Shown here piece by piece: positions 1 through 64,000 of a stretch of DNA of 64,000 nucleotides. The stretch lies in assembly GCA_003151975.1 (NCBI GenBank), contig PLZD01000010.1, positions 124,001-188,000 on the forward strand. Direction: 5' to 3'. The stretch is from Elusimicrobiota bacterium. Its GTDB lineage: Bacteria; Elusimicrobiota; Elusimicrobia; UBA1565; UBA9628. Each line of letters opens with the position of its first letter. Position 1 is the stretch's first letter. The notes beneath the pieces are model-generated. The model searched no databases. It saw nothing but the letters and a program-made list of their open reading frames with translations, and was not told the origin of the DNA. The position numbers and the translations under genes are program-made.

Positions 1-633
1 GGAGCGCTCCTCCGGCGTCTCGACGACGCCGAGTCGCGGCCCGAAGAAATGCCCGACCTCGCGCAGCCGCTCCAGGCGCGCGATCTTGATCGAGCCGTTG
101 GGCCTTAGGACGGGGGGCAGAAGCGTGCGGTCCTTGATGTATTGAGTGCCGAACCACATTCCCCACTCGTCGGATTTCTCGGACAGAGCCCAATGAAAAT
201 AATGCGGGTCGATGGGCGTCGCGCTGGCCAAAAAGTCCAGGTCGCCGCGCGAGAAGCGGTCCACGGACGCCTTGATGTCGTCCGACGAGCGCAACGGCGA
301 GCTGGGCTGCAGGCAGACTAACGTGTCGATGGTTCGGCCTTTCGCCGCGAGATGCTCGGCCATGCGCTGGCACGGAGCGTGGGAGGCCACCATGTCGCCG
401 CAGAGCTCGGCCGGCATAAGAAACGGGACTTGCGCGCCTCGGCGCCGCGCCTCGAAGGCGATGGTCTCGTCCTCCGTACATACGAAAACGTCCTTGAAGA
501 GGCCGCTCTCGAGCGCGGCCTCAATGGAATAGGCGAGCATCGGTTTGCCCGCGAGCGCACGCAGGTTCTTGCCGGCCAGCCGCTTGGAGCCGGCTCGAGC
601 CGGGATCGCGCAGAGCCAGGAATCAAGCGCCAC
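1..633 (-). CDS. Acylneuraminate (nonulosonate) cytidylyltransferase, C-terminus cut by the window edge
   Basis: Predicted to activate a nonulosonic acid with CTP, giving the CMP-sugar donor. The GTG start at 633 follows AAGGAGA by a few bases and overlaps the end of the preceding gene by 11 bp. The visible 211 codons read VALDSWLCAIPARAGSKRLA at the start, with the nucleotide-binding signature P-A-R-x-G-S-K-R-x-x-G-K-N. LQPSSPLRSSDDI and RPNGSIKIA follow further on, both typical of the NeuA/CMP-sialate synthetase fold. Family members are about 230 residues, so only the last ~20 are missing. It sits directly behind a second cytidylyltransferase, so the two may activate different nonulosonates. 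The substrate cannot be read from the sequence. Confidence 0.9.
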   Translation of the reverse strand, partial: MALDSWLCAIPARAGSKRLAGKNLRALAGKPMLAYSIEAALESGLFKDVFVCTEDETIAFEARRRGAQVPFLMPAELCGDMVASHAPCQRMAEHLAAKGRTIDTLVCLQPSSPLRSSDDIKASVDRFSRGDLDFLASATPIDPHYFHWALSEKSDEWGMWFGTQYIKDRTLLPPVLRPNGSIKIARLERLREVGHFFGPRLGVVETPEERS

Positions 634-1360
634 GGGTCTTCTCCTTAATATAGGGTCTCCGGGCAATGGGCTCAAGCGCGGACTTCCCGTCCCGAGCCTT
701 CAGCCCTCGAGCCAGGATCTCAGCCAATTCCAGTTCCTCGGGGTGGTCGATGTCGAGGCCGCGTGAGGCGTCCATGGGCGCCAGATGGAACGGCTTGCCG
801 TAAAAGTTCTTTTGAGCCGTGAAGTCTTTGGAGCGGATCCACCAGGCGGCGCCCGTGGGACAAACAGCCGTGGCGAGCGTTTGGCTGCGGACCTTGAACT
901 TGTCGCCAAAGAGCCAGCCGCCCCGTCCCGTCTTGTCCATAGTCATGGCCCAATGCGGGTAAACACCGCGATAAGGAACGGCCGAGATTTGAAAGAGGCG
1001 CCGGCCTTGGCGGAAGGTCCGATATTGCTCCACGACGTCCGAGGCGCGCCGCAGCGGGCAATTGGGCATCATGAGGCAAAAGACCTCGGCGGGCCGCGCT
1101 TGGAGCGCGTGCAGCGCGACTTCGACGAGACCCGCCGAATCGGAGGCAAGCGCCGCGGGGCGGGGCAAATAGGTCGCGCCGTACCACCTCGCGATGTCGC
1201 CTATGGCCGGAGAATCGGTCGAGACGAGCACATCGTCGAAAAGGCCCGCGTTGCGCGCGGCCGCGATCGCATAGGCGATGAGGGGATGTCCGAAGAAGGG
1301 CGCGATGTTCTTTCCGGGCACGCGCTTGGAGCCGCCGCGGGCTGGAATGAGCGCGATCAC
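623..1360 (-). CDS. Acylneuraminate cytidylyltransferase (PseF/NeuA-like)
   Basis: 245 residues from a GTG start at 1360 that overlaps the stop of the aldo/keto reductase in a GTGA. This start places VIALIPARGGSKRVPGKN at the very N-terminus, as expected for the CTP-binding loop; a longer reading would add low-complexity arginine-rich junk translated from the upstream gene. Further motifs are LMMPNCPLRRASDV, CPTGAAWWIR (in place of the usual NGAxY) and a C-terminal RGLDIDHPEELELAE, the metal/DxD-type tail of the family. It would form a CMP-nonulosonate in the cytoplasm. The divergence from the neighbouring copy at 1-633 suggests a different sugar specificity. Confidence 0.9.
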   Translation of the reverse strand: MIALIPARGGSKRVPGKNIAPFFGHPLIAYAIAAARNAGLFDDVLVSTDSPAIGDIARWYGATYLPRPAALASDSAGLVEVALHALQARPAEVFCLMMPNCPLRRASDVVEQYRTFRQGRRLFQISAVPYRGVYPHWAMTMDKTGRGGWLFGDKFKVRSQTLATAVCPTGAAWWIRSKDFTAQKNFYGKPFHLAPMDASRGLDIDHPEELELAEILARGLKARDGKSALEPIARRPYIKEKTRGA

Positions 1361-2319
1361 CCGCGCATCCTCCAAAGAGAAGGGTTGAGAAGCTCGACGG
1401 GAGCACCGGAGAGAGCGGCCTCTAGGCGCGCGCATTGATCTTCGTTCAAGACGGGCCGCTGGAATAAATGAACGGCCTCGGTCAGCTGAGCTTGAGTCTC
1501 GACGCCGACGACGACGCGCGCGATCCAATGTTGGGCCCTGGCGTAGGCGAGGCACAGATCGGCCCGGCTCTCGCGGTCGAACGACCGCGAGAGCGACTCG
1601 AGCTTCGCAATCCACGGAGCGCCGTCAAACCCCGCCCTGTCCCAGTCCGGCGCGTCGGCCGCAAGGAGGCCTTGGAGCAAGGCGCTACGCGCGTCGAGCG
1701 TCAGATCCTTCCTCCCGCGGGCAAGCGCATCGATGCCGGTCGCTTTCCAGCGCCAATCGAGCGCGTTGAAAGGAATCTGCAGGCGGGTCATCTCCTGCTC
1801 TTGGAGCGCGGCGCGCGCCTCATCAGGGGAATAGACGGAGACGCCGAGCTCCGCGATACGTCCCTGCGCCTTAAGCTCCAAAAGCCGGCGCCAGAGAGCG
1901 CCGCCATGCGAGGTCCTATGCTCGACGCGGTGGAGGAGGAGGGCGTCGAGGCGGGTCCGTCCGAGGGCGAGGCAAGAACGCTCGACGCTGTCGTCGACGC
2001 GGGCGCGGACCTCGGTCTCCGCGGAGCCTTCCGCGAGGTCATCCAGCGGACTAAGCTTGGTGACCACGCAGGTCTCGGGCGAGTCCCCCAATGCCCGGCC
2101 CACGAGTTCCTCCGCGTCGCCGTAGTCGCGGGCGGTGTCAACGGCGGCCACACCCGCGGCGCGCGCCGCCCGCAGCAGGGCGACGGCTTGGTCCGCGGCC
2201 GGCTTTCCGATGCGGTTGGCGATGCCGTACCGCAAGCCGAGCTGGGCCGTGCCCAGCGCAAGTTTGGCGATGCCCGATTCAGGCTTTTTGGCCGCAGGCG
2301 ATGAACTCGGCAATCTCAT
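1357..2319 (-). CDS. Aldo/keto reductase family protein
   Basis: 320 residues from the ATG at 2319, chosen because AGGAGA lies 5 bases upstream; it overlaps the end of the methyltransferase by 41 bp. The family signature is clear: LALGTAQLGLRYGIAN at the N-terminus, the catalytic DTARDYG, VVTKLS (lysine) and LLLHRVEH (histidine), all in TIM-barrel order. These NADPH enzymes reduce carbonyls. In this operon of nonulosonate genes a sugar keto group is the probable substrate (inference). The stop overlaps the cytidylyltransferase start. Confidence 0.88.
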   Translation of the reverse strand: MRLPSSSPAAKKPESGIAKLALGTAQLGLRYGIANRIGKPAADQAVALLRAARAAGVAAVDTARDYGDAEELVGRALGDSPETCVVTKLSPLDDLAEGSAETEVRARVDDSVERSCLALGRTRLDALLLHRVEHRTSHGGALWRRLLELKAQGRIAELGVSVYSPDEARAALQEQEMTRLQIPFNALDWRWKATGIDALARGRKDLTLDARSALLQGLLAADAPDWDRAGFDGAPWIAKLESLSRSFDRESRADLCLAYARAQHWIARVVVGVETQAQLTEAVHLFQRPVLNEDQCARLEAALSGAPVELLNPSLWRMRG

Positions 2320-2959
2320 TTCTCCTCTTGGGATAAAGCCAGTCATTTGAATGGTGAAAAATATAGTCGAGCTTGAGGCCTCCGAAGAGAACGCCGCGGA
2401 TCTCGTCGCGCGTGAAGAAGTGGGTGATGCCCGCCGGCGCCAGGGCGCCGGACTTGAAACCGGAATAAGTGCCGGGCTCGACGGGCTTGCCGCCGCAAGC
2501 CTTGATGTCGCCGTGACGGCGAGAGAAGGCGTAAGACAGGAAGCGGCCGCCGGATTTTAAACAGCGCCGCACTTCCTTGGCGGTCTCGGCGATGGCAGCC
2601 TTGCGGTTGTGGCAGACGGACTCGCGGTCGATGATGAGATCGAAGTGCGCGTCCGGATACGGCAAGCCGACGAAATCCCCTTCTACGATCGCGGCTTGGA
2701 CTCCCTGAGCCGAGACGAACGCTCGGGCCTTGGCGCAGGCGGTCTTGGAGCCCTCGATGCCGTGCGTCTCGAAGCCCTCCTTGGCGAGGAAAACGAGGTT
2801 GTTGCCGGTCCCGCAGCCGAGTTCAAGGACGCGCAAGCCCCGGCCTCCCCCGGGATGGAGCCTTAGCACGCGCGAGACCAAATCGCCGAAGGGATAGCGC
2901 ATGACTTGCTTGCTGCGCGCGTACATCCTGGTCTCCCACGACGCGTCGAAACTTTTCAT
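2279..2959 (-). CDS. Class I SAM-dependent methyltransferase
   Basis: 226 residues from ATG 2959, which overlaps the WbqC-family gene in an ATGA; an in-frame TTG two codons upstream is possible but less likely. Motif I is VLELGCGTGNN, followed by an acidic residue in THGIEGSK and a post-I region FDLIIDRESV. Lys/Arg-rich segments with SGFKSGALA lie near the C-terminus. It probably O- or N-methylates the sugar made by this operon (inference), since every neighbour is a nonulosonate gene. Acceptor unknown. Confidence 0.85.
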   Translation of the reverse strand: MKSFDASWETRMYARSKQVMRYPFGDLVSRVLRLHPGGGRGLRVLELGCGTGNNLVFLAKEGFETHGIEGSKTACAKARAFVSAQGVQAAIVEGDFVGLPYPDAHFDLIIDRESVCHNRKAAIAETAKEVRRCLKSGGRFLSYAFSRRHGDIKACGGKPVEPGTYSGFKSGALAPAGITHFFTRDEIRGVLFGGLKLDYIFHHSNDWLYPKRRNEIAEFIACGQKA

Positions 2960-3678
2960 GCGCAACGGGCCGACTCGAGCGCGGCCTTCTCGACGTTGCC
3001 GGACATGATGATGTCGAGCGAGCGCGGGCCCTCGTTGAACAGCAGATCGACGACGCTCATGTAGGGCTTGAACTCGCCGTGGAGCTGCTTGTAGACGGGG
3101 TGCTTGTAGTCCTGGAACAAGGGGATGACGCCCGCGCGTTTAAACGCCTCAGCGTCCGCGTAATCCTTGCCCAGCGCGCCGAAGACGTAGACCGAGGCCT
3201 TGAGCTGCCGGCACATGTCGACGACGAGCTCCGATTTCGCGCCCTGAAATCGGTACGAGCCGGCGCGCTCGACCGACGTGGCGATGCCCAGCGTCTTGAG
3301 AAACCATTCGAGCATGTGGAGATCGAGGTCGGCGAGGAGCTTCCAGTCCCTCTTGTATGTCTCCTCGAAAAAATCGGCGTAGGTCTTGAAATACGGAGCC
3401 TGCCGATAAGCGGCCGAGATCGACTTCCAGTGCTTGCGGGCCCACGGCAGTTCATTGTGAATCTCCATCTCCGCGATGATCTTCTCGCGATGGCCCGTCG
3501 TAAGAACGGGCACGGTCAGCGTTAGCGGTCCGTTGGCAGTCTTGATGTCGTTGCGGCTGATCCAGTCCTTGGGAACGTACTGGACTTGGTCGAACACGAC
3601 GAATTTGTCGGCCAACGCGATTTTATGGAAGAGTCCGAGCCAGGGAAGGTAGCTCGGCTGGTGCGCGGTCAGGATCAC
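2956..3678 (-). CDS. WbqC family protein
   Basis: 240 residues from GTG 3678, which overlaps the NeuB-like stop as GTGA. The N-terminus VILTAHQPSYLPWLGLFHK is the hallmark of the WbqC family, followed by DQVQYVPKDWISRN and a central helical region. The C-terminal part carries VYVFGALGKDYAD and FQDYKHPVYKQL. WbqC proteins recur in O-antigen and nonulosonate loci; their biochemical role is not established. Gene order (dehydratase, aminotransferase, deacetylase, synthase, WbqC) ties it to processing of the nonulosonate. Confidence 0.88.
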   Translation of the reverse strand: MILTAHQPSYLPWLGLFHKIALADKFVVFDQVQYVPKDWISRNDIKTANGPLTLTVPVLTTGHREKIIAEMEIHNELPWARKHWKSISAAYRQAPYFKTYADFFEETYKRDWKLLADLDLHMLEWFLKTLGIATSVERAGSYRFQGAKSELVVDMCRQLKASVYVFGALGKDYADAEAFKRAGVIPLFQDYKHPVYKQLHGEFKPYMSVVDLLFNEGPRSLDIIMSGNVEKAALESARCA

Positions 3679-4721
3679 TTGAAATCCCCGGCCCTCAGAA
3701 GGCTCTCGGCCTCGATGTCGCGCCGCGCGGTCTTGCCGAGCACGCGCTCCCACGCCGCCGGAGGCAGGCCGCCCCCGGGCCGGCGCAGGCCGAGTTTTTT
3801 CTCATCGAGGCGCTCTCCCTTGCGGATGTCGGCCAAAGCGACGATGCTGCGGCGCGCCAAAATCTTCATCTTCTGCTCGGCGGCCGTGGGCCGCAGGGCG
3901 TCGGAGCCCAGCGCTTGGTGGGCCGTGCGAATCGCGGCGACCCAAGCGGCGAGCCCGCGAGGATCCTCGGCAAACCAGTGGTCCGGGCCCGGAAGATCAT
4001 GATCGAGCGTGAAGTGCTTCTCGAAAACGCAGGCTCCTAGGGCGACTGCGGCCGAGGCCGCGACGGCTCCTTGCGTGTGATCGGAGAATCCAAGCACTAG
4101 CTTCGGGAATTCGCGGCGCAATGCGACGAGCTTGCGCAGATTGACGTCTTTGGGCGGCGTCGGGTATTGCGAAGTGCAGAGCAAGAGAACGGCGGAGGCC
4201 GCGTTGACGGCTTTGAGCGAGGCCCGGATCTCGGCGAGGTCGGCCATGCCGCAAGAGACGATCATCGGCAGGCGTTCCGAGGCGTAGTCCTTGAGCAGCG
4301 GCAAATTGGTGAAATCGTCGGAGCCGACCTTGATCGCGGGTATGCCGACGCTCAGAAGCAGGTCGAGGTCCGAGCGGTTCTGCGGCGTGGAAAGGAATAA
4401 AATTCCTTCCTTCTCGCACCGCCGCTTGAGCGCCCGCCAGGCGTCGTCGGGAAGCTCGAGGCGCTTGAAGAGGTCGTATTGCGGCTCGGTGACCGTCTTG
4501 CCCCGGGAGCGGTAAGTGAACGTTTGCGCGCGGTTGCCGACGAAGCCGTCGGCCTTGAAGGTCTGGAATTTCACGGCGTCGGCTCCGGCCGTTTTGGCGG
4601 CCGAGATCATCGCCAGTGCCCTCTCGAGGTCGCCGTTGTGGTTGATGCCAGCCTCGGCCAGGATGAAGGGAGGGAGACCGTCGCCGACAAGCCGTCGGCC
4701 GATGCGGCACCGGGGACTCAT
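3675..4721 (-). CDS. N-acetylneuraminate synthase-family nonulosonate synthase (NeuB/LegI/PseI family)
   Basis: Condenses an amino-hexose with phosphoenolpyruvate to give the nine-carbon acid. 348 residues from the ATG at 4721, one base after the deacetylase stop; the longer open frame upstream is discarded because it reads through the deacetylase. The N-terminus has FILAEAGINHNGD, closer to the NeuB/LegI form (AEAG-NHNG) than to the PseI form (usually E-SANHNG). Then come DAVKFQTFKAD, FLSTPQ, IKVGSDD, MIVSCGMA and EKHFTLD. A C-terminal SAF/antifreeze-like domain begins at RRSIVALADIRKG. The precise sugar made is open. Confidence 0.92.
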   Translation of the reverse strand: MSPRCRIGRRLVGDGLPPFILAEAGINHNGDLERALAMISAAKTAGADAVKFQTFKADGFVGNRAQTFTYRSRGKTVTEPQYDLFKRLELPDDAWRALKRRCEKEGILFLSTPQNRSDLDLLLSVGIPAIKVGSDDFTNLPLLKDYASERLPMIVSCGMADLAEIRASLKAVNAASAVLLLCTSQYPTPPKDVNLRKLVALRREFPKLVLGFSDHTQGAVAASAAVALGACVFEKHFTLDHDLPGPDHWFAEDPRGLAAWVAAIRTAHQALGSDALRPTAAEQKMKILARRSIVALADIRKGERLDEKKLGLRRPGGGLPPAAWERVLGKTARRDIEAESLLRAGDFK

Positions 4722-4722
4722 C

Positions 4723-5418
4723 TTAGGCCTCGACGGTGCGCACGACGCTGAAAGCTTCGGCCGCCGCCAGCCCCGACTGGCCGCCGCGAACATAGGCCAG
4801 GGCCCGGATGTATTTCTCTGAACGGGGGTGCGGGAATGAGCGCATCTCGCCGCCGTAGGCCGAGAGCGCCGCGATCTTTCGTTCGAGGAAATTTGAAACG
4901 TCGACGAAAGCGTTCGGAGAAAACCCCGCGGCCGCGTCGAACCGCCACTCGGTTGCCGACGGAATCTCGAAAGACAAGACACTCCGGACGCTCGAGCCGG
5001 GAAGCGGACGGCAGGCCGTCTTGACCGCTTCGAGGGCCAATTGATGGTCGATGTTTAGGTCGCCGCCGCTGTGCGTGTAGACCGTGTCGGGCTTGAACTG
5101 GGCTACGACCGCCTCGACGGCCTGGACAAGCTTGAGGCGTGGCATCGAGTCGAACTGGTTGTCCGGGAAGTCCCGCAGGATCAGTTTCTCGACGCCCGCG
5201 ATCTTGTTGGCTCTCTGGGCGTCGGACCTCAGCTTCTTGAGCTCGGCCTTTTTCCTGGCGGCCGAAAGGCCTTGGCGGGAGGTCACGCCCTCGCCGAGGA
5301 TCAGGGACCAGACGCGGGCGCCCTCGGCGGCGCGCCGCGCCACGGTCGCGCCGCAGCCGAGGAGTTCGTCGTCGGGATGCGCCGCGACCACCAGGATGCG
5401 GGCGGGTCTAGCGGGCAT
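4723..5418 (-). CDS. PIG-L/LmbE family deacetylase
   Basis: 231 residues. Zinc-dependent N-acetyl-sugar deacetylase family: the metal motif AHPDDE is at residues 13-18, and THSGGDLNIDHQLA supplies the downstream histidines. Start ATG 5418 overlaps the aminotransferase by 11 bp. Canonical pseudaminate and legionaminate operons use an acetyltransferase and a UDP-sugar hydrolase at this stage. Here a deacetylase sits between the aminotransferase and the synthase, so it may remove an N-acetyl group from the intermediate or the finished sugar. That would leave an amine for another acyl group (inference). Confidence 0.9.
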   Translation of the reverse strand: MPARPARILVVAAHPDDELLGCGATVARRAAEGARVWSLILGEGVTSRQGLSAARKKAELKKLRSDAQRANKIAGVEKLILRDFPDNQFDSMPRLKLVQAVEAVVAQFKPDTVYTHSGGDLNIDHQLALEAVKTACRPLPGSSVRSVLSFEIPSATEWRFDAAAGFSPNAFVDVSNFLERKIAALSAYGGEMRSFPHPRSEKYIRALAYVRGGQSGLAAAEAFSVVRTVEA

Positions 5419-6547
5419 GGGCCTTGGCGCCGAGAGCGTCGAGAGTCTTGCGGAGCGCGGCGATCACCTCGTCCTGCTGGGCGCGCGCGAGTCCGGGGTA
5501 GATGGGCAAGGAGATGATGCGCGAGTAGAAATCCTCCGCCTTGGGGCAGAGTCCCTTCTTGTAGCCCAAGCGCTCGTAGAATGGATGGAAATAAACCGGA
5601 ATGTAATGGACCTGCACGCCGATGCCCGCGCGTCGCATGGCCTGAAAAATATCGCGGCGCTTGGAGGCGAGCGCGCCGCGCAAGCGGATCACATACAGGT
5701 GCCACGCCGAGTCTTCGACGGCGCCGACGCGCGGCTCGAGCTCCGCCCAGCTGTTGAAAGCCTCGTCGTAGCGTCGCGCGATCTCTCGTCTGCGGGCGAT
5801 GAAACCGTCGAGCTTGGCAAGCTGGCTTAGGCCCAGGGCCGCCTGCATGTCGGTCAGCCGGTAGTTGAGTCCTTGAGACTCGACCGCGTACAGCCAATCT
5901 TCGCTGCGCTTGATGCCGTGCGTGCGAAATTCGGAGAGCTTTTCCCGGAAGCCGGCGTCGTCGGTGAGCACCGCGCCGCCCTCGCCGGTCGTGATCGATT
6001 TTACGGGATGAAAGCTGAACACGGTCATGTCGCTCACCGACCCGATCTTGCGCTTCGCAAGGTCCGCTCCCAGCGCGTGGCAGGCATCCTCAATGAGCAC
6101 GAGGCCCTTGGCCTTGGCTAGGCGCTTAAAGGCGGCAAGATCGGCCGGGCGCCCCCCGAAGTCGACGGGGACGATCGCGCGGGTCTTGGGGGTCAGGTGC
6201 CTGAGGCAAGAATCGTGATCGAGATTTCCGGTGGTCGGATCGATATCGGCGAAAACGGGCTTGGCGCCCTGCCAAAGGCCGGCCGTCGCGGTGGAGGCGA
6301 AAGTGATCGGCGAGGTGACGAACTCGTCGCCGGATTTAAGGTCCGCGGCGAAGTAGGCCGCTTGCAGCGCCGCGGTCCCGTTGGCAAAGACGACCGCGTG
6401 TTTGGCGCCGCAGTAGGCCGCCAGCTCTCGCTCGAACTCCTCGACCTTAGGCCCTTGGGTCAGCCAGTCCGAGCGCAGGGTTTCCGAGACGGCTCGGATG
6501 TCCGCTTCGTCGATGGTCTGCCGGCCGTAGGGGATGCGGACGGTCAT
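5408..6547 (-). CDS. pseC: DegT/DnrJ/EryC1/StrS aminotransferase, PseC-like
   Basis: 379 residues, PLP-dependent. The N-terminus IPYGRQTIDEADI followed by LRSDWLTQGPKV is typical of PseC, which aminates UDP-4-keto-6-deoxy-AltNAc. The PLP lysine is K183 in VFSFHPVKSITTGEGG; the cofactor-binding ANGTAALQAA and LIEDACHALGA are also present. It lies 4 bp downstream of the PseB-like dehydratase, the order found in pseudaminic acid operons. The symbol is assigned on family resemblance plus this context. A LegC or Per-type role for another 4-keto-sugar is the main alternative. Confidence 0.85.
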   Translation of the reverse strand: MTVRIPYGRQTIDEADIRAVSETLRSDWLTQGPKVEEFERELAAYCGAKHAVVFANGTAALQAAYFAADLKSGDEFVTSPITFASTATAGLWQGAKPVFADIDPTTGNLDHDSCLRHLTPKTRAIVPVDFGGRPADLAAFKRLAKAKGLVLIEDACHALGADLAKRKIGSVSDMTVFSFHPVKSITTGEGGAVLTDDAGFREKLSEFRTHGIKRSEDWLYAVESQGLNYRLTDMQAALGLSQLAKLDGFIARRREIARRYDEAFNSWAELEPRVGAVEDSAWHLYVIRLRGALASKRRDIFQAMRRAGIGVQVHYIPVYFHPFYERLGYKKGLCPKAEDFYSRIISLPIYPGLARAQQDEVIAALRKTLDALGAKAHAR

Positions 6548-6551
6548 GCGT

Positions 6552-7604
6552 TCAGGACTCGACGGCCAGGCCCTCTGGGTGCGGATCTCCCATCATGTCC
6601 TTGAGTTCCTTGGACGAGAGCCAGCGGTCGTTGGTCTCGCTTGAGTAGCGGAAGCCCTCGGGGAGCGCTTCGCCGTTCCAGGCGTTCTGGGCGACCCAAG
6701 GGAAACGGAACGCGGGCTCGATGACGAAACAGTCTCCGACGTCCTTGCTGCGCGCCGACTCGTCTTCGGTGAGCAGAACCTCGTGAATCTTTTCGCCCGG
6801 CCGCGTGCCGACGATCTTAATCTCGCAGTCTGGGCCGATGGCCTTGGCCAGGTCCATGACGCGCATGCTGGCGATTTTCGGCACGAAAACCTCGCCGCCT
6901 TGCATCTGGGATAGAGCCTTCATCACGAGATCGACGCCCTGGTCCAAGGTGATCCAAAACCTGGTCATGCGCTCGTCGGTCACCGTCAGAACCCCGGTTT
7001 TGCGCTTTTCGAGAAACAGCGGGATCACGCTGCCGCGCGAGCCGACGACGTTGCCGTAGCGCACGACGGCAAACCGCGACTTCGCGCCGCCGGCGTAATA
7101 ATTGCCAGCGACGAAGAGCTTCTCGGCGCACAGCTTGGTCGCGCCGTAAAGATTGATGGGATTGACCGCCTTGTCGGTGGAGAGGGCCACGACGCGCGAA
7201 ACGCCCTGATCGACCGCCGCGTTGATGACGTTCTCGCCGCCGATGATGTTGGTGAGCACAGCCTCGAAGGGGTTGTATTCCAGGGCCGGGACCTGCTTGA
7301 GGGCCGCGGCGTGGACGACGAAGTCGATGCCGTGGAAGGCGCGCTGAAGGCGCTGAAGGTCGCGGACGTCGCCGAGCAGAAATCGCAGACGCGGGTCGCG
7401 GAATTCGCGGACCATCTCCGACTGCTTGAGCTCGTCGCGGCTGAAAACCACGATCTTTCGCGCCTTGGTCTTCTCAAGAACGGTCTTGATGAAGCGCTGT
7501 CCGAAAGAACCCGTGCCTCCCGTGACTAGGATGGACTTATCCTTCAAGAACCCGTAGTCGCGGCTGGAATGGTGTCCGTTGGAGGACGGCTGGGTCTTCT
7601 TCAT
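6552..7604 (-). CDS. pseB: UDP-N-acetylglucosamine 4,6-dehydratase, inverting (PseB-like)
   Basis: 350 residues, extended short-chain dehydrogenase. NAD-binding TGGTGSFGQ at 28-36, then the CapD/PseB-type active site STDKAVNPINLYGATK (D144, K145, Y153) and a C-terminal SSETNDRWLS, as in PseB. It would convert UDP-GlcNAc to the 4-keto-6-deoxy-AltNAc derivative, the first step to pseudaminate-type sugars. The ~20-residue N-terminal extension before FLKDKSILVTGG is short and polar. First gene of the unit driven by the TATAAT/inverted-repeat promoter at 7622-7642. Confidence 0.9.
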   Translation of the reverse strand: MKKTQPSSNGHHSSRDYGFLKDKSILVTGGTGSFGQRFIKTVLEKTKARKIVVFSRDELKQSEMVREFRDPRLRFLLGDVRDLQRLQRAFHGIDFVVHAAALKQVPALEYNPFEAVLTNIIGGENVINAAVDQGVSRVVALSTDKAVNPINLYGATKLCAEKLFVAGNYYAGGAKSRFAVVRYGNVVGSRGSVIPLFLEKRKTGVLTVTDERMTRFWITLDQGVDLVMKALSQMQGGEVFVPKIASMRVMDLAKAIGPDCEIKIVGTRPGEKIHEVLLTEDESARSKDVGDCFVIEPAFRFPWVAQNAWNGEALPEGFRYSSETNDRWLSSKELKDMMGDPHPEGLAVES

Positions 7605-7621
7605 CGCTTGATTCCTCTTGT

Positions 7622-7642
7622 GTTCAATAATTGAACATTATA
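7622..7642 (-). promoter_or_regulatory. Promoter with inverted-repeat operator upstream of the PseB-like gene
   Basis: On the minus strand a consensus -10 TATAAT (7637-7642) is followed at once by GTTCAATTATTGAAC (7622-7636), a perfect 7-bp inverted repeat about one central base. The repeat would cover the transcription start. A weak -35 (TAGACG, 7661-7666, 18-bp spacer) lies inside the preceding gene. The GTTCA-N5-TGAAC core recurs at 11847-11861 and 21795-21809, which points to a shared DNA-binding regulator (inference). Confidence 0.65.
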
Positions 7643-7644
7643 CA

Positions 7645-8616
7645 TCAATGGCCGTCGCCTCGTCTAGGCGGGAAGACCGCCTCGCCGTAGGTCCGATAGA
7701 CCATCGTGCCTTGCTTGGGCGGACGGTATATCGAGAGCTTGCGGCCGAGCCGGTCTTCGAACGCCCAAAGGACGTCCTTGAACCCCAAGGCGTGGCGGAA
7801 GGGTGCCGTGCTAGAGAACCGCGCGTTGATCTCAAACGCGACGGGACCGCTCGGCGTGACGCGCAGCTGCACGTTGATCGCGCCGCGCAGCTCCAGGCCC
7901 TCGGCGATGTCCCGCGCGTAGCGGGCGATCGCGGGCGCATGGCGGACCTCGGCGCGCTCGGTCGCGCCGATCTGCGCGCCGCGCCGCAGGCTCAGCGAGC
8001 GCGTCTCTCCCGACGCGCCGCGGAAGACGCCCACGGTGTGCTCCTCCTCATCGCAGGGCAGGGCTTCCTGCCAAATGTCGTCGGGCCGTTTCCGCGCCAA
8101 AGCGACGGCGGTCGCCTTGTCCGCGACTCGAAGCAGGTCGCGGCCCCCCGAGCCCGAGCGTCGCTTGATGATGCAAGGCAGGCGGAGCGGTGGGCCGTCG
8201 CCGACGACGCGAGTCCAGGGGTGGGCAAGGCCGCGCGATTTCAGGAAGCGGGCGGTGGCGAGCTTGTCGAGGCCGGTTTTCACTGCGAGCGCGTTGGCGG
8301 CCAGCACGGGGATTTTTCCGAGCCGTTCCAGCGCGCCGGCCTTGAGTAGGGCCCCCAGTTCGGGCTCCGTCATCGGGACGATGAGCTCGGCCTTACAGCG
8401 CCGGGCCAACGCCTCGAGGCGCTGTGCGTAATCCGGAGCGTCGGCACGCGGCGCGAGCGCGCACGAGTCAAAAACCGTCGCGCCGGGGTGGTCCGATTTC
8501 GCGTCGCAGCCCGCCAACCGTCGGGCGACGCCGAGTTGACGAAGCACGCGTCCCACGCCGAGCGCGATGTCGCCGCCGCAGCCCGTGACCAAGATGGAAC
8601 GCAGAGCCGCGCTCAT
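7645..8616 (-). CDS. ATP-grasp domain protein (carbamoyl-phosphate-synthase-like)
   Basis: 323 residues from ATG 8616, which overlaps the phosphoesterase stop (ATGA); longer readings translate the phosphoesterase out of frame. Residues 1-100 form a Rossmann-like pre-ATP-grasp domain (SILVTGCGGDIALGVGRVL). The ATP-binding loop is CIIKRRSGSGGRDL, and the Mg/ATP acidic motif is VAFEINARFSST with VQLRV before it. These enzymes join a carboxylate to an amine or thiol using ATP. The carboxylate partner could be an amino acid or a sugar acid. ATP-grasp proteins of this type occur in nonulosonate loci, but their substrate is not known. Confidence 0.85.
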   Translation of the reverse strand: MSAALRSILVTGCGGDIALGVGRVLRQLGVARRLAGCDAKSDHPGATVFDSCALAPRADAPDYAQRLEALARRCKAELIVPMTEPELGALLKAGALERLGKIPVLAANALAVKTGLDKLATARFLKSRGLAHPWTRVVGDGPPLRLPCIIKRRSGSGGRDLLRVADKATAVALARKRPDDIWQEALPCDEEEHTVGVFRGASGETRSLSLRRGAQIGATERAEVRHAPAIARYARDIAEGLELRGAINVQLRVTPSGPVAFEINARFSSTAPFRHALGFKDVLWAFEDRLGRKLSIYRPPKQGTMVYRTYGEAVFPPRRGDGH

Positions 8617-9317
8617 GACGGCCTCCGCGACAGCACGTCGCGCAAGTATTCGTTTAGCGGGTCGCGTCGCGCGGCTTCGGCGGCCAAGGGCGCGGCGTCG
8701 TAAGGCGTTCGCCGCAGAGTCAGCGAACGCGCCTGCGTGTCGAGCAGGGCCCAGGCGGCTTGGCCGCCGGCATCGCGCGCCTGCCCAACCGAGCCGACGT
8801 TGGCCACGGTCGCGGCGCCCACGCGCTTGAGGAAGGCGCGGTGAGTGTGTCCCATAAGAACGAAATCGGCTTTCGACCCGGCGCAGCGCGCAATCACGGA
8901 GTCCTGGGCGTCGGGGTAGACGTACTCGTCGCCTTTCCAAGGCGAGCCGTGGCAGAGCTCGATGCGCACGCCGTCGCGTTCGACGAGCTTCGATTCCGGC
9001 AGAGCCAGGAGCTCTTCGATCTTGGACGCGGACAGCTCCGCGAGCGCCGCATCGTGGCCGCTGCCGTAGCGCCCGCGCAGCTCCGCGGCGAAGGCGGCAT
9101 CCTTGGCGGCGCGCGCGAGAAGCTCTTCGTGGTTGCCGCGGATCATCTCGCGCGGCCAGCCGCCGAGCGCCTCGAAGACGCGGCTCGGCTCATAGTAATA
9201 ACCGACGTAGTCGCCGAGCACGAACAGCTCTTGCGCGCCGGCCTGGCGCGCCGCGCCCAGCGCCGCGTCGAGCGCGGCGGCGTTCCCGTGGATGTCGGAG
9301 AGCACCGCGATCAGCAC
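8613..9317 (-). CDS. Metallophosphoesterase (calcineurin-like, YfcE/MJ0936 type)
   Basis: 234 residues. All metal-binding blocks are present: SDIHGN (D8, H10), GDYVGYY (D36), RGNHEEL (N62, H63), LCHGSPW and MGHTHRAF. Such single-domain enzymes cleave phosphomono- or diesters. In this operon a sugar-phosphate or a nucleotide-sugar product is a reasonable guess. It overlaps the epimerase by 7 bp and the ATP-grasp gene by 4 bp, so the four genes 7645-11844 are translated as a coupled set. Confidence 0.88.
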   Translation of the reverse strand: MLIAVLSDIHGNAAALDAALGAARQAGAQELFVLGDYVGYYYEPSRVFEALGGWPREMIRGNHEELLARAAKDAAFAAELRGRYGSGHDAALAELSASKIEELLALPESKLVERDGVRIELCHGSPWKGDEYVYPDAQDSVIARCAGSKADFVLMGHTHRAFLKRVGAATVANVGSVGQARDAGGQAAWALLDTQARSLTLRRTPYDAAPLAAEAARRDPLNEYLRDVLSRRPS

Positions 9318-10153
9318 GCCGTTTTCCTCGTCGACCGCGCGCCGATGTCCTTGAGCGCCGCGCGAAACGGCCTACCGGGACTTAGGACGGGAGAGGGTGC
9401 CTCGATCATGTCGCTCGAGGCCGCGCCGGACCGCCGCTCGACTGGGCTCCCCGGGCACAAGACCGAGGCGACTGCGTCGAGCATCTGCGCGAGCGTCGGG
9501 GTCTCGGATCCGGCCACGATGTGGACGCCGTCGAGGTTGCGCTCCAAGGCCTCCGCGACGGCCGCGGCCGCGTCGTGAACATACGCATAGTTCCGCCGTC
9601 CCTGCCCGGGACCCAGCAAGGTCGGCGCCCGTCCTTCGAGGGCCGACATGATCGCGCGGTTGAGCCCGAGATGCGAGGGCCCGTTGAGGCCGAAGATTCC
9701 GGCAAACCGCAGCGCGGTCCAAGGCACGCCGGCGCTGGCGAGGGCCTCTTCGGCCTCGAGCTTGGCGCGGCCGTACGGCGTCGCCGGGGCGGCGGGCGTG
9801 CCGGCGTCAACGCGCGCCGCCTCACCGTAGACGGCGACGCTGCTGGCCAAGACCAAGCGCGCGCCCCAAGCCTTCGCGATCGTCGCGAGCTTTTTGATGG
9901 CGTCGCGGTTGGTCGACGTGAAAATCGAGGCGTCGGCGTCCGGCCGAAGATCGACGCGGCTTGCCAGATGGAGGATCGCGTCGCAAGGAGCCAGCTTCTC
10001 GATCTCGGCGGGCCAGGCGTCATCGTCGAAATCGAGCGGGACCTGGGCGCTCTTGTCCCGGCCGCAGGCGAGGGTTTCCCAGCCGCGGTCGCGCAACAGC
10101 GCCGTCACGGCTTTTCCCAAAAAGCCGCCTGCGCCCGTCACGAGCGCCCTCAC
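9311..10153 (-). CDS. NAD-dependent epimerase/dehydratase family protein
   Basis: 280 residues from GTG 10153 (GTGA overlap with the ABC gene). Extended SDR: VTGAGGFLGKAV for NAD(P) binding, HLASRVDL, then S-S at LASSVAVYG and the catalytic YxxxK in TPYGRAKLEAEE. The shortened C-terminal half and the RRNYAYVHDAAAAV segment match nucleotide-sugar epimerases/reductases. It most likely acts on a keto-sugar made in the locus; sub-activity cannot be assigned. The base composition matches its neighbours. Confidence 0.85.
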   Translation of the reverse strand: MRALVTGAGGFLGKAVTALLRDRGWETLACGRDKSAQVPLDFDDDAWPAEIEKLAPCDAILHLASRVDLRPDADASIFTSTNRDAIKKLATIAKAWGARLVLASSVAVYGEAARVDAGTPAAPATPYGRAKLEAEEALASAGVPWTALRFAGIFGLNGPSHLGLNRAIMSALEGRAPTLLGPGQGRRNYAYVHDAAAAVAEALERNLDGVHIVAGSETPTLAQMLDAVASVLCPGSPVERRSGAASSDMIEAPSPVLSPGRPFRAALKDIGARSTRKTAC

Positions 10154-11844
10154 GAGAGGCTCACCCTCTGGTCGGCGATGGAAAGCAAAGCGCTGCGGTG
10201 GGTCGCCGCGACGATGGTCATCTCGCCCTTGACCTTGAGGAGGGTCTGAACGAGTCTCAGCTCCGTCTCCTGGTCGAGGTTCGAGGTCGCCTCATCGAGC
10301 ACGAGAACCTTAGGGCGGCGCAGGAAGGCGCGCGCCAAGGAGAGCCGCTGCTTCTGACCCGCGGAAAGACCTTGGCCTTGCTCGGTGATCTTGTACTCGA
10401 GGCCTCCCGCGAGCTGGGACACGAAGCCGCACTCGGCCTTGGCCAGCGCGGCCTCGAAATCGCCGGCGCTGGGCTCGCGCGAAAGGCCGTACAGGAGATT
10501 CTCCCGGATGGTGCCTTCGACGAGCAAGCTTTCCGGTCCGACGTAGCCGATGAGCGGATAGAGCCGAGGGCGGAACTCGGCCAGCGGCGCCGTCGAGCCG
10601 TCGGCCAAGACCACCGAAATCGAGCCGCGCTCGGGCACGAGGCCGCCCAGCAGAAGGTTGAGCAAAGTGCTCTTCCCCGAGCCCGACGGCCCGGTGAACA
10701 CGAGACATTGGCCGGGGGACAGTTTAAGGCTTAAGCCTTCAATGACCGGAGCGTCCACCGACGGATAGCGAAAGCGCACATCCTTAAGCTCCCAGCCGAC
10801 CGGGCCCGCTCCGCTGGCGGAGGGTACCGCCGCCGGCGCTGCAGAGGCGGCGAGCGCGGCTTCGCCGCGCGCGGCCTCCTGCCACCAGCGCCAGACGATC
10901 AAGGTCTCGGGCCAGTTGCGCAGCACCGTCGAGACGGAGCCGTTCATCGTCGAAAGAAGTTGGAGCAGGCGGATCACGAGATAAAAGTAGGAGACCAGGA
11001 CGCCGGGGCTCGTCTTGAAGGCGCCGCGCGCGGCCAGCGTGATGACGCAGATCAGAAGCACGCCGACGACTTGCGGCAGCGCGACCTTAAAGCCGGTCAA
11101 CCGGTGATGATAGAGCGCGCGGCTGTCGTAATCCTCGAGCGCCGAGAGCGCGCGGCCTTCCTCGAGGCCTTGCGTGCCGTAGATCTGGATCAGAAGAAGA
11201 TTCCTGATGCTGATCACCATGCGGCGGCTGGTCTCGTCGAGCGAACGCACGAGCACGCCCACCGTCTCGACGATCCGACGGTCGGCGACGCGGATCGGCG
11301 GATAAAGCATGAGCATCGCGACGGCCACGATCATGGTCAGTTTGAAGGAGATGGCCAGCAGTGCGACCAGGATCATCAGCGCGGAAGTCGCCTGGACCGC
11401 GAGAAACTGGAGACTGTAGACCAAAGCCGCGCTATTGTTGGTCCACTCGTTGAAGAGCATCGTGGCCTGGTGGGTGCTCACCGACTCGCTGTGGAAGGCC
11501 CAGCGCAGCACGCGCGCCCGCATGATGTGGCGAAACTTTTCCTGGACGGCCGAGGGCATGTAAACTTGGAGCCAATTCATGAGCCCGCGCAGGATGCCGA
11601 CGACGAGGATGAAGACGAGCACGGCGGTCAGATTTGTCTGCGGCATCCAGGCCGGCAGGGAGACCGCGCCGGGCACGACGATGCCGGCCGCGACGAGGAA
11701 GGCTTGCAGGGCATAGGCGAAAGCGAGCTCGACGGCAAACGTGGTCACGCCGACGATCGTGCCCAGCTTCAGGTATGACGTGACCTTCGGGCCGAGAAAG
11801 TCGGTCAGCTTGCGCCGGTTGGCGACGATTTCGAGGCTGTTCAT
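10150..11844 (-). CDS. ABC transporter, fused membrane and ATPase domains (lipid-linked glycan flippase-like)
   Basis: 564 residues. Transmembrane domain about 1-310 with six likely helices, and nucleotide-binding domain about 350-564. Walker A GPSGSGKST (K391), signature LSAGQ (493-497), Walker B VLVLDEAT (513-520). The Q-loop reads IGYVGPESLLVEGT where YVPQ is usual, so the canonical glutamine is missing. Half-size exporters of this build include PglK and MsbA, which flip lipid-linked sugars or lipids; that is the inferred role. A paralog with the same Q-loop change is at 38157-39881. The leader is very short: the ATG follows the operator repeat by 2 bases. Confidence 0.88.
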   Translation of the reverse strand: MNSLEIVANRRKLTDFLGPKVTSYLKLGTIVGVTTFAVELAFAYALQAFLVAAGIVVPGAVSLPAWMPQTNLTAVLVFILVVGILRGLMNWLQVYMPSAVQEKFRHIMRARVLRWAFHSESVSTHQATMLFNEWTNNSAALVYSLQFLAVQATSALMILVALLAISFKLTMIVAVAMLMLYPPIRVADRRIVETVGVLVRSLDETSRRMVISIRNLLLIQIYGTQGLEEGRALSALEDYDSRALYHHRLTGFKVALPQVVGVLLICVITLAARGAFKTSPGVLVSYFYLVIRLLQLLSTMNGSVSTVLRNWPETLIVWRWWQEAARGEAALAASAAPAAVPSASGAGPVGWELKDVRFRYPSVDAPVIEGLSLKLSPGQCLVFTGPSGSGKSTLLNLLLGGLVPERGSISVVLADGSTAPLAEFRPRLYPLIGYVGPESLLVEGTIRENLLYGLSREPSAGDFEAALAKAECGFVSQLAGGLEYKITEQGQGLSAGQKQRLSLARAFLRRPKVLVLDEATSNLDQETELRLVQTLLKVKGEMTIVAATHRSALLSIADQRVSLS

Positions 11845-11846
11845 GC

Positions 11847-11867
11847 GTTCACAGATTGAACATTATA
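11847..11867 (-). promoter_or_regulatory. Promoter with inverted-repeat operator upstream of the ABC transporter
   Basis: The minus strand reads TGG, then TATAAT (11862-11867, an extended -10 TGn-TATAAT), then GTTCAATCTGTGAAC (11847-11861), then two bases and the ATG at 11844. The GTTCA-N5-TGAAC core is exact. The -10 box contains the TAA stop of the gene upstream. Layout matches the promoter at 7622-7642: the repeat covers the expected start of transcription, a classic repressor position (inference). The predicted 5' leader is only ~10 bases. Confidence 0.65.
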
Positions 11868-12975
11868 CCATGCGCGGGCCGCGCCGATCGGGAAGGTTCA
11901 AAGACGCCGGGCCGTCCCCGTCGATGTCGGAGCGCGTGCAGTGAATGAGGCCGAGAGCAGGGCGCTCAAGGCCCTTGGACGCAAACCACGCGAGATTCTG
12001 TTCGCGCCGCAGGTGCTGCAGCGGCGTCAGGCGTGAGGGGAGGATCTGGCGTTCGACGGGCTCCTCGTTTCCTCCGGCCTCCTGCGCCGTGGCGTTGAAC
12101 GCGTCGTGCGAGCCGACGAAATCGGCGAACGCGCAACCCGCGGATTTGAGTTCTGATAGCGCCGCGCCCAGCGCCGCTCGTCCATCGAGGCGCCCTTGCT
12201 CGTCGAGAGGGTGGTAGAGGTCGACGATGCGGCCGGCCAGTCCTTGCGCGGCGCCGAAGATGCGCTCGACGCGAAAGACGCAGACGGCCGGACGCTCGGG
12301 CGCGCCGCGCAGTTCGACGCGGTACTCGAAGAACGGATGCGACAGGTAGCGCCACCGCAGGTAGTCGAGCGAGCGCACCGTGCCGAAAGCGCGCTCGAAA
12401 TACAGCGTCCAGTCGGGGCGGTAGGAATTTCCATCCACGGCGGCGTCCGTGTCGGAGACTTCGACCGTTTTGGGCGCGCAGAGAAATGGGGAGAGGGCGT
12501 CGCGCGAAGACTCGGGCCCGAGCAACGGCGCGCAGGCCTCGGCGTCGAAGACGAAGAGTCGGCGCGGCACGCGCGCCTCGAGCGTCCAGCCCATCGCGCT
12601 GAGCAGCGGTCCGCCCTGCGCGCTCGTGTTGACCGATAGCGCCACGGGGAATCGCTCCATGAGCTTGCGGTGCAGAAGCCAGCCCAGACCCTTGGGCGCC
12701 TCCGGGCGGACCATCCAATAAAGCGTCCAGACCGAGTCGAGAGTTTGATCCGGCGCGCCCCAAAAAACAGGCCAGCGCAGATAGCCGAGAATGCCTTGGA
12801 GTTCGCCTTCGTCCCACGCCGACAAGATTGGAGAGTTTCCATCGGTGCCGATGCGGAACTGCCAATCGAAAAACTCGCGCGAGGCGACCGCGATGTCGGG
12901 GCGATAGCGCTCCTTAATGAACGCGAGCATGCGGGGCCAGTCCGACATCGGAAAGGTCTCCCGAATCTCGAGCAT
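11863..12975 (-). CDS. GNAT-like acyltransferase, function unknown
   Basis: 370 residues from ATG 12975, 15 bp after the acyl carrier protein gene. The fold pattern is GNAT/FemAB-like: ILGYLRWPVFWG as a beta-rich core, WMVRPEAPKGLGWLLHRKLM resembling the acetyl-CoA pyrophosphate loop, then SAMGWTLEARVPRRLFVFD. A second half (ERAFGTVRSLDYLRWRYLSHP) suggests a duplicated domain. I do not recognise a named family. Its position at the end of the acyl module (ACP, FkbH-like, MaoC-FabG) makes it the best candidate for moving the ACP-bound acyl group to a sugar amine (inference). Confidence 0.7.
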   Translation of the reverse strand: MLEIRETFPMSDWPRMLAFIKERYRPDIAVASREFFDWQFRIGTDGNSPILSAWDEGELQGILGYLRWPVFWGAPDQTLDSVWTLYWMVRPEAPKGLGWLLHRKLMERFPVALSVNTSAQGGPLLSAMGWTLEARVPRRLFVFDAEACAPLLGPESSRDALSPFLCAPKTVEVSDTDAAVDGNSYRPDWTLYFERAFGTVRSLDYLRWRYLSHPFFEYRVELRGAPERPAVCVFRVERIFGAAQGLAGRIVDLYHPLDEQGRLDGRAALGAALSELKSAGCAFADFVGSHDAFNATAQEAGGNEEPVERQILPSRLTPLQHLRREQNLAWFASKGLERPALGLIHCTRSDIDGDGPASLNLPDRRGPRMV

Positions 12976-12990
12976 GACGCGGAAGCGGGG

Positions 12991-13224
12991 TCAGCCCGCG
13001 AGCTTCTCGCCGAGCATCAGGCGGATGAGCTTGAAGCTTTGGAGCTCCACGATCTCACCCTCCTTGAACTTGACGCCGAACTCGTCCTCGAGCGCCATGA
13101 CGAGCTTGATGTGGTTGAGCGAGTCCCATTTTTCGAGCCTGGCGGGGGTGGTGCTCTCGTCGATCTCGGAGGGCGGGACCTCGAAGACCGCGGCCATGAC
13201 GGACTTGATGCGCTTGTCGTTCAT
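12991..13224 (-). CDS. Acyl carrier protein
   Basis: 77 residues from ATG 13224, overlapping the FkbH-like stop (ATGA). The sequence EKWDSLNHIKLVMALEDEFG contains the phosphopantetheine site Ser35 in the DSL motif, followed by the acidic helix II of ACPs. It would carry an acyl thioester for this module. It is separate from a fatty-acid operon: no ketosynthase or malonyl transacylase gene is in the window. The nearest partners are the FkbH-like protein and the MaoC-FabG fusion. Confidence 0.92.
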   Translation of the reverse strand: MNDKRIKSVMAAVFEVPPSEIDESTTPARLEKWDSLNHIKLVMALEDEFGVKFKEGEIVELQSFKLIRLMLGEKLAG

Positions 13225-14966
13225 CGCGCGCGCGCGGAGGCGTCCGCTTTGAGGACTTCGATGTAGGCGATTGCGCTGGGTCGATACTCCGAGAGCGCTA
13301 GCTCGTACTCGCGGACCTTCGCGTCGGAGCGGATCAGCCGGAACGAGCACTTCTCGAAGAAATCCGCGGCGGGGCCGTTTTTGGCGGTGCGCTCGTGGCG
13401 CGCGCGAAGATGCCGCACGCCCGCGGCCCGCAGTTCGTCGACGAGATGATCCATGAAGGCGAACTCGATGTTGCGCCCGATGACGCGGCAACTTATTAAG
13501 AAGGTGTCGACGACGGCCTCGTCCGCGGTTTGGCCCGGCAGGACGATGGAAAGTCCCGTCACGCCGTTGTCGCCGAACTTGTCGGAGGCGGAAAATGCGA
13601 AGAGCCGCGCCGCCGGAATTTCGAGCATGCGCGAGATGTCCGACTCGGTATGGCGCTTGGTGGTGGCGTTGAACTGGTTGGTCTTCTGGCAAAGCTGGGC
13701 CATGCGTGCGGTCAGGGACTTGTCGTTTTCGAAGACGGCGACGCGCTGCTCGAGCGAGGCGAGATACTCCTCGACCGAGACGAAGGCGGCCCGCTTCTCG
13801 GCGCGGTCGCCTTGCTCGCGGTAGAGTTCGGTGCGCCGGAGGTCCTCGGCGGTGGGCGCCGCGGATGCGAAGAAACCAGCGAGCTTGCGAAGCAGGCGCG
13901 GATAGTCCTCGAGCTTCTCGGGTGTCTGTAGAACGCGGACTTGCGGCAGCTGCGCGCGAACGAGCTCCGCCTCGAACGGCGAGTCGTCGACGAAGACGAG
14001 GCTGTCGAGTCCGATGTTGAGTTCGGAGGCGATCTCCCGAAGGTTCTGCGCCTTGTCGGCCCAGTTGATCCTCTTTGCGGCGATCGTCTCGGGCCGCAGC
14101 AGCATGTCCGGATGGCGCTCGAGCACGGCAGCGACGTCTTCAGAAGAATTCTTCGAGCAAAGCCCGAGCAGAACGCCGCGGCGCTGCAGCGAGAGCGCGA
14201 TGCTCTGGATTTCGGCGAAGACCGCGCCTTCGGGCGTCGTCGGCGACATCTTGAGGCCCTCGGCGCCGTCTTCTCCGAGAACGCCGCGCCAGAGCGTATT
14301 GTCGCAGTCGAATATGAGCGCCTTCTTAGCGCGACCCGTCGCCGCGAGCACGGGGCCCAGCGCTTCCTCCGCCCAGGCTTTGTAGAACTCGATGGTGTAG
14401 AGCGCCTTGGAAGAGTTGTAGTAGCGGAAGTCGACGCTCTTCTCGAGGCCCACCTCGGCGAAGAGTTTGTCGGTGTCGATGAGCCGCGCGTTTTTCGGAA
14501 GCAGGTCCTCGAGCCGCGCGTTGAGCCGGCGGCTCAGCTCCTCGAGGCGGCTAGCACCCGCGAAAGGCAGCGCAGAAAAGCGATTCACCAAGATCAGCGG
14601 CACGTCCGCGAGGTTCCGGACCACGAGCTCGAGCTCTCCTGTGGTCTTGTCCTCGAGCGCCTTGAGCGCGTCGTCGTCGAGCAGTTTCGCGTCGCGGTGG
14701 AGCCCGTCTACGATATTGCCGAGTTCCCAGAAAATCGCGATCAGCGGCGCATTCTTTAAGCGGGCGCTGTCCTGCACGATGTTGTCATACTCGCCGACGA
14801 CTGCCTTGGCAGGCAGGCCCTCGGCGCGCAGGGCGTATTCCAGGATATCCTTGACGAGTCCGATCGTCGTGTTCGAGAGGACGGCGGCCTCATACGGCTT
14901 GGTCTCGGGCGTGGGCGTCAGCTCCCGGTTGCGGCGAAGGATCTCGGTGTACTTGAGGTCCCTCAT
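13221..14966 (-). CDS. FkbH-like HAD-IIIC family protein with C-terminal GNAT domain
   Basis: 581 residues. Residues ~1-205 form the FkbH N-terminal helical/SGNH-like region (IAIFWELGNIVDGL). The HAD domain begins at LIFDCDNTLWRG (D220, D222), with CSKNSSEDV and VFVDDSPFEAELV as later HAD motifs. The C-terminal ~150 residues are GNAT-like (LSIVLPGQTADEAVVDTFLI, FMDHLV). FkbH enzymes take 1,3-bisphosphoglycerate and load a glyceryl unit onto an ACP. With the ACP next to it, a glyceryl- or hydroxyacyl-ACP is the expected product (family knowledge plus inference). Confidence 0.9.
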   Translation of the reverse strand: MRDLKYTEILRRNRELTPTPETKPYEAAVLSNTTIGLVKDILEYALRAEGLPAKAVVGEYDNIVQDSARLKNAPLIAIFWELGNIVDGLHRDAKLLDDDALKALEDKTTGELELVVRNLADVPLILVNRFSALPFAGASRLEELSRRLNARLEDLLPKNARLIDTDKLFAEVGLEKSVDFRYYNSSKALYTIEFYKAWAEEALGPVLAATGRAKKALIFDCDNTLWRGVLGEDGAEGLKMSPTTPEGAVFAEIQSIALSLQRRGVLLGLCSKNSSEDVAAVLERHPDMLLRPETIAAKRINWADKAQNLREIASELNIGLDSLVFVDDSPFEAELVRAQLPQVRVLQTPEKLEDYPRLLRKLAGFFASAAPTAEDLRRTELYREQGDRAEKRAAFVSVEEYLASLEQRVAVFENDKSLTARMAQLCQKTNQFNATTKRHTESDISRMLEIPAARLFAFSASDKFGDNGVTGLSIVLPGQTADEAVVDTFLISCRVIGRNIEFAFMDHLVDELRAAGVRHLRARHERTAKNGPAADFFEKCSFRLIRSDAKVREYELALSEYRPSAIAYIEVLKADASARAR

Positions 14967-16183
14967 AGCATGACTTGGCCGCCGTTAACGCGGATGGTCT
15001 CGCCGGTCAGGAAATTGGATTTCTCGGAGACGAGGAAGCTCACTGCGCCCGCGACATCCTCGGGACGGGCGATGCGCTGCAGAGGCGTCTGCGCTTCGGC
15101 GAGCAGCCGCGCCTTCTCGGGTATGCTGGAAATGAGCGGCGTGTCGGTCATGCCGGGAGAAACAAGGTTGACGCGGATGCCCAGCGGGGCGAGTTCGACG
15201 GCCATCGCCTTGGCCATGCCGGACAGTGCCGCCTTGGCCGTGATATAGTGCAGCCATTGCGGGCTGGGCCGCTCTACGGCTTGGCTCGTCAGGAACACGA
15301 TCTTGCCGTAGCGGCGCTCGGCCATCGCGGGGACCGCGAATTTCTGCAGAAGAAACGCGGTCTTGACGTGCGTGTCTAGCTGTTCCTGAACGCTGTCCCA
15401 GCCGAGGTCGCGCAGGCGGATGTTCGGGATGTCGCCGCCTCCACAATGCACGAGCGTGGTCAGCCCGCCGAGGCGCTTAAGGCAGGACGCGATCAGTTCC
15501 TCGGCCTGCGCGGGAGTTTCCAGTTCGGAGCCCAGGGCGAGCGCTTTGCGGCCCAAGCCCGTGATCGTGCGCGCGAGAGTCCTGGCGGCCTCGGAACTGC
15601 GGCGATAGTGGACGGCGACGTCAAAGCCGTCGCGCGCGAGCTGCAGCGCCACGGCCGAACCAATGCCGCCCGTCCCGCCGACGACGAGCGCGGTCTTGCG
15701 CGCGGTTTTTAGTCGAGGCGCCGCCGCGGGCTTGGCCGCGCCCCGCGATTCATGCGCCGCGCCGTTCTTCTCCGGGCCTAGGACTCGAACCTTGGCGGTC
15801 CCGGTCGTGACCTTTTGGCGGCTCTGGTTGAAGATATCGGTCGTCAGTTCGATGATGCGGTGGGCGTCGGACTTGCGGACGACTTGGGCGCGCACGGTGA
15901 TGGTGTCGCCCACGCGGACGGGCTGAAGGAACTCGAGATTCTGGGCGAACCATAGCGCGCCGTCGCCGGGCAGCTTGGTGCCGATGACCGTCGAGATGAA
16001 CGAGGCGCCAAGCATGCCGTGGGCCACGGGCTTCTTGAAGCGGGTCGTGCCGGCGAAGGCGGCGTCCACGTGCAGCTTGTTATCGTCGCCGGTCAGTTCG
16101 ACGAAGCGGTCGATGTCCCGCTGGGTGATCGCGCGCGAGAGCTGGGCCGAATCTCCGACGCGGATCGATTCGTAGCTCCTCAC
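14963..16183 (-). CDS. MaoC dehydratase - FabG reductase fusion protein
   Basis: 406 residues from GTG 16183. Residues 1-140 are a MaoC/(R)-specific hydratase hot-dog domain with GDDNKLHVDAAF (D33, H38) and PVAHGMLGASF. A linker ~140-163 rich in Ala and Lys follows. Residues 163-406 are an SDR reductase: VVGGTGGIGSAV, catalytic S300, Y313 and K317 in LHYITAK, and a C-terminal ETIRVNGGQVML. Together they would interconvert 3-keto, 3-hydroxy and enoyl thioesters. Overlap with the FkbH-like gene is ATGA. No ketosynthase lies nearby, so the substrate probably comes from elsewhere or from the FkbH product. Confidence 0.92.
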   Translation of the reverse strand: MRSYESIRVGDSAQLSRAITQRDIDRFVELTGDDNKLHVDAAFAGTTRFKKPVAHGMLGASFISTVIGTKLPGDGALWFAQNLEFLQPVRVGDTITVRAQVVRKSDAHRIIELTTDIFNQSRQKVTTGTAKVRVLGPEKNGAAHESRGAAKPAAAPRLKTARKTALVVGGTGGIGSAVALQLARDGFDVAVHYRRSSEAARTLARTITGLGRKALALGSELETPAQAEELIASCLKRLGGLTTLVHCGGGDIPNIRLRDLGWDSVQEQLDTHVKTAFLLQKFAVPAMAERRYGKIVFLTSQAVERPSPQWLHYITAKAALSGMAKAMAVELAPLGIRVNLVSPGMTDTPLISSIPEKARLLAEAQTPLQRIARPEDVAGAVSFLVSEKSNFLTGETIRVNGGQVML

Positions 16184-16190
16184 GGCCGGG

Positions 16191-17267
16191 CTAGGCGTCC
16201 ATCTCGACTTCGGTGCCTTGGCGGTCGTGCAGCTTCTTCTTGTCCCAGTTTTCCATCTTCTCGATAACGTTGTAGAAGGTGGTGTACGGCGAGGGCGTGC
16301 GCACGAGGAAGCCGTCCTTGACCTCTTCCTTGAAATTGAAGGTCTCGACCCAGTAGTCGCACGGCCCGCAGAACGAGATCTCGTCCCACTTGCCGGTGTT
16401 GTGCAGGTCGCGTAGGCGCTGCATGGGAGCCGCGTTCCAGACCGCTCCGACGCCGCCGTCGGTGAAGACGTTGCCGAGCACGATGTTGTCGGGATTCTCG
16501 GCGGTGATGACGCACGGAGTCACTTCACCGTTGGCGCGGATGACGATATCGCGGAAGATCTGCTTGCAGGGCACGCGTTCGGGCAGCATCTCGCGGGTCC
16601 ATCCGGGGATGTAGCTCACGTCAGGCCGGCCGTCCTTGATGTAGCCGGTGACGCGGACCACGTCGATGCGCTTCTTCCAGAATTCCAGGAAGGCGGGCAG
16701 TTCGTGGTGGTTGTAGTCGGTGATGACGAAGGTGGTGCCGATGCGGGGAAACTGCTTGTCGCCGCGGACGCGCACGAGGGTCTCCACGTTGCGCACGAGA
16801 ACGTCGAGCGCCGTGATGCCGCGGGCGAGCTTCAAGGTTTCGGGGGTCGCCGCGTCGACGCTGACGTTGATTGAGTCGTACTTCGTGTCGACGAGCAGGT
16901 GGGCGATGGCCTCGTTGATCGAGAGGCCGTTGGTGTTGAAGGTGCCCGAGAGGCCGGCGTCCTTGACCTTCTTGACGGCGTAGCGGAAGGTCGGCGCGAT
17001 CATGGGCTCGTTGGCGACGTTGAGCGTGATCGAGGGCTTGTGGGGCGCGACCTCGTCGATGATGGCGTCCACCTGGGCCTCGGTCATCGAGGTCGGGTTC
17101 TTGTAATACTCAGGATAGTTTTCGGGCTGCTTCTTCTCGGGGCTGTGGTGCCGGCAGTGAGGGCACTGCAGGTTGCAGGTGTTGGTCAGCTCGAGACGGA
17201 CGATCTCGGGCATCTTTTTGTGCTTGAGCGTCGGGATCGTCTTTTCTGTCGAAGGGGCCGTTTTCAT
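16191..17267 (-). CDS. Radical SAM/SPASM domain protein
   Basis: 358 residues, start ATG 17267 after AGGAG. The [4Fe-4S] motif CNLQCPHC gives C31, C35 and C38; LNVANEPM and NTNGLSI are the barrel motifs. Auxiliary-cluster cysteines appear late: VPCKQIF, TPCVITA and SFCGPCDYW, as in SPASM proteins. These use 5'-deoxyadenosyl radicals on peptides or sugars (e.g. dehydrogenation or epimerisation). It lies between the C-methyltransferase and the MaoC-FabG fusion, so a role on a sugar or on the acyl module is likely; substrate unknown. Confidence 0.88.
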   Translation of the reverse strand: MKTAPSTEKTIPTLKHKKMPEIVRLELTNTCNLQCPHCRHHSPEKKQPENYPEYYKNPTSMTEAQVDAIIDEVAPHKPSITLNVANEPMIAPTFRYAVKKVKDAGLSGTFNTNGLSINEAIAHLLVDTKYDSINVSVDAATPETLKLARGITALDVLVRNVETLVRVRGDKQFPRIGTTFVITDYNHHELPAFLEFWKKRIDVVRVTGYIKDGRPDVSYIPGWTREMLPERVPCKQIFRDIVIRANGEVTPCVITAENPDNIVLGNVFTDGGVGAVWNAAPMQRLRDLHNTGKWDEISFCGPCDYWVETFNFKEEVKDGFLVRTPSPYTTFYNVIEKMENWDKKKLHDRQGTEVEMDA

Positions 17268-17278
17268 TTCATGATCTC

Positions 17279-18502
17279 CTAAAGTTTAACCTGCACCGCG
17301 ACGGACAACGCTCGCGGGCTTCCTGGAAGAATGGATGCGAACTTGCCTCCGCGCTTGATGAAGGCGGGGTTCTTGGCGATGACCTTGTCCTCTGATTCAG
17401 GATTGAAAGCCATCAGCGCCCAAGTGATGTTTTCGCGGTCCAGTGCGTCGGAACCGAGGATGGGCAGGCGCGAACCCGGCATGCGCAGCCCCTTTTTGTT
17501 TGGATTGTCATCGATGAAGCAGGAAATTTGCGCGCCGAGGCCCATGAGGTTGACCCAGACCGTGCCGAGATGCCCCGCGCCGAAGACCGCGATCTTTCCC
17601 CCGACGTCCAGCACGCCGCCGGCCCAGGATTTGAGCTCGCGGCGTTTCTCATCGAGCCCGGCCGCGAAGCCGCGGGCCAGCGCGAGGGCGGCGTCCCGCG
17701 ATTTGGCGGAGGGCTCTTGCTTGGCGTCGAGCTTGGCGACGGCCACCAGTGAGTTCTCGAGAGCGTACGGGTGCTCCTCGAAATGTTCGACCGCGCCGCC
17801 GAGAGTCTGGATGGTCGCGCGGAAAGTGCCGGCGGTCAGGTAGAGCGAGTGCTCTTCCCAGAGCATGATGTAATCGGAGTCGCGCATGGCGCGCTCGCAG
17901 TCCGGAACCTCGATGAGCACGCGGCCGCCGGGCTTGGCCAAAGTCTTGAGCGCTTCGAAGAACTCGGTCGGCTCGTGGCAGTGCTCGAAAATGTGCCGCG
18001 CGATGACAAGATCGGCCGGACCGTGGATCGCCGCGATGGCCGAGGCCGCGCCGACCGTCAAGCGCGTCTGCACCGTCTCGACGAAGGCGCGCGAATCGGA
18101 TTCCCCGAGATCGTTTTGCGGATCGATGCCCCAGGCGTTCTTGACGCCGCGCTCGCGCAAGCGGCGCAGCAGCGACTCGTCCTTGGGGCTCACGCCGCAG
18201 ATGGCGGAGTTGGGGCCTATGCCGGGCATCTTGAGAATGCGGTCGGCCAGCCCGTCGAGATGCGGTTCGGGCTCATTGTAAGTGATCCAGTCGCAATGCG
18301 GCTTGAGCTCGCCGGCCGGAGGCGGGCTGAGCAACTGCGCGACGCCGCAGGACGCGCAGGCACCCCACCGCATCGGGTGCGTGTACTCGGGCTCGGCGGC
18401 GCTCTTTGGAAACCGGTTGCACAGCGGCTGCTCGCCGAGATCGAGCAACAGCTCGACCTCAATCTTGCGACACACGAGGCACGCCGTCTTCTTGGTCGTC
18501 AT
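17279..18502 (-). CDS. Class I SAM C-methyltransferase (TylC3/NDP-hexose C-methyltransferase type)
   Basis: 407 residues. N-terminal zinc-ribbon-like segment CLVCRK and CASCG (four cysteines within the first ~55 residues), central methyltransferase domain with HIFEHCHEPTEFFEAL, and a C-terminal Rossmann-like domain with VFGAGHLGTVWVNLM and CFIDDNPNKKGLRM. This three-part layout is that of sugar C-methyltransferases that act on 4-keto-deoxysugars. The usual SAM loop is degenerate (ICGVSPKDESLLRR), so binding may differ. It lies 1 bp after the aminotransferase gene. Confidence 0.82.
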   Translation of the reverse strand: MTTKKTACLVCRKIEVELLLDLGEQPLCNRFPKSAAEPEYTHPMRWGACASCGVAQLLSPPPAGELKPHCDWITYNEPEPHLDGLADRILKMPGIGPNSAICGVSPKDESLLRRLRERGVKNAWGIDPQNDLGESDSRAFVETVQTRLTVGAASAIAAIHGPADLVIARHIFEHCHEPTEFFEALKTLAKPGGRVLIEVPDCERAMRDSDYIMLWEEHSLYLTAGTFRATIQTLGGAVEHFEEHPYALENSLVAVAKLDAKQEPSAKSRDAALALARGFAAGLDEKRRELKSWAGGVLDVGGKIAVFGAGHLGTVWVNLMGLGAQISCFIDDNPNKKGLRMPGSRLPILGSDALDRENITWALMAFNPESEDKVIAKNPAFIKRGGKFASILPGSPRALSVAVQVKL

Positions 18503-18503
18503 G

Positions 18504-19643
18504 TCAGGGCTTCAAAGGCGCCTTACCCGGGAGCTTGGGTCCCAAGGTCCTCAGGACCTCGACGGTGCGCTCGGCAAATTCAATCGGGAGGTCGGGTCCG
18601 CTCGGCAGGAAGATGCCGTGGCGCGCGAAGCGCCGGGAGCTCGGAAAATCGCAGCCCTGCGCGCCGAGGTGCGCGGAGCGATCCAGATCGGGCAAAAACG
18701 GCCGCACTTGAATGTTGTGCTCGGCCAGAAGCTTGACCATCGCGCCGCGGTCGGAGACCAGCGCCTCGACCCAAAGCGGAATGTTGCCCTGCTCTTCCTT
18801 GACGGTCATGACCTCGACGAAATCGAGATCGGCGAGCGCCTCACGGTAGTAGTGGTAGAGCTTGAGGTGCGCGCGCTTCTTGGCCTCGAGCTTGCCGAGC
18901 TGGACGAGGCCGATAGAGGCGAGCACGTCGTTGAACTTGAGATTGAAGCCGAAGCGCTCGTAGGAAGCCACGAAAGTGTTGTCGACGCCGTGGTTCCGGT
19001 GCAGCTGCAGCTTCTCGTAGAGCTCGCGGCTGCGCGTGACGACGACGCCGCCCTGGCCGGTGGTGATGTACTTGGTCACGCCGAGCGAGAAACAACCGAG
19101 ATCGGATTGCGCGCCGAGAAAACCACCTTTGTTTTTCGAGTAAAAGCCTTGCGCCGCGTCCTCGATGACGAGCAGGCCGCGCTTCTTGGCGACGGTGTTG
19201 ATCTTGCCCATGTCGACCGAGTTGCCGTTGAGGTGCACGGCGACTATGGCCTTGGTTTTCTTGGTGAGGCGCGCCTCGACGGCGTCCTCGTCGATCAGAG
19301 TGTCATTTTTCTGCGTGTCGACCAGGCGGATCGAGCCGCCCGCGAGCATCATCGCGTGCGCGGTCGCCACGAAAGTGCGGTTGGGCAGAATGACTTCGTC
19401 GCCGGGCTGGATACCCGCCGCGGCCGCCGCGAGATAAAGCGCGGCGCTGCCCGATGTCGTGCAGACGGCGTACGGCACGCCGAGCACGGCGGCAAAGCGC
19501 CGCTCGAATTCCTCGGTGACCTTGCCCATGCTCAGGCTGCCGGACATTATGGATTCGCGAATCTGGTCGGCTTCGGGCGCGCCGACCTCCGTCTTCCAGT
19601 ACGGTACTTTGGGCGCTGCGGCGGTTTTCGCGGTAGTCTTCAT
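18504..19643 (-). CDS. DegT/DnrJ/EryC1/StrS family sugar aminotransferase
   Basis: 379 residues. N-terminal MSGSLSMGKVTEEFERRFA, GSAALYLAAAAAGIQPGDEV and VIEDAAQGFYS; the PLP lysine is K191 in FSLGVTKYITTGQGG. The lysine context (G-V-T-K) differs from the usual H-P-x-K, which marks a distinct subfamily, perhaps acting on a 3-keto-sugar. It would transfer an amino group from glutamate to a nucleotide-linked keto-sugar. Neighbours are an epimerase upstream and a C-methyltransferase downstream, an arrangement like that for branched amino-deoxysugars. Confidence 0.88.
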   Translation of the reverse strand: MKTTAKTAAAPKVPYWKTEVGAPEADQIRESIMSGSLSMGKVTEEFERRFAAVLGVPYAVCTTSGSAALYLAAAAAGIQPGDEVILPNRTFVATAHAMMLAGGSIRLVDTQKNDTLIDEDAVEARLTKKTKAIVAVHLNGNSVDMGKINTVAKKRGLLVIEDAAQGFYSKNKGGFLGAQSDLGCFSLGVTKYITTGQGGVVVTRSRELYEKLQLHRNHGVDNTFVASYERFGFNLKFNDVLASIGLVQLGKLEAKKRAHLKLYHYYREALADLDFVEVMTVKEEQGNIPLWVEALVSDRGAMVKLLAEHNIQVRPFLPDLDRSAHLGAQGCDFPSSRRFARHGIFLPSGPDLPIEFAERTVEVLRTLGPKLPGKAPLKP

Positions 19644-19646
19644 GGC

Positions 19647-20507
19647 CTACTTGGCGACGAGCGCTCCTTGCAGGCCTGCGGAGAGAGGCGTGAACGCGAG
19701 CTTCGGCAGCACGCGCCGCAGCAAGGCGTTATCAAAAGCATGGTCGGCCTTGGCCTTCGTGCGCGGACGGCTCTCGGTCGTTGGATTCGGGGCGAGCTTG
19801 GCGACCTCAGTCAGCACATCCTGAAAAGTGACGCTGTGGCCGCTGACGAGGTTCAGCACGCCCGAGAAGTCGCTCTCGAGCAGGCCCGCGATCGCGGCGC
19901 AGACGTCGTCGATGAAGATGAACTCGCGCTTCTCGAGGCCGTCGCCCCAAACGGTCACGGTCTCGCCTTTGGACGCCGCGCGCAGAAAGCCCATCGGGCC
20001 GTAGGGCCGGCCCGGCTCGTCGGCGCCGTAAATCGTCGCGGGCCGCAGGACGACGAGCGGCGAGGTCTTCTTGCCTTCGACGGCTTTAATTAAGATTCTC
20101 TCGCACGCGAATTTTGCCATGCCGTAGTAGGAAGTCGGATTGACGGCCGTGGCTTCCAAGATCGCCGTGTTGTGCGTGTCTTCGCCGTAGACGGCCGTCG
20201 AGCTGAAATAGATGAAGCGCGAGACCGCGCCGTCCTTGAGCAGCGGCGAGAGGTTGGCCGCCATGGCGACGTTCTTCTGGTAGTTCTCGAGCGTGTCGCC
20301 GGCTTGGCGCTTGATGGCCGAGCACATGACGACTGCCGTGCCGGGGACGAAGTATTCAGCGAGGCGCTGGCAATCCTTGGCCTTGGTCAGGTCGATATCG
20401 GCCAGCGAGAGCCCCGAGACTTCGAGACCGCGGGTCGCGAGGACGCGCCGCAAGTTCGCGCCGACAAAGCCGGTGTGGCCGAGGATCAGGATGCGGCTGA
20501 CTTTCAT
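19647..20507 (-). CDS. NAD-dependent epimerase/dehydratase (nucleotide sugar)
   Basis: 286 residues. Rossmann loop ILGHTGFVGANLRR at the N-terminus, then YFSSTAVYGED and the catalytic pair in SYYGMAKFACE (Y-x-x-x-K), followed by LRPATIYGADEPGRPYGPMG and EFIFIDDVCAAI. Shape and length match sugar 4-ketoreductases or epimerases. It overlaps the C-methyltransferase stop as ATGA and lies 3 bp before the aminotransferase, so it works on the same deoxy-amino-sugar. Confidence 0.87.
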   Translation of the reverse strand: MKVSRILILGHTGFVGANLRRVLATRGLEVSGLSLADIDLTKAKDCQRLAEYFVPGTAVVMCSAIKRQAGDTLENYQKNVAMAANLSPLLKDGAVSRFIYFSSTAVYGEDTHNTAILEATAVNPTSYYGMAKFACERILIKAVEGKKTSPLVVLRPATIYGADEPGRPYGPMGFLRAASKGETVTVWGDGLEKREFIFIDDVCAAIAGLLESDFSGVLNLVSGHSVTFQDVLTEVAKLAPNPTTESRPRTKAKADHAFDNALLRRVLPKLAFTPLSAGLQGALVAK

Positions 20508-21766
20508 AGCACCTCAACCTTGGGAAGCGGCGTGATGAACTGAACTCCCTGCGCGCGCAGCGCGCCGTGCTTCTTTAGGATGGGCTCGGCGTAGCGCCAC
20601 GGCAGGATGACGACCGCGTCGGGCTTCTTGTCGTAGAGCGCGGATGAGGGTAAAACCGGCACGCGATGGCCCGGGCTGTAGGTGTGGTGCTTGCGTGGAT
20701 TGTCGTCGACGATGTAGTCGAGATGCTTGGCGCAGTCGAAATAGTGCAGGAGCGTGGTTACGCTGTGCGAGGCGCCGTAGCCGGCGACCGTCTTGCCTGC
20801 GGCCTTGAGGTCTTTGAGCATCGCGTTGAGCTCGGCCTTGATGCCATCGAGGTGTTTGCCGAGGTCGCGGTAGGTCGAGATTTTGTCGAGGCCGAATTCT
20901 TTTTCGCGCTTGATGAACTCGGCGACCGAGGCGTCAACTTTGCGCGGGCCGCCCTTGAGCTGCACTGTGCCGCGCAGCGAGCCGCCCTTGGTCTCGACGC
21001 GCTCGCAATGAATGAGCTCGAGGCCGTGGCGCGCGAAAAAGGGCACGAAGGGCTCGACCGAATGATACGAGGTGTGCTCGTGATAAATATTGTCGAAGAC
21101 TTTGTTCTTGATCGTGTCGAGCAGGTAGCCGCTCTCGAAGCTAAACACGCCGTCGGGGGCCAGCAAGGTGCGCACGCCCGCCATGACGTCGTCAAGCACG
21201 TCGATGTTGGCGATCACGTTGTTGGCGCAGACAATCGAGGCTGCGCCCTTCTCGGCGCGGATTTTCTTCGCGAGAGCCTCGGTGAAATACTCGGGCCAGG
21301 TCTCGACGCCGGAGGCGGTCGCCTCAGAGGCGACCTTGCGCGCCGGATCGACGCCGAGCGTCTTCATGCCGTGTTTTTGGAACGCGCGCAGCAATGTGCC
21401 GTCGTTGGAGCCGAACTCGACGACGAGCGAGCCCTTTTTGGTCTTGAGCCGCTCGACAACGGAGGCGGCGTACGCGTCGAAGTGGTCCTGCAGGCCGAGC
21501 GAGGTCAAAGTGACGTAAATGTAGTCGCGATAGAGAATGTCGGGATCGACGACGTCGAGCAAATGCGCGTGATGGCAGTCGCGGCAGAGAAACAATTCGA
21601 GGGGGAAGGATTCCTGCGCTTCCTTAAGACGCTCCTTGGGCCAGAAGGCATCGGCGACCGGGGTCGGGGCGAGTTTGAGCGCGAGATCGAGGTCCTTTCC
21701 GCCGCAAAGTCGGCAAGTCGTGCGGCGCACGCAGGACGGCTTGGCGAGAGATTCAGTTGATGCCAT
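20504..21766 (-). CDS. SAM-dependent sugar C-methyltransferase
   Basis: 420 residues. Zinc-binding N-terminal domain with CRLCGG and CRDCHHAH, SAM loop VVEFGSNDGTLL with GVDPARK, then NNVIANIDVLDD and the YHEHTSYHS motif of the TylC3/EvaC family. The C-terminal domain has VAGYGASHSVTTLLHYF and YIVDDNPRKHHTYSPG. It should methylate a ring carbon of an NDP-4-keto-deoxysugar, giving a branched sugar. A close paralog is at 45054-46295. First gene of the unit under the promoter at 21774-21809; its leader is only ~7 bases from the -10. Confidence 0.9.
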   Translation of the reverse strand: MASTESLAKPSCVRRTTCRLCGGKDLDLALKLAPTPVADAFWPKERLKEAQESFPLELFLCRDCHHAHLLDVVDPDILYRDYIYVTLTSLGLQDHFDAYAASVVERLKTKKGSLVVEFGSNDGTLLRAFQKHGMKTLGVDPARKVASEATASGVETWPEYFTEALAKKIRAEKGAASIVCANNVIANIDVLDDVMAGVRTLLAPDGVFSFESGYLLDTIKNKVFDNIYHEHTSYHSVEPFVPFFARHGLELIHCERVETKGGSLRGTVQLKGGPRKVDASVAEFIKREKEFGLDKISTYRDLGKHLDGIKAELNAMLKDLKAAGKTVAGYGASHSVTTLLHYFDCAKHLDYIVDDNPRKHHTYSPGHRVPVLPSSALYDKKPDAVVILPWRYAEPILKKHGALRAQGVQFITPLPKVEVL

Positions 21767-21773
21767 AAAAGGA

Positions 21774-21809
21774 ATTATAGCATTTGATGACCATGTTCAA
21801 ACACTGAAC
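21774..21809 (-). promoter_or_regulatory. Promoter with inverted-repeat operator upstream of the C-methyltransferase
   Basis: Extended -10 TGC-TATAAT (TATAAT at 21774-21779) lies 7 bases before the ATG, so the message is leaderless or nearly so. Upstream is GTTCAGTGTTTGAAC (21795-21809), the third exact GTTCA-N5-TGAAC repeat. Here it covers the -35 region: TTGAAC lies 15 bases from the -10. In the two other copies the repeat lies downstream of the -10. The remainder of the 65-bp gap (21767-21831) shows no terminator. Confidence 0.62.
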
Positions 21810-21831
21810 GCGGTCCAGCATGCCGTGCAAT

Positions 21832-24800
21832 TTAAAGAGGTTCTCCCACCACGGCTTTGCGAATCACGAATCGATTTTCCAAAGAGGTGTAGCCCATTAG
21901 TTTATTGGCAACGCCGAGGATGTAGACGCCGTCGCGAAGCACGGGCAAGTAGATCGTGAAGCGGCCGGGGGTCGTGACGGAAACCGTTCCGGCGTTGTGC
22001 GCGCCGTCGGTCAGGCCGGCGGTAAAGCCGCCTGCGAAAAGCTGTCCCTGAAGCATGACATAGCTGCCCTTGCGCAGGGCCCTCGGGCGGGCGATCATGA
22101 GGTCTGTATCGACCTCGGAGATGCTGACATCCTGAGCCCACGCTCGAGCGAGCCGAGATCTGGATCGGTTGCGTTGCGGCGTCAGGTAGATATCGACTCC
22201 CGGCGTCGCGTACCCTTCGACCGTCCAACCTTGGCCGGAGGGTCGGACGATCGAGGAGCGGGGCGCGACTTCGTCCGGACCGATAGCCGCTTCGCGAACG
22301 GTGGGGCCCGTCCGACGGGCGGGATCCTCCCCCAACGCCGAGCGCGCCCGATTCGGCTCCCAATCCTCCACGCGCTGGTACAGCGGGCCGGGGGCGGGTG
22401 GAACCTGGGCGGACAATAGGAAAGGGAACCGGCTCGGGTTGCGCACTCGCCGCAGGGAACGCAGGCAGCGGGATTGGTCTTGCGGCAATTCTATCCCCGC
22501 GAACCATTCCCACGCGGGAAAGAAATAAGCCGCTGTCGGGGAAGAATCGGCCATGGAGACGCGGAATGTACGCGACCAGTCGCTGTTGGCGCCGGCCACC
22601 GACGTACTGTATCGTAGGACGGGCCATAAGGTTGATTCCGGGCATCCCTCTCGGGTGAAATCGGCTCTAAAAAATTCAGCGCCCCGAAAGCCGCCGACAG
22701 TCTCGGTGGAAAGAATCGGCCTTGGGAAGAGCGCCGTCCCGCCGGGCAGCTGCCGCCATTTGCCTTCCCCCGCGCTCGAGGCAACCTCGGCCCGAGCATA
22801 ATCCCGCAGCAAGGCGTCCACGGCGCCGGTCTGATAGCGCCGGGCCGTCATCAGGGCGAGCAGCGCCAAGCCGCAGAGTCCGGCCGATGCGCCCGCCACC
22901 GCCGCCCAGCGCTCAAGCTTGGCGCGCCTGGCAGCGGCCAAGGGAGCGCGCCCGAAGATGTGTTTTCTATGCACGATGACATATTCCGCCACGATGCCCA
23001 GGTTCCACCATGAAAAATATTCGAGGTAGAAGTAGCTGCGGCCCCAAAACTGGGCGGTGGAGAGGGCCGACCAGAACGATAGAACCACGAGCTGCAGCAA
23101 GGCTAGGCGCAGGTCGGTGGCCAGGAGGATCAACATGGTCGCGGCAAACAACGGGACCTCGCTGCCCTGCAATGCGTTCTGCAGCGCACCGCGGACGGCA
23201 TAGAGCGTCGCCGGCGGGCCGGCGCTCCATCCCTGCGGGGGCAACCGGTACAGGAAGGAGAGGCCGAGAATCCGCAGCGTGCCTGCGTAAAGCTTGATCA
23301 GGAAGTCTGCCGGGAAGATGAGCAGGTATGCCTTGAGGTAAGGCCAGCCCGTCATCCTCCATGCGGGAGTGTCGTAAAATGATGCCGGCTGGGATCCGGG
23401 AGCCGGACTCGGCGCGCTGCGGGGGGGCAGGACCAGATTGGCCTGAGAAGCGACATAGTCATCCATGAAGAGGTAGCCGACATCGTAGCTTGGACGCGTG
23501 AGCCCGAGAAGCGAGTCCATCGGGGTCATGAAGCCGCCCGCGCTGTTGACGGCGCAAAATGGAAGGATGGGCGTGGGGACGACCGCCCCGAAGGAAAAAA
23601 TAAGCATCAAGACGCCGAACGCTTTGAGCTTCACGGGATGCTTCTCGGCCGGGATCAGGAAAATGACGACGAGCGACGCCGGAAGCAAGAAGAGCGGAAG
23701 CTCTTCCCGCGAAAAGCGGCCAAGTCCTGCTGTCAATCCGATGGCCGAGGCCAAGATGCCGACGGAGGCGAAGGTCCGTCCGCTTCTCACGAGCAAGCCG
23801 AGCAGGAAAATGATCGCAAGCGCGAAGGGCGCCCGAGAGTAATCGCGCATGGGAGAGGAAGCCAGGATATAAAGCTGCTGCGAGGAGCTGCAAAACGCGA
23901 GGGCGCCCAGGGTGGCGGTCCATCGGCCCATGCCGATCCGAAAAATCCCGTAGACGAGCGCGGTGGCGCTGCCTAGCAAGACGCCATAGTACCAGAGAGG
24001 CCATTGCGCCCATCCCAGCGTCGGGAGGAACAGCTCCGCGGCGTTCCCGCCTATGGCTCGAGAGGCGTATCGTCGAGCGATCAGGAATCCGAGGCCGAAA
24101 AGGAAGCTGCTCGTCCAGACGTCGGGAGACCTGGCGAGTTCGGCGGCCAAGAGACGCGGCGAAGCCATGTCGAGTCGCCGCCGATTGAAGCCGAACTTCC
24201 AAAACCCGATCGCCAGCACCGCGAGGGCGAACAGGAATCTCGCCGCGCTGAACGTGCCAGTCAGGAAGAATTTGCCCGTCCCGTGCGGCGTAGCGAAGCT
24301 GGACGCGGCCTGTCGGGCGGCCTGCCGGGCTGCCTTCCGCCGGACTTTTTCCGTCAAACTGCGTTGGACGATTTGCGCGTCGGCGAGGGCGCCGGGCCGA
24401 AGCCGGACGTCCAGCGCGACGGCTCCCGGGAGCACCTCGACGCGCTCGATCCCGTTGGGCAGCGCGAAGGGCTTGCTGAGGTCCAGCGGAGGCCGCTGTT
24501 TGGTGCCGACCGTGTCGAGCACGCTCCGGACCAGAGCGGCGGGCAGGGGGATGCCTCCTACCTTGGCCGACCTGATGGTCACGGACATTTGTCCCAGCTC
24601 GGATGTCGCCTCGGCTTCGAGCTCCACGGAGTTGTCCATTGCCAGGAGGCCCGTGATCCTCCGCAGCCACATCAAGGTGGCGGCGTTGCTGGCGAAGCGC
24701 CGCGGGTCTACTCCGATGCGCGCCACCGCTTCCGCCGAGACGACATGTCCCGGCTTGAAGTGCACTGTCGCCGATCTAGGGTCGAAGCCTTCCCTGCCTC

Positions 24801-25065
24801 CATTGGCATCGATCCAGAACCTGATGTAGGAGTTGACATCCTCCTCCGTGAGGGAAAAGCGCCGGCTCTGCGACGGCGCGGGCCGCGTCTCGTCGCGGCC
24901 GCGGGATGTGTTGCGCTGAAGGGTGAGTAGGGTCCTTTCAACCCTTTGCAGCCCGGCGTCCGCGGTGTCGTCGGCCGCCGCGGCCGCCGGCGCGAGCCGC
25001 GCGCAGACGACGGCGATCAAGGCCAGCGCCCCCAAGACGGCCGGTCGGGCCCTGAGCGCCGTCAA
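21832..25065 (-). CDS. Giant multi-domain membrane protein (GT-C-like), copy 1
   Basis: 1077 residues from TTG 25065, overlapping the acetyltransferase stop (TTGA). This start gives a clean signal peptide or anchor (hydrophobic ~9-22, Ala-rich to ~32); an open extension upstream is arginine-rich and rejected. Residues ~60-230 form a soluble domain (SLTEEDVNSYI, FKPGHVVSAEAVAR, PLPAALVRSVLD). About ten membrane helices follow (~270-760) with SSPMRDYSRAPFALAI, SREELPLFLLPA and RPSYDVGYLFMDDY. The last ~310 residues are beta-rich and extracytoplasmic (GYATPGVDIYLTPQ, GVYILGVANKLMGYTS). Likely a polyprenyl-sugar-dependent transferase or polymerase by layout; no family recognised. Confidence 0.8.
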   Translation of the reverse strand: MTALRARPAVLGALALIAVVCARLAPAAAAADDTADAGLQRVERTLLTLQRNTSRGRDETRPAPSQSRRFSLTEEDVNSYIRFWIDANGGREGFDPRSATVHFKPGHVVSAEAVARIGVDPRRFASNAATLMWLRRITGLLAMDNSVELEAEATSELGQMSVTIRSAKVGGIPLPAALVRSVLDTVGTKQRPPLDLSKPFALPNGIERVEVLPGAVALDVRLRPGALADAQIVQRSLTEKVRRKAARQAARQAASSFATPHGTGKFFLTGTFSAARFLFALAVLAIGFWKFGFNRRRLDMASPRLLAAELARSPDVWTSSFLFGLGFLIARRYASRAIGGNAAELFLPTLGWAQWPLWYYGVLLGSATALVYGIFRIGMGRWTATLGALAFCSSSQQLYILASSPMRDYSRAPFALAIIFLLGLLVRSGRTFASVGILASAIGLTAGLGRFSREELPLFLLPASLVVIFLIPAEKHPVKLKAFGVLMLIFSFGAVVPTPILPFCAVNSAGGFMTPMDSLLGLTRPSYDVGYLFMDDYVASQANLVLPPRSAPSPAPGSQPASFYDTPAWRMTGWPYLKAYLLIFPADFLIKLYAGTLRILGLSFLYRLPPQGWSAGPPATLYAVRGALQNALQGSEVPLFAATMLILLATDLRLALLQLVVLSFWSALSTAQFWGRSYFYLEYFSWWNLGIVAEYVIVHRKHIFGRAPLAAARRAKLERWAAVAGASAGLCGLALLALMTARRYQTGAVDALLRDYARAEVASSAGEGKWRQLPGGTALFPRPILSTETVGGFRGAEFFRADFTREGCPESTLWPVLRYSTSVAGANSDWSRTFRVSMADSSPTAAYFFPAWEWFAGIELPQDQSRCLRSLRRVRNPSRFPFLLSAQVPPAPGPLYQRVEDWEPNRARSALGEDPARRTGPTVREAAIGPDEVAPRSSIVRPSGQGWTVEGYATPGVDIYLTPQRNRSRSRLARAWAQDVSISEVDTDLMIARPRALRKGSYVMLQGQLFAGGFTAGLTDGAHNAGTVSVTTPGRFTIYLPVLRDGVYILGVANKLMGYTSLENRFVIRKAVVGEPL

Positions 25066-25613
25066 GGGACTGGAGCTTGCAGAGTCTTGATCTCTCGCGC
25101 CGGGACTCCGGCGACGGCGCGATCCGCGTGGACCTTCTCGCGCACCAGCGAGCAAGCCCCGACGAAGCTTCGCGGCCCGACTTCGACGCCATGGAGCAAG
25201 ACCGCGCCGGCGCCGATGAAGGAGCCTCCGCGGATCGCGACGGCTTTGGTCTGGGCCGGGAAAACCTTCTGCAGGGGATGGTCCGCGTACCCCACATTGA
25301 GGTGGGTCAAGATCAGCACTCGCTCCGCCAACGTCACTTGGTCCTCGAGCACGACGGGCGCGGCGAGGTCGATCAAGGTCTCGTCGCCGAGGAAGCAGTC
25401 GTTTCCGATAGTCAGCCCGCCGAACCCGGTCCGATAATAATTGAAGAACCGGACGTCGTGGATGATGCAATTAGAGCCGATCTTCGCGCCCAGCAGGCGT
25501 AAATAGACGGACCGGAACTGAGGGAACGGAATCGCGCGATAGATCAGATAGAGAAAAGTGAAGACGAGAAACTTGAGGCTCTTGGCCATGCCGATCTCTT
25601 GGTAGGCCTTCAC
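25062..25613 (-). CDS. Left-handed beta-helix (LbH) acyltransferase, WbbJ/maltose-acetyltransferase-like
   Basis: 183 residues from GTG 25613 (GTGA overlap with the methyltransferase); MAKSLKF nine residues in is an alternative start. A hydrophobic N-terminal stretch FLVFTFLYLIYRAIPFP is followed by hexapeptide repeats: IGSNCIIHDVRFFN, IGNDCFLGDETLI, IRGGSFIGAGAVLLHGVEV and VGACSLV. The C-terminus ends in AGVPAREI, the usual tail. It would O-acetylate a sugar of the glycan. Lies between a methyltransferase and the giant membrane protein. Confidence 0.88.
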   Translation of the reverse strand: MKAYQEIGMAKSLKFLVFTFLYLIYRAIPFPQFRSVYLRLLGAKIGSNCIIHDVRFFNYYRTGFGGLTIGNDCFLGDETLIDLAAPVVLEDQVTLAERVLILTHLNVGYADHPLQKVFPAQTKAVAIRGGSFIGAGAVLLHGVEVGPRSFVGACSLVREKVHADRAVAGVPAREIKTLQAPVP

Positions 25614-26428
25614 GTCTTCCTCGCCACCACGACCAGCGAGCCGCCGAAAGGCAAGGACGCGCCGAGCTTGATCAAGGACTCGTCCAGCCGCATCGGGATC
25701 TCGAGCAAGCGGCTGATCAGCGGCGGCAGCTTCAGTTCTCCGTAGTCGAACTCGCCGCTAGAAGAGGACGCGCCGGCGCCCTTGAGCAGGCGCGAGACCG
25801 CCATGACGGGAAAAAGCGCGAAGACAAAAGAGCTCGCGAACTCGATCTTGAAGCCGCCCTCGCGGAGCTTGCGGGTCAACTCGGACCGCGTGTATCTGCG
25901 TTTATGGCCGGAGGCCGCGTCCTGCGCGCTCCATAGCCAAGGGTGTTGCGGCACCGACAGAAAAAAGAGCCCGCCCTTCTTGAGCGTCCGATGGACGTTC
26001 CTCATGACCTCGAGATCCTCGTCGATGTGTTCCAGCACGTCGAAGGCGCCCACGGCGTCGAACTCGCCATCAAACGGGGTCCTGCGGATGTCCAATTGCA
26101 GGAACTCGACGTTGGGCAAGCGTTGGCGCGCGAATCTCAGTCCCTCCAGGTGGAGCTCGGCGCCGAAAAGCCGGTAGCGAGGAAATTCGGAAAGGCCCTG
26201 GAGGACGAACCCCGTCCCGCAGCCAACCTCGAGCACCGTGGCGGGTCCTGGGCCCAAGAAGCGCGAGAACAGGTTCAGGATGATCCGGTTCCTGGAGCGG
26301 AACCAGAAATTGGCCGACTCAAGCTCGAAAAGGACCTTAAAGAACGCCGGATCGTAGTCGGAGCCTCCCAACGCGGCGTCGGGAGCGTAGCACTTGATGC
26401 CCTCGATCATCTGGAAGTCCTGTTTCAT
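25610..26428 (-). CDS. Class I SAM-dependent methyltransferase
   Basis: 272 residues from ATG 26428, preceded by GGGAG; a longer open frame (to 26953) reads through the GT2 gene and is rejected. The SAM-binding loop is VLEVGCGTGFVLQGL, then FGAELHLEG, LDIRRTPFDGEFD and FDVLEHIDEDLEVM. PQHPWLWSAQDAASGHKRRY and TRSELTRKL match methyltransferases seen beside GT2 enzymes in glycan loci. A C-terminal hydrophobic patch (ASSFVFALFPVMAVSRLL) could attach it to the membrane. It may methylate a lipid-linked sugar (inference). Confidence 0.85.
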   Translation of the reverse strand: MKQDFQMIEGIKCYAPDAALGGSDYDPAFFKVLFELESANFWFRSRNRIILNLFSRFLGPGPATVLEVGCGTGFVLQGLSEFPRYRLFGAELHLEGLRFARQRLPNVEFLQLDIRRTPFDGEFDAVGAFDVLEHIDEDLEVMRNVHRTLKKGGLFFLSVPQHPWLWSAQDAASGHKRRYTRSELTRKLREGGFKIEFASSFVFALFPVMAVSRLLKGAGASSSSGEFDYGELKLPPLISRLLEIPMRLDESLIKLGASLPFGGSLVVVARKT

Positions 26429-26457
26429 CGTCGCTCCCGCGATGGCGGGCGACTCCT

Positions 26458-27282
26458 TCACCGGGAGGCCGATATCAGGGTGGAAGCCTCGGGGCGCCCG
26501 GGATGGTTGGGGCGCTTTTGGCCGTGCGCCGCAGGCTCCTGCGTCCGGACCAAAAGCTCCGGCCTGGAACGCAGCTCGATGCGCGCGCGCCACAGATGAC
26601 GCAAATACGCGAGGGCCTCTCGAAAAGGTTTGACGGTCGAGGTCTTGTCGAATCGACGTTGGAAGAGGCAGGGTATCTCGACCACGCGATATCGCATGCG
26701 GTGGGCGTAAGTCATCACTTGAGTGTCCCAGAACCAGCCCGGATTGGTCGCGACAGGCAGCAACTGCGCGAGCGCTTCCTCCCGGAAGAATTTGTAACCG
26801 GATTCCGTATCCCGGAACGGCAGCTGGAGGACCAGGCGCACGAGTCCCGCATAGCCGCGGCTTAGGAAATGCCTGAAAAGGGAGTGCCAGTAGACGCGGT
26901 AGATTCTGCGCCCCACCGCGACATCCGCGCCGTTCTCGAGCGCGAGCCAGCACGGGAGGATGTAATCGGCCCGAACCTCAAGGTCAATGTCGATGAAACC
27001 TCGGACCGATCCCTGGGCGGCCGCGAAGCCGGTGCGGACAGCCGCGCCCCGGCCGAGGTTCTTCTCGTGAAAGATGTGCCGCAACGTCTTGTCGGGGTAT
27101 TGCGTCAGGGCGCTGAGGATCAGTCCCCGCGTCCCGTCCTGGCTCCCGTCGTCGACGAAGATGACCTCGTAGCTCAGGCGCAGCGAGTCCAGGGTCTCGA
27201 GGATCTTAGGGACGTTCTCCTGGAAAGTCTCTCCCTCGTTGAAGCAGGGGAGGATGAGGCTGAGGTCGAGCTTCTGATTCAT
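26458..27282 (-). CDS. Polyprenyl-phosphate glycosyltransferase, GT2 family (DPM1-like)
   Basis: 274 residues. GT-A fold with LILPCFNEGETF, the nucleotide-sugar motif VDDGSQDGT and the metal-binding FIDIDLEV. Then LPFRDTESGYKFF, as in dolichyl/polyprenyl-phosphate sugar synthases. No C-terminal membrane helices, so it is a soluble, peripherally bound enzyme. It would make polyprenyl-phosphate sugar on the inner face of the membrane. It lies between the two giant membrane proteins, which need such a donor if they are GT-C enzymes. A promoter-like -10 is at 27297-27302. Confidence 0.9.
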   Translation of the reverse strand: MNQKLDLSLILPCFNEGETFQENVPKILETLDSLRLSYEVIFVDDGSQDGTRGLILSALTQYPDKTLRHIFHEKNLGRGAAVRTGFAAAQGSVRGFIDIDLEVRADYILPCWLALENGADVAVGRRIYRVYWHSLFRHFLSRGYAGLVRLVLQLPFRDTESGYKFFREEALAQLLPVATNPGWFWDTQVMTYAHRMRYRVVEIPCLFQRRFDKTSTVKPFREALAYLRHLWRARIELRSRPELLVRTQEPAAHGQKRPNHPGRPEASTLISASR

Positions 27283-27296
27283 GGGACGCTAAACCT

Positions 27297-27302
27297 ATTT
27301 TA
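27297..27302 (-). promoter_or_regulatory. Putative extended -10 promoter for the GT2 gene
   Basis: In the 84-bp gap 27283-27366 the minus strand has TGC-TAAAAT (TAAAAT at 27297-27302), an extended -10, 14 bases before the ATG at 27282. No convincing -35 is visible, as expected for extended -10 promoters. No inverted repeat of the GTTCA type occurs here. The rest of the gap shows nothing recognisable. Confidence 0.45.
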
Positions 27303-27366
27303 GCATGAGTTGGAGAGGGCTGCCTATCGTTTTCCGGAAAGGACTCCGAGCCGCAATCTCAGGGTC

Positions 27367-30300
27367 TTAGCGGCGCTCGCCGAATACGGCTCGCCGCACG
27401 ATGAAACGAGTCTCGAGCGAGGTGTACCAGGACAATTTGTTGGCGACGCCGAAGACGTAAGTCCCGTCCGCCGGTATGGGCAAGTAGGCGACAAACGGCC
27501 CGGGCATCGAGAAGGACACGGTGCCCGCGCTGTGGTTTCCATCGGTCAGCCCCGCCGTGAAGGCCCCGGCGAAGAGTTCTCCTTCAAGCAGAACGTAGTC
27601 GCCTTTGCGCAGCCGCTTGGGCCGCGCGACGACAAGGTCCGTATCGACTTCGGAGATGCCTATATCCCGGTTCCAAATCCGCGCAAGCCGAGAACGGGAG
27701 CGGTCGCGGCTCGGAGTGATATTGACGTCGACGCCCGGCGTGGCATATCCGCGAACCTCCAATTCTTGGCCTCTCCAGAATACGATGGGGTCGTTGAAGG
27801 CGATCTCGCCCGCGTTGATAGGCGTTTCGCGTCCATCAACGACCGGTTCCCTCAAGCGTCCCAAGAATTCGCCCGTCGTCGAGCGAATACGGCCGGCCTC
27901 CCAGTCTTCCAGCCGCTGGTAAAGAGGGCCTGGTCCGGGCTGGACTTGCGTCGAGAGAAGGAAGGGAAACCGGCCGGGGTCCTTCACGCGGCGCAGCGAA
28001 AGCAGACACGGAGAATCCTTCTTGGGAAGCTCTATGCCGGCGAACGATCTCCATGCGGGGAAAAAATAGGCGGAACCGGCCGACGCATCGGACATGGTAA
28101 TGCGGATGGTCCGGGACCAATCGTCGTTGGAACCCGCGCCGTAATATTTCAGCACCGGCCAGATCGTGGATTCGGGGCAATGTTCAGGAGAAAAATCGGC
28201 TCGGAAAAACTCAGCGCCCCCGACCGTGTCGGTGGACAAGGCCGGTCTGGGATAGACGACGGTGTCTCCGGGTAAGGTCGACCACTGGATTCCCGCCGTG
28301 CTAGGCGCGACCTCGGCCCGCGCATAATCCTGAAGCAGCGAGCCGACAACGCCGTCTTGGTACCGTCTTGCCGCGAGAAGAGCGGCCAATGAAAGGGCGA
28401 GCGCGCCCAAGACTACAGCGATCCCGCGACCCATACCGGTCCCAGTCAGCGCAACGCCGCGAGAAACGGGGCGCCTGCCGGTCAGGCGCCGCGCCCAAGG
28501 AACGGCGCATTGAGCGACAAGGCCCAGATTCCACCAGGAGAGATATTCCACATAGTAATAATTGCGTCCAAAAAACTGAGCGGTCGAAAGGCCGGAGAAA
28601 AAAGTGAAGAGGAGGAGCTGGAGCATCGCGAGGCGGAAGTCGGTCCCGGTCAGGATGATGACGGCCGCCGCGAAGAGGAGCGGCGCGCTGCCCGTCAACA
28701 CCCTCTGCGCGGCCGCGCGGACGGCATAGAACGCCAAGAGGCCCTCGTTGCGCAGGCCTTGAGGAGGTAGTTGGTACCGGAAAGGGAACTGCAGGAGCCT
28801 AAGCGCCGCAGCACAAATTCGGATAAGGAAATCGGCCGGGAAAATGCGGATGTATTTTGTGAAATAACTCTGCCCCGTAGGTTCCTGGACGGTGCCCTTG
28901 CCGGAGGCGGCCGAGGTCCGCTCGACGCTGGTCGGACCTGAGGCTCTCATGACGGTGATGGCTTGAGCGGCGATATGATCGTCCATGAAAAGATAGCCGA
29001 CATCGTAGCTTGGGCGAGTGAGTCCAAGCTGACCATCGAGCAGCGTGATGAAGCCGGCTGTGCTGTTGGTGGCGCCGAACCTGAGGACGGGCAAGGGCGT
29101 GATGATGCCGAAGCAGAAGGTCATCATCAGGAGGCCGAATGCTCGGATACGCGCGCCGTTCTTGGCGGGGACGGGTATTAGAAACACGATGACCAAGGCG
29201 GCGGGCACGAGAAAAAACGGAATCTCCTCCCTCTGGAAGGTGCCGAATGCCGCCGTCAGGCCGACGGCCGAGGCCAGCGCGCCGACCATGGCGAGCGTCC
29301 GGCCTCTCGTCACGAGAAGGCCGAGCAAAAGGATGATCCCGAGGGTGTAGGGGGCTCTGCAATAATCACGGAAGGGAGAAGAGGTCAAGACGTACAGCTG
29401 TTGGGACGAGGTACAGAACGCCAGGCTGCCCAAAACCGAGATCGCGCGGTTCATGCCGATCCTGCAAATGCCGTAGACCAGCGCGGCGCTAGCTCCCAAG
29501 AGGAAACCGTAGAGAGGGAGAGGCCAAGTCGCGGGTCCCAACGTCGGGGTGAAAAGCGTCGCGGCATGCCCGTTGATCGCGAGGGCGGCGTAGCTTCCGG
29601 CGATAGCAAAGCCGACGACGAAGAGCGCGCCGCCTATCAGGAAGTCCGGTGAGGCGACGAGTTCGGAAACAAACGCGCGCAGAGCCCCTCTGCGGGGTCT
29701 CCAGCGCAGCGAGGGCTTTCTCCACAGCAAGATGGCCAATAGAATCGTGGTCCCGAGAAATCGCTTCGTGAAGAAGGCTCCGATGAGACGGCGCCGCAGA
29801 GAGGGGGGAGGCGGCAGAACCGCTGGCGGCGGAGGGGGGGTGCTTGCAGCGAGCCGAGCGGCCTTGAGTCTTTTCTTTTCTTCCAGCTTTCTCGAGACGA
29901 GCCTTTTGTCGGCGAGGGCGCCGGGCTGCAGGTCGACATCCAGTTCGATGGCTTGCGGTAGGACCGCGATGCTCGCTATCCCGTTAGGCATCGCGAAAGG
30001 CGCGTCGAAGTCGAGAGGCGGCCTCTGGTTCTTCCCGACGACCTCGAGTACCCTGCGGACCAGCGCGGCTGGCAAGGAGACGCCGCCGACCTTGGCCGAC
30101 TCAACGGCGAGGGACAGCCGTCCGTCATTGGCCGTCGCGACGCATTGAACCTGAAGAGCTGTGTCATTGGTCAGGATGCCGGTCAAGCGTCGAACCAATA
30201 GCGTCGAGGACATGTCGCCCAGGTATCGGTGCCAGTCGACGTGGACTCTGGCGACTGCCTGCGCCTCGATGATATTGCCGGGCTTGAAATGGACCGAGGC

Positions 30301-30570
30301 CGATCGAAAGTCGACGCCTTCCTTGCCTCCGTTCGCGTCGATCCATAATCCGGCATAGGCGTTGACATCGTCTTCCGTCAACTCGAAGCGCTTGCGCGTC
30401 GTGGGCGCCGAGCGCGCGGCGTCTTGGCGCGGCCGTTTGTTTCTCTTTAGGGTCTGCAGCGTCCTTTCGACGCTTCGCATCCCCGTCTCCGTCGAGTCAG
30501 GCGCGGCGTTGGCGAGCGGCGCCGACAGCGCGGCGAACAGCAATAGGCTGATGGCCCCGCGGTAATTCAA
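27367..30570 (-). CDS. Giant multi-domain membrane protein (GT-C-like), copy 2
   Basis: 1067 residues, paralog of 21832-25065 along its whole length. TTG start at 30570: the frame opens just after an in-frame TAG, and this gives the signal peptide AISLLLFAALSAPLANA. Residues ~62-220: soluble domain (ELTEDDVNAYAGLWIDANGG). A Pro-rich linker (~245-260) follows. About ten helices with SSPFRDYCRAPYTLGI, FQREEIPFFLVPAAL and RPSYDVGYLFMDDHIAAQ. The C-terminal ~310 residues are extracytoplasmic, ending in TRFIVRRAVFGERR. Charged-residue motifs in loops (R-D-Y, R-E-E) are conserved between the copies. Function unknown; likely acts on lipid-linked glycans. Confidence 0.8.
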   Translation of the reverse strand: MNYRGAISLLLFAALSAPLANAAPDSTETGMRSVERTLQTLKRNKRPRQDAARSAPTTRKRFELTEDDVNAYAGLWIDANGGKEGVDFRSASVHFKPGNIIEAQAVARVHVDWHRYLGDMSSTLLVRRLTGILTNDTALQVQCVATANDGRLSLAVESAKVGGVSLPAALVRRVLEVVGKNQRPPLDFDAPFAMPNGIASIAVLPQAIELDVDLQPGALADKRLVSRKLEEKKRLKAARLAASTPPPPPAVLPPPPSLRRRLIGAFFTKRFLGTTILLAILLWRKPSLRWRPRRGALRAFVSELVASPDFLIGGALFVVGFAIAGSYAALAINGHAATLFTPTLGPATWPLPLYGFLLGASAALVYGICRIGMNRAISVLGSLAFCTSSQQLYVLTSSPFRDYCRAPYTLGIILLLGLLVTRGRTLAMVGALASAVGLTAAFGTFQREEIPFFLVPAALVIVFLIPVPAKNGARIRAFGLLMMTFCFGIITPLPVLRFGATNSTAGFITLLDGQLGLTRPSYDVGYLFMDDHIAAQAITVMRASGPTSVERTSAASGKGTVQEPTGQSYFTKYIRIFPADFLIRICAAALRLLQFPFRYQLPPQGLRNEGLLAFYAVRAAAQRVLTGSAPLLFAAAVIILTGTDFRLAMLQLLLFTFFSGLSTAQFFGRNYYYVEYLSWWNLGLVAQCAVPWARRLTGRRPVSRGVALTGTGMGRGIAVVLGALALSLAALLAARRYQDGVVGSLLQDYARAEVAPSTAGIQWSTLPGDTVVYPRPALSTDTVGGAEFFRADFSPEHCPESTIWPVLKYYGAGSNDDWSRTIRITMSDASAGSAYFFPAWRSFAGIELPKKDSPCLLSLRRVKDPGRFPFLLSTQVQPGPGPLYQRLEDWEAGRIRSTTGEFLGRLREPVVDGRETPINAGEIAFNDPIVFWRGQELEVRGYATPGVDVNITPSRDRSRSRLARIWNRDIGISEVDTDLVVARPKRLRKGDYVLLEGELFAGAFTAGLTDGNHSAGTVSFSMPGPFVAYLPIPADGTYVFGVANKLSWYTSLETRFIVRRAVFGERR

Positions 30571-30598
30571 GGGTGGTCCGCGCTACGCGGCGAGGCGC

Positions 30599-31570
30599 TC
30601 ATCCGGGCGTTGAAGTCGTCCGCGGATGAGTTGCTGTCCCCTGGTCGATGAGAGAGCGGTGCCACTCCAAAGCGTCCTTCAGGGTCTGGTCAAGAGCCCA
30701 GGCGGGCTTCCAGGCAGCAGCGGCGAGGCGCCGACCGTCTCCGACCACGCGGGGCAGATCGGAGGCCGTCATGCGCGTCGGGTCATTGGCCACCTGTATC
30801 GAGGCCTTGGACAGCGCGACGAGTCCGCGAAGGATGCCTCGGATGGGCACGCCGCGGCCGGAACAGACGTTGTAGAGCGGTTGATGCAGCAGAGGTGAGC
30901 CGAGTTCGATCAACGCTTCCGCGACGTCGCGCACGTCGATAAAGTCCCGCACGCTGGCGAGATTTCCAACGCTCATGCGCGCGGGCTGGAGGCCTCGCTC
31001 GATGCGGGCGATCTGCCGGGCGAAGGCACCGGGGGCCAGGTTGTCGGGAATGCCGGGGCCCACCGCGTTGAAAATGCGCGCGACGACGACGTCCATCCCG
31101 CGCTCCCTGTAAGAGAGGGCGGCCAAAGTCTGCGCCAGCTTCGTGGCGCCGTAGGGAGTCGCCGGCAGCGTGGAGGATTCTTCATTGATGGGCTTAGAGC
31201 CCGCGGCCGTCCCGTACTCCGCCGAAGATCCCGATATGACGAGCCGCGGACGGCGGGACTTGGGCAGAAGCCGCGCGGCTTCCAGGAGCCGCAGAGTGGT
31301 CTGCACGTGCGCTTGCCACATGCCGTTCCAGCCGACCGGCTTGGTCGTGCCAGCGAGGTGGTAGATCAAGGCTGGCTTGAACCGGGCGATGAGCCGGCGC
31401 GTCGCCGCGGCGTCGCGAAGGTCGCAGGCGACATGCCCGCGCACAGGCGCGCGATGGACCGCGATGAGCCGCGCCTTCGGGTGCGTGCGCCGCAGGGCTC
31501 GGATCAGATGCGGCGCCATGAACCCGCGGCTACCGGTGATCATGATCGTGGTCGCAGTCGTGGTGGTCAT
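30599..31570 (-). CDS. NAD-dependent epimerase/dehydratase, GDP-4-keto-6-deoxymannose reductase-like
   Basis: 323 residues. Starts with a Thr-rich tail, then IMITGSRGFMAPHLIRALRR. HLAGTTKPVGWNGMW, ISGSSAEYG, the active site TPYGATKLAQTL and RIFNAVGPGIPDNLAPGAFARQ match RMD-type reductases, which make GDP-6-deoxysugars (rhamnose or talose type). RDFIDVRDVAEAL is the usual C-terminal motif. No GDP-mannose 4,6-dehydratase gene is in the window, so the substrate would come from elsewhere. It may also act on another 4-keto-6-deoxysugar. Confidence 0.86.
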   Translation of the reverse strand: MTTTTATTIMITGSRGFMAPHLIRALRRTHPKARLIAVHRAPVRGHVACDLRDAAATRRLIARFKPALIYHLAGTTKPVGWNGMWQAHVQTTLRLLEAARLLPKSRRPRLVISGSSAEYGTAAGSKPINEESSTLPATPYGATKLAQTLAALSYRERGMDVVVARIFNAVGPGIPDNLAPGAFARQIARIERGLQPARMSVGNLASVRDFIDVRDVAEALIELGSPLLHQPLYNVCSGRGVPIRGILRGLVALSKASIQVANDPTRMTASDLPRVVGDGRRLAAAAWKPAWALDQTLKDALEWHRSLIDQGTATHPRTTSTPG

Positions 31571-31581
31571 GGACGGTCGTT

Positions 31582-32532
31582 TTACAGGTTGACCTTCTCG
31601 TCGACGATGTACAGCGGCCGGCGCTTGACCTCATCGAAGATCGAACCGATGTATTCTCCGATAACGCCCAGGAAGAATAGCTGGGTGCCGCCGAAGATGA
31701 GGATAAGAATGGCCAGGGTGGCCCAGCCCGTGGGGAAATAATTCGGAGTGAAAAGATATTTGACCAGCAGGTTGAACGCATATAAGAATCCCAACAGGGC
31801 CAGGGCCAGGCCGCCGAAGATGCCCCAGCGCAGGGGCGCCTTGCTGAAAGAAGTGATTCCCTCCAGCGCGAATTGGATGAGCCGCGCCGTCTTGTATTTG
31901 CTCTCGCCCGAGCGGCGGGCTTCCACTTCGAACTCAACCTCGGCGGAATCGAAGCCGACCCAGGAAATGAGGCCGCGCAGGAACTGGTTATGTTCGCGGA
32001 GCTGCTCCCGGAAAATGAGGGCGACCCGCCGCGAGATCAGTCGGAAATCGGCCGCCCCGGGATGGATCGGGACATTCGCGAGCCGGTTGACGACGCGGTA
32101 GAAGAGGCTCGAAAGTTGTCTCCTTAAGAGGCCGACGTTCTCGTTGTCGCGGCGAATCGTGTAGACCACGTCCTTGCCTTTCTCGAACTGCTCGAGGAGC
32201 CGAGGCAGCACGCTCGGAGGATGCTGCAAGTCGCTGTCCATCATGATGATGGCGTCCGAATCGGAATGATCGATGCCCGCGACCAGCGACATTTGGTGGC
32301 CGAATCGCGAGGAGAGCCCCAGGACCTGAACACGTCCGTCGGAATCGGCGATGCGCTTGGCGGTGGACAGAGACGAATCGGAGCAGCGGTCGATGACGAA
32401 AAGAATCTTCGATTCGTAGTGGTCCTTGATGTCATCGAGAACCTTGCGCAGTTCGATGTAGAAGATAGGCAGGTTTTCCTGCTCGTTGTAGACGGGGCTA
32501 ATGACCGTCAGGGTGCGCTTGATTTCCGACAT
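31582..32532 (-). CDS. GT2 glycosyltransferase with C-terminal membrane helices (GtrB/ArnC/YfdH-like)
   Basis: 316 residues. Catalytic domain VISPVYNEQENLP, FVIDRCSDSS, MMDSDLQHPPSVLP (DxD-like) and NENVGLLRRQLSSLFYRVVN, then two membrane helices at ~235-257 and ~267-290 (FGGLALALLGFLYAFNLL; ILILIFGGTQLFFLGVIGEY). This is the form of polyprenyl-phosphate glycosyltransferases that supply GT-C enzymes. It is upstream in the same unit as giant membrane protein copy 2, so each giant protein lies next to one such donor synthase. DRCSDSS in place of DDGSxDxT is a known family variant. Confidence 0.9.
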   Translation of the reverse strand: MSEIKRTLTVISPVYNEQENLPIFYIELRKVLDDIKDHYESKILFVIDRCSDSSLSTAKRIADSDGRVQVLGLSSRFGHQMSLVAGIDHSDSDAIIMMDSDLQHPPSVLPRLLEQFEKGKDVVYTIRRDNENVGLLRRQLSSLFYRVVNRLANVPIHPGAADFRLISRRVALIFREQLREHNQFLRGLISWVGFDSAEVEFEVEARRSGESKYKTARLIQFALEGITSFSKAPLRWGIFGGLALALLGFLYAFNLLVKYLFTPNYFPTGWATLAILILIFGGTQLFFLGVIGEYIGSIFDEVKRRPLYIVDEKVNL

Positions 32533-32538
32533 CAGAAC

Positions 32539-34596
32539 CTACGCAGCTCTCGCTGAAGTCATCGTCGACGGCTCTTCTTGCGCGGCGGTCATGCCGCGGA
32601 AGAGCATCCGAATGGGATGCCGGCCGATGAAATACGCGAGACCCGCCAAATTGGTGCCGTATTGTCCGAGGAAGCCTTCGACGGCTTTGCGCTGGGACTC
32701 GGAATGGCGGATTCTCAGCATCGAGCCTTGCTCGGTGCGGCGGAGCCTGGGATCGACGAGATAGCCGTCGGCCGCGATGCGGGGGAAGTCGAAGTGCCGG
32801 CGCAGGACGACGTCTCGGGTGGTCTCGCCGACCTGCGATTTTCTGGCCAACAGCAGTTCCTGGAGTTCCTTGAGGTAAAGCTCGAGTGCTGCGTCGAGCA
32901 GGCCGCGCTCGGAGAGCTCTTGTCGCATGGCGGTGAAGATGATCTCGCTGGCTTCGGCGAGAAGTTCGAAGATCGCGCGCGCGCGGAATCTCAAGATTTG
33001 GTTGGAGCCGAGTTTCCCGGAGCGGTAGGCGTCGAGGCCGCCTTTGGCCAAAAACGCTTCAAGCTCGGCATTAGTTTTCCAGAAATTCTTGGTCTCGTCG
33101 TCTCGAAAGTCGCGGTAGAGCTGCGCGACGTCGCCGCCGTCTTTCGTGGCGAGATCGTGGGTGCGCATCATGAGCGCCGAGCGGGGCACGCCGAGCGCTG
33201 CTGCCAGGCCGAAGACCTCGTCGAAGACGTTGCCGTGCGTGAACATCGCCACCGACAGGTCGAAGTCGCGGCAGGCGAGGTAGTCCTCGTGCGGCAAGGT
33301 CGCGTGCCCCACGCAGACCTCGTGGATTTCGCCGACGTCGGCATCCTTGCCTATGACCGTGTAGCGCCCGAAGCAGCGCGGCAGCACCCGGAAGCGCGTC
33401 TCGTAGCGGTATTTCTCGCGGCTCTTATCCTCGGCCGCCTCGGTGCCGGGCAGCATGATGAACTGATATGTGAAGATCTCTTGGATGCCGAGGTCGAGCA
33501 TATCGCAGATGGACTTGAGATGCTTCTCCTTCGTGTCGCCGGGAAGGCCGAGGATGATCTCGGAGAAGGTGGAGGCGTCGTTGCGGCGCGACTCTTTGGC
33601 CATCTTCACGATGGTGTCGAAGCCGATGTTGGTCCTCTTGATGTTGCGCAGGACCTCGGCGTCGGTCGATTGGATCGAGGCGCCGATGCGGATGCTGTCG
33701 CCGAGTATGCGGCCCATCTCGATGATGCGCTCTTTTTGGTTCTTCGAGGTGGCCGACGCGATGTGCTTGGGCCAGCCGATCTCCTTCTGAAGCTTGGCGA
33801 GGTCGTGCGCGGTCTGGATGTCCTCGGGGAACATGCCCCAGTTGAGATCGGCGAGCGTGAGGCCCGGGACCTTCACGCGCTTGCTGATGTAATCGAGCTC
33901 GGCGCGAATGCGCTCCTGCGAGAAGCGCCGCGTCTTGCTCATGTAGCTGATGCCATCGTGGCAGAAAGTGCAGGAATACGGGCAGCCGCGAGAAGTCTGC
34001 ATCAGCGGGTGCAACTTGTCGTCGAAGAACTCGTCCATGAGGCCCATCAAATAGGGCGAGGGAATCTCCGCGTCGAGGTCGTTGATGCGCGGCAGCAGCT
34101 CGCCTCTGATAAATGAGCCGTCGTGGATGTAGCAGACGCTGGGGATAATCCGTCGCTCTTTCTTCAGCTTTTTGGCGTCGAAATCGAAGGACTCCAGCGC
34201 CTTAAAGAGTTCGACGAAGGCGGGCTCGCCTTCACCGTCAATGTAGAAATCGATTTCGGGGTGCGCCTCAACGAATCGGCGCTGGCCCTCGACGTCGGTC
34301 GGGAAATTGGGGCCGCCGAAGACCGTGACGGTCTTGGGGCTGCGCTCTTTGAGGCGCCGCGCGAACTCGAGCTGGAGGCGCTCGTTCCACATGTAGTTCG
34401 AAAAACACGAGATCGCGGGTGTCTCTTGAGCTAGAAAGCGCTCGAGGGCGTCGGGGTAGCGGAAAAGCCGAGGCTCGATCTTGTCGCCGAGATTTTTCTT
34501 GGCGTAGGCCGCCACGTAGCCCACCGCCAGGGGAATGTAGTTGGCGTCGATGACGACGCCAGTGTGGGTGAGGTCTGAAAAGGTGACTTTTGTCAT
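32539..34596 (-). CDS. B12-binding-type radical SAM protein, ~690 residues, copy 1
   Basis: 685 residues from ATG 34596; an in-frame TTG at 34626 would add ten residues, but the paralog at 58626 starts at the equivalent of the ATG. N-terminal Rossmann/cobalamin-like domain with SDLTHTGVVIDANYIPLA and FGGPNFP; [4Fe-4S] motif GCPYSCTFC (C205, C209, C212); barrel motifs LADLNWGMF and GLPGDTKEKHL. A ~220-residue C-terminal region has no known match. Layout resembles methylating or rearranging B12 radical SAM enzymes. Lies between a glycosyltransferase and a GT2, so it probably modifies a sugar or a lipid (inference). Confidence 0.85.
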   Translation of the reverse strand: MTKVTFSDLTHTGVVIDANYIPLAVGYVAAYAKKNLGDKIEPRLFRYPDALERFLAQETPAISCFSNYMWNERLQLEFARRLKERSPKTVTVFGGPNFPTDVEGQRRFVEAHPEIDFYIDGEGEPAFVELFKALESFDFDAKKLKKERRIIPSVCYIHDGSFIRGELLPRINDLDAEIPSPYLMGLMDEFFDDKLHPLMQTSRGCPYSCTFCHDGISYMSKTRRFSQERIRAELDYISKRVKVPGLTLADLNWGMFPEDIQTAHDLAKLQKEIGWPKHIASATSKNQKERIIEMGRILGDSIRIGASIQSTDAEVLRNIKRTNIGFDTIVKMAKESRRNDASTFSEIILGLPGDTKEKHLKSICDMLDLGIQEIFTYQFIMLPGTEAAEDKSREKYRYETRFRVLPRCFGRYTVIGKDADVGEIHEVCVGHATLPHEDYLACRDFDLSVAMFTHGNVFDEVFGLAAALGVPRSALMMRTHDLATKDGGDVAQLYRDFRDDETKNFWKTNAELEAFLAKGGLDAYRSGKLGSNQILRFRARAIFELLAEASEIIFTAMRQELSERGLLDAALELYLKELQELLLARKSQVGETTRDVVLRRHFDFPRIAADGYLVDPRLRRTEQGSMLRIRHSESQRKAVEGFLGQYGTNLAGLAYFIGRHPIRMLFRGMTAAQEEPSTMTSARAA

Positions 34597-34630
34597 GGGG
34601 CTGGCTGCGGAGTTAGATTGTACCAAGTTC

Positions 34631-36451
34631 TCATAGTAGGTCGCGATGGCGTTCCAGGAAGTCCGCGTCGATGCGGCCGGAGAGGCTCAAGCCGGCGGCC
34701 TCGACGAGCGCGTCGAAGCGCCGCTGCAGCTCGGTCGGCGGAGCCGAGCGCCTGACACCGTTCGCATCGAAGTTGGCGAGCATGTCTTCGACGGCGCGCC
34801 GGATGTCTTCTGGCGAATTGGAAACGACCGTGGCGCCGAGGTCATCGTAGAGGAATTGAGTCGCCGCTCCCACGTAGGGTTCCTCAAGCATCTCTCTGAA
34901 AGTCAGCAGATGCCCATCCGTGGCTTTGACCAATTTGGGAACGACCACATCGTCGGGTAGATAGGCTGTGCAAAGCATCGGGAGATTGTTGGTTTGCAGT
35001 GAGGCGGTGCCGAAGGAGTTTGGAATGGCGGAGAGCCCGGACTGCGTTCCAATGTAGAAGCGGCATTGGGAGGCGAGGTAGACATCCATCCAGTCGCTGC
35101 GAAAATCGCTGTGGGCGTAGTCGATCACGTGTTCAAGCGCGGGAAGCGGCGGCATCGCGGGATCGCCCATCCGAAAGACCCAGCCGCCGCGATCGGTGAT
35201 CGACTTGAACGCGTTGAAATAGCTCTCTATGTCGGCGTTGCGAAAGGCCTCGCTGCCCCGGTCCTTATAAAAGGAAGAAGTGCGGGCATGCACGGCCACC
35301 CACCAAGCGCCATCCGGGAGCCCGATCTTTCGCAGCATGTCCTTTCCCCGAGCAATGTCGTGATCGCTCAAGGTCAGCAAGGGGGGGCGGCTGTCCGCGG
35401 CCCAGCGCTTGTGCACCTCGGAAACGGCGGCGCCGAGAAACCTCGGGGCCGCATCAAAGCGCATTCCCCAGCCCAGCGGCATCTCGCTGAGAGCCTTGCG
35501 GGCGGAGACCGCAGCGATCTCTTCGGGGGATTCGAGTATGTCCACGTAAGGCTTGAAATAGGAAAGAAAGGCCTTGTTGACCGATCGACCCTCCGGCGCG
35601 CAGAGGATGAGCCGCTCGCCGGTGCCAAGCATGATTTTCTTTTTGACGTGCGTGGTGAGCCAGCCGATGGCCCCGATGGCTTGGGCGCAGAAGTCGGGGA
35701 GAAACTCGACGTCGGGCCCGGCCTTTTGGAACTCGACGAATTTTGGGTCTTGTTCCTTGAGCGCGAAGATGCGGCCCAGGGTCCGAGTGAAATCTTTCCA
35801 GCGTCCCGCCAGCGGGTAGCACCACAGCAGCTTTTCCCACGCCTCGAGGGTCTCGCCTTGGCGCAGCGACGCCTCGAGATGAACCGTGGCGGTCCTGAGA
35901 AGCGCGACGGTCTTGGTGGAGTTTGCCTGGCTCGCGTAGTTGTCCATGTAGCGCGAGGCGATAAACAGGTCGTCCCCGGAGCGGATCGCTTCACCGGTGG
36001 GCCAGCGGGCGTTCGGGTCGAGAGTCAGGGCCTTGTCATAATGGCGCATGGCGGCGTCCAGATCGAAATCCTTGAACAGAAGATCGGCGAGCGTCGCGTG
36101 GATATCGGCCTGTCCCGGCCGCAGCTCGAGCGCGCGGCTGAGGTCGGCGATGGCCTCGGCACGGGTGCCGAGACTCGCGAGGATCATTCCGCGCGATGCA
36201 TACGCGTCGGCGCATGACGGGTCCAAGGAGATGGCCGAATTGCAGAGCGGCAAGGCGAGTTGATATTGCTGGAGATCAGCGTAGAGCCGAGCGAGCTTGC
36301 CTATATTGGCGCCGCTAGGCCGCAAGGAGGCCTTTGCTCGGGCCAGGCCGACGCGCAGCATCGGGCGGTGATGCTTGGGCATGACGAATTTGACCGCGTC
36401 CCAGACGCCGAGCTTCTGCAGGGATTCCCGGACGCGCTGTTTAATTTTCAT
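34631..36451 (-). CDS. TPR repeats plus TIGR04372-type glycosyltransferase, copy A
   Basis: 606 residues from ATG 36451 (ATGA overlap); an extension of the open frame to 36598 is arginine/proline-rich and rejected. TPR units lie within ~30-170 (LYADLQQYQLALPLCNSAIS, AEAIADLSRALELRPGQADI). The C-terminal ~230 residues match the TIGR04372 glycosyltransferase family: WVAVHARTSSF, FRNADIESYFNAF, GGWVFRMGDPAMPPLPALE and SDWMDVYLASQCRFYIGTQS. It ends in FLERHRDLL. Substrate unknown; acts in assembly of the surface glycan. TPRs may hold the partner enzymes. Confidence 0.82.
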   Translation of the reverse strand: MKIKQRVRESLQKLGVWDAVKFVMPKHHRPMLRVGLARAKASLRPSGANIGKLARLYADLQQYQLALPLCNSAISLDPSCADAYASRGMILASLGTRAEAIADLSRALELRPGQADIHATLADLLFKDFDLDAAMRHYDKALTLDPNARWPTGEAIRSGDDLFIASRYMDNYASQANSTKTVALLRTATVHLEASLRQGETLEAWEKLLWCYPLAGRWKDFTRTLGRIFALKEQDPKFVEFQKAGPDVEFLPDFCAQAIGAIGWLTTHVKKKIMLGTGERLILCAPEGRSVNKAFLSYFKPYVDILESPEEIAAVSARKALSEMPLGWGMRFDAAPRFLGAAVSEVHKRWAADSRPPLLTLSDHDIARGKDMLRKIGLPDGAWWVAVHARTSSFYKDRGSEAFRNADIESYFNAFKSITDRGGWVFRMGDPAMPPLPALEHVIDYAHSDFRSDWMDVYLASQCRFYIGTQSGLSAIPNSFGTASLQTNNLPMLCTAYLPDDVVVPKLVKATDGHLLTFREMLEEPYVGAATQFLYDDLGATVVSNSPEDIRRAVEDMLANFDANGVRRSAPPTELQRRFDALVEAAGLSLSGRIDADFLERHRDLL

Positions 36452-38160
36452 GGCGTCAGGGCCGCGGAGTTCTCGAGGAGCTCCGGGTGGTTCCGTAGAA
36501 AATCGCGGCCGACTCGTCCGCCGAAATATCCCCCGTGGGAATTGGATATCCGGGCGAAGCTGCGCTGAAGGGTCTCGTCCTCCTCGCGGTAGGCGCACCG
36601 TCCTTCGCAGCGCTCAAGCATCTCGAGGGCCAGGGCCGCGATGTCATCGGCGGAGTTGTCCACGGCGTTGAGGCCGCGTTCGTCGAGATGTCGAGCGTAC
36701 TGCTGTCGGCCGATTCCCGCCTCGTATATCTCGGCCAGGGTCAAGACTCGGCCTTTATCCCGCGAGCGTACGAGCTTGGGAATCCACACGACTTCGCGAT
36801 ACCACAAGGGATGGCCGATGGGAACCCAATTAGTCAGGCCGCAGGGGACTCCGTAGATGGGCGGCACGGAAGCGGGGCCAGAGGCGGTCCCTATGAAGAA
36901 TCGGCATCCTGCGAGCAGGAAGATGTCCATCCACTCCGTCCGGAGCTCGGAGTGCGCAAAATCGATGACGCGTTCCATCGGCGGGAGCCGCTTCATCGCG
37001 CGGTCTCCGATCCGCACGACCCAGCCGCCGCGGCTCGTGATTTCTCGGACAGCGTCGAAATAAGTGCTGATGTCGGCGTTGCGCGGATTGCGCTGCTCTT
37101 CATCGATTCCTTTCCAGTAGCCCGCCTCCCGCACGTGGAGGCAAACGAACCACGCGTCATCGGGCATGCCGAGTTCCCTCAGAACGTCGCGAACCTTGCG
37201 CTTATCCTCATCGGAAAGGCGCAGTAGAGGCGGACGCCCTTCGGCCTCCCAGCGCTGCTCCACCTCGAAGGCGGCGGGAAGAAACCATTTCGATCGGCCA
37301 TCAGGCATCGTCACCGTCCACATGTCGTCCTGCAGGAGTTTCGCGTCGTCCTCGGAGAGGCCGGCGGCGGAAACGTCCGCCACGACCTCGAGGCGCGGTT
37401 CCCAGATACGCACGAGGGCTTCGTTGGTTTTCGTCGGAGCGGTGCGCCCTGGTCCGACCGCCACCAAGGTTCTTTGCGGCGGCCGCATCCCCAACTCCTG
37501 CATCTTGAAGTAGAAATCCAAGACGGCGAGGTGAAAGCTGCTCCACGAAGGCCCGATGAATCTGACCCCGCGGCGATCCAAGCCGCGGCTGCGGGCGAGC
37601 TGATCGCGGATCTCTCCAGATTTCGCCCAGATTTCCTCCGCCTTCGCGAAGTCTCCGGAGTAAAGGAAGGCCTGGCCCGCGGTGATGTAATAATCCGGCT
37701 CTTCCGGATCGCAAGAAAGCGCCGCCTCATAGAACTTGAGCGTCTCGGGGACGGAGCGCGGATCTTCGAGGCGTTTGAAGAGCTCGCGGCCGATGGCCAT
37801 GCACGCGCGCGCCTTCGCGGCCGGCGGCTCGAGCCCCAGCTCGACGGCCTTGCGGTAATCGAGCGCGGCGTCGGCGAGATTCCCGCGGAAGGCTTTGACG
37901 TCGGCGCGAGAGTTGAAGGCCGAGGCGCAAAGCGGATCGGCGGTGAGCGCGTCGGCGCAGCTTTGCAGAGCGTCCTCTGGGCACTCCCAGCTCAGTTGAG
38001 CGCGGGAGAGTTCGCTGTAGGCCTCCGCCAGCTCGCGGCGGCGGCCGCGAAGGCGCGCGAGAACGATGCGCGCCATCGGCCGTCGGTACTTCGGCAGTAG
38101 GCGCCGGGCGATCGGCAGGAGCCCGGCCGAATCCAGCCATGATTTTAGACGACGCTTCAT
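36448..38160 (-). CDS. TPR repeats plus TIGR04372-type glycosyltransferase, copy B
   Basis: 570 residues. TPR-like repeats in ~30-185 (EAYSELSRAQLSWECPEDAL, DAALDYRKAVELGLEPPAA, YYITAGQAFLYSGDFAKAEE). The GT region has WFVCLHVREAGYWKG, PRNADISTYFDAVREI, GGWVVRIGDRAMKRLPPM, RTEWMDIFLLAGCRFFIGTA and the closing FLRNHPELL. Closest in build to copy D (42132-43838), which shares the SWSSFHLAVLDFYFKM-type central region. Coupled by 4-bp overlaps to copy A and to the ABC transporter, so the three likely work together in one export step. Confidence 0.82.
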   Translation of the reverse strand: MKRRLKSWLDSAGLLPIARRLLPKYRRPMARIVLARLRGRRRELAEAYSELSRAQLSWECPEDALQSCADALTADPLCASAFNSRADVKAFRGNLADAALDYRKAVELGLEPPAAKARACMAIGRELFKRLEDPRSVPETLKFYEAALSCDPEEPDYYITAGQAFLYSGDFAKAEEIWAKSGEIRDQLARSRGLDRRGVRFIGPSWSSFHLAVLDFYFKMQELGMRPPQRTLVAVGPGRTAPTKTNEALVRIWEPRLEVVADVSAAGLSEDDAKLLQDDMWTVTMPDGRSKWFLPAAFEVEQRWEAEGRPPLLRLSDEDKRKVRDVLRELGMPDDAWFVCLHVREAGYWKGIDEEQRNPRNADISTYFDAVREITSRGGWVVRIGDRAMKRLPPMERVIDFAHSELRTEWMDIFLLAGCRFFIGTASGPASVPPIYGVPCGLTNWVPIGHPLWYREVVWIPKLVRSRDKGRVLTLAEIYEAGIGRQQYARHLDERGLNAVDNSADDIAALALEMLERCEGRCAYREEDETLQRSFARISNSHGGYFGGRVGRDFLRNHPELLENSAALTP

Positions 38161-39881
38161 GCGGCGACTCCGGCGGCTTCGGGACTTTCGGAGGAAAGGC
38201 TCAATTGGCGGTCGGCGATCCGCAAGAGGGCCTTTCGGTGCGTGGAAATGACGATCGTCATCTCGCCCTTGAGCCGCGCGAAGGTGTCCACTAGCTTCTC
38301 TTCGGTGTCCGCGTCGAGATTCGAGGTCGCCTCATCGAGGATGAGGACGGTCGGCCGGCGCAGCAAGGCCCGCGTTAGGGCGAGCCTCTGCTTTTGGCCC
38401 GCGGAGAGGCCTTGTCCCTGCTCGGTGAGCCGATAGCGTAGGCCGCCCGCAAGAGATTTGACGAAGCCGCACTCGGCTTTCTCGAGCGCTTCGTCGATGA
38501 GCTCCTGAGACGGGAGGCTGGGGAGACCGTATATGAGATTGTCCCAGAGAGTTCCTTCGAGCATGAAGTCCTCCGGGCCGACGTAGCCGATCAGCGGGAG
38601 AAGCTGGTTGCGGTAGGGCTCCAGCGCCGTGAGCTCGCCGTTCGGAAGGACCACATCGATGACGCCGCGGTCGGGAGTGATCCCGCCGAGCAGAAGGTTG
38701 ATCAGCGTACTCTTGCCGGCGCCCGACGAGCCCGTGACGGCCAGGACTTCTCCCGGATCCAGCCGCAGGCTCAGGTTCGTGATGATCGGCTTGGTTGTTT
38801 TCGGGTAGGTGAAGCAAACTCCGTCGAGGTTCCAGCCGATGGGTTTGGCGTCGGCGGGGCGCGGCGCCATGGAGATTATCCGGCGCTTGGGAGGGTTGGG
38901 TCCGTCGTAGGAGTTGTTCTCCCACCATTCGTAGAGCTTGCGCCCTTCCGGCAGGGCGCCCATGGCGCCGCTCATCGTGATGTTGAGGCCCGAGAGTCCC
39001 TGCAGCAGTTGGATGACGAGATAAAAATAGCTCACCAAAATCCCCGGAGCGAATCCCGCGCGATCTTGGGCCACCATGGTGATCACGCAGACGAGGATCA
39101 CGCCGATGAACTGCGGCATGGCAAACTTAAGGGCGCCGACGTTGAGCAGGCGCATGGCGTGCTGCCGGAAATGGGAAAGGAACGACTGCGCTTGGCGCTC
39201 CTCGAGTTCCTGCGTGCCGTAAATCTGGATCAGCAGGAGATTCTTGATGCTGTCGATGAGCTTGCGGCTCAAGCTCTGCAGCGAGTTGGATTGTTCCGTG
39301 GCCGACTCGACGATCTTGCGATCGGCGACGCGCACGGGGAGGAACAAGAGCGCCATGGCGATCAGAACCGCGACGGACATTCGCGGCGACATCCAGATCA
39401 GCGCCCCAAGGATCATACTCAGGGAAGTGACCTGGATCGCCAAGCCTTGTATGCAGTTAATGCCCGCCGAGCCGTTGACCACGCGCGTCTCGAAGAGGTA
39501 GATGGCCTCGTGGATGCCCATCGAATCGCTCGCGAAAGCCCAGCGTAGGATGCGCGAGCGCTGGAGGTATTTGAACTCCTCCGAAGCCGCGCCCTGCGTG
39601 AAGACCTGCGCCCAACCGAGCAGGGCCCGCAGCATTCCGACGACGAAGATGAAGGTCAGCACGCGGCCGACGCCGAGGTCTGCGAGCCTGCCGGCCATTC
39701 TAGTGGCGGCTAAAGGCGGCGCGATATGCAGACACACGAGGAACGCCTGTAAGCTGTAAGCGAAGGCCATCTCCACGCAGAAAAAAGTGGCGCCGATCAG
39801 GATGCCGACCGAAAGGTACCTGATCACGGGAGGGCTCAGGTAGGCCACGATCTTGCGGCGCTTCGTCCAGGTCTCGCTCAT
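38157..39881 (-). CDS. ABC transporter, fused membrane and ATPase domains, second copy
   Basis: 574 residues, paralog of 10150-11844 over the whole length. Six probable helices in ~20-320; ATPase with GSSGAGKST (K390), LSAGQKQRLALTRALLRRP and VLILDEATSNLD. The Q-loop reads GYVGPEDFMLEGT, again without the canonical glutamine. It ends ISTHRKALLRIADRQLSLSS. By context a flippase for a lipid-linked oligosaccharide made by the TIGR04372 glycosyltransferases next to it (inference; PglK is the functional model). It overlaps the neighbours by 4 bp on both sides. Confidence 0.88.
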   Translation of the reverse strand: MSETWTKRRKIVAYLSPPVIRYLSVGILIGATFFCVEMAFAYSLQAFLVCLHIAPPLAATRMAGRLADLGVGRVLTFIFVVGMLRALLGWAQVFTQGAASEEFKYLQRSRILRWAFASDSMGIHEAIYLFETRVVNGSAGINCIQGLAIQVTSLSMILGALIWMSPRMSVAVLIAMALLFLPVRVADRKIVESATEQSNSLQSLSRKLIDSIKNLLLIQIYGTQELEERQAQSFLSHFRQHAMRLLNVGALKFAMPQFIGVILVCVITMVAQDRAGFAPGILVSYFYLVIQLLQGLSGLNITMSGAMGALPEGRKLYEWWENNSYDGPNPPKRRIISMAPRPADAKPIGWNLDGVCFTYPKTTKPIITNLSLRLDPGEVLAVTGSSGAGKSTLINLLLGGITPDRGVIDVVLPNGELTALEPYRNQLLPLIGYVGPEDFMLEGTLWDNLIYGLPSLPSQELIDEALEKAECGFVKSLAGGLRYRLTEQGQGLSAGQKQRLALTRALLRRPTVLILDEATSNLDADTEEKLVDTFARLKGEMTIVISTHRKALLRIADRQLSLSSESPEAAGVAA

Positions 39882-41503
39882 GAATCGTCTCCGAGGATGT
39901 CGCGGTGGCGGCTGAGGAAAGAATGGTCGACACGTCCGCTGAGGCTGAGGCCGGCCTCGGCCGAAAGCCGCGCGAAGCGCAGCTGAAGCTCGGTGGGCGC
40001 CGGAGTTCGGCGGGCTCCTGAGGCGTCAAATTGGTCCAGCATGCCGGAGACCGCGTCGCGTAATTCCGGGGCGGTGTTCTCGACCGTTTTGAGGCCCAGC
40101 TCGTCGTAAAGATATTGGGCGATGGCGCCGGAGACGGGCTCGCCCAGCATTTGCCGCGCCGTCAGGACCCTTCCGTTTCTGTCCTTCAAGAGCTTGGGCA
40201 AAACGACGTCGTCGGGAAGATAAGCCGTGCACATCAAAGGAGCGTTGTTGGCAATCAGCGACGGCGTGCCGAAGGCCGCGGGAATGCCGGCGAGTCCCGA
40301 CTGGGTCCCGAGGAAGAAGCGCGCCTGCGAGCACAGGAACACGTCCAGCCAATCGGATTTCAAGGGGCTGCGCGCGTAATCGAAGACGCGCTCGAGCTTG
40401 GGTAAAGGCGGCATTGACGCGTCGCCCATTCGGAACACCCATCCGCCGCGCTCGGTGATGAGCCGGAAGGCCTCCAGGTAGGCGGCGATAGAAGAATTTC
40501 TGAAAGACTCGCGAGAGCGGGAGCCTTCGTTGTAATAGCCCGCGTCGCGCGCGTGCACCGCGACCCACCAGTCTCCGTCCTTGAGGCCGAGCTCTTTGAG
40601 CGCGTCCCAGCCGCGGGTCCGATGCTCTTCGCGGATCGTCAAAAGCGGCGGTCGTTTCTGCTCTTCCCAGCGATGGTTGACCTCGGCCACAACGGCGCCG
40701 ATGAACTTGGGCGCGCCGTCGAAAGCAAGGCCGTGAGCGAGCGGCTTCTCGGCGGCCGACTTGCGTGCTGCGAGCGCTTCGATCTCGCGAGGCACGGCGA
40801 CGATCTCGATGTGCCCTCGGAAGTATGAGAGGAACGCGGGATTGACCGCGGCGCCCTCCGGCGCGCAGAGCACGAGCCGTTCCTTGGTGCCGAGCAGGAT
40901 CTTCTTCTTGGCGAAAGTGGCGAGCCAGCCCGTGGCGCCGATGGCCCGGGCGCAGAGGTCCGGCAGGAATTCTATCTCGGGGTCATTGTGGCGCAGTTCG
41001 AGGTAGCGTTGGAGGACGGCCGAGAAATCCTTCCAGCGTCCCAGAAGCGGATAGCAGTCGAGAAGCTCGCGCAGCGCCTTCGATTCGACGGAAGGCTCCC
41101 GCGCAGCTCTCTCGAGACACTTCGCGGCCGACCGCAGGCAGGCAACGGCCTTTTCCGCGCGCGCGGCCGTGTGGGCGTGGCCCAGCTGTTGCTGGCCGGC
41201 GCGCACGAGGAACTCCGCGCGGCGCACACGGATGCGGTCGGAGTCCGGCGCGGCTTCGACCGCGCGGTCGCAATTCTTCAAAGCTTTTACCCACGAGCCC
41301 TCGTAGGCGCGCAGTTCCGCCACGCCCAGATGCGCCGAGGCCAGCCGCCGCGCGGCGAGCGTGTCCGGCCGCAGGTAGGCAGCGGTCTTCGCCAGTCCCA
41401 ACCGCAGGACCGGGCGGTGATGCCGTGGATGAACGTACTTGACGAAGCCCCACAGTCCGGCGGACTCGAGCGCTTTGCGAAGATTCTGTTTCAGGGCATT
41501 CAT
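39878..41503 (-). CDS. TPR-like plus TIGR04372-type glycosyltransferase, copy C
   Basis: 541 residues from ATG 41503 (MNALKQNLRKALESAGLWG), overlapping the acetyltransferase stop; the longer open frame is read from that gene out of phase and is rejected. TPR-like region ~50-165 is shorter and more diverged than in copies A, B and D. The GT part has WWVAVHARDAGYYNEG, FRNSSIAAYLEAFRLI, GGWVFRMGDASMPPLPKLE and FFLGTQSGLAGIPAAFG; ends FLSRHRDIL. Most like copy A (same FAKKKILLGT/HVKKKIMLGT motif and ATQFLYDDLG-type C-terminus). Acceptor unknown. Confidence 0.82.
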   Translation of the reverse strand: MNALKQNLRKALESAGLWGFVKYVHPRHHRPVLRLGLAKTAAYLRPDTLAARRLASAHLGVAELRAYEGSWVKALKNCDRAVEAAPDSDRIRVRRAEFLVRAGQQQLGHAHTAARAEKAVACLRSAAKCLERAAREPSVESKALRELLDCYPLLGRWKDFSAVLQRYLELRHNDPEIEFLPDLCARAIGATGWLATFAKKKILLGTKERLVLCAPEGAAVNPAFLSYFRGHIEIVAVPREIEALAARKSAAEKPLAHGLAFDGAPKFIGAVVAEVNHRWEEQKRPPLLTIREEHRTRGWDALKELGLKDGDWWVAVHARDAGYYNEGSRSRESFRNSSIAAYLEAFRLITERGGWVFRMGDASMPPLPKLERVFDYARSPLKSDWLDVFLCSQARFFLGTQSGLAGIPAAFGTPSLIANNAPLMCTAYLPDDVVLPKLLKDRNGRVLTARQMLGEPVSGAIAQYLYDELGLKTVENTAPELRDAVSGMLDQFDASGARRTPAPTELQLRFARLSAEAGLSLSGRVDHSFLSRHRDILGDDS

Positions 41504-42135
41504 GCCCGCACCGCCTCCGCGGGAGAGCGTCCTTGCAGGCACCAACTCTCGATCAGGCTGCGTCCGCGGCCCGGCAGAATCTCGAGCGGCGCGCCCGCGG
41601 CCAGGGCGCCTGGCTCCACGTCGCGGTCGACGACGGCGTTGATTCCCACGACGACGTCGTCGCCCAGGCGGCAGGCGCCGATGACGGAGGCGCGCGTCGA
41701 GAAGACGCAATTGTCGCCGGCCGTCGGCACGCGTTCGACTTCCTCGGGAGTCCAGCTCTTCACGCCGAAGAGCACGCCGGCCAGGATCGTTGCGTTGGCG
41801 CCGATGCGCGTCTTGTGCGCGATCACGACTCCCACCGGATGACCGATGAGTAATCCCGGGCCGATCTCTGCCGCAAATCCAATGTCGGCGCCGCACAGCG
41901 CCAGGTTGAGCCGCATCGCGCAGCGCGCGAGGAAGATTAGACGGTTCAAGAAAAGCCAATGCCCCAGCCGGTAGAGGAACGCGGACTGAAAGCCCGCCTT
42001 AAAGAGCACGATGTCCACTGTCGCGCGCAACGGGCGCGGCCCCGAGGGGTTGAGCGTGCGTCCGTAAGTCGTGAACCGGTCGAGGTCTGAGCCGACCAGC
42101 CGCGAGAATTCGCCGTAGGTGGAGAGCGGGCTCAT
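41500..42135 (-). CDS. Serine O-acetyltransferase-like LbH acyltransferase
   Basis: 211 residues. An N-terminal helical part (FKAGFQSAFLYRLGHWLFLN) is followed by hexapeptide-repeat turns: CGADIGFAAEIGPGLLIGHP, HKTRIGANATILAGVLFGVK, DNCVFSTRASVIGACRLGDDV and INAVVDRDVEPGALAAGAP. This is the CysE/colanic-acid-acetyltransferase layout. The IGHPVGVVIAHKTRIGANA segment carries the catalytic histidine. In a glycan operon it would O- or N-acetylate a sugar rather than serine. Flanked by two TPR glycosyltransferases with 4-bp overlaps. Confidence 0.86.
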   Translation of the reverse strand: MSPLSTYGEFSRLVGSDLDRFTTYGRTLNPSGPRPLRATVDIVLFKAGFQSAFLYRLGHWLFLNRLIFLARCAMRLNLALCGADIGFAAEIGPGLLIGHPVGVVIAHKTRIGANATILAGVLFGVKSWTPEEVERVPTAGDNCVFSTRASVIGACRLGDDVVVGINAVVDRDVEPGALAAGAPLEILPGRGRSLIESWCLQGRSPAEAVRA

Positions 42136-43838
42136 GCGCGCTGCAGCTCCTGGTCGAGAAGCTCCGGATGGCGGTTTAAGAAATCCCGCCCGAGTGTTCC
42201 CGCCGTATAGCCGCCGTGGGAGGCGATGAGCGCCTCGAAACGACGTTGGCGTTCGGCTTCCTCCGGCGAGGGCTTCGCGCCGCGATCAAGCATCTCGACG
42301 GCGAGAGCTTCGATCTCCTCCGCGGCGTTATCAAGGACCTCGATGCCGCCGTGCGCGAACAGTCCCTTGTAGTCCTGCATGCCGAGCCCCGCGGCGAAAA
42401 CCTCGGAGACTCCCAGCGCGCGGCCCTCCTTCTTCGTGCGGAAGACCTTCGGCAGATAGACGATGTCGCCGTACCACAGCGGAGCGCCGAGCAGCGGCCA
42501 GTTAGTCAGCGCGCACGGCACGCCGTAAGTCGGCGGCACGTTGGCGGCACCCGAGCAGGTGCCGAGATAAAACCGGCACGACGCCCACAAGAAGACGTCC
42601 ATCCATTCGGACTTGTGCGGGCCGTGGGCGTAGTCGACGACGCGCTCCATCGCGGCAAGGGGTTTCATGCTGGAATCGCCCATCCTGATCACCCAGCCGC
42701 CCGCCTCGGTGATCGCGCGGATCGCGGGCAGGTACGCATCGATGTCGGCATCGCGCGCGGTGGGATGCTCGGCATCGAGCTGCTTCCAGTAGCCGGGCTG
42801 GCGCACGTGCAGGGAGACAAACCACGCGTCTCTGGGCAGGCCCATCTTCTCGAGACACGCCCGGCCGCGCGCCGCGTCGGCCTCCGGCAGGCGCAGCAGC
42901 GGCGGTCGCTTCTCGGCTTCCCAACGCTTCTGCACCTCGATGCCTGCGGGCACGTGCCAGCGCGTCTTGCCGTCCGGGAAAGTCAGGCCCCAGAGCTCGT
43001 CGGTCAGAAGCCCGGCGTCCTCCCAGGATAGACCGATCGCGGCCGGCGACTCGATGAAGTCGACGTAGGGCTTCCACTGGTCCATGTGAAAGCGGTTGTG
43101 CACGCGGTAGCCGGGCCGCAGCGCCGCGACGATGCGGTGCGCGGGCTGAAGGCCGAGGCGGCTCATCTTAATGTAGTAGTCGATCGCGCCGACATGGCCG
43201 ACGGAGCCGAGCCATGATTCGCCGAGGAAGCGCACTCCCAGCTTATCGAGGCCGCGCTCTCGGGATAACTCGCGCTGGACTTTGAGGCCGCGCTCCCAAG
43301 TGCGAGCCACGTCTTCCCAGCGGCCGGCGTAGCGGTGCGTCAGCACGGCGCGCGCGTAATATTCGGGCTTCCGGGGCTCGAGCTTCAGCGCCGTCTCGTA
43401 GCGCCGCGCGGCTTCGTTCAGCCGCTCGGGGTCGTCGAAGCCGTTCATCAAGGCCGCGCCGATGTGCATGTGAATTTCAGCGACCTCACCGCTGACGGCC
43501 AGAGCCTTCTCGTAGTCGGCGATCGCCTCGCGATCCTGCGACTGGCGCAGGCGGGCGTGGCCGCGCTCGACCAGCGCCTCGGCCAGCGTCGGATCGAGCG
43601 CCAACGCCTTGTCACAGTCCGCGATGGTGTTGGGTAGGTCGTTCTCGTAGATGTGGCTCTTGGCCATCTTGATGTAGGCTCGGGCGAGGTTGGCGCGACT
43701 CGCAATACCGGGCCTCAAGATGAAACGGGCCCGCGCTTTAAGGAGCCCGAGGAGGGGGCGATGATAAACGGGTAGGACGTGCTTCAGCAACGGCCAGAGC
43801 GCCGAGTCCTTGAGGAGTCGCTTGAGCCGGTCTTTCAT
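42132..43838 (-). CDS. TPR repeats plus TIGR04372-type glycosyltransferase, copy D
   Basis: 568 residues. TPR region ~45-180 (LPNTIADCDKALALDPTLAE, DREAIADYEKALAVSGEVAE and EAARRYETALKLEPRKPEYY are three clear repeats). The GT part has WFVSLHVRQPGYWKQ, ARDADIDAYLPAIRAI, GGWVIRMGDSSMKPLAAME and KSEWMDVFLWASCRFYLGTC; ends FLNRHPELL. The clearest TPR signature of the set. It would bind other enzymes through its repeats and transfer a sugar through its C-terminal domain. Overlaps the methyltransferase by 4 bp. Confidence 0.84.
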   Translation of the reverse strand: MKDRLKRLLKDSALWPLLKHVLPVYHRPLLGLLKARARFILRPGIASRANLARAYIKMAKSHIYENDLPNTIADCDKALALDPTLAEALVERGHARLRQSQDREAIADYEKALAVSGEVAEIHMHIGAALMNGFDDPERLNEAARRYETALKLEPRKPEYYARAVLTHRYAGRWEDVARTWERGLKVQRELSRERGLDKLGVRFLGESWLGSVGHVGAIDYYIKMSRLGLQPAHRIVAALRPGYRVHNRFHMDQWKPYVDFIESPAAIGLSWEDAGLLTDELWGLTFPDGKTRWHVPAGIEVQKRWEAEKRPPLLRLPEADAARGRACLEKMGLPRDAWFVSLHVRQPGYWKQLDAEHPTARDADIDAYLPAIRAITEAGGWVIRMGDSSMKPLAAMERVVDYAHGPHKSEWMDVFLWASCRFYLGTCSGAANVPPTYGVPCALTNWPLLGAPLWYGDIVYLPKVFRTKKEGRALGVSEVFAAGLGMQDYKGLFAHGGIEVLDNAAEEIEALAVEMLDRGAKPSPEEAERQRRFEALIASHGGYTAGTLGRDFLNRHPELLDQELQRA

Positions 43839-45052
43839 GAGAAGAGGTCGGTCCTCTGGAAGGCGAAGTGATGTCCCGGGCTTCCCCAGAGCGTGTGCAG
43901 AAGCTTGCGCGACTTCCAGGCTTTGACGAACGAGGCTTCGTCGCGCGCCTTGGCTCCGTCGCGGAATAGAGCGAGCGACTCGTCTACGACCTCGAGCGCG
44001 GGCCGCGACTGGGGCAGCGGCGCCAGAGCGCGGCGTAGCGCGGCAAGCCCCTTGATATGCGCCGAGGCCTCCGCGCTCTTGGAGACCAGGGCGCGTTCCA
44101 TCTTCGCGTACGCGGTGTGTAGGGCGCGCATGACGCGCTTGCCGTCGTCGGGCGCGAAGAGCGGCAGTTCTCCCGCCGCGTGCGGGATCGAATGCAGGAA
44201 ATGCGGCGCGCGGGCGTAATAGCCTCTGAGCGTCTCGGCACGCAGGGCCGCCGCGGATTTAAGGTTCTTATGCCAGACGAGGTCGTCGCGGTCGAGATAA
44301 TTGGGCCAAGACGCGTGGAGGACGAAATCGCCGGGAAGGGCCGCCAGGGTGCTGGGCAGGTCGAGAAAATAGCGCGGGCGATAAAGCGGGTTGAGAATCG
44401 TGTCCTTGGCCCACTTCTCGAAGGCGCGGCTGTGGTTGATCGCGGAGAATTGATCGCCGAAGAGCGAACGCGCCAGCTCGAGACGACTGGCGCCGTCTTC
44501 TTTGTGGAGCGCGGCCGCGGCGAGCTCGAGGAAAGATTTCTTGACGAACTCGATGAAGGTGCCGGCGGGCTCGACCATGCTGGTCACCAAGAACCCTCCA
44601 GGCGTTACCAAGGTCGAGAGTTTACGCACTCCGGCTGGCGCGTCCTCGAGAAATTGAATAAAGCCTTCGGCATAGACCGCCTCGTAACGCTCTGAGGTCT
44701 TGAAGTGCTCGACGGTGTCCTGGTGGACGGACTCGATGCGGTCGGCAAGGCCGAGCTGAGAGAACTTGGACTTGAGTTCTGAAATGAGGTAGTCCAGCGG
44801 CTCAACGAAGGTCATGCGCGCGCCCGCGCGCGCGAGCACCGCGGCGTTCTCGCCGGAGGCCGGGCCGAACTCAATGACGCGGCGGTCCTTCCAGAACATC
44901 AGAGGGAGCTTGAGGTGATGCTCGACGAGATTGCGGCGCTTGCTCTCGTGGGCGCGCAGTTTAGATGCGGCCGCGATGTCGTGGCCAACCGGGTTGAGCT
45001 TGATGGGAGCGTAGTAGTCGCTGAGATTTGAGCCGTGCCGCGAGGTTTTCAT
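43835..45052 (-). CDS. Class I SAM-dependent methyltransferase with long C-terminal extension
   Basis: 405 residues. The SAM domain is ~45-240: VIEFGPASGENAAVLARAGA (motif I), FVEPLDYLISELK and YEAVYAEGFIQFLEDAPAGV. The remaining ~170 residues (from NYLDRDDLVWHKNLK) are helical and unlike common methyltransferases. Such a tail could bind an acceptor glycan. It lies 1 bp from the C-methyltransferase at 45054. Substrate unknown; sugar O-methylation is the likely job. Confidence 0.82.
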   Translation of the reverse strand: MKTSRHGSNLSDYYAPIKLNPVGHDIAAASKLRAHESKRRNLVEHHLKLPLMFWKDRRVIEFGPASGENAAVLARAGARMTFVEPLDYLISELKSKFSQLGLADRIESVHQDTVEHFKTSERYEAVYAEGFIQFLEDAPAGVRKLSTLVTPGGFLVTSMVEPAGTFIEFVKKSFLELAAAALHKEDGASRLELARSLFGDQFSAINHSRAFEKWAKDTILNPLYRPRYFLDLPSTLAALPGDFVLHASWPNYLDRDDLVWHKNLKSAAALRAETLRGYYARAPHFLHSIPHAAGELPLFAPDDGKRVMRALHTAYAKMERALVSKSAEASAHIKGLAALRRALAPLPQSRPALEVVDESLALFRDGAKARDEASFVKAWKSRKLLHTLWGSPGHHFAFQRTDLFS

Positions 45053-45053
45053 G

Positions 45054-46295
45054 TCAGAGAACCTTGACCTCGGGCAAGGGCACGATGAACTTGCCGCCCT
45101 GCTCCTTGTACTTGCCGAGCTTGGCCATGATGGGCTGCGCGTAGCGCCAAGCGAGCAGCAGCAGATAGTCGGGCCGCTGGTCGAGCAGAGCCTGCGGCGA
45201 CACGACGGGAATGTGCCGACCCGGGCTGAAAAGATTTTGGCGCTGAGGATTGTCGTCGGCGATGAACTCGAGTTGGTCTTGGATGCCGTAATGGTAGATC
45301 AAGGTCGTCGTCGTCGGCGAGGCGCCGAAGCCCGCGAAGGTCTTTCCTTGGGCGCGAAGTTCGTCGAGCAAGGTCAGCAGTTCGTTTTTTTTGCGCTCGA
45401 TGCGGGAGGAGAACGCCCTGAAGGCCGCGGGCGTCTGGACGCCAAGCTTTTCCTCGGCGGCGACGAGCTCGGCCACGGCGGGAGCCACTTTGCGCGGACC
45501 GCCTTTCAGTTGGACGGTGTAGCGCAAGGAGCCGCCCTTCGTCGGGATGCGCTGGACGTCGATGAGCTCCATGCCGCGCGCGCGGAAAAAGACCTGCAGG
45601 GGCTTCACCGAGAAATAGGAGAGGTGCTCGTGATAAATGAAGTCGAAGACCATGTTCTGCATGAGGTCGGCCAGGTAAAAGCTCTCGAAGACGAACACGC
45701 CGTCGGGCGCGAGCAGCTTCTTGATGCCGTCGGTCATGTCGCACAGGTCGTCGACGTTGGCGTAAATGTTGTTGGCCGTCACGATCGTGGCCGCGCCGCG
45801 CTCGCGGCGGATGCGGGCGCCAAGTTCTGCGCCGAAGAGCTCGGGCCAGGTCTCGATGCCGTCTTCTGTCGCGCGCCGCGCGATCTCGCGGGCGGGATCG
45901 ATGCCGAGGACCTTCATGCCGGCCTGCTTGAAGAAGCCCAGCAGCGAGCCGTCGTTGCTGCCGAGATCGACGACGAGCGAGCCTGGAGCGGGCGCGATGC
46001 GCCGCAGGATGTCCTGCGCGGTGCCGCGGAAGTGCTCGACGAGGCCTAGCGAGCTCTTGGTCTCGTAGATGTAGTCGAAGTAGATCGCTTGGGGCTGGAC
46101 GACGTCGAGCATCTGCGAGAAGCCGCAGGAACCGCAAAGGTAGAGTTCGACGGGGTAGGATTCCTGCACGACCGAGAGGCGGTCCTGCGGCACGTAGGAA
46201 TCGGCCAAAGGGGTGGGAGCCAGCGTCAGGACGGCGTCGAGCTTCGAGCCGTCGCAGAGGCGGCAGGTCTTGCGGCGAACGATGGTTTCGGCCAT
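45054..46295 (-). CDS. SAM-dependent sugar C-methyltransferase, second copy
   Basis: 413 residues, paralog of 20504-21766. CRLCDG and CGSCG form the zinc site; SAM loop VVDLGSNDGSLLGFF, then YHEHLSYFSVKPLQVFF and the C-terminal FAGFGASPTTTTLIYHYG, FIADDNPQRQNLFSPG. Same reaction expected: C-methylation of an NDP-4-keto-deoxysugar. A second copy in the same locus suggests two different branched sugars. ATG 46295 follows AGGAGAGAG. A hairpin-forming repeat lies just upstream (46311-46327). Confidence 0.9.
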   Translation of the reverse strand: MAETIVRRKTCRLCDGSKLDAVLTLAPTPLADSYVPQDRLSVVQESYPVELYLCGSCGFSQMLDVVQPQAIYFDYIYETKSSLGLVEHFRGTAQDILRRIAPAPGSLVVDLGSNDGSLLGFFKQAGMKVLGIDPAREIARRATEDGIETWPELFGAELGARIRRERGAATIVTANNIYANVDDLCDMTDGIKKLLAPDGVFVFESFYLADLMQNMVFDFIYHEHLSYFSVKPLQVFFRARGMELIDVQRIPTKGGSLRYTVQLKGGPRKVAPAVAELVAAEEKLGVQTPAAFRAFSSRIERKKNELLTLLDELRAQGKTFAGFGASPTTTTLIYHYGIQDQLEFIADDNPQRQNLFSPGRHIPVVSPQALLDQRPDYLLLLAWRYAQPIMAKLGKYKEQGGKFIVPLPEVKVL

Positions 46296-46310
46296 TACTC
46301 TCTCCTAAAT

Positions 46311-46327
46311 CAAACGAAAAGCGTTTG
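46311..46327 (-). repeat. Inverted repeat CAAACG-N5-CGTTTG
   Basis: Between the SDR stop TAG (46328-46330) and the C-methyltransferase ribosome binding site. The 6-bp arms are perfect with a 5-base centre (CTTTT on the minus strand). No U-tract follows, so it is not a standard terminator. It may be an operator or an mRNA hairpin controlling the downstream gene. The arm sequence differs from the GTTCA repeats, though the 5-base spacing is the same. Confidence 0.45.
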
Positions 46328-47098
46328 CTACTTGCGCGTGACGCGGCGTCCGGCCAGCGGCGAGACCTGCCGCGCGAGGGATTCCTGCCAAAGCAATGAA
46401 AGCCCTCCGTCGACGACTAAATCCTGTCCCGTCACGAACGCGGCGTGCGGCCCGCAAAGAAAATCGACGGCGCCCGCGACGTCCTTCGACGTGCCCATGC
46501 GGCCGCGCGGAATCACCTTGCCGTAGAGCTCGGTCAGTTTCTTTTGGGACGCCCAAAAGGCCGCAGACTCCTCCTTGATCATCGCGCCGGGCGAGACCAG
46601 GTTGACGCGCAGGCCTAGCGGCGCGAGGGCGACGGCGTGGTAGCGCACGAGCTGCTTCAAGCCCGCCTTGGCGACGTGATAGCCGGCGGGTTGCTCGGCG
46701 GCGACGAACGCCGCTCCGGCGGAGCCCACGGCCACGATGGCGCGCGCGCCGTCCTTGGCGAAGCGGCGCTTAAAGAATTCGATAAAGCGGTTGGTCGCCG
46801 TCAAAGTGACCGCGAGCTCGGCATCCCAGGAGTCGCCCGCTCCGCGTAGGCGCTGGAAAAACGCCAAAGTGTCGAGCGGGCCGTGCTTGGCGATCTTCGT
46901 TAGAAGCGATTGAAGCCCCGTGGGCTTCGAGAGATCGGCGCGGAAGAATCGCACGCCGGGAAGTCCGCGGTCGGTATCTGACGGCGCGCGGCGGCCCAAG
47001 ACGCTGACTTTGTGGCCCTTGGCGCAGAGCGCGCGCACCCAGGCGCGGCCGTGGCCGCGCGTGCCGCCGACCACGACGGAGTGGGGCTTATTTCTCAT
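46328..47098 (-). CDS. Short-chain dehydrogenase/reductase
   Basis: 256 residues from ATG 47098 (MRNKPHSVVVGGTRGHGRAW), overlapping the cupin gene by 11 bp; upstream in-frame residues are read from that gene. Cofactor loop VVGGTRGHGRA, NADP-type LGRRAPSDTD, catalytic YHVAK with IVAVGSAGAAF before it, and a standard C-terminus LVVDGGLSLLW. A classical SDR reductase for a sugar or another carbonyl. It forms a four-gene set with the cupin, LIC12192-like and oxygenase genes. Confidence 0.85.
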   Translation of the reverse strand: MRNKPHSVVVGGTRGHGRAWVRALCAKGHKVSVLGRRAPSDTDRGLPGVRFFRADLSKPTGLQSLLTKIAKHGPLDTLAFFQRLRGAGDSWDAELAVTLTATNRFIEFFKRRFAKDGARAIVAVGSAGAAFVAAEQPAGYHVAKAGLKQLVRYHAVALAPLGLRVNLVSPGAMIKEESAAFWASQKKLTELYGKVIPRGRMGTSKDVAGAVDFLCGPHAAFVTGQDLVVDGGLSLLWQESLARQVSPLAGRRVTRK

Positions 47099-47579
47099 CA
47101 CGGTAGATGCTGTCGGTGCCGTCGAAGGGACCGGGGCGGCTTTCGTGGAAGATCGCAAACTCGGTCTCAGGGACCGTCGCGTGCCAAAGCCCGGGCCGGA
47201 CCCGTGCGAGAAACGGCAAGCCGGTGCCGGGCTCGCTCAGCGTGACCGAATGCGTGAGCGCGCCCTCCTCCGAAAAGAAATCCAAGCGCAGGCGACCCTC
47301 GATCATCTGGTAGGTCTCTTCCTTGACGAGGTGCTTGTGCATCGGGGTCGGCGCGCCTTTTTGATGCGCGATAATCATGTCGTGGACGGAGGCCGAGGAA
47401 TCCTTGTGGAGGCAAATGCGCGCGGTCGGGGCCGAGGCGGCGCGCATGCGCTCTTTGAGCGCCGCGATGACCTTCGAATCGACCACGGCGGGACCCGCGC
47501 AGTAAAGCGCCTCCGAGCGCCCGCGCGCGTCGACGATGACCTCGAGGCCGCCCAAATTCGTGGTCACGCTCGCGTTCAT
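47088..47579 (-). CDS. Cupin-fold protein, WbuC-like
   Basis: 163 residues. Metal-binding cupin motif 1 HKHLVKEETYQMIEGRL and motif 2 PGLWHATVPETEFAIFHES match WbuC-family cupins, found in O-antigen loci. The N-terminal ~60 residues include RICLHKDSSASVHDM, also a WbuC trait. Proposed roles in the family are sugar epimerisation/isomerisation or a structural metal cupin; no activity is proven. 4-bp overlap with the next gene. Confidence 0.85.
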   Translation of the reverse strand: MNASVTTNLGGLEVIVDARGRSEALYCAGPAVVDSKVIAALKERMRAASAPTARICLHKDSSASVHDMIIAHQKGAPTPMHKHLVKEETYQMIEGRLRLDFFSEEGALTHSVTLSEPGTGLPFLARVRPGLWHATVPETEFAIFHESRPGPFDGTDSIYRDEK

Positions 47580-47995
47580 GGGACGAGCTCCGCGGGCACG
47601 CGCTCTCGCGCCAAGGCCTTGACCGCCATGATGTCTTCGACCAGCGCGACGTCCTCGCGCTTTGAGACCTGCATCTCCTCGAGCGCGAAGCGCAGCCCCG
47701 CGCCGCTGGAGAGAACGGCGTCGTAGAGACGTTCGCGCGCGGCGCGGCCCTCCGGCAGCATGTTGAGCGAGTAGAAGAGCAGGCCTTCGATCGCGGGCAG
47801 GTTCTCGTAAAGGCTCTCGAGCATCATGTAGGAGCCGTCATGGTGATACTCGAAGACGCTCAAAAGAAAAAGCAGGCCGTGCCGCTCGGCGTAAGTACGC
47901 AGCACGAGGTTCTGCACGCGGTGCGGGATCGTCGACCCCGCGATGGGCCGCGTGAAGGCGTAGCCGCGCCAGCCGCGCCGGGCTTTCTCGCTCAC
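47576..47995 (-). CDS. Sporadic carbohydrate cluster protein, LIC12192-like
   Basis: 139 residues from GTG 47995 (GTGA overlap with the oxygenase); a longer upstream frame reads through the oxygenase gene. GYAFTRPIAGSTIPHRVQNL, RTYAERHGLLFLLSVFEY and LPAIEGLLFYSLNMLP fit the LIC12192 family (TIGR04323), known from scattered carbohydrate clusters such as those in Leptospira. Function unknown. The fold (alternating strands and helices, GLLFYSLNMLP) recalls resolvase-like or nucleotide-sugar-binding domains, but this is a guess. Confidence 0.8.
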   Translation of the reverse strand: MSEKARRGWRGYAFTRPIAGSTIPHRVQNLVLRTYAERHGLLFLLSVFEYHHDGSYMMLESLYENLPAIEGLLFYSLNMLPEGRAARERLYDAVLSSGAGLRFALEEMQVSKREDVALVEDIMAVKALARERVPAELVP

Positions 47996-48846
47996 GACTT
48001 TTCCTCTTGGAGATATTCGAAACCGATGCGCGTCGCGGGTCTCGTCGTGACCGGCAAGAAGGACTCGCCTAGTTCCTTGGCGCCGTAGGGAGTCAGCAGG
48101 CCCTTGAGGCGGATGTTGAAGGTCCACCGGGTGGTCTTTTCCTCGTTGATTCGGTTGCCGTGCATAAGGCAGTGCGTGAATAGCACCGCGCTGCCGTAGG
48201 GGACTTCGAGCCAGACGAGTTCGGGCTTGATGCGCTGGAAGAGCTTCTCGGCGTCGAAGCCCTTGAGGCCGCGCATCTCGGCGATGCGCTTGCGGCTTTG
48301 CGCCCTGGGCAGCACGTACATCGACTTGGTCTTGAAGCAGTCGACCAGAGGCAGCCACAGCACGATCTCGTAGGGCGAGTTGCCGTCCCAGACGTCGGAA
48401 TGCAGCGGCAGCAGCGAGCTGTCGTCGTTGGGAAGCTGGATGCTCAGGTTGATCGTGCGCTGCATGGCGATTTCGTTGCCGACGGTCCACTCGATAGGGC
48501 GGCGCGCCATGTCGAAGAAGCCGCGCATAAGCTGCGCGTCCGAGTTCAGGCCGTTGATGACGGCCAAGCGCAGCGCATTGAGGCTCTCGACGCCGGCGAA
48601 GCGCTCCGTGTGGTCGAGGAACTCCTCGAGGCTCGGGCGTTTGGAGCCTTTCAGCCCCAAATGCTCGCAGCCGAGCTCGTAGACGCGGCGGCGCACCTCG
48701 TCGAGCCGGTCTTTCTGCTCGAGCGGGATGATCGCGTAGCCGTCGCGCAGGAAGCCCTCGATGAAGGCGTGCTCGTCTTCGGAGAAGAATCCGGGGCGGG
48801 GCTGGGATCGGTGAGCGGTCTTCGCGGCGCGGGTCTTGGTCAGCAT
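47992..48846 (-). CDS. Phytanoyl-CoA-dioxygenase-like 2OG-Fe(II) oxygenase
   Basis: 284 residues. Iron ligands H149 and D151 in PLHSDVWDG and the distal histidine in LFTHCLMHGNR (probably H229), with an arginine shortly after (TTRWTFNIR) to bind 2-oxoglutarate. The family is that of the 'sporadic carbohydrate cluster' oxygenases (TIGR04324) that travel with LIC12192-like proteins; the partner gene is the next one here. It would hydroxylate, or oxidatively modify, a sugar using O2 and 2-oxoglutarate. Confidence 0.87.
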   Translation of the reverse strand: MLTKTRAAKTAHRSQPRPGFFSEDEHAFIEGFLRDGYAIIPLEQKDRLDEVRRRVYELGCEHLGLKGSKRPSLEEFLDHTERFAGVESLNALRLAVINGLNSDAQLMRGFFDMARRPIEWTVGNEIAMQRTINLSIQLPNDDSSLLPLHSDVWDGNSPYEIVLWLPLVDCFKTKSMYVLPRAQSRKRIAEMRGLKGFDAEKLFQRIKPELVWLEVPYGSAVLFTHCLMHGNRINEEKTTRWTFNIRLKGLLTPYGAKELGESFLPVTTRPATRIGFEYLQEEKS

Positions 48847-48847
48847 G

Positions 48848-49798
48848 TCAGCCTCCGATGGCGGGCGTCAGGCGCTCGGACATCAGGCGCCGCGTCTCGG
48901 CGGCGATCAGCGGGGCCGAAAGCCCGTAGCGTTCGAGAAGGGAATTCTGCGAGCCGTATTGGTCAGGGAAGGCGTCGGGCAGGCCCAGGCGCTTGAACAG
49001 CGGCGGCCGCTCCAGATTTCCCTCCGCCAACGTCTCCGCGACGGCGCTGCCCAAGCCTCCGAGCACAGTGTGTTCTTCGAGACTCAGCACGGCGCGCGAT
49101 TTCGCGGCGGCCTGCAGCAAGGCGGCGGAGTCGAAGGGCTTGACCGTGTGAAAGTGGAGGATGCCCGATGAGATTCCGTCCTTGGCGAGCAGGGCCGAGG
49201 CCTCGAGCGCGCGCTGCAGCATGACGCCGGTCGTCGCGAAGAGCACTTCTCCGGGTTCCTGAATCTGAATGGCGCGTCCAAGTTCGAAGCCGAGCTCGGG
49301 CCGCGAGACGACCGCTTCGCCTCCCTTAGCGATGCGCACGTACATGGGGCCGTCCCAGCTTTCCGACGCGAGCATCGCGCGCTCCATCTCCTCGGCGTCG
49401 CAGGGTGCTACAATCGTCATGTTCGGGATCGAGCGCATGAGGGCGATGTCTTCGGTGGCGAGGTGCGTCGGTCCCAGCGGCGCGTAGACCAGGCCGCCGC
49501 CGCTGCCCAGAAGACGGACCTTGAGATTGGCCAGACCCAGATCGATGGCGTTCTGCTCGAGGCAGCGCCGGGTGATGAAGGTCGCGATCGTGTTGAAGTA
49601 GACCGTCTTGCCCGACATCGCCAGGCCTGCGGCCATGCCAATGATGTGCTGCTCCGAGACGCCTTCCATGAACCACTGCCCGGGTAGTTCCTTCTTGAAA
49701 TTGTCGAGCACTCCGACGCCGAGGTCGGAGCCGACGAAAATCACGTTCTTGTTTTTCTTGGCGAGGCGATGGACGACTTCGAGGCAGCGCTTCCGCAT
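48848..49798 (-). CDS. Transketolase, C-terminal subunit
   Basis: 316 residues. FMEGVSEQHIIGMAAGLAMS (with the catalytic glutamate of the Pyr domain), TEDIALMRSIPNMTIVAPCD and the C-terminal LEEHTVLGGLGSAVAETL match the PYR and C-terminal domains of a transketolase split into two polypeptides. It pairs with 49799-50617 (TAA directly followed by ATG). The pair moves two-carbon ketol units between sugars, using TPP. In this locus it may make a branched or higher-carbon sugar instead of serving the pentose phosphate pathway. Confidence 0.9.
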   Translation of the reverse strand: MRKRCLEVVHRLAKKNKNVIFVGSDLGVGVLDNFKKELPGQWFMEGVSEQHIIGMAAGLAMSGKTVYFNTIATFITRRCLEQNAIDLGLANLKVRLLGSGGGLVYAPLGPTHLATEDIALMRSIPNMTIVAPCDAEEMERAMLASESWDGPMYVRIAKGGEAVVSRPELGFELGRAIQIQEPGEVLFATTGVMLQRALEASALLAKDGISSGILHFHTVKPFDSAALLQAAAKSRAVLSLEEHTVLGGLGSAVAETLAEGNLERPPLFKRLGLPDAFPDQYGSQNSLLERYGLSAPLIAAETRRLMSERLTPAIGG

Positions 49799-50617
49799 TT
49801 ATATCTCCAGCTCGTTGTAGATGTTGACGACTTCTTGGTCGGTGAGCTTGCCCTTGTGATGCCAGGCTAGATTGCGTTCGATGAAAGAGACTCCCTTGCC
49901 TTTGACGCCGTGGCAGATAATCGCGCGGGGGCGGCTTTTGGGCGCAACGGACTTTAGAATCTTGAGAAGGCGCTCGGGGTGGTCCATATCAACCTCCTCC
50001 GTTTCGAAGCCGAAGGCCCGCCACTTGTCGGCGAACGGCTCCAGAGGGCAGACCTCGGAGACATCGGAATAGGACTGCTGCTTGTTGTAGTCCACGAGCA
50101 CGGTCAGATTGTCGAGCTTATGCTTGGCGGCGTGCAGCGCTCCTTCCCAGATAGAACCTTCGTCGCACTCGCCGTCGCCGGTGATGACGAAGACCCGGTA
50201 GTCCTTGCCGTCCATGCGCGCGGCCAGAGCCATGCCGATGCCGATGGAGAGTCCGTGGCCGAGAGCCCCGGTCGAGGCTTCGACGCCAGGAATCTTGTGA
50301 TGCTCGGGATGGCCGCCGAGTATTCCGTCCCGGCGGCAGTATTTCATGAGCTCGCTCTCCGGAAAGAAGCCGAGGTCAGCGAGAATCGGGTAGAGAGCCA
50401 GCGCGCCGTGGCCCTTGCTCAGAATGAGGCGATCTCGGTCGGGCCAGCGCGGGTTTCTGGGATCGACGCGCAGGACGCCGCCCTTGTAGAGCGCCAGCAG
50501 GATTTCGACAAGCGAGAAAGCCGAGCCGACATGTCCGCGACCGGCGGCCACGACCATCTCGGTGATCTTGCGCCGGACTTGGCGGCCTTGCTTGCGGAAA
50601 TCGAGCGTCTCTGTCAT
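49799..50617 (-). CDS. Transketolase, N-terminal subunit
   Basis: 272 residues. GRGHVGSAFSLVEILLALY, DRLILSKGHGALALY, ASTGALGHGLSIGIGMAL and the TPP motif GDGECDEGSIWEGALHA, with VDYNKQQ ending the Mg site. A typical N-terminal subunit of the split transketolases found in archaea and many bacteria. It overlaps the HAD-kinase fusion by 4 bp. Forms the catalytic unit with 48848-49798. Confidence 0.92.
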   Translation of the reverse strand: MTETLDFRKQGRQVRRKITEMVVAAGRGHVGSAFSLVEILLALYKGGVLRVDPRNPRWPDRDRLILSKGHGALALYPILADLGFFPESELMKYCRRDGILGGHPEHHKIPGVEASTGALGHGLSIGIGMALAARMDGKDYRVFVITGDGECDEGSIWEGALHAAKHKLDNLTVLVDYNKQQSYSDVSEVCPLEPFADKWRAFGFETEEVDMDHPERLLKILKSVAPKSRPRAIICHGVKGKGVSFIERNLAWHHKGKLTDQEVVNIYNELEI

Positions 50618-52230
50618 GAAAGCCTCCGGATGATGCGTTTGGCGACGGCTAGGCGGCGTCCGACGATGTCATCGGAGTTCGTGCCCGGATCGGAAAAGCG
50701 TCGGCGATCGCGCTGCTCGGGAGCGAGCACGTTGAGCACGATCAGGACCCACTCGAGGCCGACGAGCGGCGTGACAAGTTCGTAGCGGCGGCGGAAGGCC
50801 TCGGGGTCGGGCACCGCGGCGGCGAGCTTGCGCACGAAGAGCTTCCTGAGCTCCGGCGAGACTTTTTGCCCCACGTGATGCGTGAAGTCGGCGGCTAGCT
50901 TGGCGGGGTCGTCGAGCCCGAAATACTCGAAGTCGATGAACTGCACCTGGCCGCCGGGGCTCAGGACCGCGTTGTGGAAGCCGAAATCAGACGGGCTCGG
51001 GATGCGCTCGCGAGGCGCCAGTGGGGCGTCGAGGTCGAGTCCCAACGACGCGGCTTCCGCGCGGAAGCGCGCCAAGAGCTTCTCCTTGAGGGGCGCGATC
51101 TCCTCGCGAACGAAGCGCCGCGCTTCCGCGGGAATCCGGGGATCGCGAAGCCCTTCGTTAATGCGCACGAGGCGCCGCTCGATGTGGCGCGGGTAATCGT
51201 TGAGGCAGCGGCGCGAGTGCGCGGCCTCGGGCATGCCCTGGCGCGGCAGGTCCGCGACCTGCTTCATGAAGCTTGCCGCCTGCAGGACGTGCGCGCGATC
51301 GGCGCGGCCGCGCATGTGCCGCCCTTCGAGAAGAGAGAGGATCGTGAAGGCGCCCGACGGATCCTTGTGGTAAGCGCGCGGGACGCGCTCGCAGCGGGCC
51401 GCGTTCATGAGGGTCAGGGCCAAGTACTCCGCGCCGGCGCGGTCGCGCGGATCGCGCTCATCGAGCATGTAAAGCTTGAGGAGGACTTTCTTGCCGTCCT
51501 CGAGAGTGACGATCAAAAGCCGGTTATTGCCGCCCGCGATTGGCGCGGCCGCGATCGGCGCGCGGCCGAAGACGTTGATCAGGGCTCGCGCCGCGTCGGG
51601 GCCGATGGCCGCCACGGGACGAAGCTTTCGCCCGATTTCGCGCCAAGAACCCGCTGCCGCGACGCCGCCGAGCGTCTTCGCCGCGCCGAAGTGGACGCCC
51701 AAGGTTCGGACCGGGAAAGCGGGGTGATCGAGGACGGGCCCGAGATCATCGATGAAAACGTCGAGGCCTAGGCGCGCGATCTGCGCGACCTTCTCGTCGC
51801 GCGTGGAGGCGAAGTGGACGTTCTCCTGCTTGAGCTTTGAGGCGTCGGGCTTCCCGTTGGCCATGAAGCCGTGGTCCTTGAGCCATGCTCGCGCCGCATC
51901 GCGCAGGTGGACCGACGGATCGATGTGGGAGACTTCCGACTTGTGGCTGACGAGGAACACTTCATGACCCGCCGCGAGCGTCTCGCGCAGCCAGTTGGCG
52001 CAGCCCGCGAAGGGCTTGGCCCTCACGATGTTCTTGCCGTAGGCTTCGGCCTGGAGGCGCTGCCAGCGCAGATCGCTGCCGTCGTCATCTTTGATTAGCC
52101 GCTCTTTGACCGCGTCTTTCGAGGCGGGGAATTTCTTGGGCAGCCAACCGCGCTCCGCGGCGAGGTCGCGGAACAGCGTGTCGTAGGATATCAGCGTGTT
52201 ATCGAAGTCGATACCAATGCGAAGTTTCAC
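50614..52230 (-). CDS. HAD phosphatase - aminoglycoside-phosphotransferase-like kinase fusion
   Basis: 538 residues from GTG 52230 (GTGA overlap). Residues ~1-200: HAD domain with GIDFDNTL (D8, D10), VSHKSEVSH and FIDDLGP. Residues ~210-538: APH/choline-kinase-like domain with LLIVTLEDGKKVLLKLYM, PSPSDFGFHNAVL (the usual HGDxxxxN is changed to SDFGFHN) and FIDFEYFGLDDPAKLAADF. The kinase could phosphorylate a sugar and the HAD domain dephosphorylate or hydrolyse a product. This joins two opposing activities in one chain; the substrate is unknown. Confidence 0.82.
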   Translation of the reverse strand: MKLRIGIDFDNTLISYDTLFRDLAAERGWLPKKFPASKDAVKERLIKDDDGSDLRWQRLQAEAYGKNIVRAKPFAGCANWLRETLAAGHEVFLVSHKSEVSHIDPSVHLRDAARAWLKDHGFMANGKPDASKLKQENVHFASTRDEKVAQIARLGLDVFIDDLGPVLDHPAFPVRTLGVHFGAAKTLGGVAAAGSWREIGRKLRPVAAIGPDAARALINVFGRAPIAAAPIAGGNNRLLIVTLEDGKKVLLKLYMLDERDPRDRAGAEYLALTLMNAARCERVPRAYHKDPSGAFTILSLLEGRHMRGRADRAHVLQAASFMKQVADLPRQGMPEAAHSRRCLNDYPRHIERRLVRINEGLRDPRIPAEARRFVREEIAPLKEKLLARFRAEAASLGLDLDAPLAPRERIPSPSDFGFHNAVLSPGGQVQFIDFEYFGLDDPAKLAADFTHHVGQKVSPELRKLFVRKLAAAVPDPEAFRRRYELVTPLVGLEWVLIVLNVLAPEQRDRRRFSDPGTNSDDIVGRRLAVAKRIIRRLS

Positions 52231-53321
52231 CGATAGAACTCCTTGATCGACTTGATTACGTGCTGAATTTGCGCGGGCTTAAGATATTGATGTATCGGCA
52301 GCGAGAGGATGCGCAACGACTGCCGCTCGCAATCGGGGAAATCGCCTTCCCGGCAACCCAATGTCTTGCACGGAGCCTGCAGATGGATCGGAACGGGATA
52401 ATGCACGCCGGTGGAGACGCCGTTCTCCTGCAGGTGCGCCTGTAGCGCGTCGCGGCGGTCGGCCTGGATCACGAATAGATGGTACGCGTCTTGGCAGCCC
52501 CGCTCGTCCTTCGGGCAGTCCACCACGCCGGAAAGTCCCTTGCGGTAAAGATCCGCGTTGCGCCGCCGCGCCGCGATGACCTTGTCGAGATTCTTGAGGC
52601 GCGATTGGAGAATGGCGGCTTGGATCGAATCGAGCCGCGAGTTGTAGCCCCAGAAAACGACTTCGTTGCGCGACTTGAGCCCGTGGTTGCGCAGAAGACG
52701 GATCTTGTCGGCCAGAGCCGGGTCGCTCGTGACGACGGCGCCGGCGTCCCCGGCTGCGTTGAGATTCTTGAGCGGGTGGAAGCTGAAGGTCGCGGCGATG
52801 CCGAAGGAACCGGCCGCCTTGCCGTGGCGCAGGGCTCCGATGGCCTGGGCCGCGTCCTCGATGACATGCAGCTTGTGCTTGCGCGCGAATGCGTTGATGG
52901 CCTCCATATCGCAGATCTTGCCCGTGAGGTGTACGGGGATTATCGCCTTGGTCCGGGGCGTCAGGGCCTTGGCGAGCTTCGCGGGGTCCATCAGCTGGTT
53001 ATCTTTCACGTCGACAAACACCGGCCGCGCGCCGACCAGCGCGATGCAAGAGGCGGAGGCGACAAACGAATTGGGCGCCGTGATGACTTCGTCTCCGGGG
53101 CCGATGCCCAGTGCCTTAAGGATCAGCACGAGCGCGTCGGTGCCGTTGGCAACGCCGAGTGCGTACTTTGCGCCGCAAAGCGCGGCGAGTTCTTTCTCGA
53201 AATCTTCGACCTGCCGCCCCAGAATGTACTCACCGCCCGACAGGGTCTTGTCGATGGCGGCCATCAGCTTGCGCTTCTCGAGCGCGTACTGCCCGGAGAA
53301 GTCGACGTAGGGGACTTTCAT
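52227..53321 (-). CDS. DegT/DnrJ/EryC1/StrS aminotransferase, tandem copy 1
   Basis: 364 residues. MKVPYVDFSGQYALEKRKLM, GGEYILGRQVEDFEKELAAL, GTDALVLILKALGIGPGDEV and PLP lysine K185 in FSFHPLKNLNAAGDAG. VIEDAAQAIGA and a C-terminal STGVHYPVPIHLQAPCKTLG agree with sugar 3-aminotransferases (FdtB/QdtB-like). It overlaps the second copy by 4 bp. Acts on a nucleotide keto-sugar in the cytoplasm. Confidence 0.9.
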   Translation of the reverse strand: MKVPYVDFSGQYALEKRKLMAAIDKTLSGGEYILGRQVEDFEKELAALCGAKYALGVANGTDALVLILKALGIGPGDEVITAPNSFVASASCIALVGARPVFVDVKDNQLMDPAKLAKALTPRTKAIIPVHLTGKICDMEAINAFARKHKLHVIEDAAQAIGALRHGKAAGSFGIAATFSFHPLKNLNAAGDAGAVVTSDPALADKIRLLRNHGLKSRNEVVFWGYNSRLDSIQAAILQSRLKNLDKVIAARRRNADLYRKGLSGVVDCPKDERGCQDAYHLFVIQADRRDALQAHLQENGVSTGVHYPVPIHLQAPCKTLGCREGDFPDCERQSLRILSLPIHQYLKPAQIQHVIKSIKEFYR

Positions 53322-54448
53322 TTCTTCGAGCAGAACTCGCGGACGCAGGCGATCATGTACTCGATCTCCTCATCGGTCAGGTGCTGGTGCACGGGCAGCG
53401 TCAGCGTCTTTTTTGCTTGAGCCTCCGCGACAGGGAAGTCGCCGCGCTTGCAGCCGAGGTGACGACTGGCGGGCTGCAGGTGCAGGGGGATCGGATAGTG
53501 GACCTTGGCTTCGATGCCCTTGGTGATCAGGAACTCGACGAGCTTGTCGCGGTCCTCGCTGTAGAACTGATAAAGGTGATAGACGTGTCGGTCCGAGCTC
53601 GACCGCGGCGGCAGCTTGATCTTGGGCGCGAGCTTCGAGAGCGCCGCATCTAATCGCTTGGCGTTCTTGATGCGTGTCTCGGTGATCCACTCGACGTCCT
53701 TGATGAGGTGGTTTCCGACCACGGCCTGCAGCGAGTCGAGCCGGCTGTTGTAGGCGTAGAAAGCGTACTCGTCGCGCGACGACATGCCGTGATTGCGCAG
53801 CAGATTCAGCTTGTCGCGGAGCTCCTCGGAGTTCGTCGTGATGACGCCGCCGTCGCCCCATACATTGAGGTTCTTGAGCGGGTGCAGCGAGAAGCCCGCC
53901 GCGATTCCGGTGGAACCGCCCCGCAGCTTGCCGGAGGCCGCGCCGATGGCCTGGCAGGCGTCCTCAACGACGGGGAGATTGTGCTTCTTCCCGATGGCCA
54001 GGATCGCGGCGAGATCCGGCGGCTGGCCGGCCCAGTGCACGGGCAGAAGTGCCTTGGTCTTCCTGGTTATGGCGGCCTCGATCTTCTTAGGGTCGATAAC
54101 GGAATACTCGTCGCAATCGACGAAGACGATCTTGGCGCCGGCGGTCTCGATGGCGCCGGCGGTCGCGACGAAAGTGTTGGCCGCGGTGATGACCTCGTCG
54201 CCGGGGCCTACGCCGAGCGCCTTCAGGATGAGGAAGAGCGCGTCGGTCCCGGATCCGACGCCGACGGCGTATTTCGCGCCGACGAGTTTGGCGAAGGATT
54301 CCTCGAAGCGGCGCACGGGCTCGCCAAGCGTGAAGTCGCCGGATTTGACGAGCGCGCGGATGTCGTTGAGGATGGGCTCGATCTCGGCGAACTGGCGGCC
54401 GAGGTACGAGTACGGGACCTTCATCGTCGGCTTGTCGATCGTTTTCAT
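53318..54448 (-). CDS. DegT/DnrJ/EryC1/StrS aminotransferase, tandem copy 2
   Basis: 376 residues from ATG 54448, which follows GGAG by 5 bases. KVPYSYLGRQFAEIEPILND, SGTDALFLILKALGVGPGDE and PLP lysine K192 in FSLHPLKNLNVWGDGG. The same C-terminal KVHYPIPLHLQPASRHLG block as copy 1, clearly a gene duplication. Two adjacent aminotransferases with different N-terminal details suggest two amination steps (a diamino-sugar) or two sugars. First gene downstream of the TIGR04372 gene at 54460 (12-bp gap). Confidence 0.9.
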   Translation of the reverse strand: MKTIDKPTMKVPYSYLGRQFAEIEPILNDIRALVKSGDFTLGEPVRRFEESFAKLVGAKYAVGVGSGTDALFLILKALGVGPGDEVITAANTFVATAGAIETAGAKIVFVDCDEYSVIDPKKIEAAITRKTKALLPVHWAGQPPDLAAILAIGKKHNLPVVEDACQAIGAASGKLRGGSTGIAAGFSLHPLKNLNVWGDGGVITTNSEELRDKLNLLRNHGMSSRDEYAFYAYNSRLDSLQAVVGNHLIKDVEWITETRIKNAKRLDAALSKLAPKIKLPPRSSSDRHVYHLYQFYSEDRDKLVEFLITKGIEAKVHYPIPLHLQPASRHLGCKRGDFPVAEAQAKKTLTLPVHQHLTDEEIEYMIACVREFCSKK

Positions 54449-54459
54449 GAGTCTCCTAT

Positions 54460-55716
54460 TTATAAGAGCCCCTCGTGACGGCGCAGAAACGCGGCGCCGA
54501 CGCGCGAGGGGAAATGGCGCATCGGATGATCCTTGGGAAAAAGCTCTCGGAAGCGGAGCTGAAGCTTTTCGTCGCCAGGCTCAGGCTTCCAGCGCCCGTC
54601 GAGGCGCGCGTCCATCTCGTCGGCCAGCGCCGAGATGTCCTCGGTCGAGTTCTCGACGACTTCGATATTCGCCTGGGCGAACTGCCGGCCGTCGGTCCAC
54701 TCCCAGGCGCCGTTCTCGACGATGCGGCGGAAGGGGAGCTCGACGCCGCGGGCGTCGCGGTAAGTTTTCGGAATGAAGATGTCTCCGGCGCGGAACGAGG
54801 CGAAGCCCAGCGGGACGTAGTTCGCCGCGGCCACGGGCACGTTGAACAATAGCGGCACGTTGACCAGACCCGCCGTGCAGCCGAGGAAGAATTTGCAGTT
54901 GGCGGGCAGCCATATATCGAGAAAATCGGAGCGAAAGCGCGTCGCGTAGTCGACGATCCTCGGGTCGCCGTCGCCCAGCTGCTTTTCGATGATGCTGCCC
55001 ATTCGCAGCGCATAGAGACCCTTCGCCGACAACGCTCGCGCCGCGGGCAAATAGTTGGCTATGTCGCAGTCGCGATAGTCGTGGTAGGCCCACTGCTCGC
55101 GCGTGAAATAAGGATGCGCTTGGTCGAGATACGCCTTGTCGCGGGAGTGCACGCAGACGAATTGCGCCTCGGGGGGCAGGCCCATCGCGCGCAGGGCCTG
55201 GCGGCCGCGAGCATCCTCGTCGGGCCGGAACTTCATTTGCGGTCCTGAGGCGGCGAGCACGTGGTAGTCCCAGCCGCTGCAAGGAAGCGGCTCATGAAAG
55301 CGCGTGCCTTCGACGAAGGGACGCAGGCCTTGGAAATAGAGATGCAGCGCCCAGCGCGACCGCAGCACGGGAACTTCGCGCGCGATCATGTCGAGAAGCT
55401 GGGTGTTGGCGGCGGGGCCACTGACGAGTATGGTCGTTGTGTCTAGGCCTGTGCCTGCGACGCGCTTGCGCAGGAAGATTTCGGAATGGATCGCCAGATG
55501 CCCGAGGCGCTCGTAGCTGAGCATGCCGACGCGAACTTTGCGCCAAGGTTCGACGATGCGCATTGCCCCGTAGAGCAGCGCGCCCGCCGCGAGGAATAAC
55601 GGCTTGAGGACGATCAGGGCGGCGCGGCGGAGGGCGGCTCGTCCGGAGGGGGCAGGCTTCTGCGCTATCGTCGCGGGCGCGGTTTCCTGCCGCGGCGTCT
55701 GAATGAGGGTTACCAT
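54460..55716 (-). CDS. TIGR04372-type glycosyltransferase without TPRs, copy E
   Basis: 418 residues from ATG 55716, which overlaps the methyltransferase stop as TGATG; a longer frame is out-of-phase reading of that gene. An N-terminal hydrophobic stretch (LIVLKPLFLAAGALLYGAM) replaces the TPRs. Then VGMLSYERLGHLAIHSEIFL, FVCVHSRDKAYLD, YRDCDIANYLPAARALSAKG, SDFLDIWLPANCKFFLGCTA and FLRRHEGLL. The central and C-terminal parts match the family in the TPR copies; closest to copy F (62677). Inner-membrane attachment is likely. Confidence 0.84.
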   Translation of the reverse strand: MVTLIQTPRQETAPATIAQKPAPSGRAALRRAALIVLKPLFLAAGALLYGAMRIVEPWRKVRVGMLSYERLGHLAIHSEIFLRKRVAGTGLDTTTILVSGPAANTQLLDMIAREVPVLRSRWALHLYFQGLRPFVEGTRFHEPLPCSGWDYHVLAASGPQMKFRPDEDARGRQALRAMGLPPEAQFVCVHSRDKAYLDQAHPYFTREQWAYHDYRDCDIANYLPAARALSAKGLYALRMGSIIEKQLGDGDPRIVDYATRFRSDFLDIWLPANCKFFLGCTAGLVNVPLLFNVPVAAANYVPLGFASFRAGDIFIPKTYRDARGVELPFRRIVENGAWEWTDGRQFAQANIEVVENSTEDISALADEMDARLDGRWKPEPGDEKLQLRFRELFPKDHPMRHFPSRVGAAFLRRHEGLL

Positions 55717-56378
55717 CACTCGAAGACGATGTAGGAGAAGTCGCCCGTGTAGCCGCTGTCCTTCATGAACCACTCCCACTCCTTTGGGGTATAGAAAGAG
55801 CGGCAAGTCAGCTGCCAGTAGAGCAGGTTGGCCTTCTCTCGTTCGTTGCGGTAGGTCTCGACGATGACGTGCTTGGCGCCGCGTCCCACGCGTTCGATTT
55901 CCTGAAAAGCTTGGCGGAGTTCGTAGTTATAGAGGTTGTGCAGGGTGATGACCGAGATGACGAAGTCGAAGCTCTTGTCGGGATACGGCAACTTCACCGC
56001 GGAGCCCGGGCTTAAAAACGGCTTGACCTCTTCTTTGGCGTTCTCGAGTGCGTAGGCCGAGATGTCGAGCCCGGCGACCGCGCACTGAGGCAGGACTTGG
56101 GTGAACTCATAGAGGAGGTAGCCCTTCCCGCAGCCGATGTCGAGTATGCGCGCGTCGGCCTTGAGGCCATAGTGCTTGGCCATGGCCCGGGCCACGCTGT
56201 TCCAACGGCCGTCGTAACGGTAGCCGCCGTAGCCGTATTGACGCTCGCCGTCCCAATAATCTTTTCCGTACTGCGTCGCGATCTCGGAGCACTTGGCTTT
56301 GTCGTGGGACACGACGCGGGCGACATAGTCGCGCTTGATGGAATTGGACAGCTTGGAAATGAAATCGACGTAGGGCAT
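55716..56378 (-). CDS. Class I SAM-dependent methyltransferase
   Basis: 220 residues. N-terminal helix region, then ILDIGCGKGYLLYEF (SAM loop), GLDISAYALENAKEE, LPYPDKSFDFVISVITLHNL and VIVETYRNEREKANLLYW, a normal small-molecule methyltransferase order. First gene of the unit after the largest intergenic gap; a promoter is seen at 56434-56463. Probably methylates a sugar or amino-sugar of the glycan. Confidence 0.85.
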   Translation of the reverse strand: MPYVDFISKLSNSIKRDYVARVVSHDKAKCSEIATQYGKDYWDGERQYGYGGYRYDGRWNSVARAMAKHYGLKADARILDIGCGKGYLLYEFTQVLPQCAVAGLDISAYALENAKEEVKPFLSPGSAVKLPYPDKSFDFVISVITLHNLYNYELRQAFQEIERVGRGAKHVIVETYRNEREKANLLYWQLTCRSFYTPKEWEWFMKDSGYTGDFSYIVFE

Positions 56379-56545
56379 CGGGCTTCGGTGGGGGTCGTTT
56401 CTATTGCGCTCGTCGATCTGAAATCTGTGTCGTATTTTACCCTATTTCGGCATGGAGAGGCAAGGCGCGGGGATTGCCATTTTCCGACGACAAAGGCAGA
56501 TTATTTTAAAAAAATAGGGCTGAAAAGACGCGTCTGAACAGGGCC
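56379..56545 (-). promoter_or_regulatory. Largest intergenic gap with a promoter; weak palindromes, no clear terminator
   Basis: A -10 TAAAAT (56434-56439) is preceded at 18 bp by TTGCCT (56458-56463), a moderate sigma-70 match on the minus strand. It would give a leader of ~50 bases for the methyltransferase. Closer to the upstream gene lies the exact 10-bp palindrome AGACGCGTCT (56526-56535) and an A/T-rich run at 56504-56517. The palindrome has no loop, so it is a possible binding site, not a terminator. No GTTCA-N5-TGAAC repeat is here. Confidence 0.5.
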
Positions 56546-57595
56546 TTAAAAAGGGCCGGTAAAAGTCAGGTCGGGCACGTCCAGCGGCAGGGTTGATATT
56601 GCGGGAACGCGGCGGGTTTTCTTGCCCAGCATCTTGAGCGCGACGGCGGCGATTTCCTCGGCCCGCGGGTAGCATTCGTTGGCGAGCGCCGGGGTCGAAG
56701 GGATGGGGCAGTCGGGAAGCCCGAGGCGGACCGGCGGGCACTTCAGCGAGTCGAAGGCCTGCTCGCAGGCTTGCGAAACGATCTCGGAAGAGCAGCCCGC
56801 CGTCGTCCAGCCCGTGTCGGCCACGATGAGCCGGCCGGTCTTCTTGACCGAGTCGAGTATGGTGGCTGAATCAAGCGGTCGTAGAGTCCGAATGTCGACG
56901 ACCTCGGCGTTGACGCCGTCTTCCTCTAGGTGCTGGGCCGCGCGCAGGGCCTCGAGCGTCATGTAGGAAACCGACGCGATCGTCACGTCGGTGCCCTTGC
57001 GTGCCACGCGGGCCTTGCCGATCGGCTCGCGCGTGAGTCCTTCGGGAACCGGTCCCTTGATGTTGTGCAGCCAGCGGTACTCGAAATAGATGACGGGGTT
57101 GGGGTCCTCGATGCTCGCGATCAAGAGCCCTTTGGCATCGGCGGGAGTCGACGGCATGACCACCTTGAGCCCCGGGATGTGGGCAAACCACGACTGCAGG
57201 CTCTGCGAATGCTGCGTCCCTTGGCCCCAGCCCCGGCCGACGATGAGGCGCACCGTCAATGGAACCGACAGCTTGCCGCCGAACATGTAGTGCCACTTGG
57301 CGGCTTGGTTGACGATCTGCTCGACGGCCAGAAGCGCGAAGTCGACCCGCTGGTGGACCATGACGGGCCGCATGCCGGTCAGCGCCGAGCCGATCGCCAC
57401 TCCCGTCATGCCGTTTTCGGCGGTGGGCATGTCGAACACGCGCGACGGGTATTTTTTCTGCAGGCCGAGCGTCGTGCCGAAAACACCCTTCGGGTCGGGA
57501 ACGCCCAGGCCCATGAGATAGACCGAGGGATCGTTGCCCAGCGACAGGTCCAAAGCCTCGCGGACCGCCTCGAAGAATCGGAGCTCGCGGCTCAT
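56546..57595 (-). CDS. TPP-dependent dehydrogenase E1 component, beta subunit
   Basis: 349 residues from ATG 57595 (ATGA overlap with the alpha gene). MSRELRFFEAVREALDLSLG and VFDMPTAENGMTGVAIGSAL (with the catalytic glutamate) start the PYR domain; RVDFALLAVEQIVNQAAKWH and ADTGWTTAGCSSEIVSQACE finish it. Homologous to pyruvate/acetoin dehydrogenase E1-beta. No E2 or E3 gene is present, so the pair may transfer a two-carbon group to a sugar, as proposed for AviB1/AviB2 in avilamycin. Confidence 0.9.
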   Translation of the reverse strand: MSRELRFFEAVREALDLSLGNDPSVYLMGLGVPDPKGVFGTTLGLQKKYPSRVFDMPTAENGMTGVAIGSALTGMRPVMVHQRVDFALLAVEQIVNQAAKWHYMFGGKLSVPLTVRLIVGRGWGQGTQHSQSLQSWFAHIPGLKVVMPSTPADAKGLLIASIEDPNPVIYFEYRWLHNIKGPVPEGLTREPIGKARVARKGTDVTIASVSYMTLEALRAAQHLEEDGVNAEVVDIRTLRPLDSATILDSVKKTGRLIVADTGWTTAGCSSEIVSQACEQAFDSLKCPPVRLGLPDCPIPSTPALANECYPRAEEIAAVALKMLGKKTRRVPAISTLPLDVPDLTFTGPF

Positions 57596-58620
57596 TTTCG
57601 GGCCGCCGCGGCCTTGTGGGCCGACTTGCGCGCGGGAGCGGCCGACGCTTCGGCGTAGATGTGCTGCATGAGGAGGCTCTTGGCGGGGAAAGGGCTGTCC
57701 TTGGCGAACTTCACGGCCTCGTCGACTTCGGCCTTGATCGCGGCCTCCATCTGGGCGATGTCGGTCTCCGTGAGCACTCCGTCGCCCACGAGGCGACGCT
57801 GCAGAAACTCGATCGGGCAACGGCGCTTCCACTCGAGGAACTCGGTCTCGGAGCGGTAGCCGATGTCGTTGTCGAAGCCCACGCCGCAGTGCTCGTACCA
57901 GCGGTAGGTCTTGAGCTCGAGAAAAGTCGGTCCGCCGCCGGCGCGCGCCTTGTCTACGGCCCCGCGCATCAATCGAGCGACCTCGACGACGTCGTTGCCG
58001 TCGCCCTGGAAGCTCTCGACGCCGTGCGCCTTGGCAAGGTCGACGAGCTCGAGTCCGGCGGGCTGGCGAACGCTGAGCGGGGAGTACACCGAGAAGAAAT
58101 TGTTCTCGCAGACAAACACCACCGGCAATTTCTTGAGCGAGGCGAAATTGACCGCCTCGTGAAAGGCGCCTTCCTCCGTCGAGCCGTCGCCGAAGAAAGC
58201 GGCCGTCACGCGGTCCTCGCCTTTCAGGAAGGAGCCGAAGGCCGCGCCCACGGCGATGGCGATCGTGCTGCCGACGATCGGGGTCGCGCCGAGAAAGCCC
58301 GCGTTGAGGTCGATGAAATGCATCGAGCCGCCTTTTCCCATGCAGCAGCCCGTCGCCTTGCCGTAAAGCTCGGAGAGCATTGCCTTCATATCGCCGCCCT
58401 TGGCGAGGTAGTGGCCGTGAGAGCGGTGCGCGCTCATCGCGTAGTCGCGGGGCTCGAGCTGAGAGCAGGCGCCGACGGCCGGGGCCTCTTGGCCGATGCT
58501 GAGATGGACCGGGCAGCGCATCTGCTGCTCGGGGTAGAGGGCCACTATGCGCTCCTCGAGCCGACGGATGCGAAGCATCTCGCGGAACAGAGAGCGGGGG
58601 TCCGTCTGGCGGGAACGCAT
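57592..58620 (-). CDS. TPP-dependent dehydrogenase E1 component, alpha subunit
   Basis: 342 residues. RRLEERIVALYPEQQMRCPV, LSIGQEAPAVGACSQL, YAMSAHRSHGHYLAKGG, and the TPP/Mg motif FFGDGSTEEGAFHEAVNFA ending VCENNFFSVYSP. The Lys/Ala-rich C-terminal tail (SAAPARKSAHKAAAARK) is unusual for the family. Forms a heterotetramer with the beta subunit. The HRSHGHYLAKGG motif places it with acetoin/pyruvate-type E1s. Lies 5 bp from the radical SAM gene. Confidence 0.9.
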   Translation of the reverse strand: MRSRQTDPRSLFREMLRIRRLEERIVALYPEQQMRCPVHLSIGQEAPAVGACSQLEPRDYAMSAHRSHGHYLAKGGDMKAMLSELYGKATGCCMGKGGSMHFIDLNAGFLGATPIVGSTIAIAVGAAFGSFLKGEDRVTAAFFGDGSTEEGAFHEAVNFASLKKLPVVFVCENNFFSVYSPLSVRQPAGLELVDLAKAHGVESFQGDGNDVVEVARLMRGAVDKARAGGGPTFLELKTYRWYEHCGVGFDNDIGYRSETEFLEWKRRCPIEFLQRRLVGDGVLTETDIAQMEAAIKAEVDEAVKFAKDSPFPAKSLLMQHIYAEASAAPARKSAHKAAAARK

Positions 58621-58625
58621 AGGGC

Positions 58626-60725
58626 TTACTGCCAGCCGTTCATGCCGACGCCGGAAAGGGGCTTGGCCTTCGCGGTCAACTTATGTGGGTCGTCGGCGAA
58701 GTCGCGCATGAGCAGACGGATCGGCGCGCGCATGAGTATGCGCCCGAGGCCGTCGATGGTAAGGCCGTACTGATGGACGTAGCCGGCGATCATCGCGGTC
58801 TGCGTGTCGTTGTGCTGGAAGAACAACCGCTGCGGAGTCTTGCGGTAAAGGGTCTCGGGATCGGCGAGGTAGCGGCTTTCTTTTAGCGCCGCGAAATCGA
58901 AATGAAACTCGCGGGACTCGGCCTCGGCGCGGGGCTGGTCGGAGACGAGCTCCTGCTTGCGCAGGAGGCTGTACACTTTGAGTTCGTCGAGATAGGCGCT
59001 CAACACCGGTGTCAGCAAGCCGCGTTCCTCGAGCAGCGAGCGCATCTCGGAGTAGAGCGCGTCGTGGATGTCCTTGGTGCGCAAGAAGAAGGCCACAGCC
59101 TTGGCCTTGGCCATCTCGTTGGTGCCTTCCTTGATGTCGAGGTACCGGTCGATGTCGCTCTTGACCATGGCCTCGAGCTCGGCGCGCGACTCCCACAGGC
59201 GCAGATTGTCGGCGCGATAGACGTCGTAGAGCTCGCTTAGGGCCGGCGTGAACTCGCGGCGCTTCTGATGGAATCTGAGCAGGAAGGCGAACCAGGAGAG
59301 GCCGAAGTGGCGGCAGAGCCCGTAGAGTTCGGTGAAGACCTCGCCGTTGTGCAGAATCTCGACGCTGAGGTCGAGCTCGCGGGCGTTGAGGTAATCCTCG
59401 TGGCTCAAGGTGTTGTTGGCGACGCAAATTTCCTCGCTCTCGGCGCTGCGTACCGTCTCGCCGTAGAGCTCGTACTTGCCGAACGAGCGCGGCATGATGC
59501 GCCACTGCGTCTTCATGCCGTATTGCTTGCGCAGCATGGGAGAATTGAGCTCGGTTTGCGGCAGCATGATGAGCTGGTACATGCGGATGATGCCAAAACC
59601 CGCGTCGACGGTGTAGCGCAGGCTCTCGGTGTGCGCGGCCAGCGAGTCGCCGGGCAGGCCGAGGATGAGCTCGGTGAAGGTCGCGGTCTTGCCTGCCGCG
59701 GTGTCGCGCGAAATCTCCTGAAGCGCCTCAAGAGAAATGTTCGTGCGCGCGATATTTTTTAGAATGTCGGGATTGGTGGTCTGCAGCGAGGCTCCGATGC
59801 GCAGGGCGCCGCCGAGTATTTCGGCCACGGCCACGACGCGCTCCTTCTGGTTCTTACCCGTGTTGACGAGGATGTCGCGCGGCCAGCCGTATTTTTCCTT
59901 GATCGCGGCGATAGTGAGCGCCTTGTCCTTGTCCTGTGCGAACATGCCGAAATTGGCGTCGGAGATGCAGAGGTCCTGAACGGTGCCGATGCGGCTTGCG
60001 ATGTAATCTAGCTCGACTTCGAGTTCGTTGCGGTTGGCGACCTTGTTGTAATAGGTCGCGCCCTCCGAGCAGAACTTGCAGAAGAAAGGGCAGCCGCGGG
60101 TCGTGTGGACCAGGGGTACAAGCACATTGTCGAAGAATTTATCCATGAGGCCCATGAGGTAGGGCGAGGGAAGCTCTTCGAGATCTTTGATGCGCGCGAG
60201 CAGTTCATTTTGCACGACCTTGCCGTCCTTCAGGAAGTGGCAGTTGGGAAGTGCTACGCCGGAGTTCTTGAGCGAGGCTGTATCGAAGGCCGCGTCGCGC
60301 AGGGCCTTGTAGAGCTCGACGAAAGCGAGCTCACCTTCCTTCACGACGTGGAAATCGATTTTTGGGTAGCGCTTCCAGAAGGCCTCGATCTCTTCCAGCG
60401 AGAGGTCGTAGTTGGGGCCGCCGAAGACCAGTACGGTATCAGGATGGCGGTCCTTGACCCGCGAGCCGAACTGGTAGGAGACGTCGAGGTTCCAAGAGTA
60501 ATTCGAAAAACCGATGATTTGAGGCGTGCGCCGCTCGAGCGCAGCGGCCAGGTCCTGCGGGTACTTGAAGAGCTCGACCTCGACTTCGTCGGGGCAATTC
60601 TTGAGCAGATAGGCCGCGAGCAGGCCAGGCGCCAGCGGAAAATAGTTCGAAGAGATGACTTGTCCCGTGTGGGTCAAATCGGCCAAATAGATGAGCGTCT
60701 TCTCTTTTTTGGGGGTGGTTTTCAA
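58626..60725 (-). CDS. B12-binding-type radical SAM protein, ~700 residues, copy 2
   Basis: 699 residues from TTG 60725, preceded by CGGAG. Paralog of 32539-34596. DLTHTGQVISSNYFPLAPGL and VFGGPNYDLS in the N-terminal cobalamin-like domain; cluster motif GCPFFCKFC (C212, C216, C219); CISDANFGMF and LGLPGDSLAAHTESL in the barrel; ~220 C-terminal residues shared with copy 1 only. A short open frame of 12 codons overlaps its start (60722-60760). Substrate unknown; directly upstream of the E1-like subunits. Confidence 0.84.
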   Translation of the reverse strand: MKTTPKKEKTLIYLADLTHTGQVISSNYFPLAPGLLAAYLLKNCPDEVEVELFKYPQDLAAALERRTPQIIGFSNYSWNLDVSYQFGSRVKDRHPDTVLVFGGPNYDLSLEEIEAFWKRYPKIDFHVVKEGELAFVELYKALRDAAFDTASLKNSGVALPNCHFLKDGKVVQNELLARIKDLEELPSPYLMGLMDKFFDNVLVPLVHTTRGCPFFCKFCSEGATYYNKVANRNELEVELDYIASRIGTVQDLCISDANFGMFAQDKDKALTIAAIKEKYGWPRDILVNTGKNQKERVVAVAEILGGALRIGASLQTTNPDILKNIARTNISLEALQEISRDTAAGKTATFTELILGLPGDSLAAHTESLRYTVDAGFGIIRMYQLIMLPQTELNSPMLRKQYGMKTQWRIMPRSFGKYELYGETVRSAESEEICVANNTLSHEDYLNARELDLSVEILHNGEVFTELYGLCRHFGLSWFAFLLRFHQKRREFTPALSELYDVYRADNLRLWESRAELEAMVKSDIDRYLDIKEGTNEMAKAKAVAFFLRTKDIHDALYSEMRSLLEERGLLTPVLSAYLDELKVYSLLRKQELVSDQPRAEAESREFHFDFAALKESRYLADPETLYRKTPQRLFFQHNDTQTAMIAGYVHQYGLTIDGLGRILMRAPIRLLMRDFADDPHKLTAKAKPLSGVGMNGWQ

Positions 60726-60760
60726 CTCAAACTCCGATCGCGTAGGACTGCGATTACCAT
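60722..60760 (-). CDS. Possible 12-residue leader ORF before the radical SAM gene
   Basis: Reads MVIAVLRDRSLS and ends in TGA that overlaps the TTG start of the radical SAM gene (TTGA). Its ATG is four bases after the extended -10 TGC-TATAAT (60765-60770), so it would be translated from a leaderless or near-leaderless message and couple translation into the TTG-started gene. Short and unproven; it may be chance. No database comparison was possible. Confidence 0.3.
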   Translation of the reverse strand: MVIAVLRDRSLS

Positions 60761-60764
60761 GTAA

Positions 60765-60770
60765 ATTATA
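60765..60770 (-). promoter_or_regulatory. Extended -10 promoter (TGC-TATAAT) before the radical SAM gene
   Basis: Consensus TATAAT with an upstream TGn, lying 39 bases before the TTG start at 60725, in the 85-bp gap 60726-60810. No good -35 at 17 bp (TGGCGG), which is usual for extended -10 promoters. Marks a new transcription unit for genes 58626-60725 and the E1 pair. Confidence 0.55.
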
Positions 60771-60810
60771 GCAGAAATCAGGCTTTTCCGCCAGGACGAA
60801 GAGGGGCTTC

Positions 60811-61908
60811 TCACGCGCTTTCTCCGTCCATTTTCACGATCCAGCGGCCGGCGGCTCCGGAGAGTAAAGCCGAGACACCCTCGTTGATGCGGCGCAGCGG
60901 GATCGCGCCAACGATCATGGCATCAAGTTTGATTTTCCCAGTCTCATGGAGTTCCAGGTAGCGCGGGATGTCTCGGTCCGGAACGCAGCCGCCGCCGAAA
61001 GAGCCCGTCAGCGTTCTCTGGCAATGGATGCGGAAAGGGTCGACCGTGATCTTCGCGCCCGCGGGCGGCACTCCAACGAGAAAGACCGAGCCGGGAACCG
61101 AGCTTGCTTCCGCGGCCAGTTCGATCACCTTGGGGTCACCCGTGGCGACGATGACGTGCTGGGCGCCGCGGCCGCCGGTGACCGCCCGGATCTTCTCAAG
61201 CGCGTCCTCGCGAGACATATCGACGACAAGCTGCGCGCCGAATTTCAGAGCCATATCGAGACTGGGCCTGTTCTTGTCGAGTGCGATCACCGGGGTTGCC
61301 TGGGCCAGCCGCGCCCCTTGAACGGCCATCAGTCCGACGCCGCCGCAGCCGAAAATCGCCACAGATTCGCCGGGCTCGACCTTCGCCTCGTTGAGGATGA
61401 CGCCCACGCCGGTCGTCGCCGCGCAGCCCAGCAGGCAGGCGATCTCGAGATCGGCGTCGTCGGAGATTTTCGTCACGCGGTTCTCGGAGACGACCGCGTA
61501 TTCGTTGAAAGTGGTGACCCAGCCCGCGTTGACGCGGACGCCGCCGCTCTGGTAGAGGGGCGGCTCGGCGTCGATGCCCGCGCCCTTAACCCAGTGCAGG
61601 ACAACCCTGTCGCCGGGCCGGATTTTCGTGACTTCGGGCCCGACTGCGACGACAGCGCCGCTGCCTTCGTGGCCGAGTAGATGCGGCAGAAAGCGATCCG
61701 CTCCGCGGGAGCCCTGGATTTCCTCTATCTGCTTGCCGCAGATGCCGCTGTAGCGCACGCGCGCGAGCACTTGGCCGCGCGCGAGCGGGCCCTTGAAGAC
61801 CACTTCCCGCAGGGCGAGGGGGGCCTTGTTCTTTTCGAGCACCGCAGCGAGAAAAGTCAGCGGGAACTTGACGCCGTTCCCTTTGGCGTGCGCGGAGGTC
61901 TTGGCCAT
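60811..61908 (-). CDS. Zinc-type alcohol dehydrogenase family protein (MDR superfamily)
   Basis: 365 residues from ATG 61908 (TGATG overlap with the SDR). Catalytic-zinc region GICGKQIEEI and LLGHEGSGAVVAVGPEVTKI, Rossmann loop VAIFGCGGVGLMAV and ALDKNRPSLDMAL. The four-cysteine structural-zinc loop of class I enzymes is absent: after RVVLHW the chain goes to NAGWVTTFNEYAVV. This type is found in sugar clusters and would oxidise or reduce a sugar alcohol or aldehyde. Works with the adjacent SDR. Confidence 0.87.
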   Translation of the reverse strand: MAKTSAHAKGNGVKFPLTFLAAVLEKNKAPLALREVVFKGPLARGQVLARVRYSGICGKQIEEIQGSRGADRFLPHLLGHEGSGAVVAVGPEVTKIRPGDRVVLHWVKGAGIDAEPPLYQSGGVRVNAGWVTTFNEYAVVSENRVTKISDDADLEIACLLGCAATTGVGVILNEAKVEPGESVAIFGCGGVGLMAVQGARLAQATPVIALDKNRPSLDMALKFGAQLVVDMSREDALEKIRAVTGGRGAQHVIVATGDPKVIELAAEASSVPGSVFLVGVPPAGAKITVDPFRIHCQRTLTGSFGGGCVPDRDIPRYLELHETGKIKLDAMIVGAIPLRRINEGVSALLSGAAGRWIVKMDGESA

Positions 61909-62666
61909 CACTTCGTACCCCCATCGACAGGGATCAGGGCGGCCGAGGCGAACGACGCGTGCTGGGATGCCATGAATAGGGCGAAGCAGGATATTTCCTC
62001 GACCCTGCCGAGTCGTCCCACGGCGTGGTGGTTCCGCAGGAAGTCCTCGAGCATGGCCGGGTTCTCCTTGCCGACGCGGTCCCAATGCGAGTCGGGGGCG
62101 AAATAGGCGCCCGGCATCAGCGCGGAGACCACGACTCCGAACTTGGCCATCGAGCGTCCGAGCGTCCGGGTGTAGGCGTTCACGTAGGACTTGGAGGTCG
62201 TGTAAGGGCCCGAGCCCTGGTTGTCGACGCCGGAGACCGACGAGATGTGGACTACGCGTCCCCATTGCTTCTCCTTCATCGCCGGGATGACGACGCGGTT
62301 GGTCTCAATGGCGATGCCGCAGTTGTAGCGCCAGACCTTGTACCAATCCTCGACGGGACCCAGCGGATCCCTGATTCCCATGGGGCCGCCGATGTTGTGG
62401 ACCGCGATCTCGAAAGGGCCCTCCTTGGCGACCAGCTCCCCGACTACTTTCGTCGGGACTCCCTCCGGCATGAGATCCGCCGCGCGATACGAGTGGCCGG
62501 CTTTCGCGCCGCCCATCTGTTCTACCAGGGCCTTGAGGTTGTCCTCGCGTCTGCTGATGATCGTAACCTCGCAGCCTTCTCGCGCGAAGGCCAGGGCGAT
62601 TTCGGCGCCGAGGCTTTGGCTCGCGCCCGTTACCAGCACTCTTTTTCCCTTGATGCCAAGATCCAT
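61908..62666 (-). CDS. Short-chain dehydrogenase/reductase
   Basis: 252 residues. LVTGASQSLGAEIALAF cofactor loop, NIGGP, catalytic serine in VHISSVSG and Y-T-T-S-K in GPYTTSKSYVNAY; ends IPVDGGTK, a normal SDR C-terminus. Starts ATG 62666, 10 bp downstream of the TIGR04372 gene. Likely a sugar keto-reductase or dehydrogenase. Confidence 0.87.
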   Translation of the reverse strand: MDLGIKGKRVLVTGASQSLGAEIALAFAREGCEVTIISRREDNLKALVEQMGGAKAGHSYRAADLMPEGVPTKVVGELVAKEGPFEIAVHNIGGPMGIRDPLGPVEDWYKVWRYNCGIAIETNRVVIPAMKEKQWGRVVHISSVSGVDNQGSGPYTTSKSYVNAYTRTLGRSMAKFGVVVSALMPGAYFAPDSHWDRVGKENPAMLEDFLRNHHAVGRLGRVEEISCFALFMASQHASFASAALIPVDGGTK

Positions 62667-62676
62667 TTGTCCTCTC

Positions 62677-63939
62677 CTATGCGAGCAAGTCGCGGTTGTC
62701 CCTCAGGTAGCGCGCTCCGACTCGGCAGAGCCGTCCGCGGGCGGGATGGTTTTGCGGGAACAAATCCCAGAAGCGCGCCTGCAGTGCCTCGTCGTCGGGC
62801 TCCGGGGCCCAATTGTTGTCGAGCCGCGCGTTCATCTCCTGGGCCAGCGCCAAAATCTCTTCGGCCGTATTCTCGATGAGCCTAATGCCGGCCCGCGTGT
62901 ACTCCTCGCTGCTGATCAGATAATCGGCCTTGCGGGCCCAAAGCTCGCGGAAGCCGATGGCCCGGTTCTCGCGCGTGTCCCAATATTTCTTATGAATGAC
63001 TAGGTCCTCCCGGCGAAACGGGGTCACTCCGAAGGGCGTCCAGTTAGCGACGGCGACCGGCGTGTTGAAAGTCGTCGCGAGCGAGTAAAGCCCGGCAGTG
63101 TTCCCGAGAAAGAATTTGCAGCGGGCCAGCAGCCAGACGTCGACGAAGTCGCTCCGGAAACGCGAGGCGTAGTCGATGATCTTCGGATCACGGCCAGCGA
63201 GGGGCTTCTCGACGAAATGTCCCATGCGCAGCGCGTAGAGGCCTTTCGATGCCAGCTGTTCGACTGCGGGGAAATAATTCTCGATGTCGCAGTCGCGGTA
63301 ATCGTGGTAGGACCAACCGTCGGGCGGGCGGCTTGAGAAAGCCTTATCCAGGTAGGCCTTGTCGCGGGCGTGGAAACAGACGAACGGAGTCTTCGCTGGC
63401 ACGCCCATTTTCTCGAGCTCGGCGCGCCCGCGCGCCTCCTCGGCGTCGTTGAATTTGAGTTGCGGAGGCGCCGCCGCGAACACGCGGTAGTCGAAAGCTT
63501 TGTGCGAAAGATCGACGGTCAATTTCGAGCCTTTGAGAAAAGGGAGCAGCCCGTGCACGTAGAGAAAGCTCGCGCCTTTGAAGTCGATGACGAAGGCGGC
63601 GCGCTTGATCATTGCGATGATCTGTTTGTTGCAGGGATTGGCCGACGAGACGAGGATGCACGCGCCGAGCTCCTCGCCGAGCGCGCGCTTTCGGAGGAAC
63701 ATTTCCGTGTCGAAAGACAGGTGGCCGATCCGGTCGAAGGTCAGCAAGCCGATGCGGACGGGCGCGAAGAGCGAGGCCAATCGCAGCGCGGCGTAAATCA
63801 AGGCCCCGGCCGCCCGAAGGATGGGCTTGAGCATTCCGCGCGCGCGGTCGGACAGCGAGCGACAGGCCGTGGCGGACGACGCGGCGTCGGGCGCGGGTGA
63901 AACGGCGCCGGCGGCCCGCGGTCCTGTCGAGGTCGTCAT
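62677..63939 (-). CDS. TIGR04372-type glycosyltransferase without TPRs, copy F
   Basis: 420 residues. N-terminal membrane-associated helix (AAGALIYAALRLASLFAPVR) then GLLTFDRIGHLSFDTEMFLR; the GT part has FVCFHARDKAYLD, YRDCDIENYFPAVEQLASKG, SDFVDVWLLARCKFFLGNTA and the closing YLRDNRDLL. Closest to copy E, with which it shares the Y-H-D-Y-R-D-C-D-I block. Its own upstream partner is only seen as a 17-residue tail at the right edge. Confidence 0.84.
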   Translation of the reverse strand: MTTSTGPRAAGAVSPAPDAASSATACRSLSDRARGMLKPILRAAGALIYAALRLASLFAPVRIGLLTFDRIGHLSFDTEMFLRKRALGEELGACILVSSANPCNKQIIAMIKRAAFVIDFKGASFLYVHGLLPFLKGSKLTVDLSHKAFDYRVFAAAPPQLKFNDAEEARGRAELEKMGVPAKTPFVCFHARDKAYLDKAFSSRPPDGWSYHDYRDCDIENYFPAVEQLASKGLYALRMGHFVEKPLAGRDPKIIDYASRFRSDFVDVWLLARCKFFLGNTAGLYSLATTFNTPVAVANWTPFGVTPFRREDLVIHKKYWDTRENRAIGFRELWARKADYLISSEEYTRAGIRLIENTAEEILALAQEMNARLDNNWAPEPDDEALQARFWDLFPQNHPARGRLCRVGARYLRDNRDLLA

Positions 63940-63946
63940 CGAACCC

Positions 63947-64000
63947 CTATTTCAGGACCGTTTGGACGAACTTGAACAGTGGCACGGGCTCGATCGGGCT
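63947..64000 (-). CDS. C-terminal tail of a gene running off the right edge
   Basis: Only 17 residues and a TAG stop are visible (SPIEPVPLFKFVQTVLK), 7 bp before the glycosyltransferase start. The frame is open to the window edge and the spacing fits the operon. Function cannot be told from this piece. Confidence 0.5.
   Translation of the reverse strand, partial: SPIEPVPLFKFVQTVLK

Follow-up and report, generated by a model that had tools for sequence, protein, structure and literature searches.

The window, by which we mean the whole 64,000-nucleotide stretch of Elusimicrobiota DNA analyzed here, carries a run of 21 co-directional genes on the minus strand (21766 to 623) with gaps of no more than 40 bp. 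Within this run, between 16183 and 11863, lies a module encoding a MaoC-SDR protein, an FkbH protein, an acyl carrier protein (ACP), and a divergent GNAT-like protein. The first gene (14963 to 16183) specifies a 406-aa fusion of a MaoC dehydratase carrying the motif GDDNKLH to a FabG-like SDR with its YxxxK motif; PF01575 (residues 14 to 115) and adh_short_C2 (residues 172 to 402) both scored above the Pfam cut-off. The second (13221 to 14966) encodes a 581-aa FkbH-type HAD-IIIC loader with a BF1531-like region, which matched NCBIfam TIGR01686 at 277.7 bits (cut-off, 146.65) and PDB entry 3slr with an E value of 6.6e-36. This protein retains the DxD aspartates of the HAD domain and the C-terminal cysteine that we take to be the acyl carrier. 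The stand-alone ACP (12991 to 13236; 81 aa) matched PF00550 at 29.3 bits, above the cut-off, and its translation contains a WDSL serine.

The last gene of the module (11863 to 12975) encodes a 370-aa protein, the proposed acyltransferase, that alone matched no Pfam or NCBIfam family. Its name comes from a profile of its nine-sequence family, which gave 20 PDB matches at an E value of 1 or less, 19 of them acetyltransferases (best E value, 6e-4); PF00583 was found in two of the nine members at a permissive E value of 0.1 or less. A structure predicted from a two-sequence alignment, from which the L018 sequence was left out because its frame contains N runs, had a pLDDT of 35.5 and was unusable. 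The gene also follows the ACP gene in two related loci, L015 and, immediately, L268. On the profile evidence, the protein is likely, if weakly, to be a GNAT. The family matches bore out the compact set of an ACP with a DSL serine, FkbH, a MaoC-FabG fusion, and a GNAT-like protein that the original prediction had described, this last being its weak member.

Upstream of the module in the run, family searches identified a radical SAM/SPASM protein (16191 to 17267), which is also linked to the module in L015 (~70% identity), two C-methyltransferases of the Methyltransf_13/14 type (17279 to 18502 and 20504 to 21766), and an NAD-dependent epimerase/dehydratase family protein (19647 to 20507). Between these lies a DegT-type aminotransferase gene (18504 to 19643), the best NCBIfam match of which was PseC, at 208.7 against a cut-off of 423.5. 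Directly downstream is a gene for an ABC exporter half-transporter (10150 to 11844), one of two ABC transporter genes in the window. TIGR04372 glycosyltransferases and many sugar enzymes are also encoded in the window.

The end of the run is occupied by nonulosonate genes. PseB (6552 to 7604; 486.7 bits; cut-off, 407.75) and PseC (5408 to 6547; 459.2 bits; cut-off, 423.5) are followed by a PIG-L-type deacetylase (4723 to 5418; PF02585, 88.7 bits), the PDB matches of which include diacetylchitobiose deacetylase, and by a NeuB-family nonulosonate synthase (3675 to 4721, start chosen by hand) scoring below the cut-offs of both NnaB (362.2 against 399.65) and PseI (270.2 against 340.25). A PseF-like cytidylyltransferase (623 to 1375, start chosen by hand) likewise fell below its cut-off (155.8 against 205.7). 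PseG was above cut-off ~0.9 kb beyond the left edge of the window, and PseH had no match anywhere in the genome at an E value of 1e-3 or less. The pse set is incomplete: PseB, PseC, and PseG score above cut-off, PseH was not found, and the synthase and cytidylyltransferase lie below the pse cut-offs. The observation that this operon has a PIG-L deacetylase in place of the usual acetyltransferase was confirmed, the search for PseH covering the whole genome, and the absence of a ketosynthase extended to the whole contig, C26: in a genome-wide profile search, PF00109 (six places) and PF08541 (five places) matched on other contigs exclusively.

To define how the module is distributed, we collected FkbH loci with the FkbH family model alone, disregarding MaoC. 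The model found 139 places, of which 120 were counted. The 19 left out were the window itself; five loci already in our named set (L015 to L017, L019, and L020); seven domains that were incomplete or lay at a contig edge (G076 twice, G109, G049, G457, G1102, and G1209:C82); two places below cut-off (G361 and G1366); one further site in a region already represented (G1024); and G1223, G1248, and G1262. MaoC matches below 60 bits, which were weak second stretches in ORFs already counted, were excluded. A MaoC gene lay within 3 kb of FkbH in 47 of the 120 loci and was absent within that distance in the other 73. The 3-kb neighborhoods, 672,505 bp in all, held these 47 MaoC ORFs, whereas the 1,241,122 bp further out held 2, a density ~43-fold higher near FkbH (binomial p, 2e-19). 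SDR genes followed the same pattern, being found within 3 kb in 40/47 MaoC-positive loci versus 8/73 MaoC-negative loci. When all sources were combined, MaoC-positive loci numbered 60 by domain distance and 61 by ORF distance (47 of them sampled either way); among the 61, the SDR was fused to MaoC in 39, lay unfused within 3 kb in 15, and was not found within 3 kb in 7, in 2 of which the MaoC ORF meets the contig end. Mapped onto the FkbH tree, the presence or absence of MaoC requires 32 changes, at least 15 of them forced by starred branches, implying that the FkbH-MaoC pairing recurs across lineages. The HAD aspartates were present in all 139 rows of the FkbH alignment and the cysteine in 138, the remaining row having a gap; the glycine after the cysteine varies among rows. 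MaoC and SDR pairs also occur without FkbH, as on a Sinorhizobium chiapasense plasmid in an apparent acyl-CoA metabolism context.

Gene fusions link the same partners. MaoC, SDR, and ACP were fused in nine loci, eight of which came from a single similarity search with the FkbH of the window, so that these samples are not independent. The catalytic residues were invariant among eight aligned fusions. The fused ACP had four helices in an AlphaFold model, and all 38 matches in a PDB profile search with it were carrier proteins; fold searches with the L020 fusion gave matches covering the SDR domain (model residues ~153 to 385), not MaoC or ACP. An N-acyltransferase was fused to FkbH in nine loci (AbNAT-FkbH in eight, AbNAT-FkbH-ACP in one), and AbNAT was confirmed by Pfam in both FkbH fusions scanned. 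More broadly, an acyltransferase candidate lay within 5 kb in 36/60 MaoC-positive loci, several families accompanying the same core, and the other 24 had no match to any of the five acyltransferase families used in the search. At least one of seven sugar-gene profiles matched in 30 of the 47 sampled MaoC-positive loci, and none of the seven in the remaining 17. Both pse/neu genes and deacylases recur with the module (L183, L274, and L292; DUF4910 loci), the linkage with pseB/neuB being what the original prediction had proposed to look for, and a DUF4910 protein adjoins it in Oceanospirillum, Rhodobacteraceae, and Prochlorococcus loci. The module is not a chance grouping, since the same genes recur jointly in other phyla, and this linkage supports the predicted association of sugar genes with an acyl route that runs on an ACP and uses no ketosynthase.

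FkbH proteins transfer the glyceryl group of 1,3-bisphosphoglycerate to a carrier protein. In the window, FkbH would strip both phosphates from 1,3-bisphosphoglycerate and load d-glyceryl onto the ACP, MaoC would eliminate the 3-hydroxyl of the glyceryl thioester to leave an enol that becomes pyruvyl-ACP, and the SDR domain would convert pyruvyl-ACP and NAD(P)H to lactyl-ACP. An acyltransferase would then transfer the ACP-bound lactyl group onto an amine, a role we assign provisionally to the GNAT-like protein here and to AAC(3)-like, MBOAT, or WcbI proteins elsewhere. Because the MaoC-SDR pair predicts lactyl, neither of the acyl groups originally proposed, glyceryl and hydroxybutyryl, fits as well. 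We give even chances to the module being a ketosynthase-free unit that supplies lactyl-ACP and transfers it in surface-sugar acylation. Counting against this reading are the MaoC and SDR pairs that occur apart from FkbH, the seven MaoC-positive loci with no SDR nearby, the 24 with no candidate acyltransferase, the 17 sampled ones with no sugar-gene match, and the weak family assignment of the GNAT-like protein. Polyketide synthases that start with d-lactate, such as bryostatin BryA with its FkbH loading module, combine FkbH, carrier, dehydratase, and ketoreductase in the same way, and this gene set is complete in the window on a contig with no ketosynthase match; unlike the BryA-type megasynthase domains, the proteins of the window are small, stand-alone or fused, and encoded among sugar genes. 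The available portions of PMC4849084 and PMC8868522 contain nothing on the bryostatin starter. A pathway tool gives FkbH loading as 1,3-bisphosphoglycerate plus ACP yielding d-lactate-ACP (available text of PMC7901079).

Two glycosylation systems and one biosynthetic operon resemble parts of the module. Campylobacter jejuni NCTC 11168 makes 5-(2,3-di-O-methylglyceroyl)amino-pseudaminic acid in a Cj1295-dependent manner from the flagellin locus cj1293 to cj1302, which includes the FkbH gene cj1302; according to the available account, its authors hypothesized that a three-carbon hydroxyacyl group replaces the N-acetyl through the aminopeptidase-like Cj1295. Like that locus, the window has FkbH and ACP inside a nonulosonate gene run; unlike it, the window has PIG-L and a GNAT-like transferase and no DUF4910 match, DUF4910 being presumably the family of Cj1295, and the available account reports no MaoC-SDR for cj1293 to cj1302. 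Acyl replacement on a nonulosonate by a deacylase and FkbH thus has precedent, and describing that combination as a new way of acylation was too strong; the coupled MaoC-SDR pair looks new. Aeromonas group III flagellar glycosylation islands join a GlcNAc-PI de-N-acetylase, a GNAT, and an acyl dehydratase with pse/neu genes, as the window does, but the available text states no product and makes no mention of FkbH (PMC7874193). In the tetronate glycerate-utilization operon and the methoxymalonyl-ACP gene sets, FkbH and a stand-alone ACP make glyceryl-ACP (PMC7489565, in part); they are accompanied there by a FabH-like enzyme, or else by a pair of dehydrogenases with a methyltransferase. No FabH-type (PF08541) match exists on C26. 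In the open-licence literature, we found no paper joining FkbH, ACP, glycan, and gene cluster, none on lactyl-ACP, lactoyl-ACP, pyruvyl-ACP, or FkbH-like proteins that its title or abstract tied to surface sugars, and no member of the module with a described product, enzyme assay, or glycan structure.

The C. jejuni case raises the possibility that the module delivers glyceryl or O-methylated glyceryl, with MaoC-SDR being accessory or acting elsewhere. The DMGA ions are missing from strain 12664, whose cj1302 is a pseudogene, the 73 sampled loci without MaoC fit such a product, and the Oceanospirillum locus L016 has a methyltransferase and a DUF4910 protein in its module row (AbNAT, methyltransferase, MaoC-SDR, FkbH, ACP, DUF4910). 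We nevertheless consider this unlikely, since MaoC, SDR, and ACP that are fused or adjacent in most MaoC-positive loci and keep their catalytic residues would hardly ignore an ACP-bound glyceryl group. It is more doubtful still that the module stops at pyruvyl-ACP, or yields alanyl or another three-carbon derivative, while the SDR works on the sugar: the steps up to pyruvyl-ACP are identical and seven loci lack a nearby SDR, but elsewhere the SDR is so often fused to MaoC, and in nine loci to MaoC and ACP.

A 3-hydroxybutyryl-type acyl group drawn from host fatty-acid synthesis, with FkbH merely aiding carrier loading, is improbable, if a little less so than a pyruvyl end point. Such groups are common N-acyl substituents of bacterial amino sugars and nonulosonates (PMC3210612, in part), the SDR is FabG-like, and the genome has ketosynthases; these had no match on the contig, however, MaoC would take away a 3-hydroxyl rather than create one, and an FkbH with full catalytic residues would have no role. 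Least probable of all is a secondary metabolite in place of a surface glycan. Described FkbH enzymes do come from polyketide and peptide pathways (available text of PMC7489565, PMC4979870, and PMC10143770), and ABC transporters are encoded nearby, but so are the many sugar enzymes and TIGR04372 glycosyltransferases, and sugar genes recur in the sampled loci. Restriction of the module to antibiotic clusters, which would have counted against the original prediction, was not seen: a PKS-type KS motif or giant FkbH ORF occurred in 0/47 sampled MaoC-positive loci, and MaoC is lacking from all 10 rows of the tree clade in which 7 of the 11 giant-ORF FkbHs fall.

The acceptor of the acyl group had been proposed to be a nonulosonic or other amino sugar. 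The PseC product or a nonulosonate was considered because the usual PseH was not found and the operon has a PIG-L deacetylase. In the nearest relatives, L015 and L268, however, the module is tied to the C-methyltransferase/epimerase/DegT amino-sugar block, and the NeuB profile had no match in these 18- to 22-kb loci. We infer that the 4-amino sugar of this block is the more likely acceptor and the nonulosonate the less likely one. The 4-(2-hydroxypropanoyl)amido sugar of Mycobacterium intracellulare serotype 7 is a precedent for such a product.

Somewhat more tentatively than for the module itself, we suggest that a widespread surface-glycan pathway may draw directly on glycolytic 1,3-bisphosphoglycerate to lactylate the amines or hydroxyls of sugars by way of a carrier protein, with neither CoA nor ketosynthase. 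Its core would be FkbH, MaoC-SDR, and ACP, served by interchangeable transferases (GNAT-like, AAC(3)-like, MBOAT, or WcbI) and by deacylases (PIG-L or DUF4910) that clear acetyl first; the presence of MaoC-SDR would signal lactyl and its absence glyceryl. Bacterial surface sugars bear many unusual N-acyl groups, and, if this pathway is correct, the three-carbon acid that a strain attaches to these sugars could be read from its gene content alone. The pathway would also make sense of the “fatty-acid” enzymes and small ACPs that glycosylation islands encode, offer glycan engineering a carrier-protein tool, and make methylglyceroyl attachment in C. jejuni one instance of a broader family.

On the minus strand of the window, the gene run from 21766 to 623 is read in the order C-methyltransferase, epimerase, DegT aminotransferase, second C-methyltransferase and radical SAM/SPASM protein, followed by the module (MaoC-SDR, FkbH, ACP and GNAT-like protein; 16183-11863), an ABC half-transporter, an epimerase, a phosphoesterase (assigned by eye) and an ATP-grasp protein, and finally PseB, PseC, PIG-L, NeuB, WbqC, a methyltransferase, an aldo-keto reductase and a cytidylyltransferase. 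The gaps at all 20 junctions lie between -16 and +40 bases (several starts were set by hand), and the module and the nonulosonate genes therefore look like a single transcription unit, which gives new support to the link between them that the original prediction had drawn.

FkbH scored 277.7 bits against TIGR01686 (cut-off, 146.65); MaoC-SDR, ACP and PIG-L exceeded their Pfam cut-offs, and family-model cut-offs were reached by PseB and PseC but not by the synthase or the cytidylyltransferase. The GNAT-like protein, scanned singly, matched no family model; a profile of its nine-member family matched 20 PDB entries (E <= 1), 19 of them acetyltransferase structures. PseG sits just beyond the left edge of the window, and a profile search of the genome found no PseH. 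Ketosynthase families had no match on the window's contig.

We then searched five genome samples with the FkbH family model and found FkbH in 17/294 genomes of the organism's own phylum, 25/369 of the class of Oceanospirillum, 27/289 of the class of a Rhodobacteraceae genome, 31/193 of the phylum of an Omnitrophota record and 24/198 of the class of a Flavobacteriales record. Among 120 FkbH loci fetched from these samples, 47 had a MaoC ORF within 3 kb (8/15, 5/26, 9/30, 16/30 and 9/19, respectively), amounting to 47 MaoC ORFs in 672,505 bp near FkbH versus 2 in 1,241,122 bp far from it (p 2e-19, ignoring shared ancestry). An SDR lay within 3 kb in 40 of the 47 MaoC-containing loci versus 8 of the 73 others. 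When MaoC presence was mapped onto the FkbH tree, it required 32 changes versus a shuffled mean of 45, and starred branches forced no fewer than 15 of these; the window's FkbH fell in a starred clade of nine rows from several groups, eight of them MaoC containing. However, no sugar profile matched in 17 of the 47 loci and MaoC-SDR pairs also exist without FkbH, both of which count against the proposal.

The check put forward originally, whether the module stands beside pse or neu genes elsewhere, had a positive outcome: NeuB was present in 12/47 MaoC-containing versus 6/73 other loci (Fisher p 0.017, ignoring shared ancestry). In a genome of the same family (L183), PseC-, PseB-, MaoC-, FkbH-, GNAT- and PIG-L-type genes are consecutive, with ACP and SDR matches near the row, and PIG-L, FkbH and NeuB are again together in L274 and L292. 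Two loci with FkbH relatives of the window's, L015 (an Omnitrophota record) and L268 (a genome from that phylum), have the order epimerase, methyltransferases, DegT, MaoC-SDR, FkbH, ACP and GNAT-like gene. The radical SAM/SPASM protein (16191-17267) is ~70% identical in L015, versus 47% for FkbH. On a Niveispirillum plasmid, four consecutive genes bordered by transposase and recombinase genes encode FkbH, ACP, a WcbI-family acyltransferase and a protein that has only an SDR annotation and carries a MaoC motif.

Nine loci encode MaoC-SDR-ACP as a single chain and nine AbNAT-FkbH, one of the latter also with ACP (Rhodobacteraceae, Loktanella, Rhizobiales, Prochlorococcus, Rubripirellula and Stenotrophobium records and L233, a genome of the Rhodobacteraceae-class sample). 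Pfam confirmed AbNAT in both FkbH fusions scanned and MaoC plus SDR in two of three MaoC-SDR-ACP fusions, one of the three showing PP-binding slightly under cut-off. Assignment of the ACP part rests mainly on a PDB profile search (38/38 matches were carrier proteins), a WDSL motif invariant in the aligned fusions and four helices seen in a structure prediction with a mean pLDDT of 75.9.

None of five transferase families matched in 24 of 60 MaoC-containing loci, which counts against the proposal. The GNAT-like family occurred within 5 kb in 4/47 sampled MaoC-containing and 10/73 other loci and is therefore not special to MaoC. DUF4910 matches lay within 5 kb in 13 MaoC-containing loci, but 9 of these had been collected because they resemble the window.

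A TIGR04324 "sporadic carbohydrate cluster" 2OG-Fe(II) oxygenase (47992-48846; 287.5 bits, cut-off 150) and its neighbors, a split transketolase pair (48848-50617) and DegT genes, look like an uncharacterized carbohydrate cluster; this pair and an E1-dehydrogenase/transketolase-C pair (56546-58620), both among sugar genes, possibly serve branched sugars. TIGR04372-family glycosyltransferases are encoded at 62677-63939 (216.9 bits) and 36448-38160 (226.4 bits); in L015 and L268, a relative of the former is found slightly downstream of the module. ABC half-transporters at 10150-11844 and 38157-39881, each inside a glycan gene run, have N termini alike by eye. Left of the window on the same contig, NeuD-, NeuC- and NeuA-like genes (L302, 8084-11575; N termini, by eye) may represent another route to a nonulosonate.

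As a 3-hydroxyacyl thioester, glyceryl-ACP belongs to the substrate type that MaoC dehydratases accept. Loss of its 3-hydroxyl through MaoC would give the enol of pyruvyl-ACP, which the FabG-like SDR could reduce to lactyl-ACP, a scheme that would give every enzyme a role and require no ketosynthase. Bryostatin biosynthesis is an example of D-lactate-type FkbH loading. A published pathway tool writes D-lactate-ACP as an FkbH loading product (PMC7901079).

As for the acyl exchange, 5-(2,3-di-O-methylglyceroyl)amino-pseudaminic acid in Campylobacter jejuni 11168 requires Cj1295, proposed by its authors to remove the 5-acetyl group (PMC3068675). The Cj1295 locus includes the FkbH gene cj1302. Strain 12664 carries cj1302 as a pseudogene and has flagella without DMGA ions; these ions are missing in strain 12661 too, from which cj1301 is absent (PMC7099621). 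Nonulosonate acyl exchange beside an FkbH gene is therefore already known in outline; in the literature searched, we found no description of a MaoC-SDR added to such a system. With regard to the acceptor in the Elusimicrobiota bacterium, the gene order in L015 and L268 points to a DegT amino sugar, and the PseH search result together with PIG-L in the operon points to a nonulosonate.

Follow-up and report, generated by a model that had tools for sequence, protein, structure and literature searches.

Paralogous membrane proteins with TULIP-like and GT-C-like regions encoded in a probable surface-glycan gene cluster of an Elusimicrobiota bacterium

Two large genes, which we call A (21832-25065) and B (27367-30570), lie on the minus strand of the 64,000-nucleotide stretch of DNA that we analyzed, hereafter the window, and the span that they delimit (21832-30570) also holds three unrelated genes, placed between them. 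B begins at a TTG codon and encodes 1067 amino acids, and its coordinates are those given in an earlier note on this DNA. The coordinates of A needed revision, as its open reading frame extends up to 25470, longer than the likely coding sequence. We place the start of A most likely at the TTG at 25065, because the bases there overlap the TGA of the neighboring acyltransferase gene and because the product, of ~1077 residues, then has a clean signal peptide. Both reading frames are intact, and the two proteins align over their full length with 55% identity (1083 columns), in agreement with the earlier description of two paralogous membrane proteins of ~1070 residues. By the Nei-Gojobori method, dN between A and B is ~0.38 and dS ~1.4, with purifying selection in the N-terminal domain (N-domain), the core and the tail; as this constraint extends over every domain, the likeness of A and B is not due to chance. 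Synonymous divergence varies along the genes: dS is ~0.8 in the part that encodes the signal peptide and N-domain (24385-25065 and 29917-30570), and ranges from 1.3 to saturation in the core and tail. Gene conversion is a possible cause of the low dS in the former part.

Judged by hydropathy, A and B have the same layout: a signal peptide, an outer N-domain, one helix, a basic inner loop, ~11 more helices and an outer tail. This is the arrangement of secreted N-domain, multi-helix core (~12 helices) and extracytoplasmic tail that the earlier note described, except that the tail, counted from the end of the last predicted helix, has ~330 residues, where ~310 had been given. In B, the N-domain spans residues 59-218 (29917-30396), the core residues 262-740 (28351-29787) and the tail residues 741-1067 (27370-28350); the corresponding parts of A, all likewise on the minus strand, are 24385-24867, 22843-24273 and 21835-22842. 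The motifs that had been picked out are all present: LTEEDVN in A, which reads LTEDDVN in B; SSPMRDYSRAP in A (23827-23859), which reads SSPFRDYCRAP in B (29350-29382); and RPSYDVGYLFMDD, which is the same in A (23458-23496) and B (28978-29016).

The genes around A and B are largely of the kinds that make and modify sugars. On the same strand lie a hexapeptide acyltransferase gene (25062-25613), whose stop overlaps the start of A, a methyltransferase gene in the same run (25610-26380) and a GT2 glycosyltransferase gene between A and B (26458-27282). Directly upstream of B is a gene for an NAD-dependent sugar epimerase/dehydratase (30599-31570, minus strand), and a further minus-strand gene (31582-32532) encodes a GT2 with two C-terminal helices, an ArnC/PgfS-like polyprenyl-phosphate-sugar synthase and probable donor maker, which scores 255 bits to PgfS and 147 to ArnC, both under the equivalog cut-offs. 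Epimerases, two C-methyltransferases, a DegT aminotransferase, an acetyltransferase and radical-SAM genes are also found around A and B, and from this gene content we read the region as a deoxysugar or surface-glycan cluster. The 4.6-Mb genome has 54 PMT_2 matches at E<=0.001 (54-58 PMT_2-type GT-C matches overall), the highest count of 37 relatives, the others having 5-40, and nine Wzy_C matches over the cut-off, while the GtrA-type flippase family was not found in it.

Three further observations concern the window. The two sugar C-methyltransferases (Methyltransf_13/14; 20504-21766 and 45054-46295) belong to one family. ARAGORN calls a tRNA-Ser (cga) at 27162-27257 on the plus strand, inside the GT2 gene of the opposite strand, and the call is probably spurious. 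Four otherwise unlike proteins (34631-36598, 36448-38160, 42132-44258 and 62677-63951), at least one of them with TPR repeats, share a C-terminal motif like LGRDFLxxHPELL.

Sequence searches of Pfam, NCBIfam and the PDB with the full-length proteins, the N-domain, the core and the tail gave no significant match, which confirms for these databases the earlier statement that no named family was known for A and B. Specifically, A and B matched no GT-C family in Pfam up to E=10 or in NCBIfam up to E=1, no Emb family in Pfam up to E=10, and neither Wzy_C nor the YfhO family in Pfam. Among ~340 genomes of the phylum, A and B of this genome were the only proteins found with this core and tail, in searches that scored only a few candidates per genome and so may miss remote relatives. 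The remaining phylum-wide matches to core or tail were weak (E 0.002-1), and, as they were short and scattered, we took them as chance. Other phyla were sampled solely by two exact-peptide scans of genome contigs, which returned no relative of A or B, and none came from two scans of viral contigs or from plasmids. With few candidates scored per genome and other phyla thinly sampled, we do not claim that the core and tail are unique.

The N-domain had been guessed to bind lipid. Its top Pfam match in B is DUF2140, which is not significant (E=0.27, 11.2 bits against a curated cut-off of 34.3). We compared the N-domain, profile against profile, with five DUF2140 proteins fetched with a B. subtilis YpmS query, which itself matches DUF2140 at 1e-61 and a B. 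subtilis record at 99.5% identity. When profiles of the mature domains were compared, the score was 25.1, whereas 400 column shuffles reached at most 21.1; when the signal segments were included, it was 37.8 (57% probability), with 160 columns collinear. Single DUF2140 members scored 14.2-21.4 against the N-domain, and a null of 191 natural proteins peaked at 20.2: one member beat the whole null, three fell in its top 2-6% and YpmS itself lay inside it. As DUF2140, like DUF2993, has been assigned to the TULIP fold through remote homology (PMC6791001), the profile match makes a TULIP fold of the N-domain likely, though not proven, and we hold this assignment with moderate confidence. The lipid-binding guess thus gains a profile match to a TULIP family, that of YpmS, at a level below any curated cut-off.

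As a module, the N-domain is mobile: a third protein encoded in the same genome, an 873-residue frame on another contig (C63, L006:5443-8004), carries a counterpart of residues ~60-220, joined to a different multi-helix core that is not followed by an A/B-type tail. In this third protein, an aspartate stands directly after the first core helix, and the core shows a PMT_2-like register (hhalign score 26). Six other genomes of the phylum encode the N-domain by itself, as a secreted protein of ~200-215 amino acids. An alignment of nine members has the signature of an E-x-x-(V/I/L)-N-like helix start, G-(I/V/F)-x-(L/V)-P and then G-x-x-x-x-P-P-x-D, and A, B and the stand-alone members begin with a signal-like segment (by hydropathy and inspection), which points to a domain that is secreted or anchored to the outside of the membrane. 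In one of these genomes (G186, L111), the stand-alone gene (6234-6878) overlaps a GT2 gene (5191-6237), in a run that also carries an ABC transporter and a GLF/amine-oxidase-like gene and adjoins a significant PMT_2 (GT-C) gene. In three other genomes whose stand-alone genes were read in context, the neighbors are not obviously glycan genes.

GT-C enzymes are marked by a core of 7-13 transmembrane helices with outer loops and by an acidic catalytic residue or motif in the first outer loop. The core of A and B has ~12 hydrophobic segments, with an alternation of charge that, from hydropathy alone, fits an N-domain and tail that are both outside. A full-length AF2 model built from the two sequences had a pLDDT of 34.3 and was not used. 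In BLAST, neither A, B nor the C63 protein matched any of 30 GT-Cs of the same genome. Against a PMT_2 profile built from 30 GT-Cs of this genome, the combined A and B core scored 28.5 in hhalign, with helices 3-7 in the expected register, a value that all 400 decoys, shuffled or reversed, fell short of. This is about half the score of true GT-Cs: held-out GT-Cs scored 52-128, most non-GT-C membrane proteins 11-21 and one Wzy protein 27.2, and B alone scored 18-20, inside the null. In the predicted first outer loop (B 325-354), no aspartate or glutamate is conserved between A and B, the topology itself being a prediction. Conserved acids are found in the other predicted outer loops, with D402 in the second (SSPxRDYxRAP), E448/E449 in the third and D523, D530 and D531 in the large fourth, which carries RPSYDVGYLFMDD. 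We rejected A and B as plain PMT_2 members, as they have no family match and lack a conserved acid in the predicted first outer loop; for the partial profile score and the same loop, we do not file them as GT-C members and use the term GT-C-like, for which the support is weak to moderate. The earlier guess of GT-C transferases is weakly supported, with an in-register match that no decoy equals set against the far higher scores of true GT-Cs, the near-equal score of one Wzy protein and the missing acid.

The same comparisons bear on an improbable alternative, that the cores are Wzy- or ligase-like (of the polymerase or O-antigen ligase class), with the TULIP-like domain holding a lipid-linked glycan substrate. 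With a Wzy_C profile from this genome, B by itself reaches 24.6, more than its 20.5 with PMT_2, and a long outer loop with the conserved motif RPSYDVGYLFMDD would also fit such enzymes. However, the combined A and B core profile scores 16.8 against Wzy_C and 28.5 against PMT_2, and a match to Wzy_C in Pfam is absent.

The C-terminal tail ends in what may be a carbohydrate-binding module (CBM). In a tail model built from two sequences, the last ~90 residues of B form a beta-sandwich, the only part where pLDDT reaches ~70; by this model and a fold search, the CBM-like domain spans residues 975-1067 (27370-27648, minus strand), and the last ~93 residues of A (21835-22113) match it. Foldseek placed CBMs on top (a cellulosome glycan-recognition module, CBM36 and CBM4; E from 0.007, prob 1.00). 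VIA-align matched the tail to the pectate-lyase CBM 8wc1 over 92 residues (Z 8.2, rmsd 2.6), a Z near background for such models, so that we only lean towards a CBM; a viral fold search gave no informative match. The predicted fold thus argues, weakly to moderately, for a CBM as the terminal domain. The proposal in the earlier note that the cores are fused to their own substrate-handling domains fits the TULIP-like N-domain and the CBM-like tail, both of which are below firm assignment.

Two binding-like outer domains, and a predicted first outer loop that has no conserved acid, would also suit non-catalytic GT-C descendants, acting as scaffolds that bind a lipid-linked glycan and organize the other enzymes of the cluster. 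We give this possibility a slim chance, as the strongly conserved motifs, the acids in the other outer loops (D402, E448/E449, D523, D530, D531) and the purifying selection on the core suit an active site. Least probable is a lipid or glycolipid transporter or transferase unrelated to glycosyltransferases, with an N-domain that moves lipid and a core that is a channel or acyltransferase, a reading that draws on the lipid-binding-like N-domain and on a core with no significant family match but is at odds with the sugar-gene context of A and B, the stand-alone N-domain gene linked to glycosyltransferase genes in one genome and the weak GT-C register match of the core.

We prefer a model, to which we give about an even chance, in which A and B are inner-membrane, GT-C-like extracytoplasmic glycan enzymes with lipid-handling and glycan-binding domains of their own, a one-chain counterpart of LmeA/MptA. 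In its favor are the occurrence of the N-domain on two unlike cores and as a stand-alone gene that overlaps a GT2 gene near a PMT_2 gene, the PMT_2 register of the core, the CBM-led matches of the tail, the sugar-gene context and the precedents of CBM-bearing GT-C enzymes and LmeA/MptA. It is weakened by the absence of any domain at a curated cut-off, the lack of an acid in the predicted first loop and the score of B alone inside the null. In this model, A and B would act on the outer face of the membrane, where they would build or decorate a surface glycan, probably as GT-C-like transferases. The ArnC/PgfS-like GT2 would make a polyprenyl-phosphate-sugar inside the cell, some other protein would flip it outward, and A and B would then use it outside, on a lipid-linked glycan. 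The first helix would tether the secreted TULIP-like N-domain at the membrane, the N-domain would keep hold of the lipid portion of the acceptor (or donor), offering it to the core, and the C-terminal beta-sandwich would hold the sugar end, the growing glycan. What the analysis establishes is the layout of the two proteins, their paralogy and constraint, the mobility of the N-domain and the sugar-gene setting; the further steps of the model are inferred, and the handing over of lipid by the N-domain is speculative. A broader claim, that A and B represent a new class of membrane glycosyltransferase in which a TULIP domain in cis lifts the lipid-linked acceptor (or donor) to the core, a fused form of LmeA-MptA with two dissimilar cores in one genome, is possible but doubtful.

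TULIP proteins, LmeA and YpmS among them, occur widely in bacteria. If the preferred model is true, A and B would be physical evidence that lipid-carrier domains cooperate with membrane sugar-transferring enzymes: TULIP-like fusions to GT-C-like cores in two architectures, together with a stand-alone gene that overlaps a GT2 gene, would indicate that this cooperation is direct. In A and B, it could be tested within one polypeptide; the two proteins also form an uncharted family, in a genome with unusually many GT-C genes. We found no description of a GT-C-like core that carries a fused TULIP domain in the literature that we searched, which had most subscription journals outside its scope.

Several known systems resemble parts of A and B. 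YfhO is a large GT-C-like membrane protein that ends in an outer domain and is partnered by a GtrB-like GT2, features that A and B would share. However, A and B have no Pfam match to the YfhO family, and YfhO is not known to have a TULIP-like domain; CsbB-YfhO-GtcA is a lipoteichoic acid glycosylation system (PMC7389260). GT-C enzymes that bear CBMs are also known, namely GT136 (ORF12), EmbA/B/C and AftD, which combine a multi-helix enzyme with an extracytoplasmic CBM in a scheme with a polyprenyl-phosphate-sugar synthase nearby (PMC11127046), as A and B would. In contrast to these, A and B lack a Pfam match to them and a conserved acid in the predicted first outer loop, carry a TULIP-like N-domain that is unreported there, and occur in a genome without the GtrA-type flippase family. 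In size, A and B are similar to the Emb proteins.

The N-domain itself is closest to DUF2140/YpmS, a TULIP family of Gram-positive bacteria (PMC6791001): both have an N-terminal hydrophobic segment, an E-x-x-N-like helix start and a strand-strand-helix signature with G-x-L-x-x-P, in addition to the profile match. YpmS is a stand-alone, membrane-anchored protein, whereas the N-domain of A and B is fused to a multi-helix core and, at 11.2 bits, lies under the DUF2140 cut-off of 34.3. For the way in which such a domain may function, the nearest parallel is LmeA of mycobacteria, a DUF2993 TULIP/Chorein-N protein that maintains the mannosyltransferase MptA (PMC7643837). There, a periplasmic TULIP protein that binds lipid acts together with a membrane mannosyltransferase that depends on polyprenyl-phosphate-mannose (PMC7643837), a pairing that resembles our reading of A and B. 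Whereas LmeA and MptA are two proteins, A and B, with an N-domain nearest to DUF2140 among Pfam models and a core that has no Pfam match, would unite the two parts in one chain.
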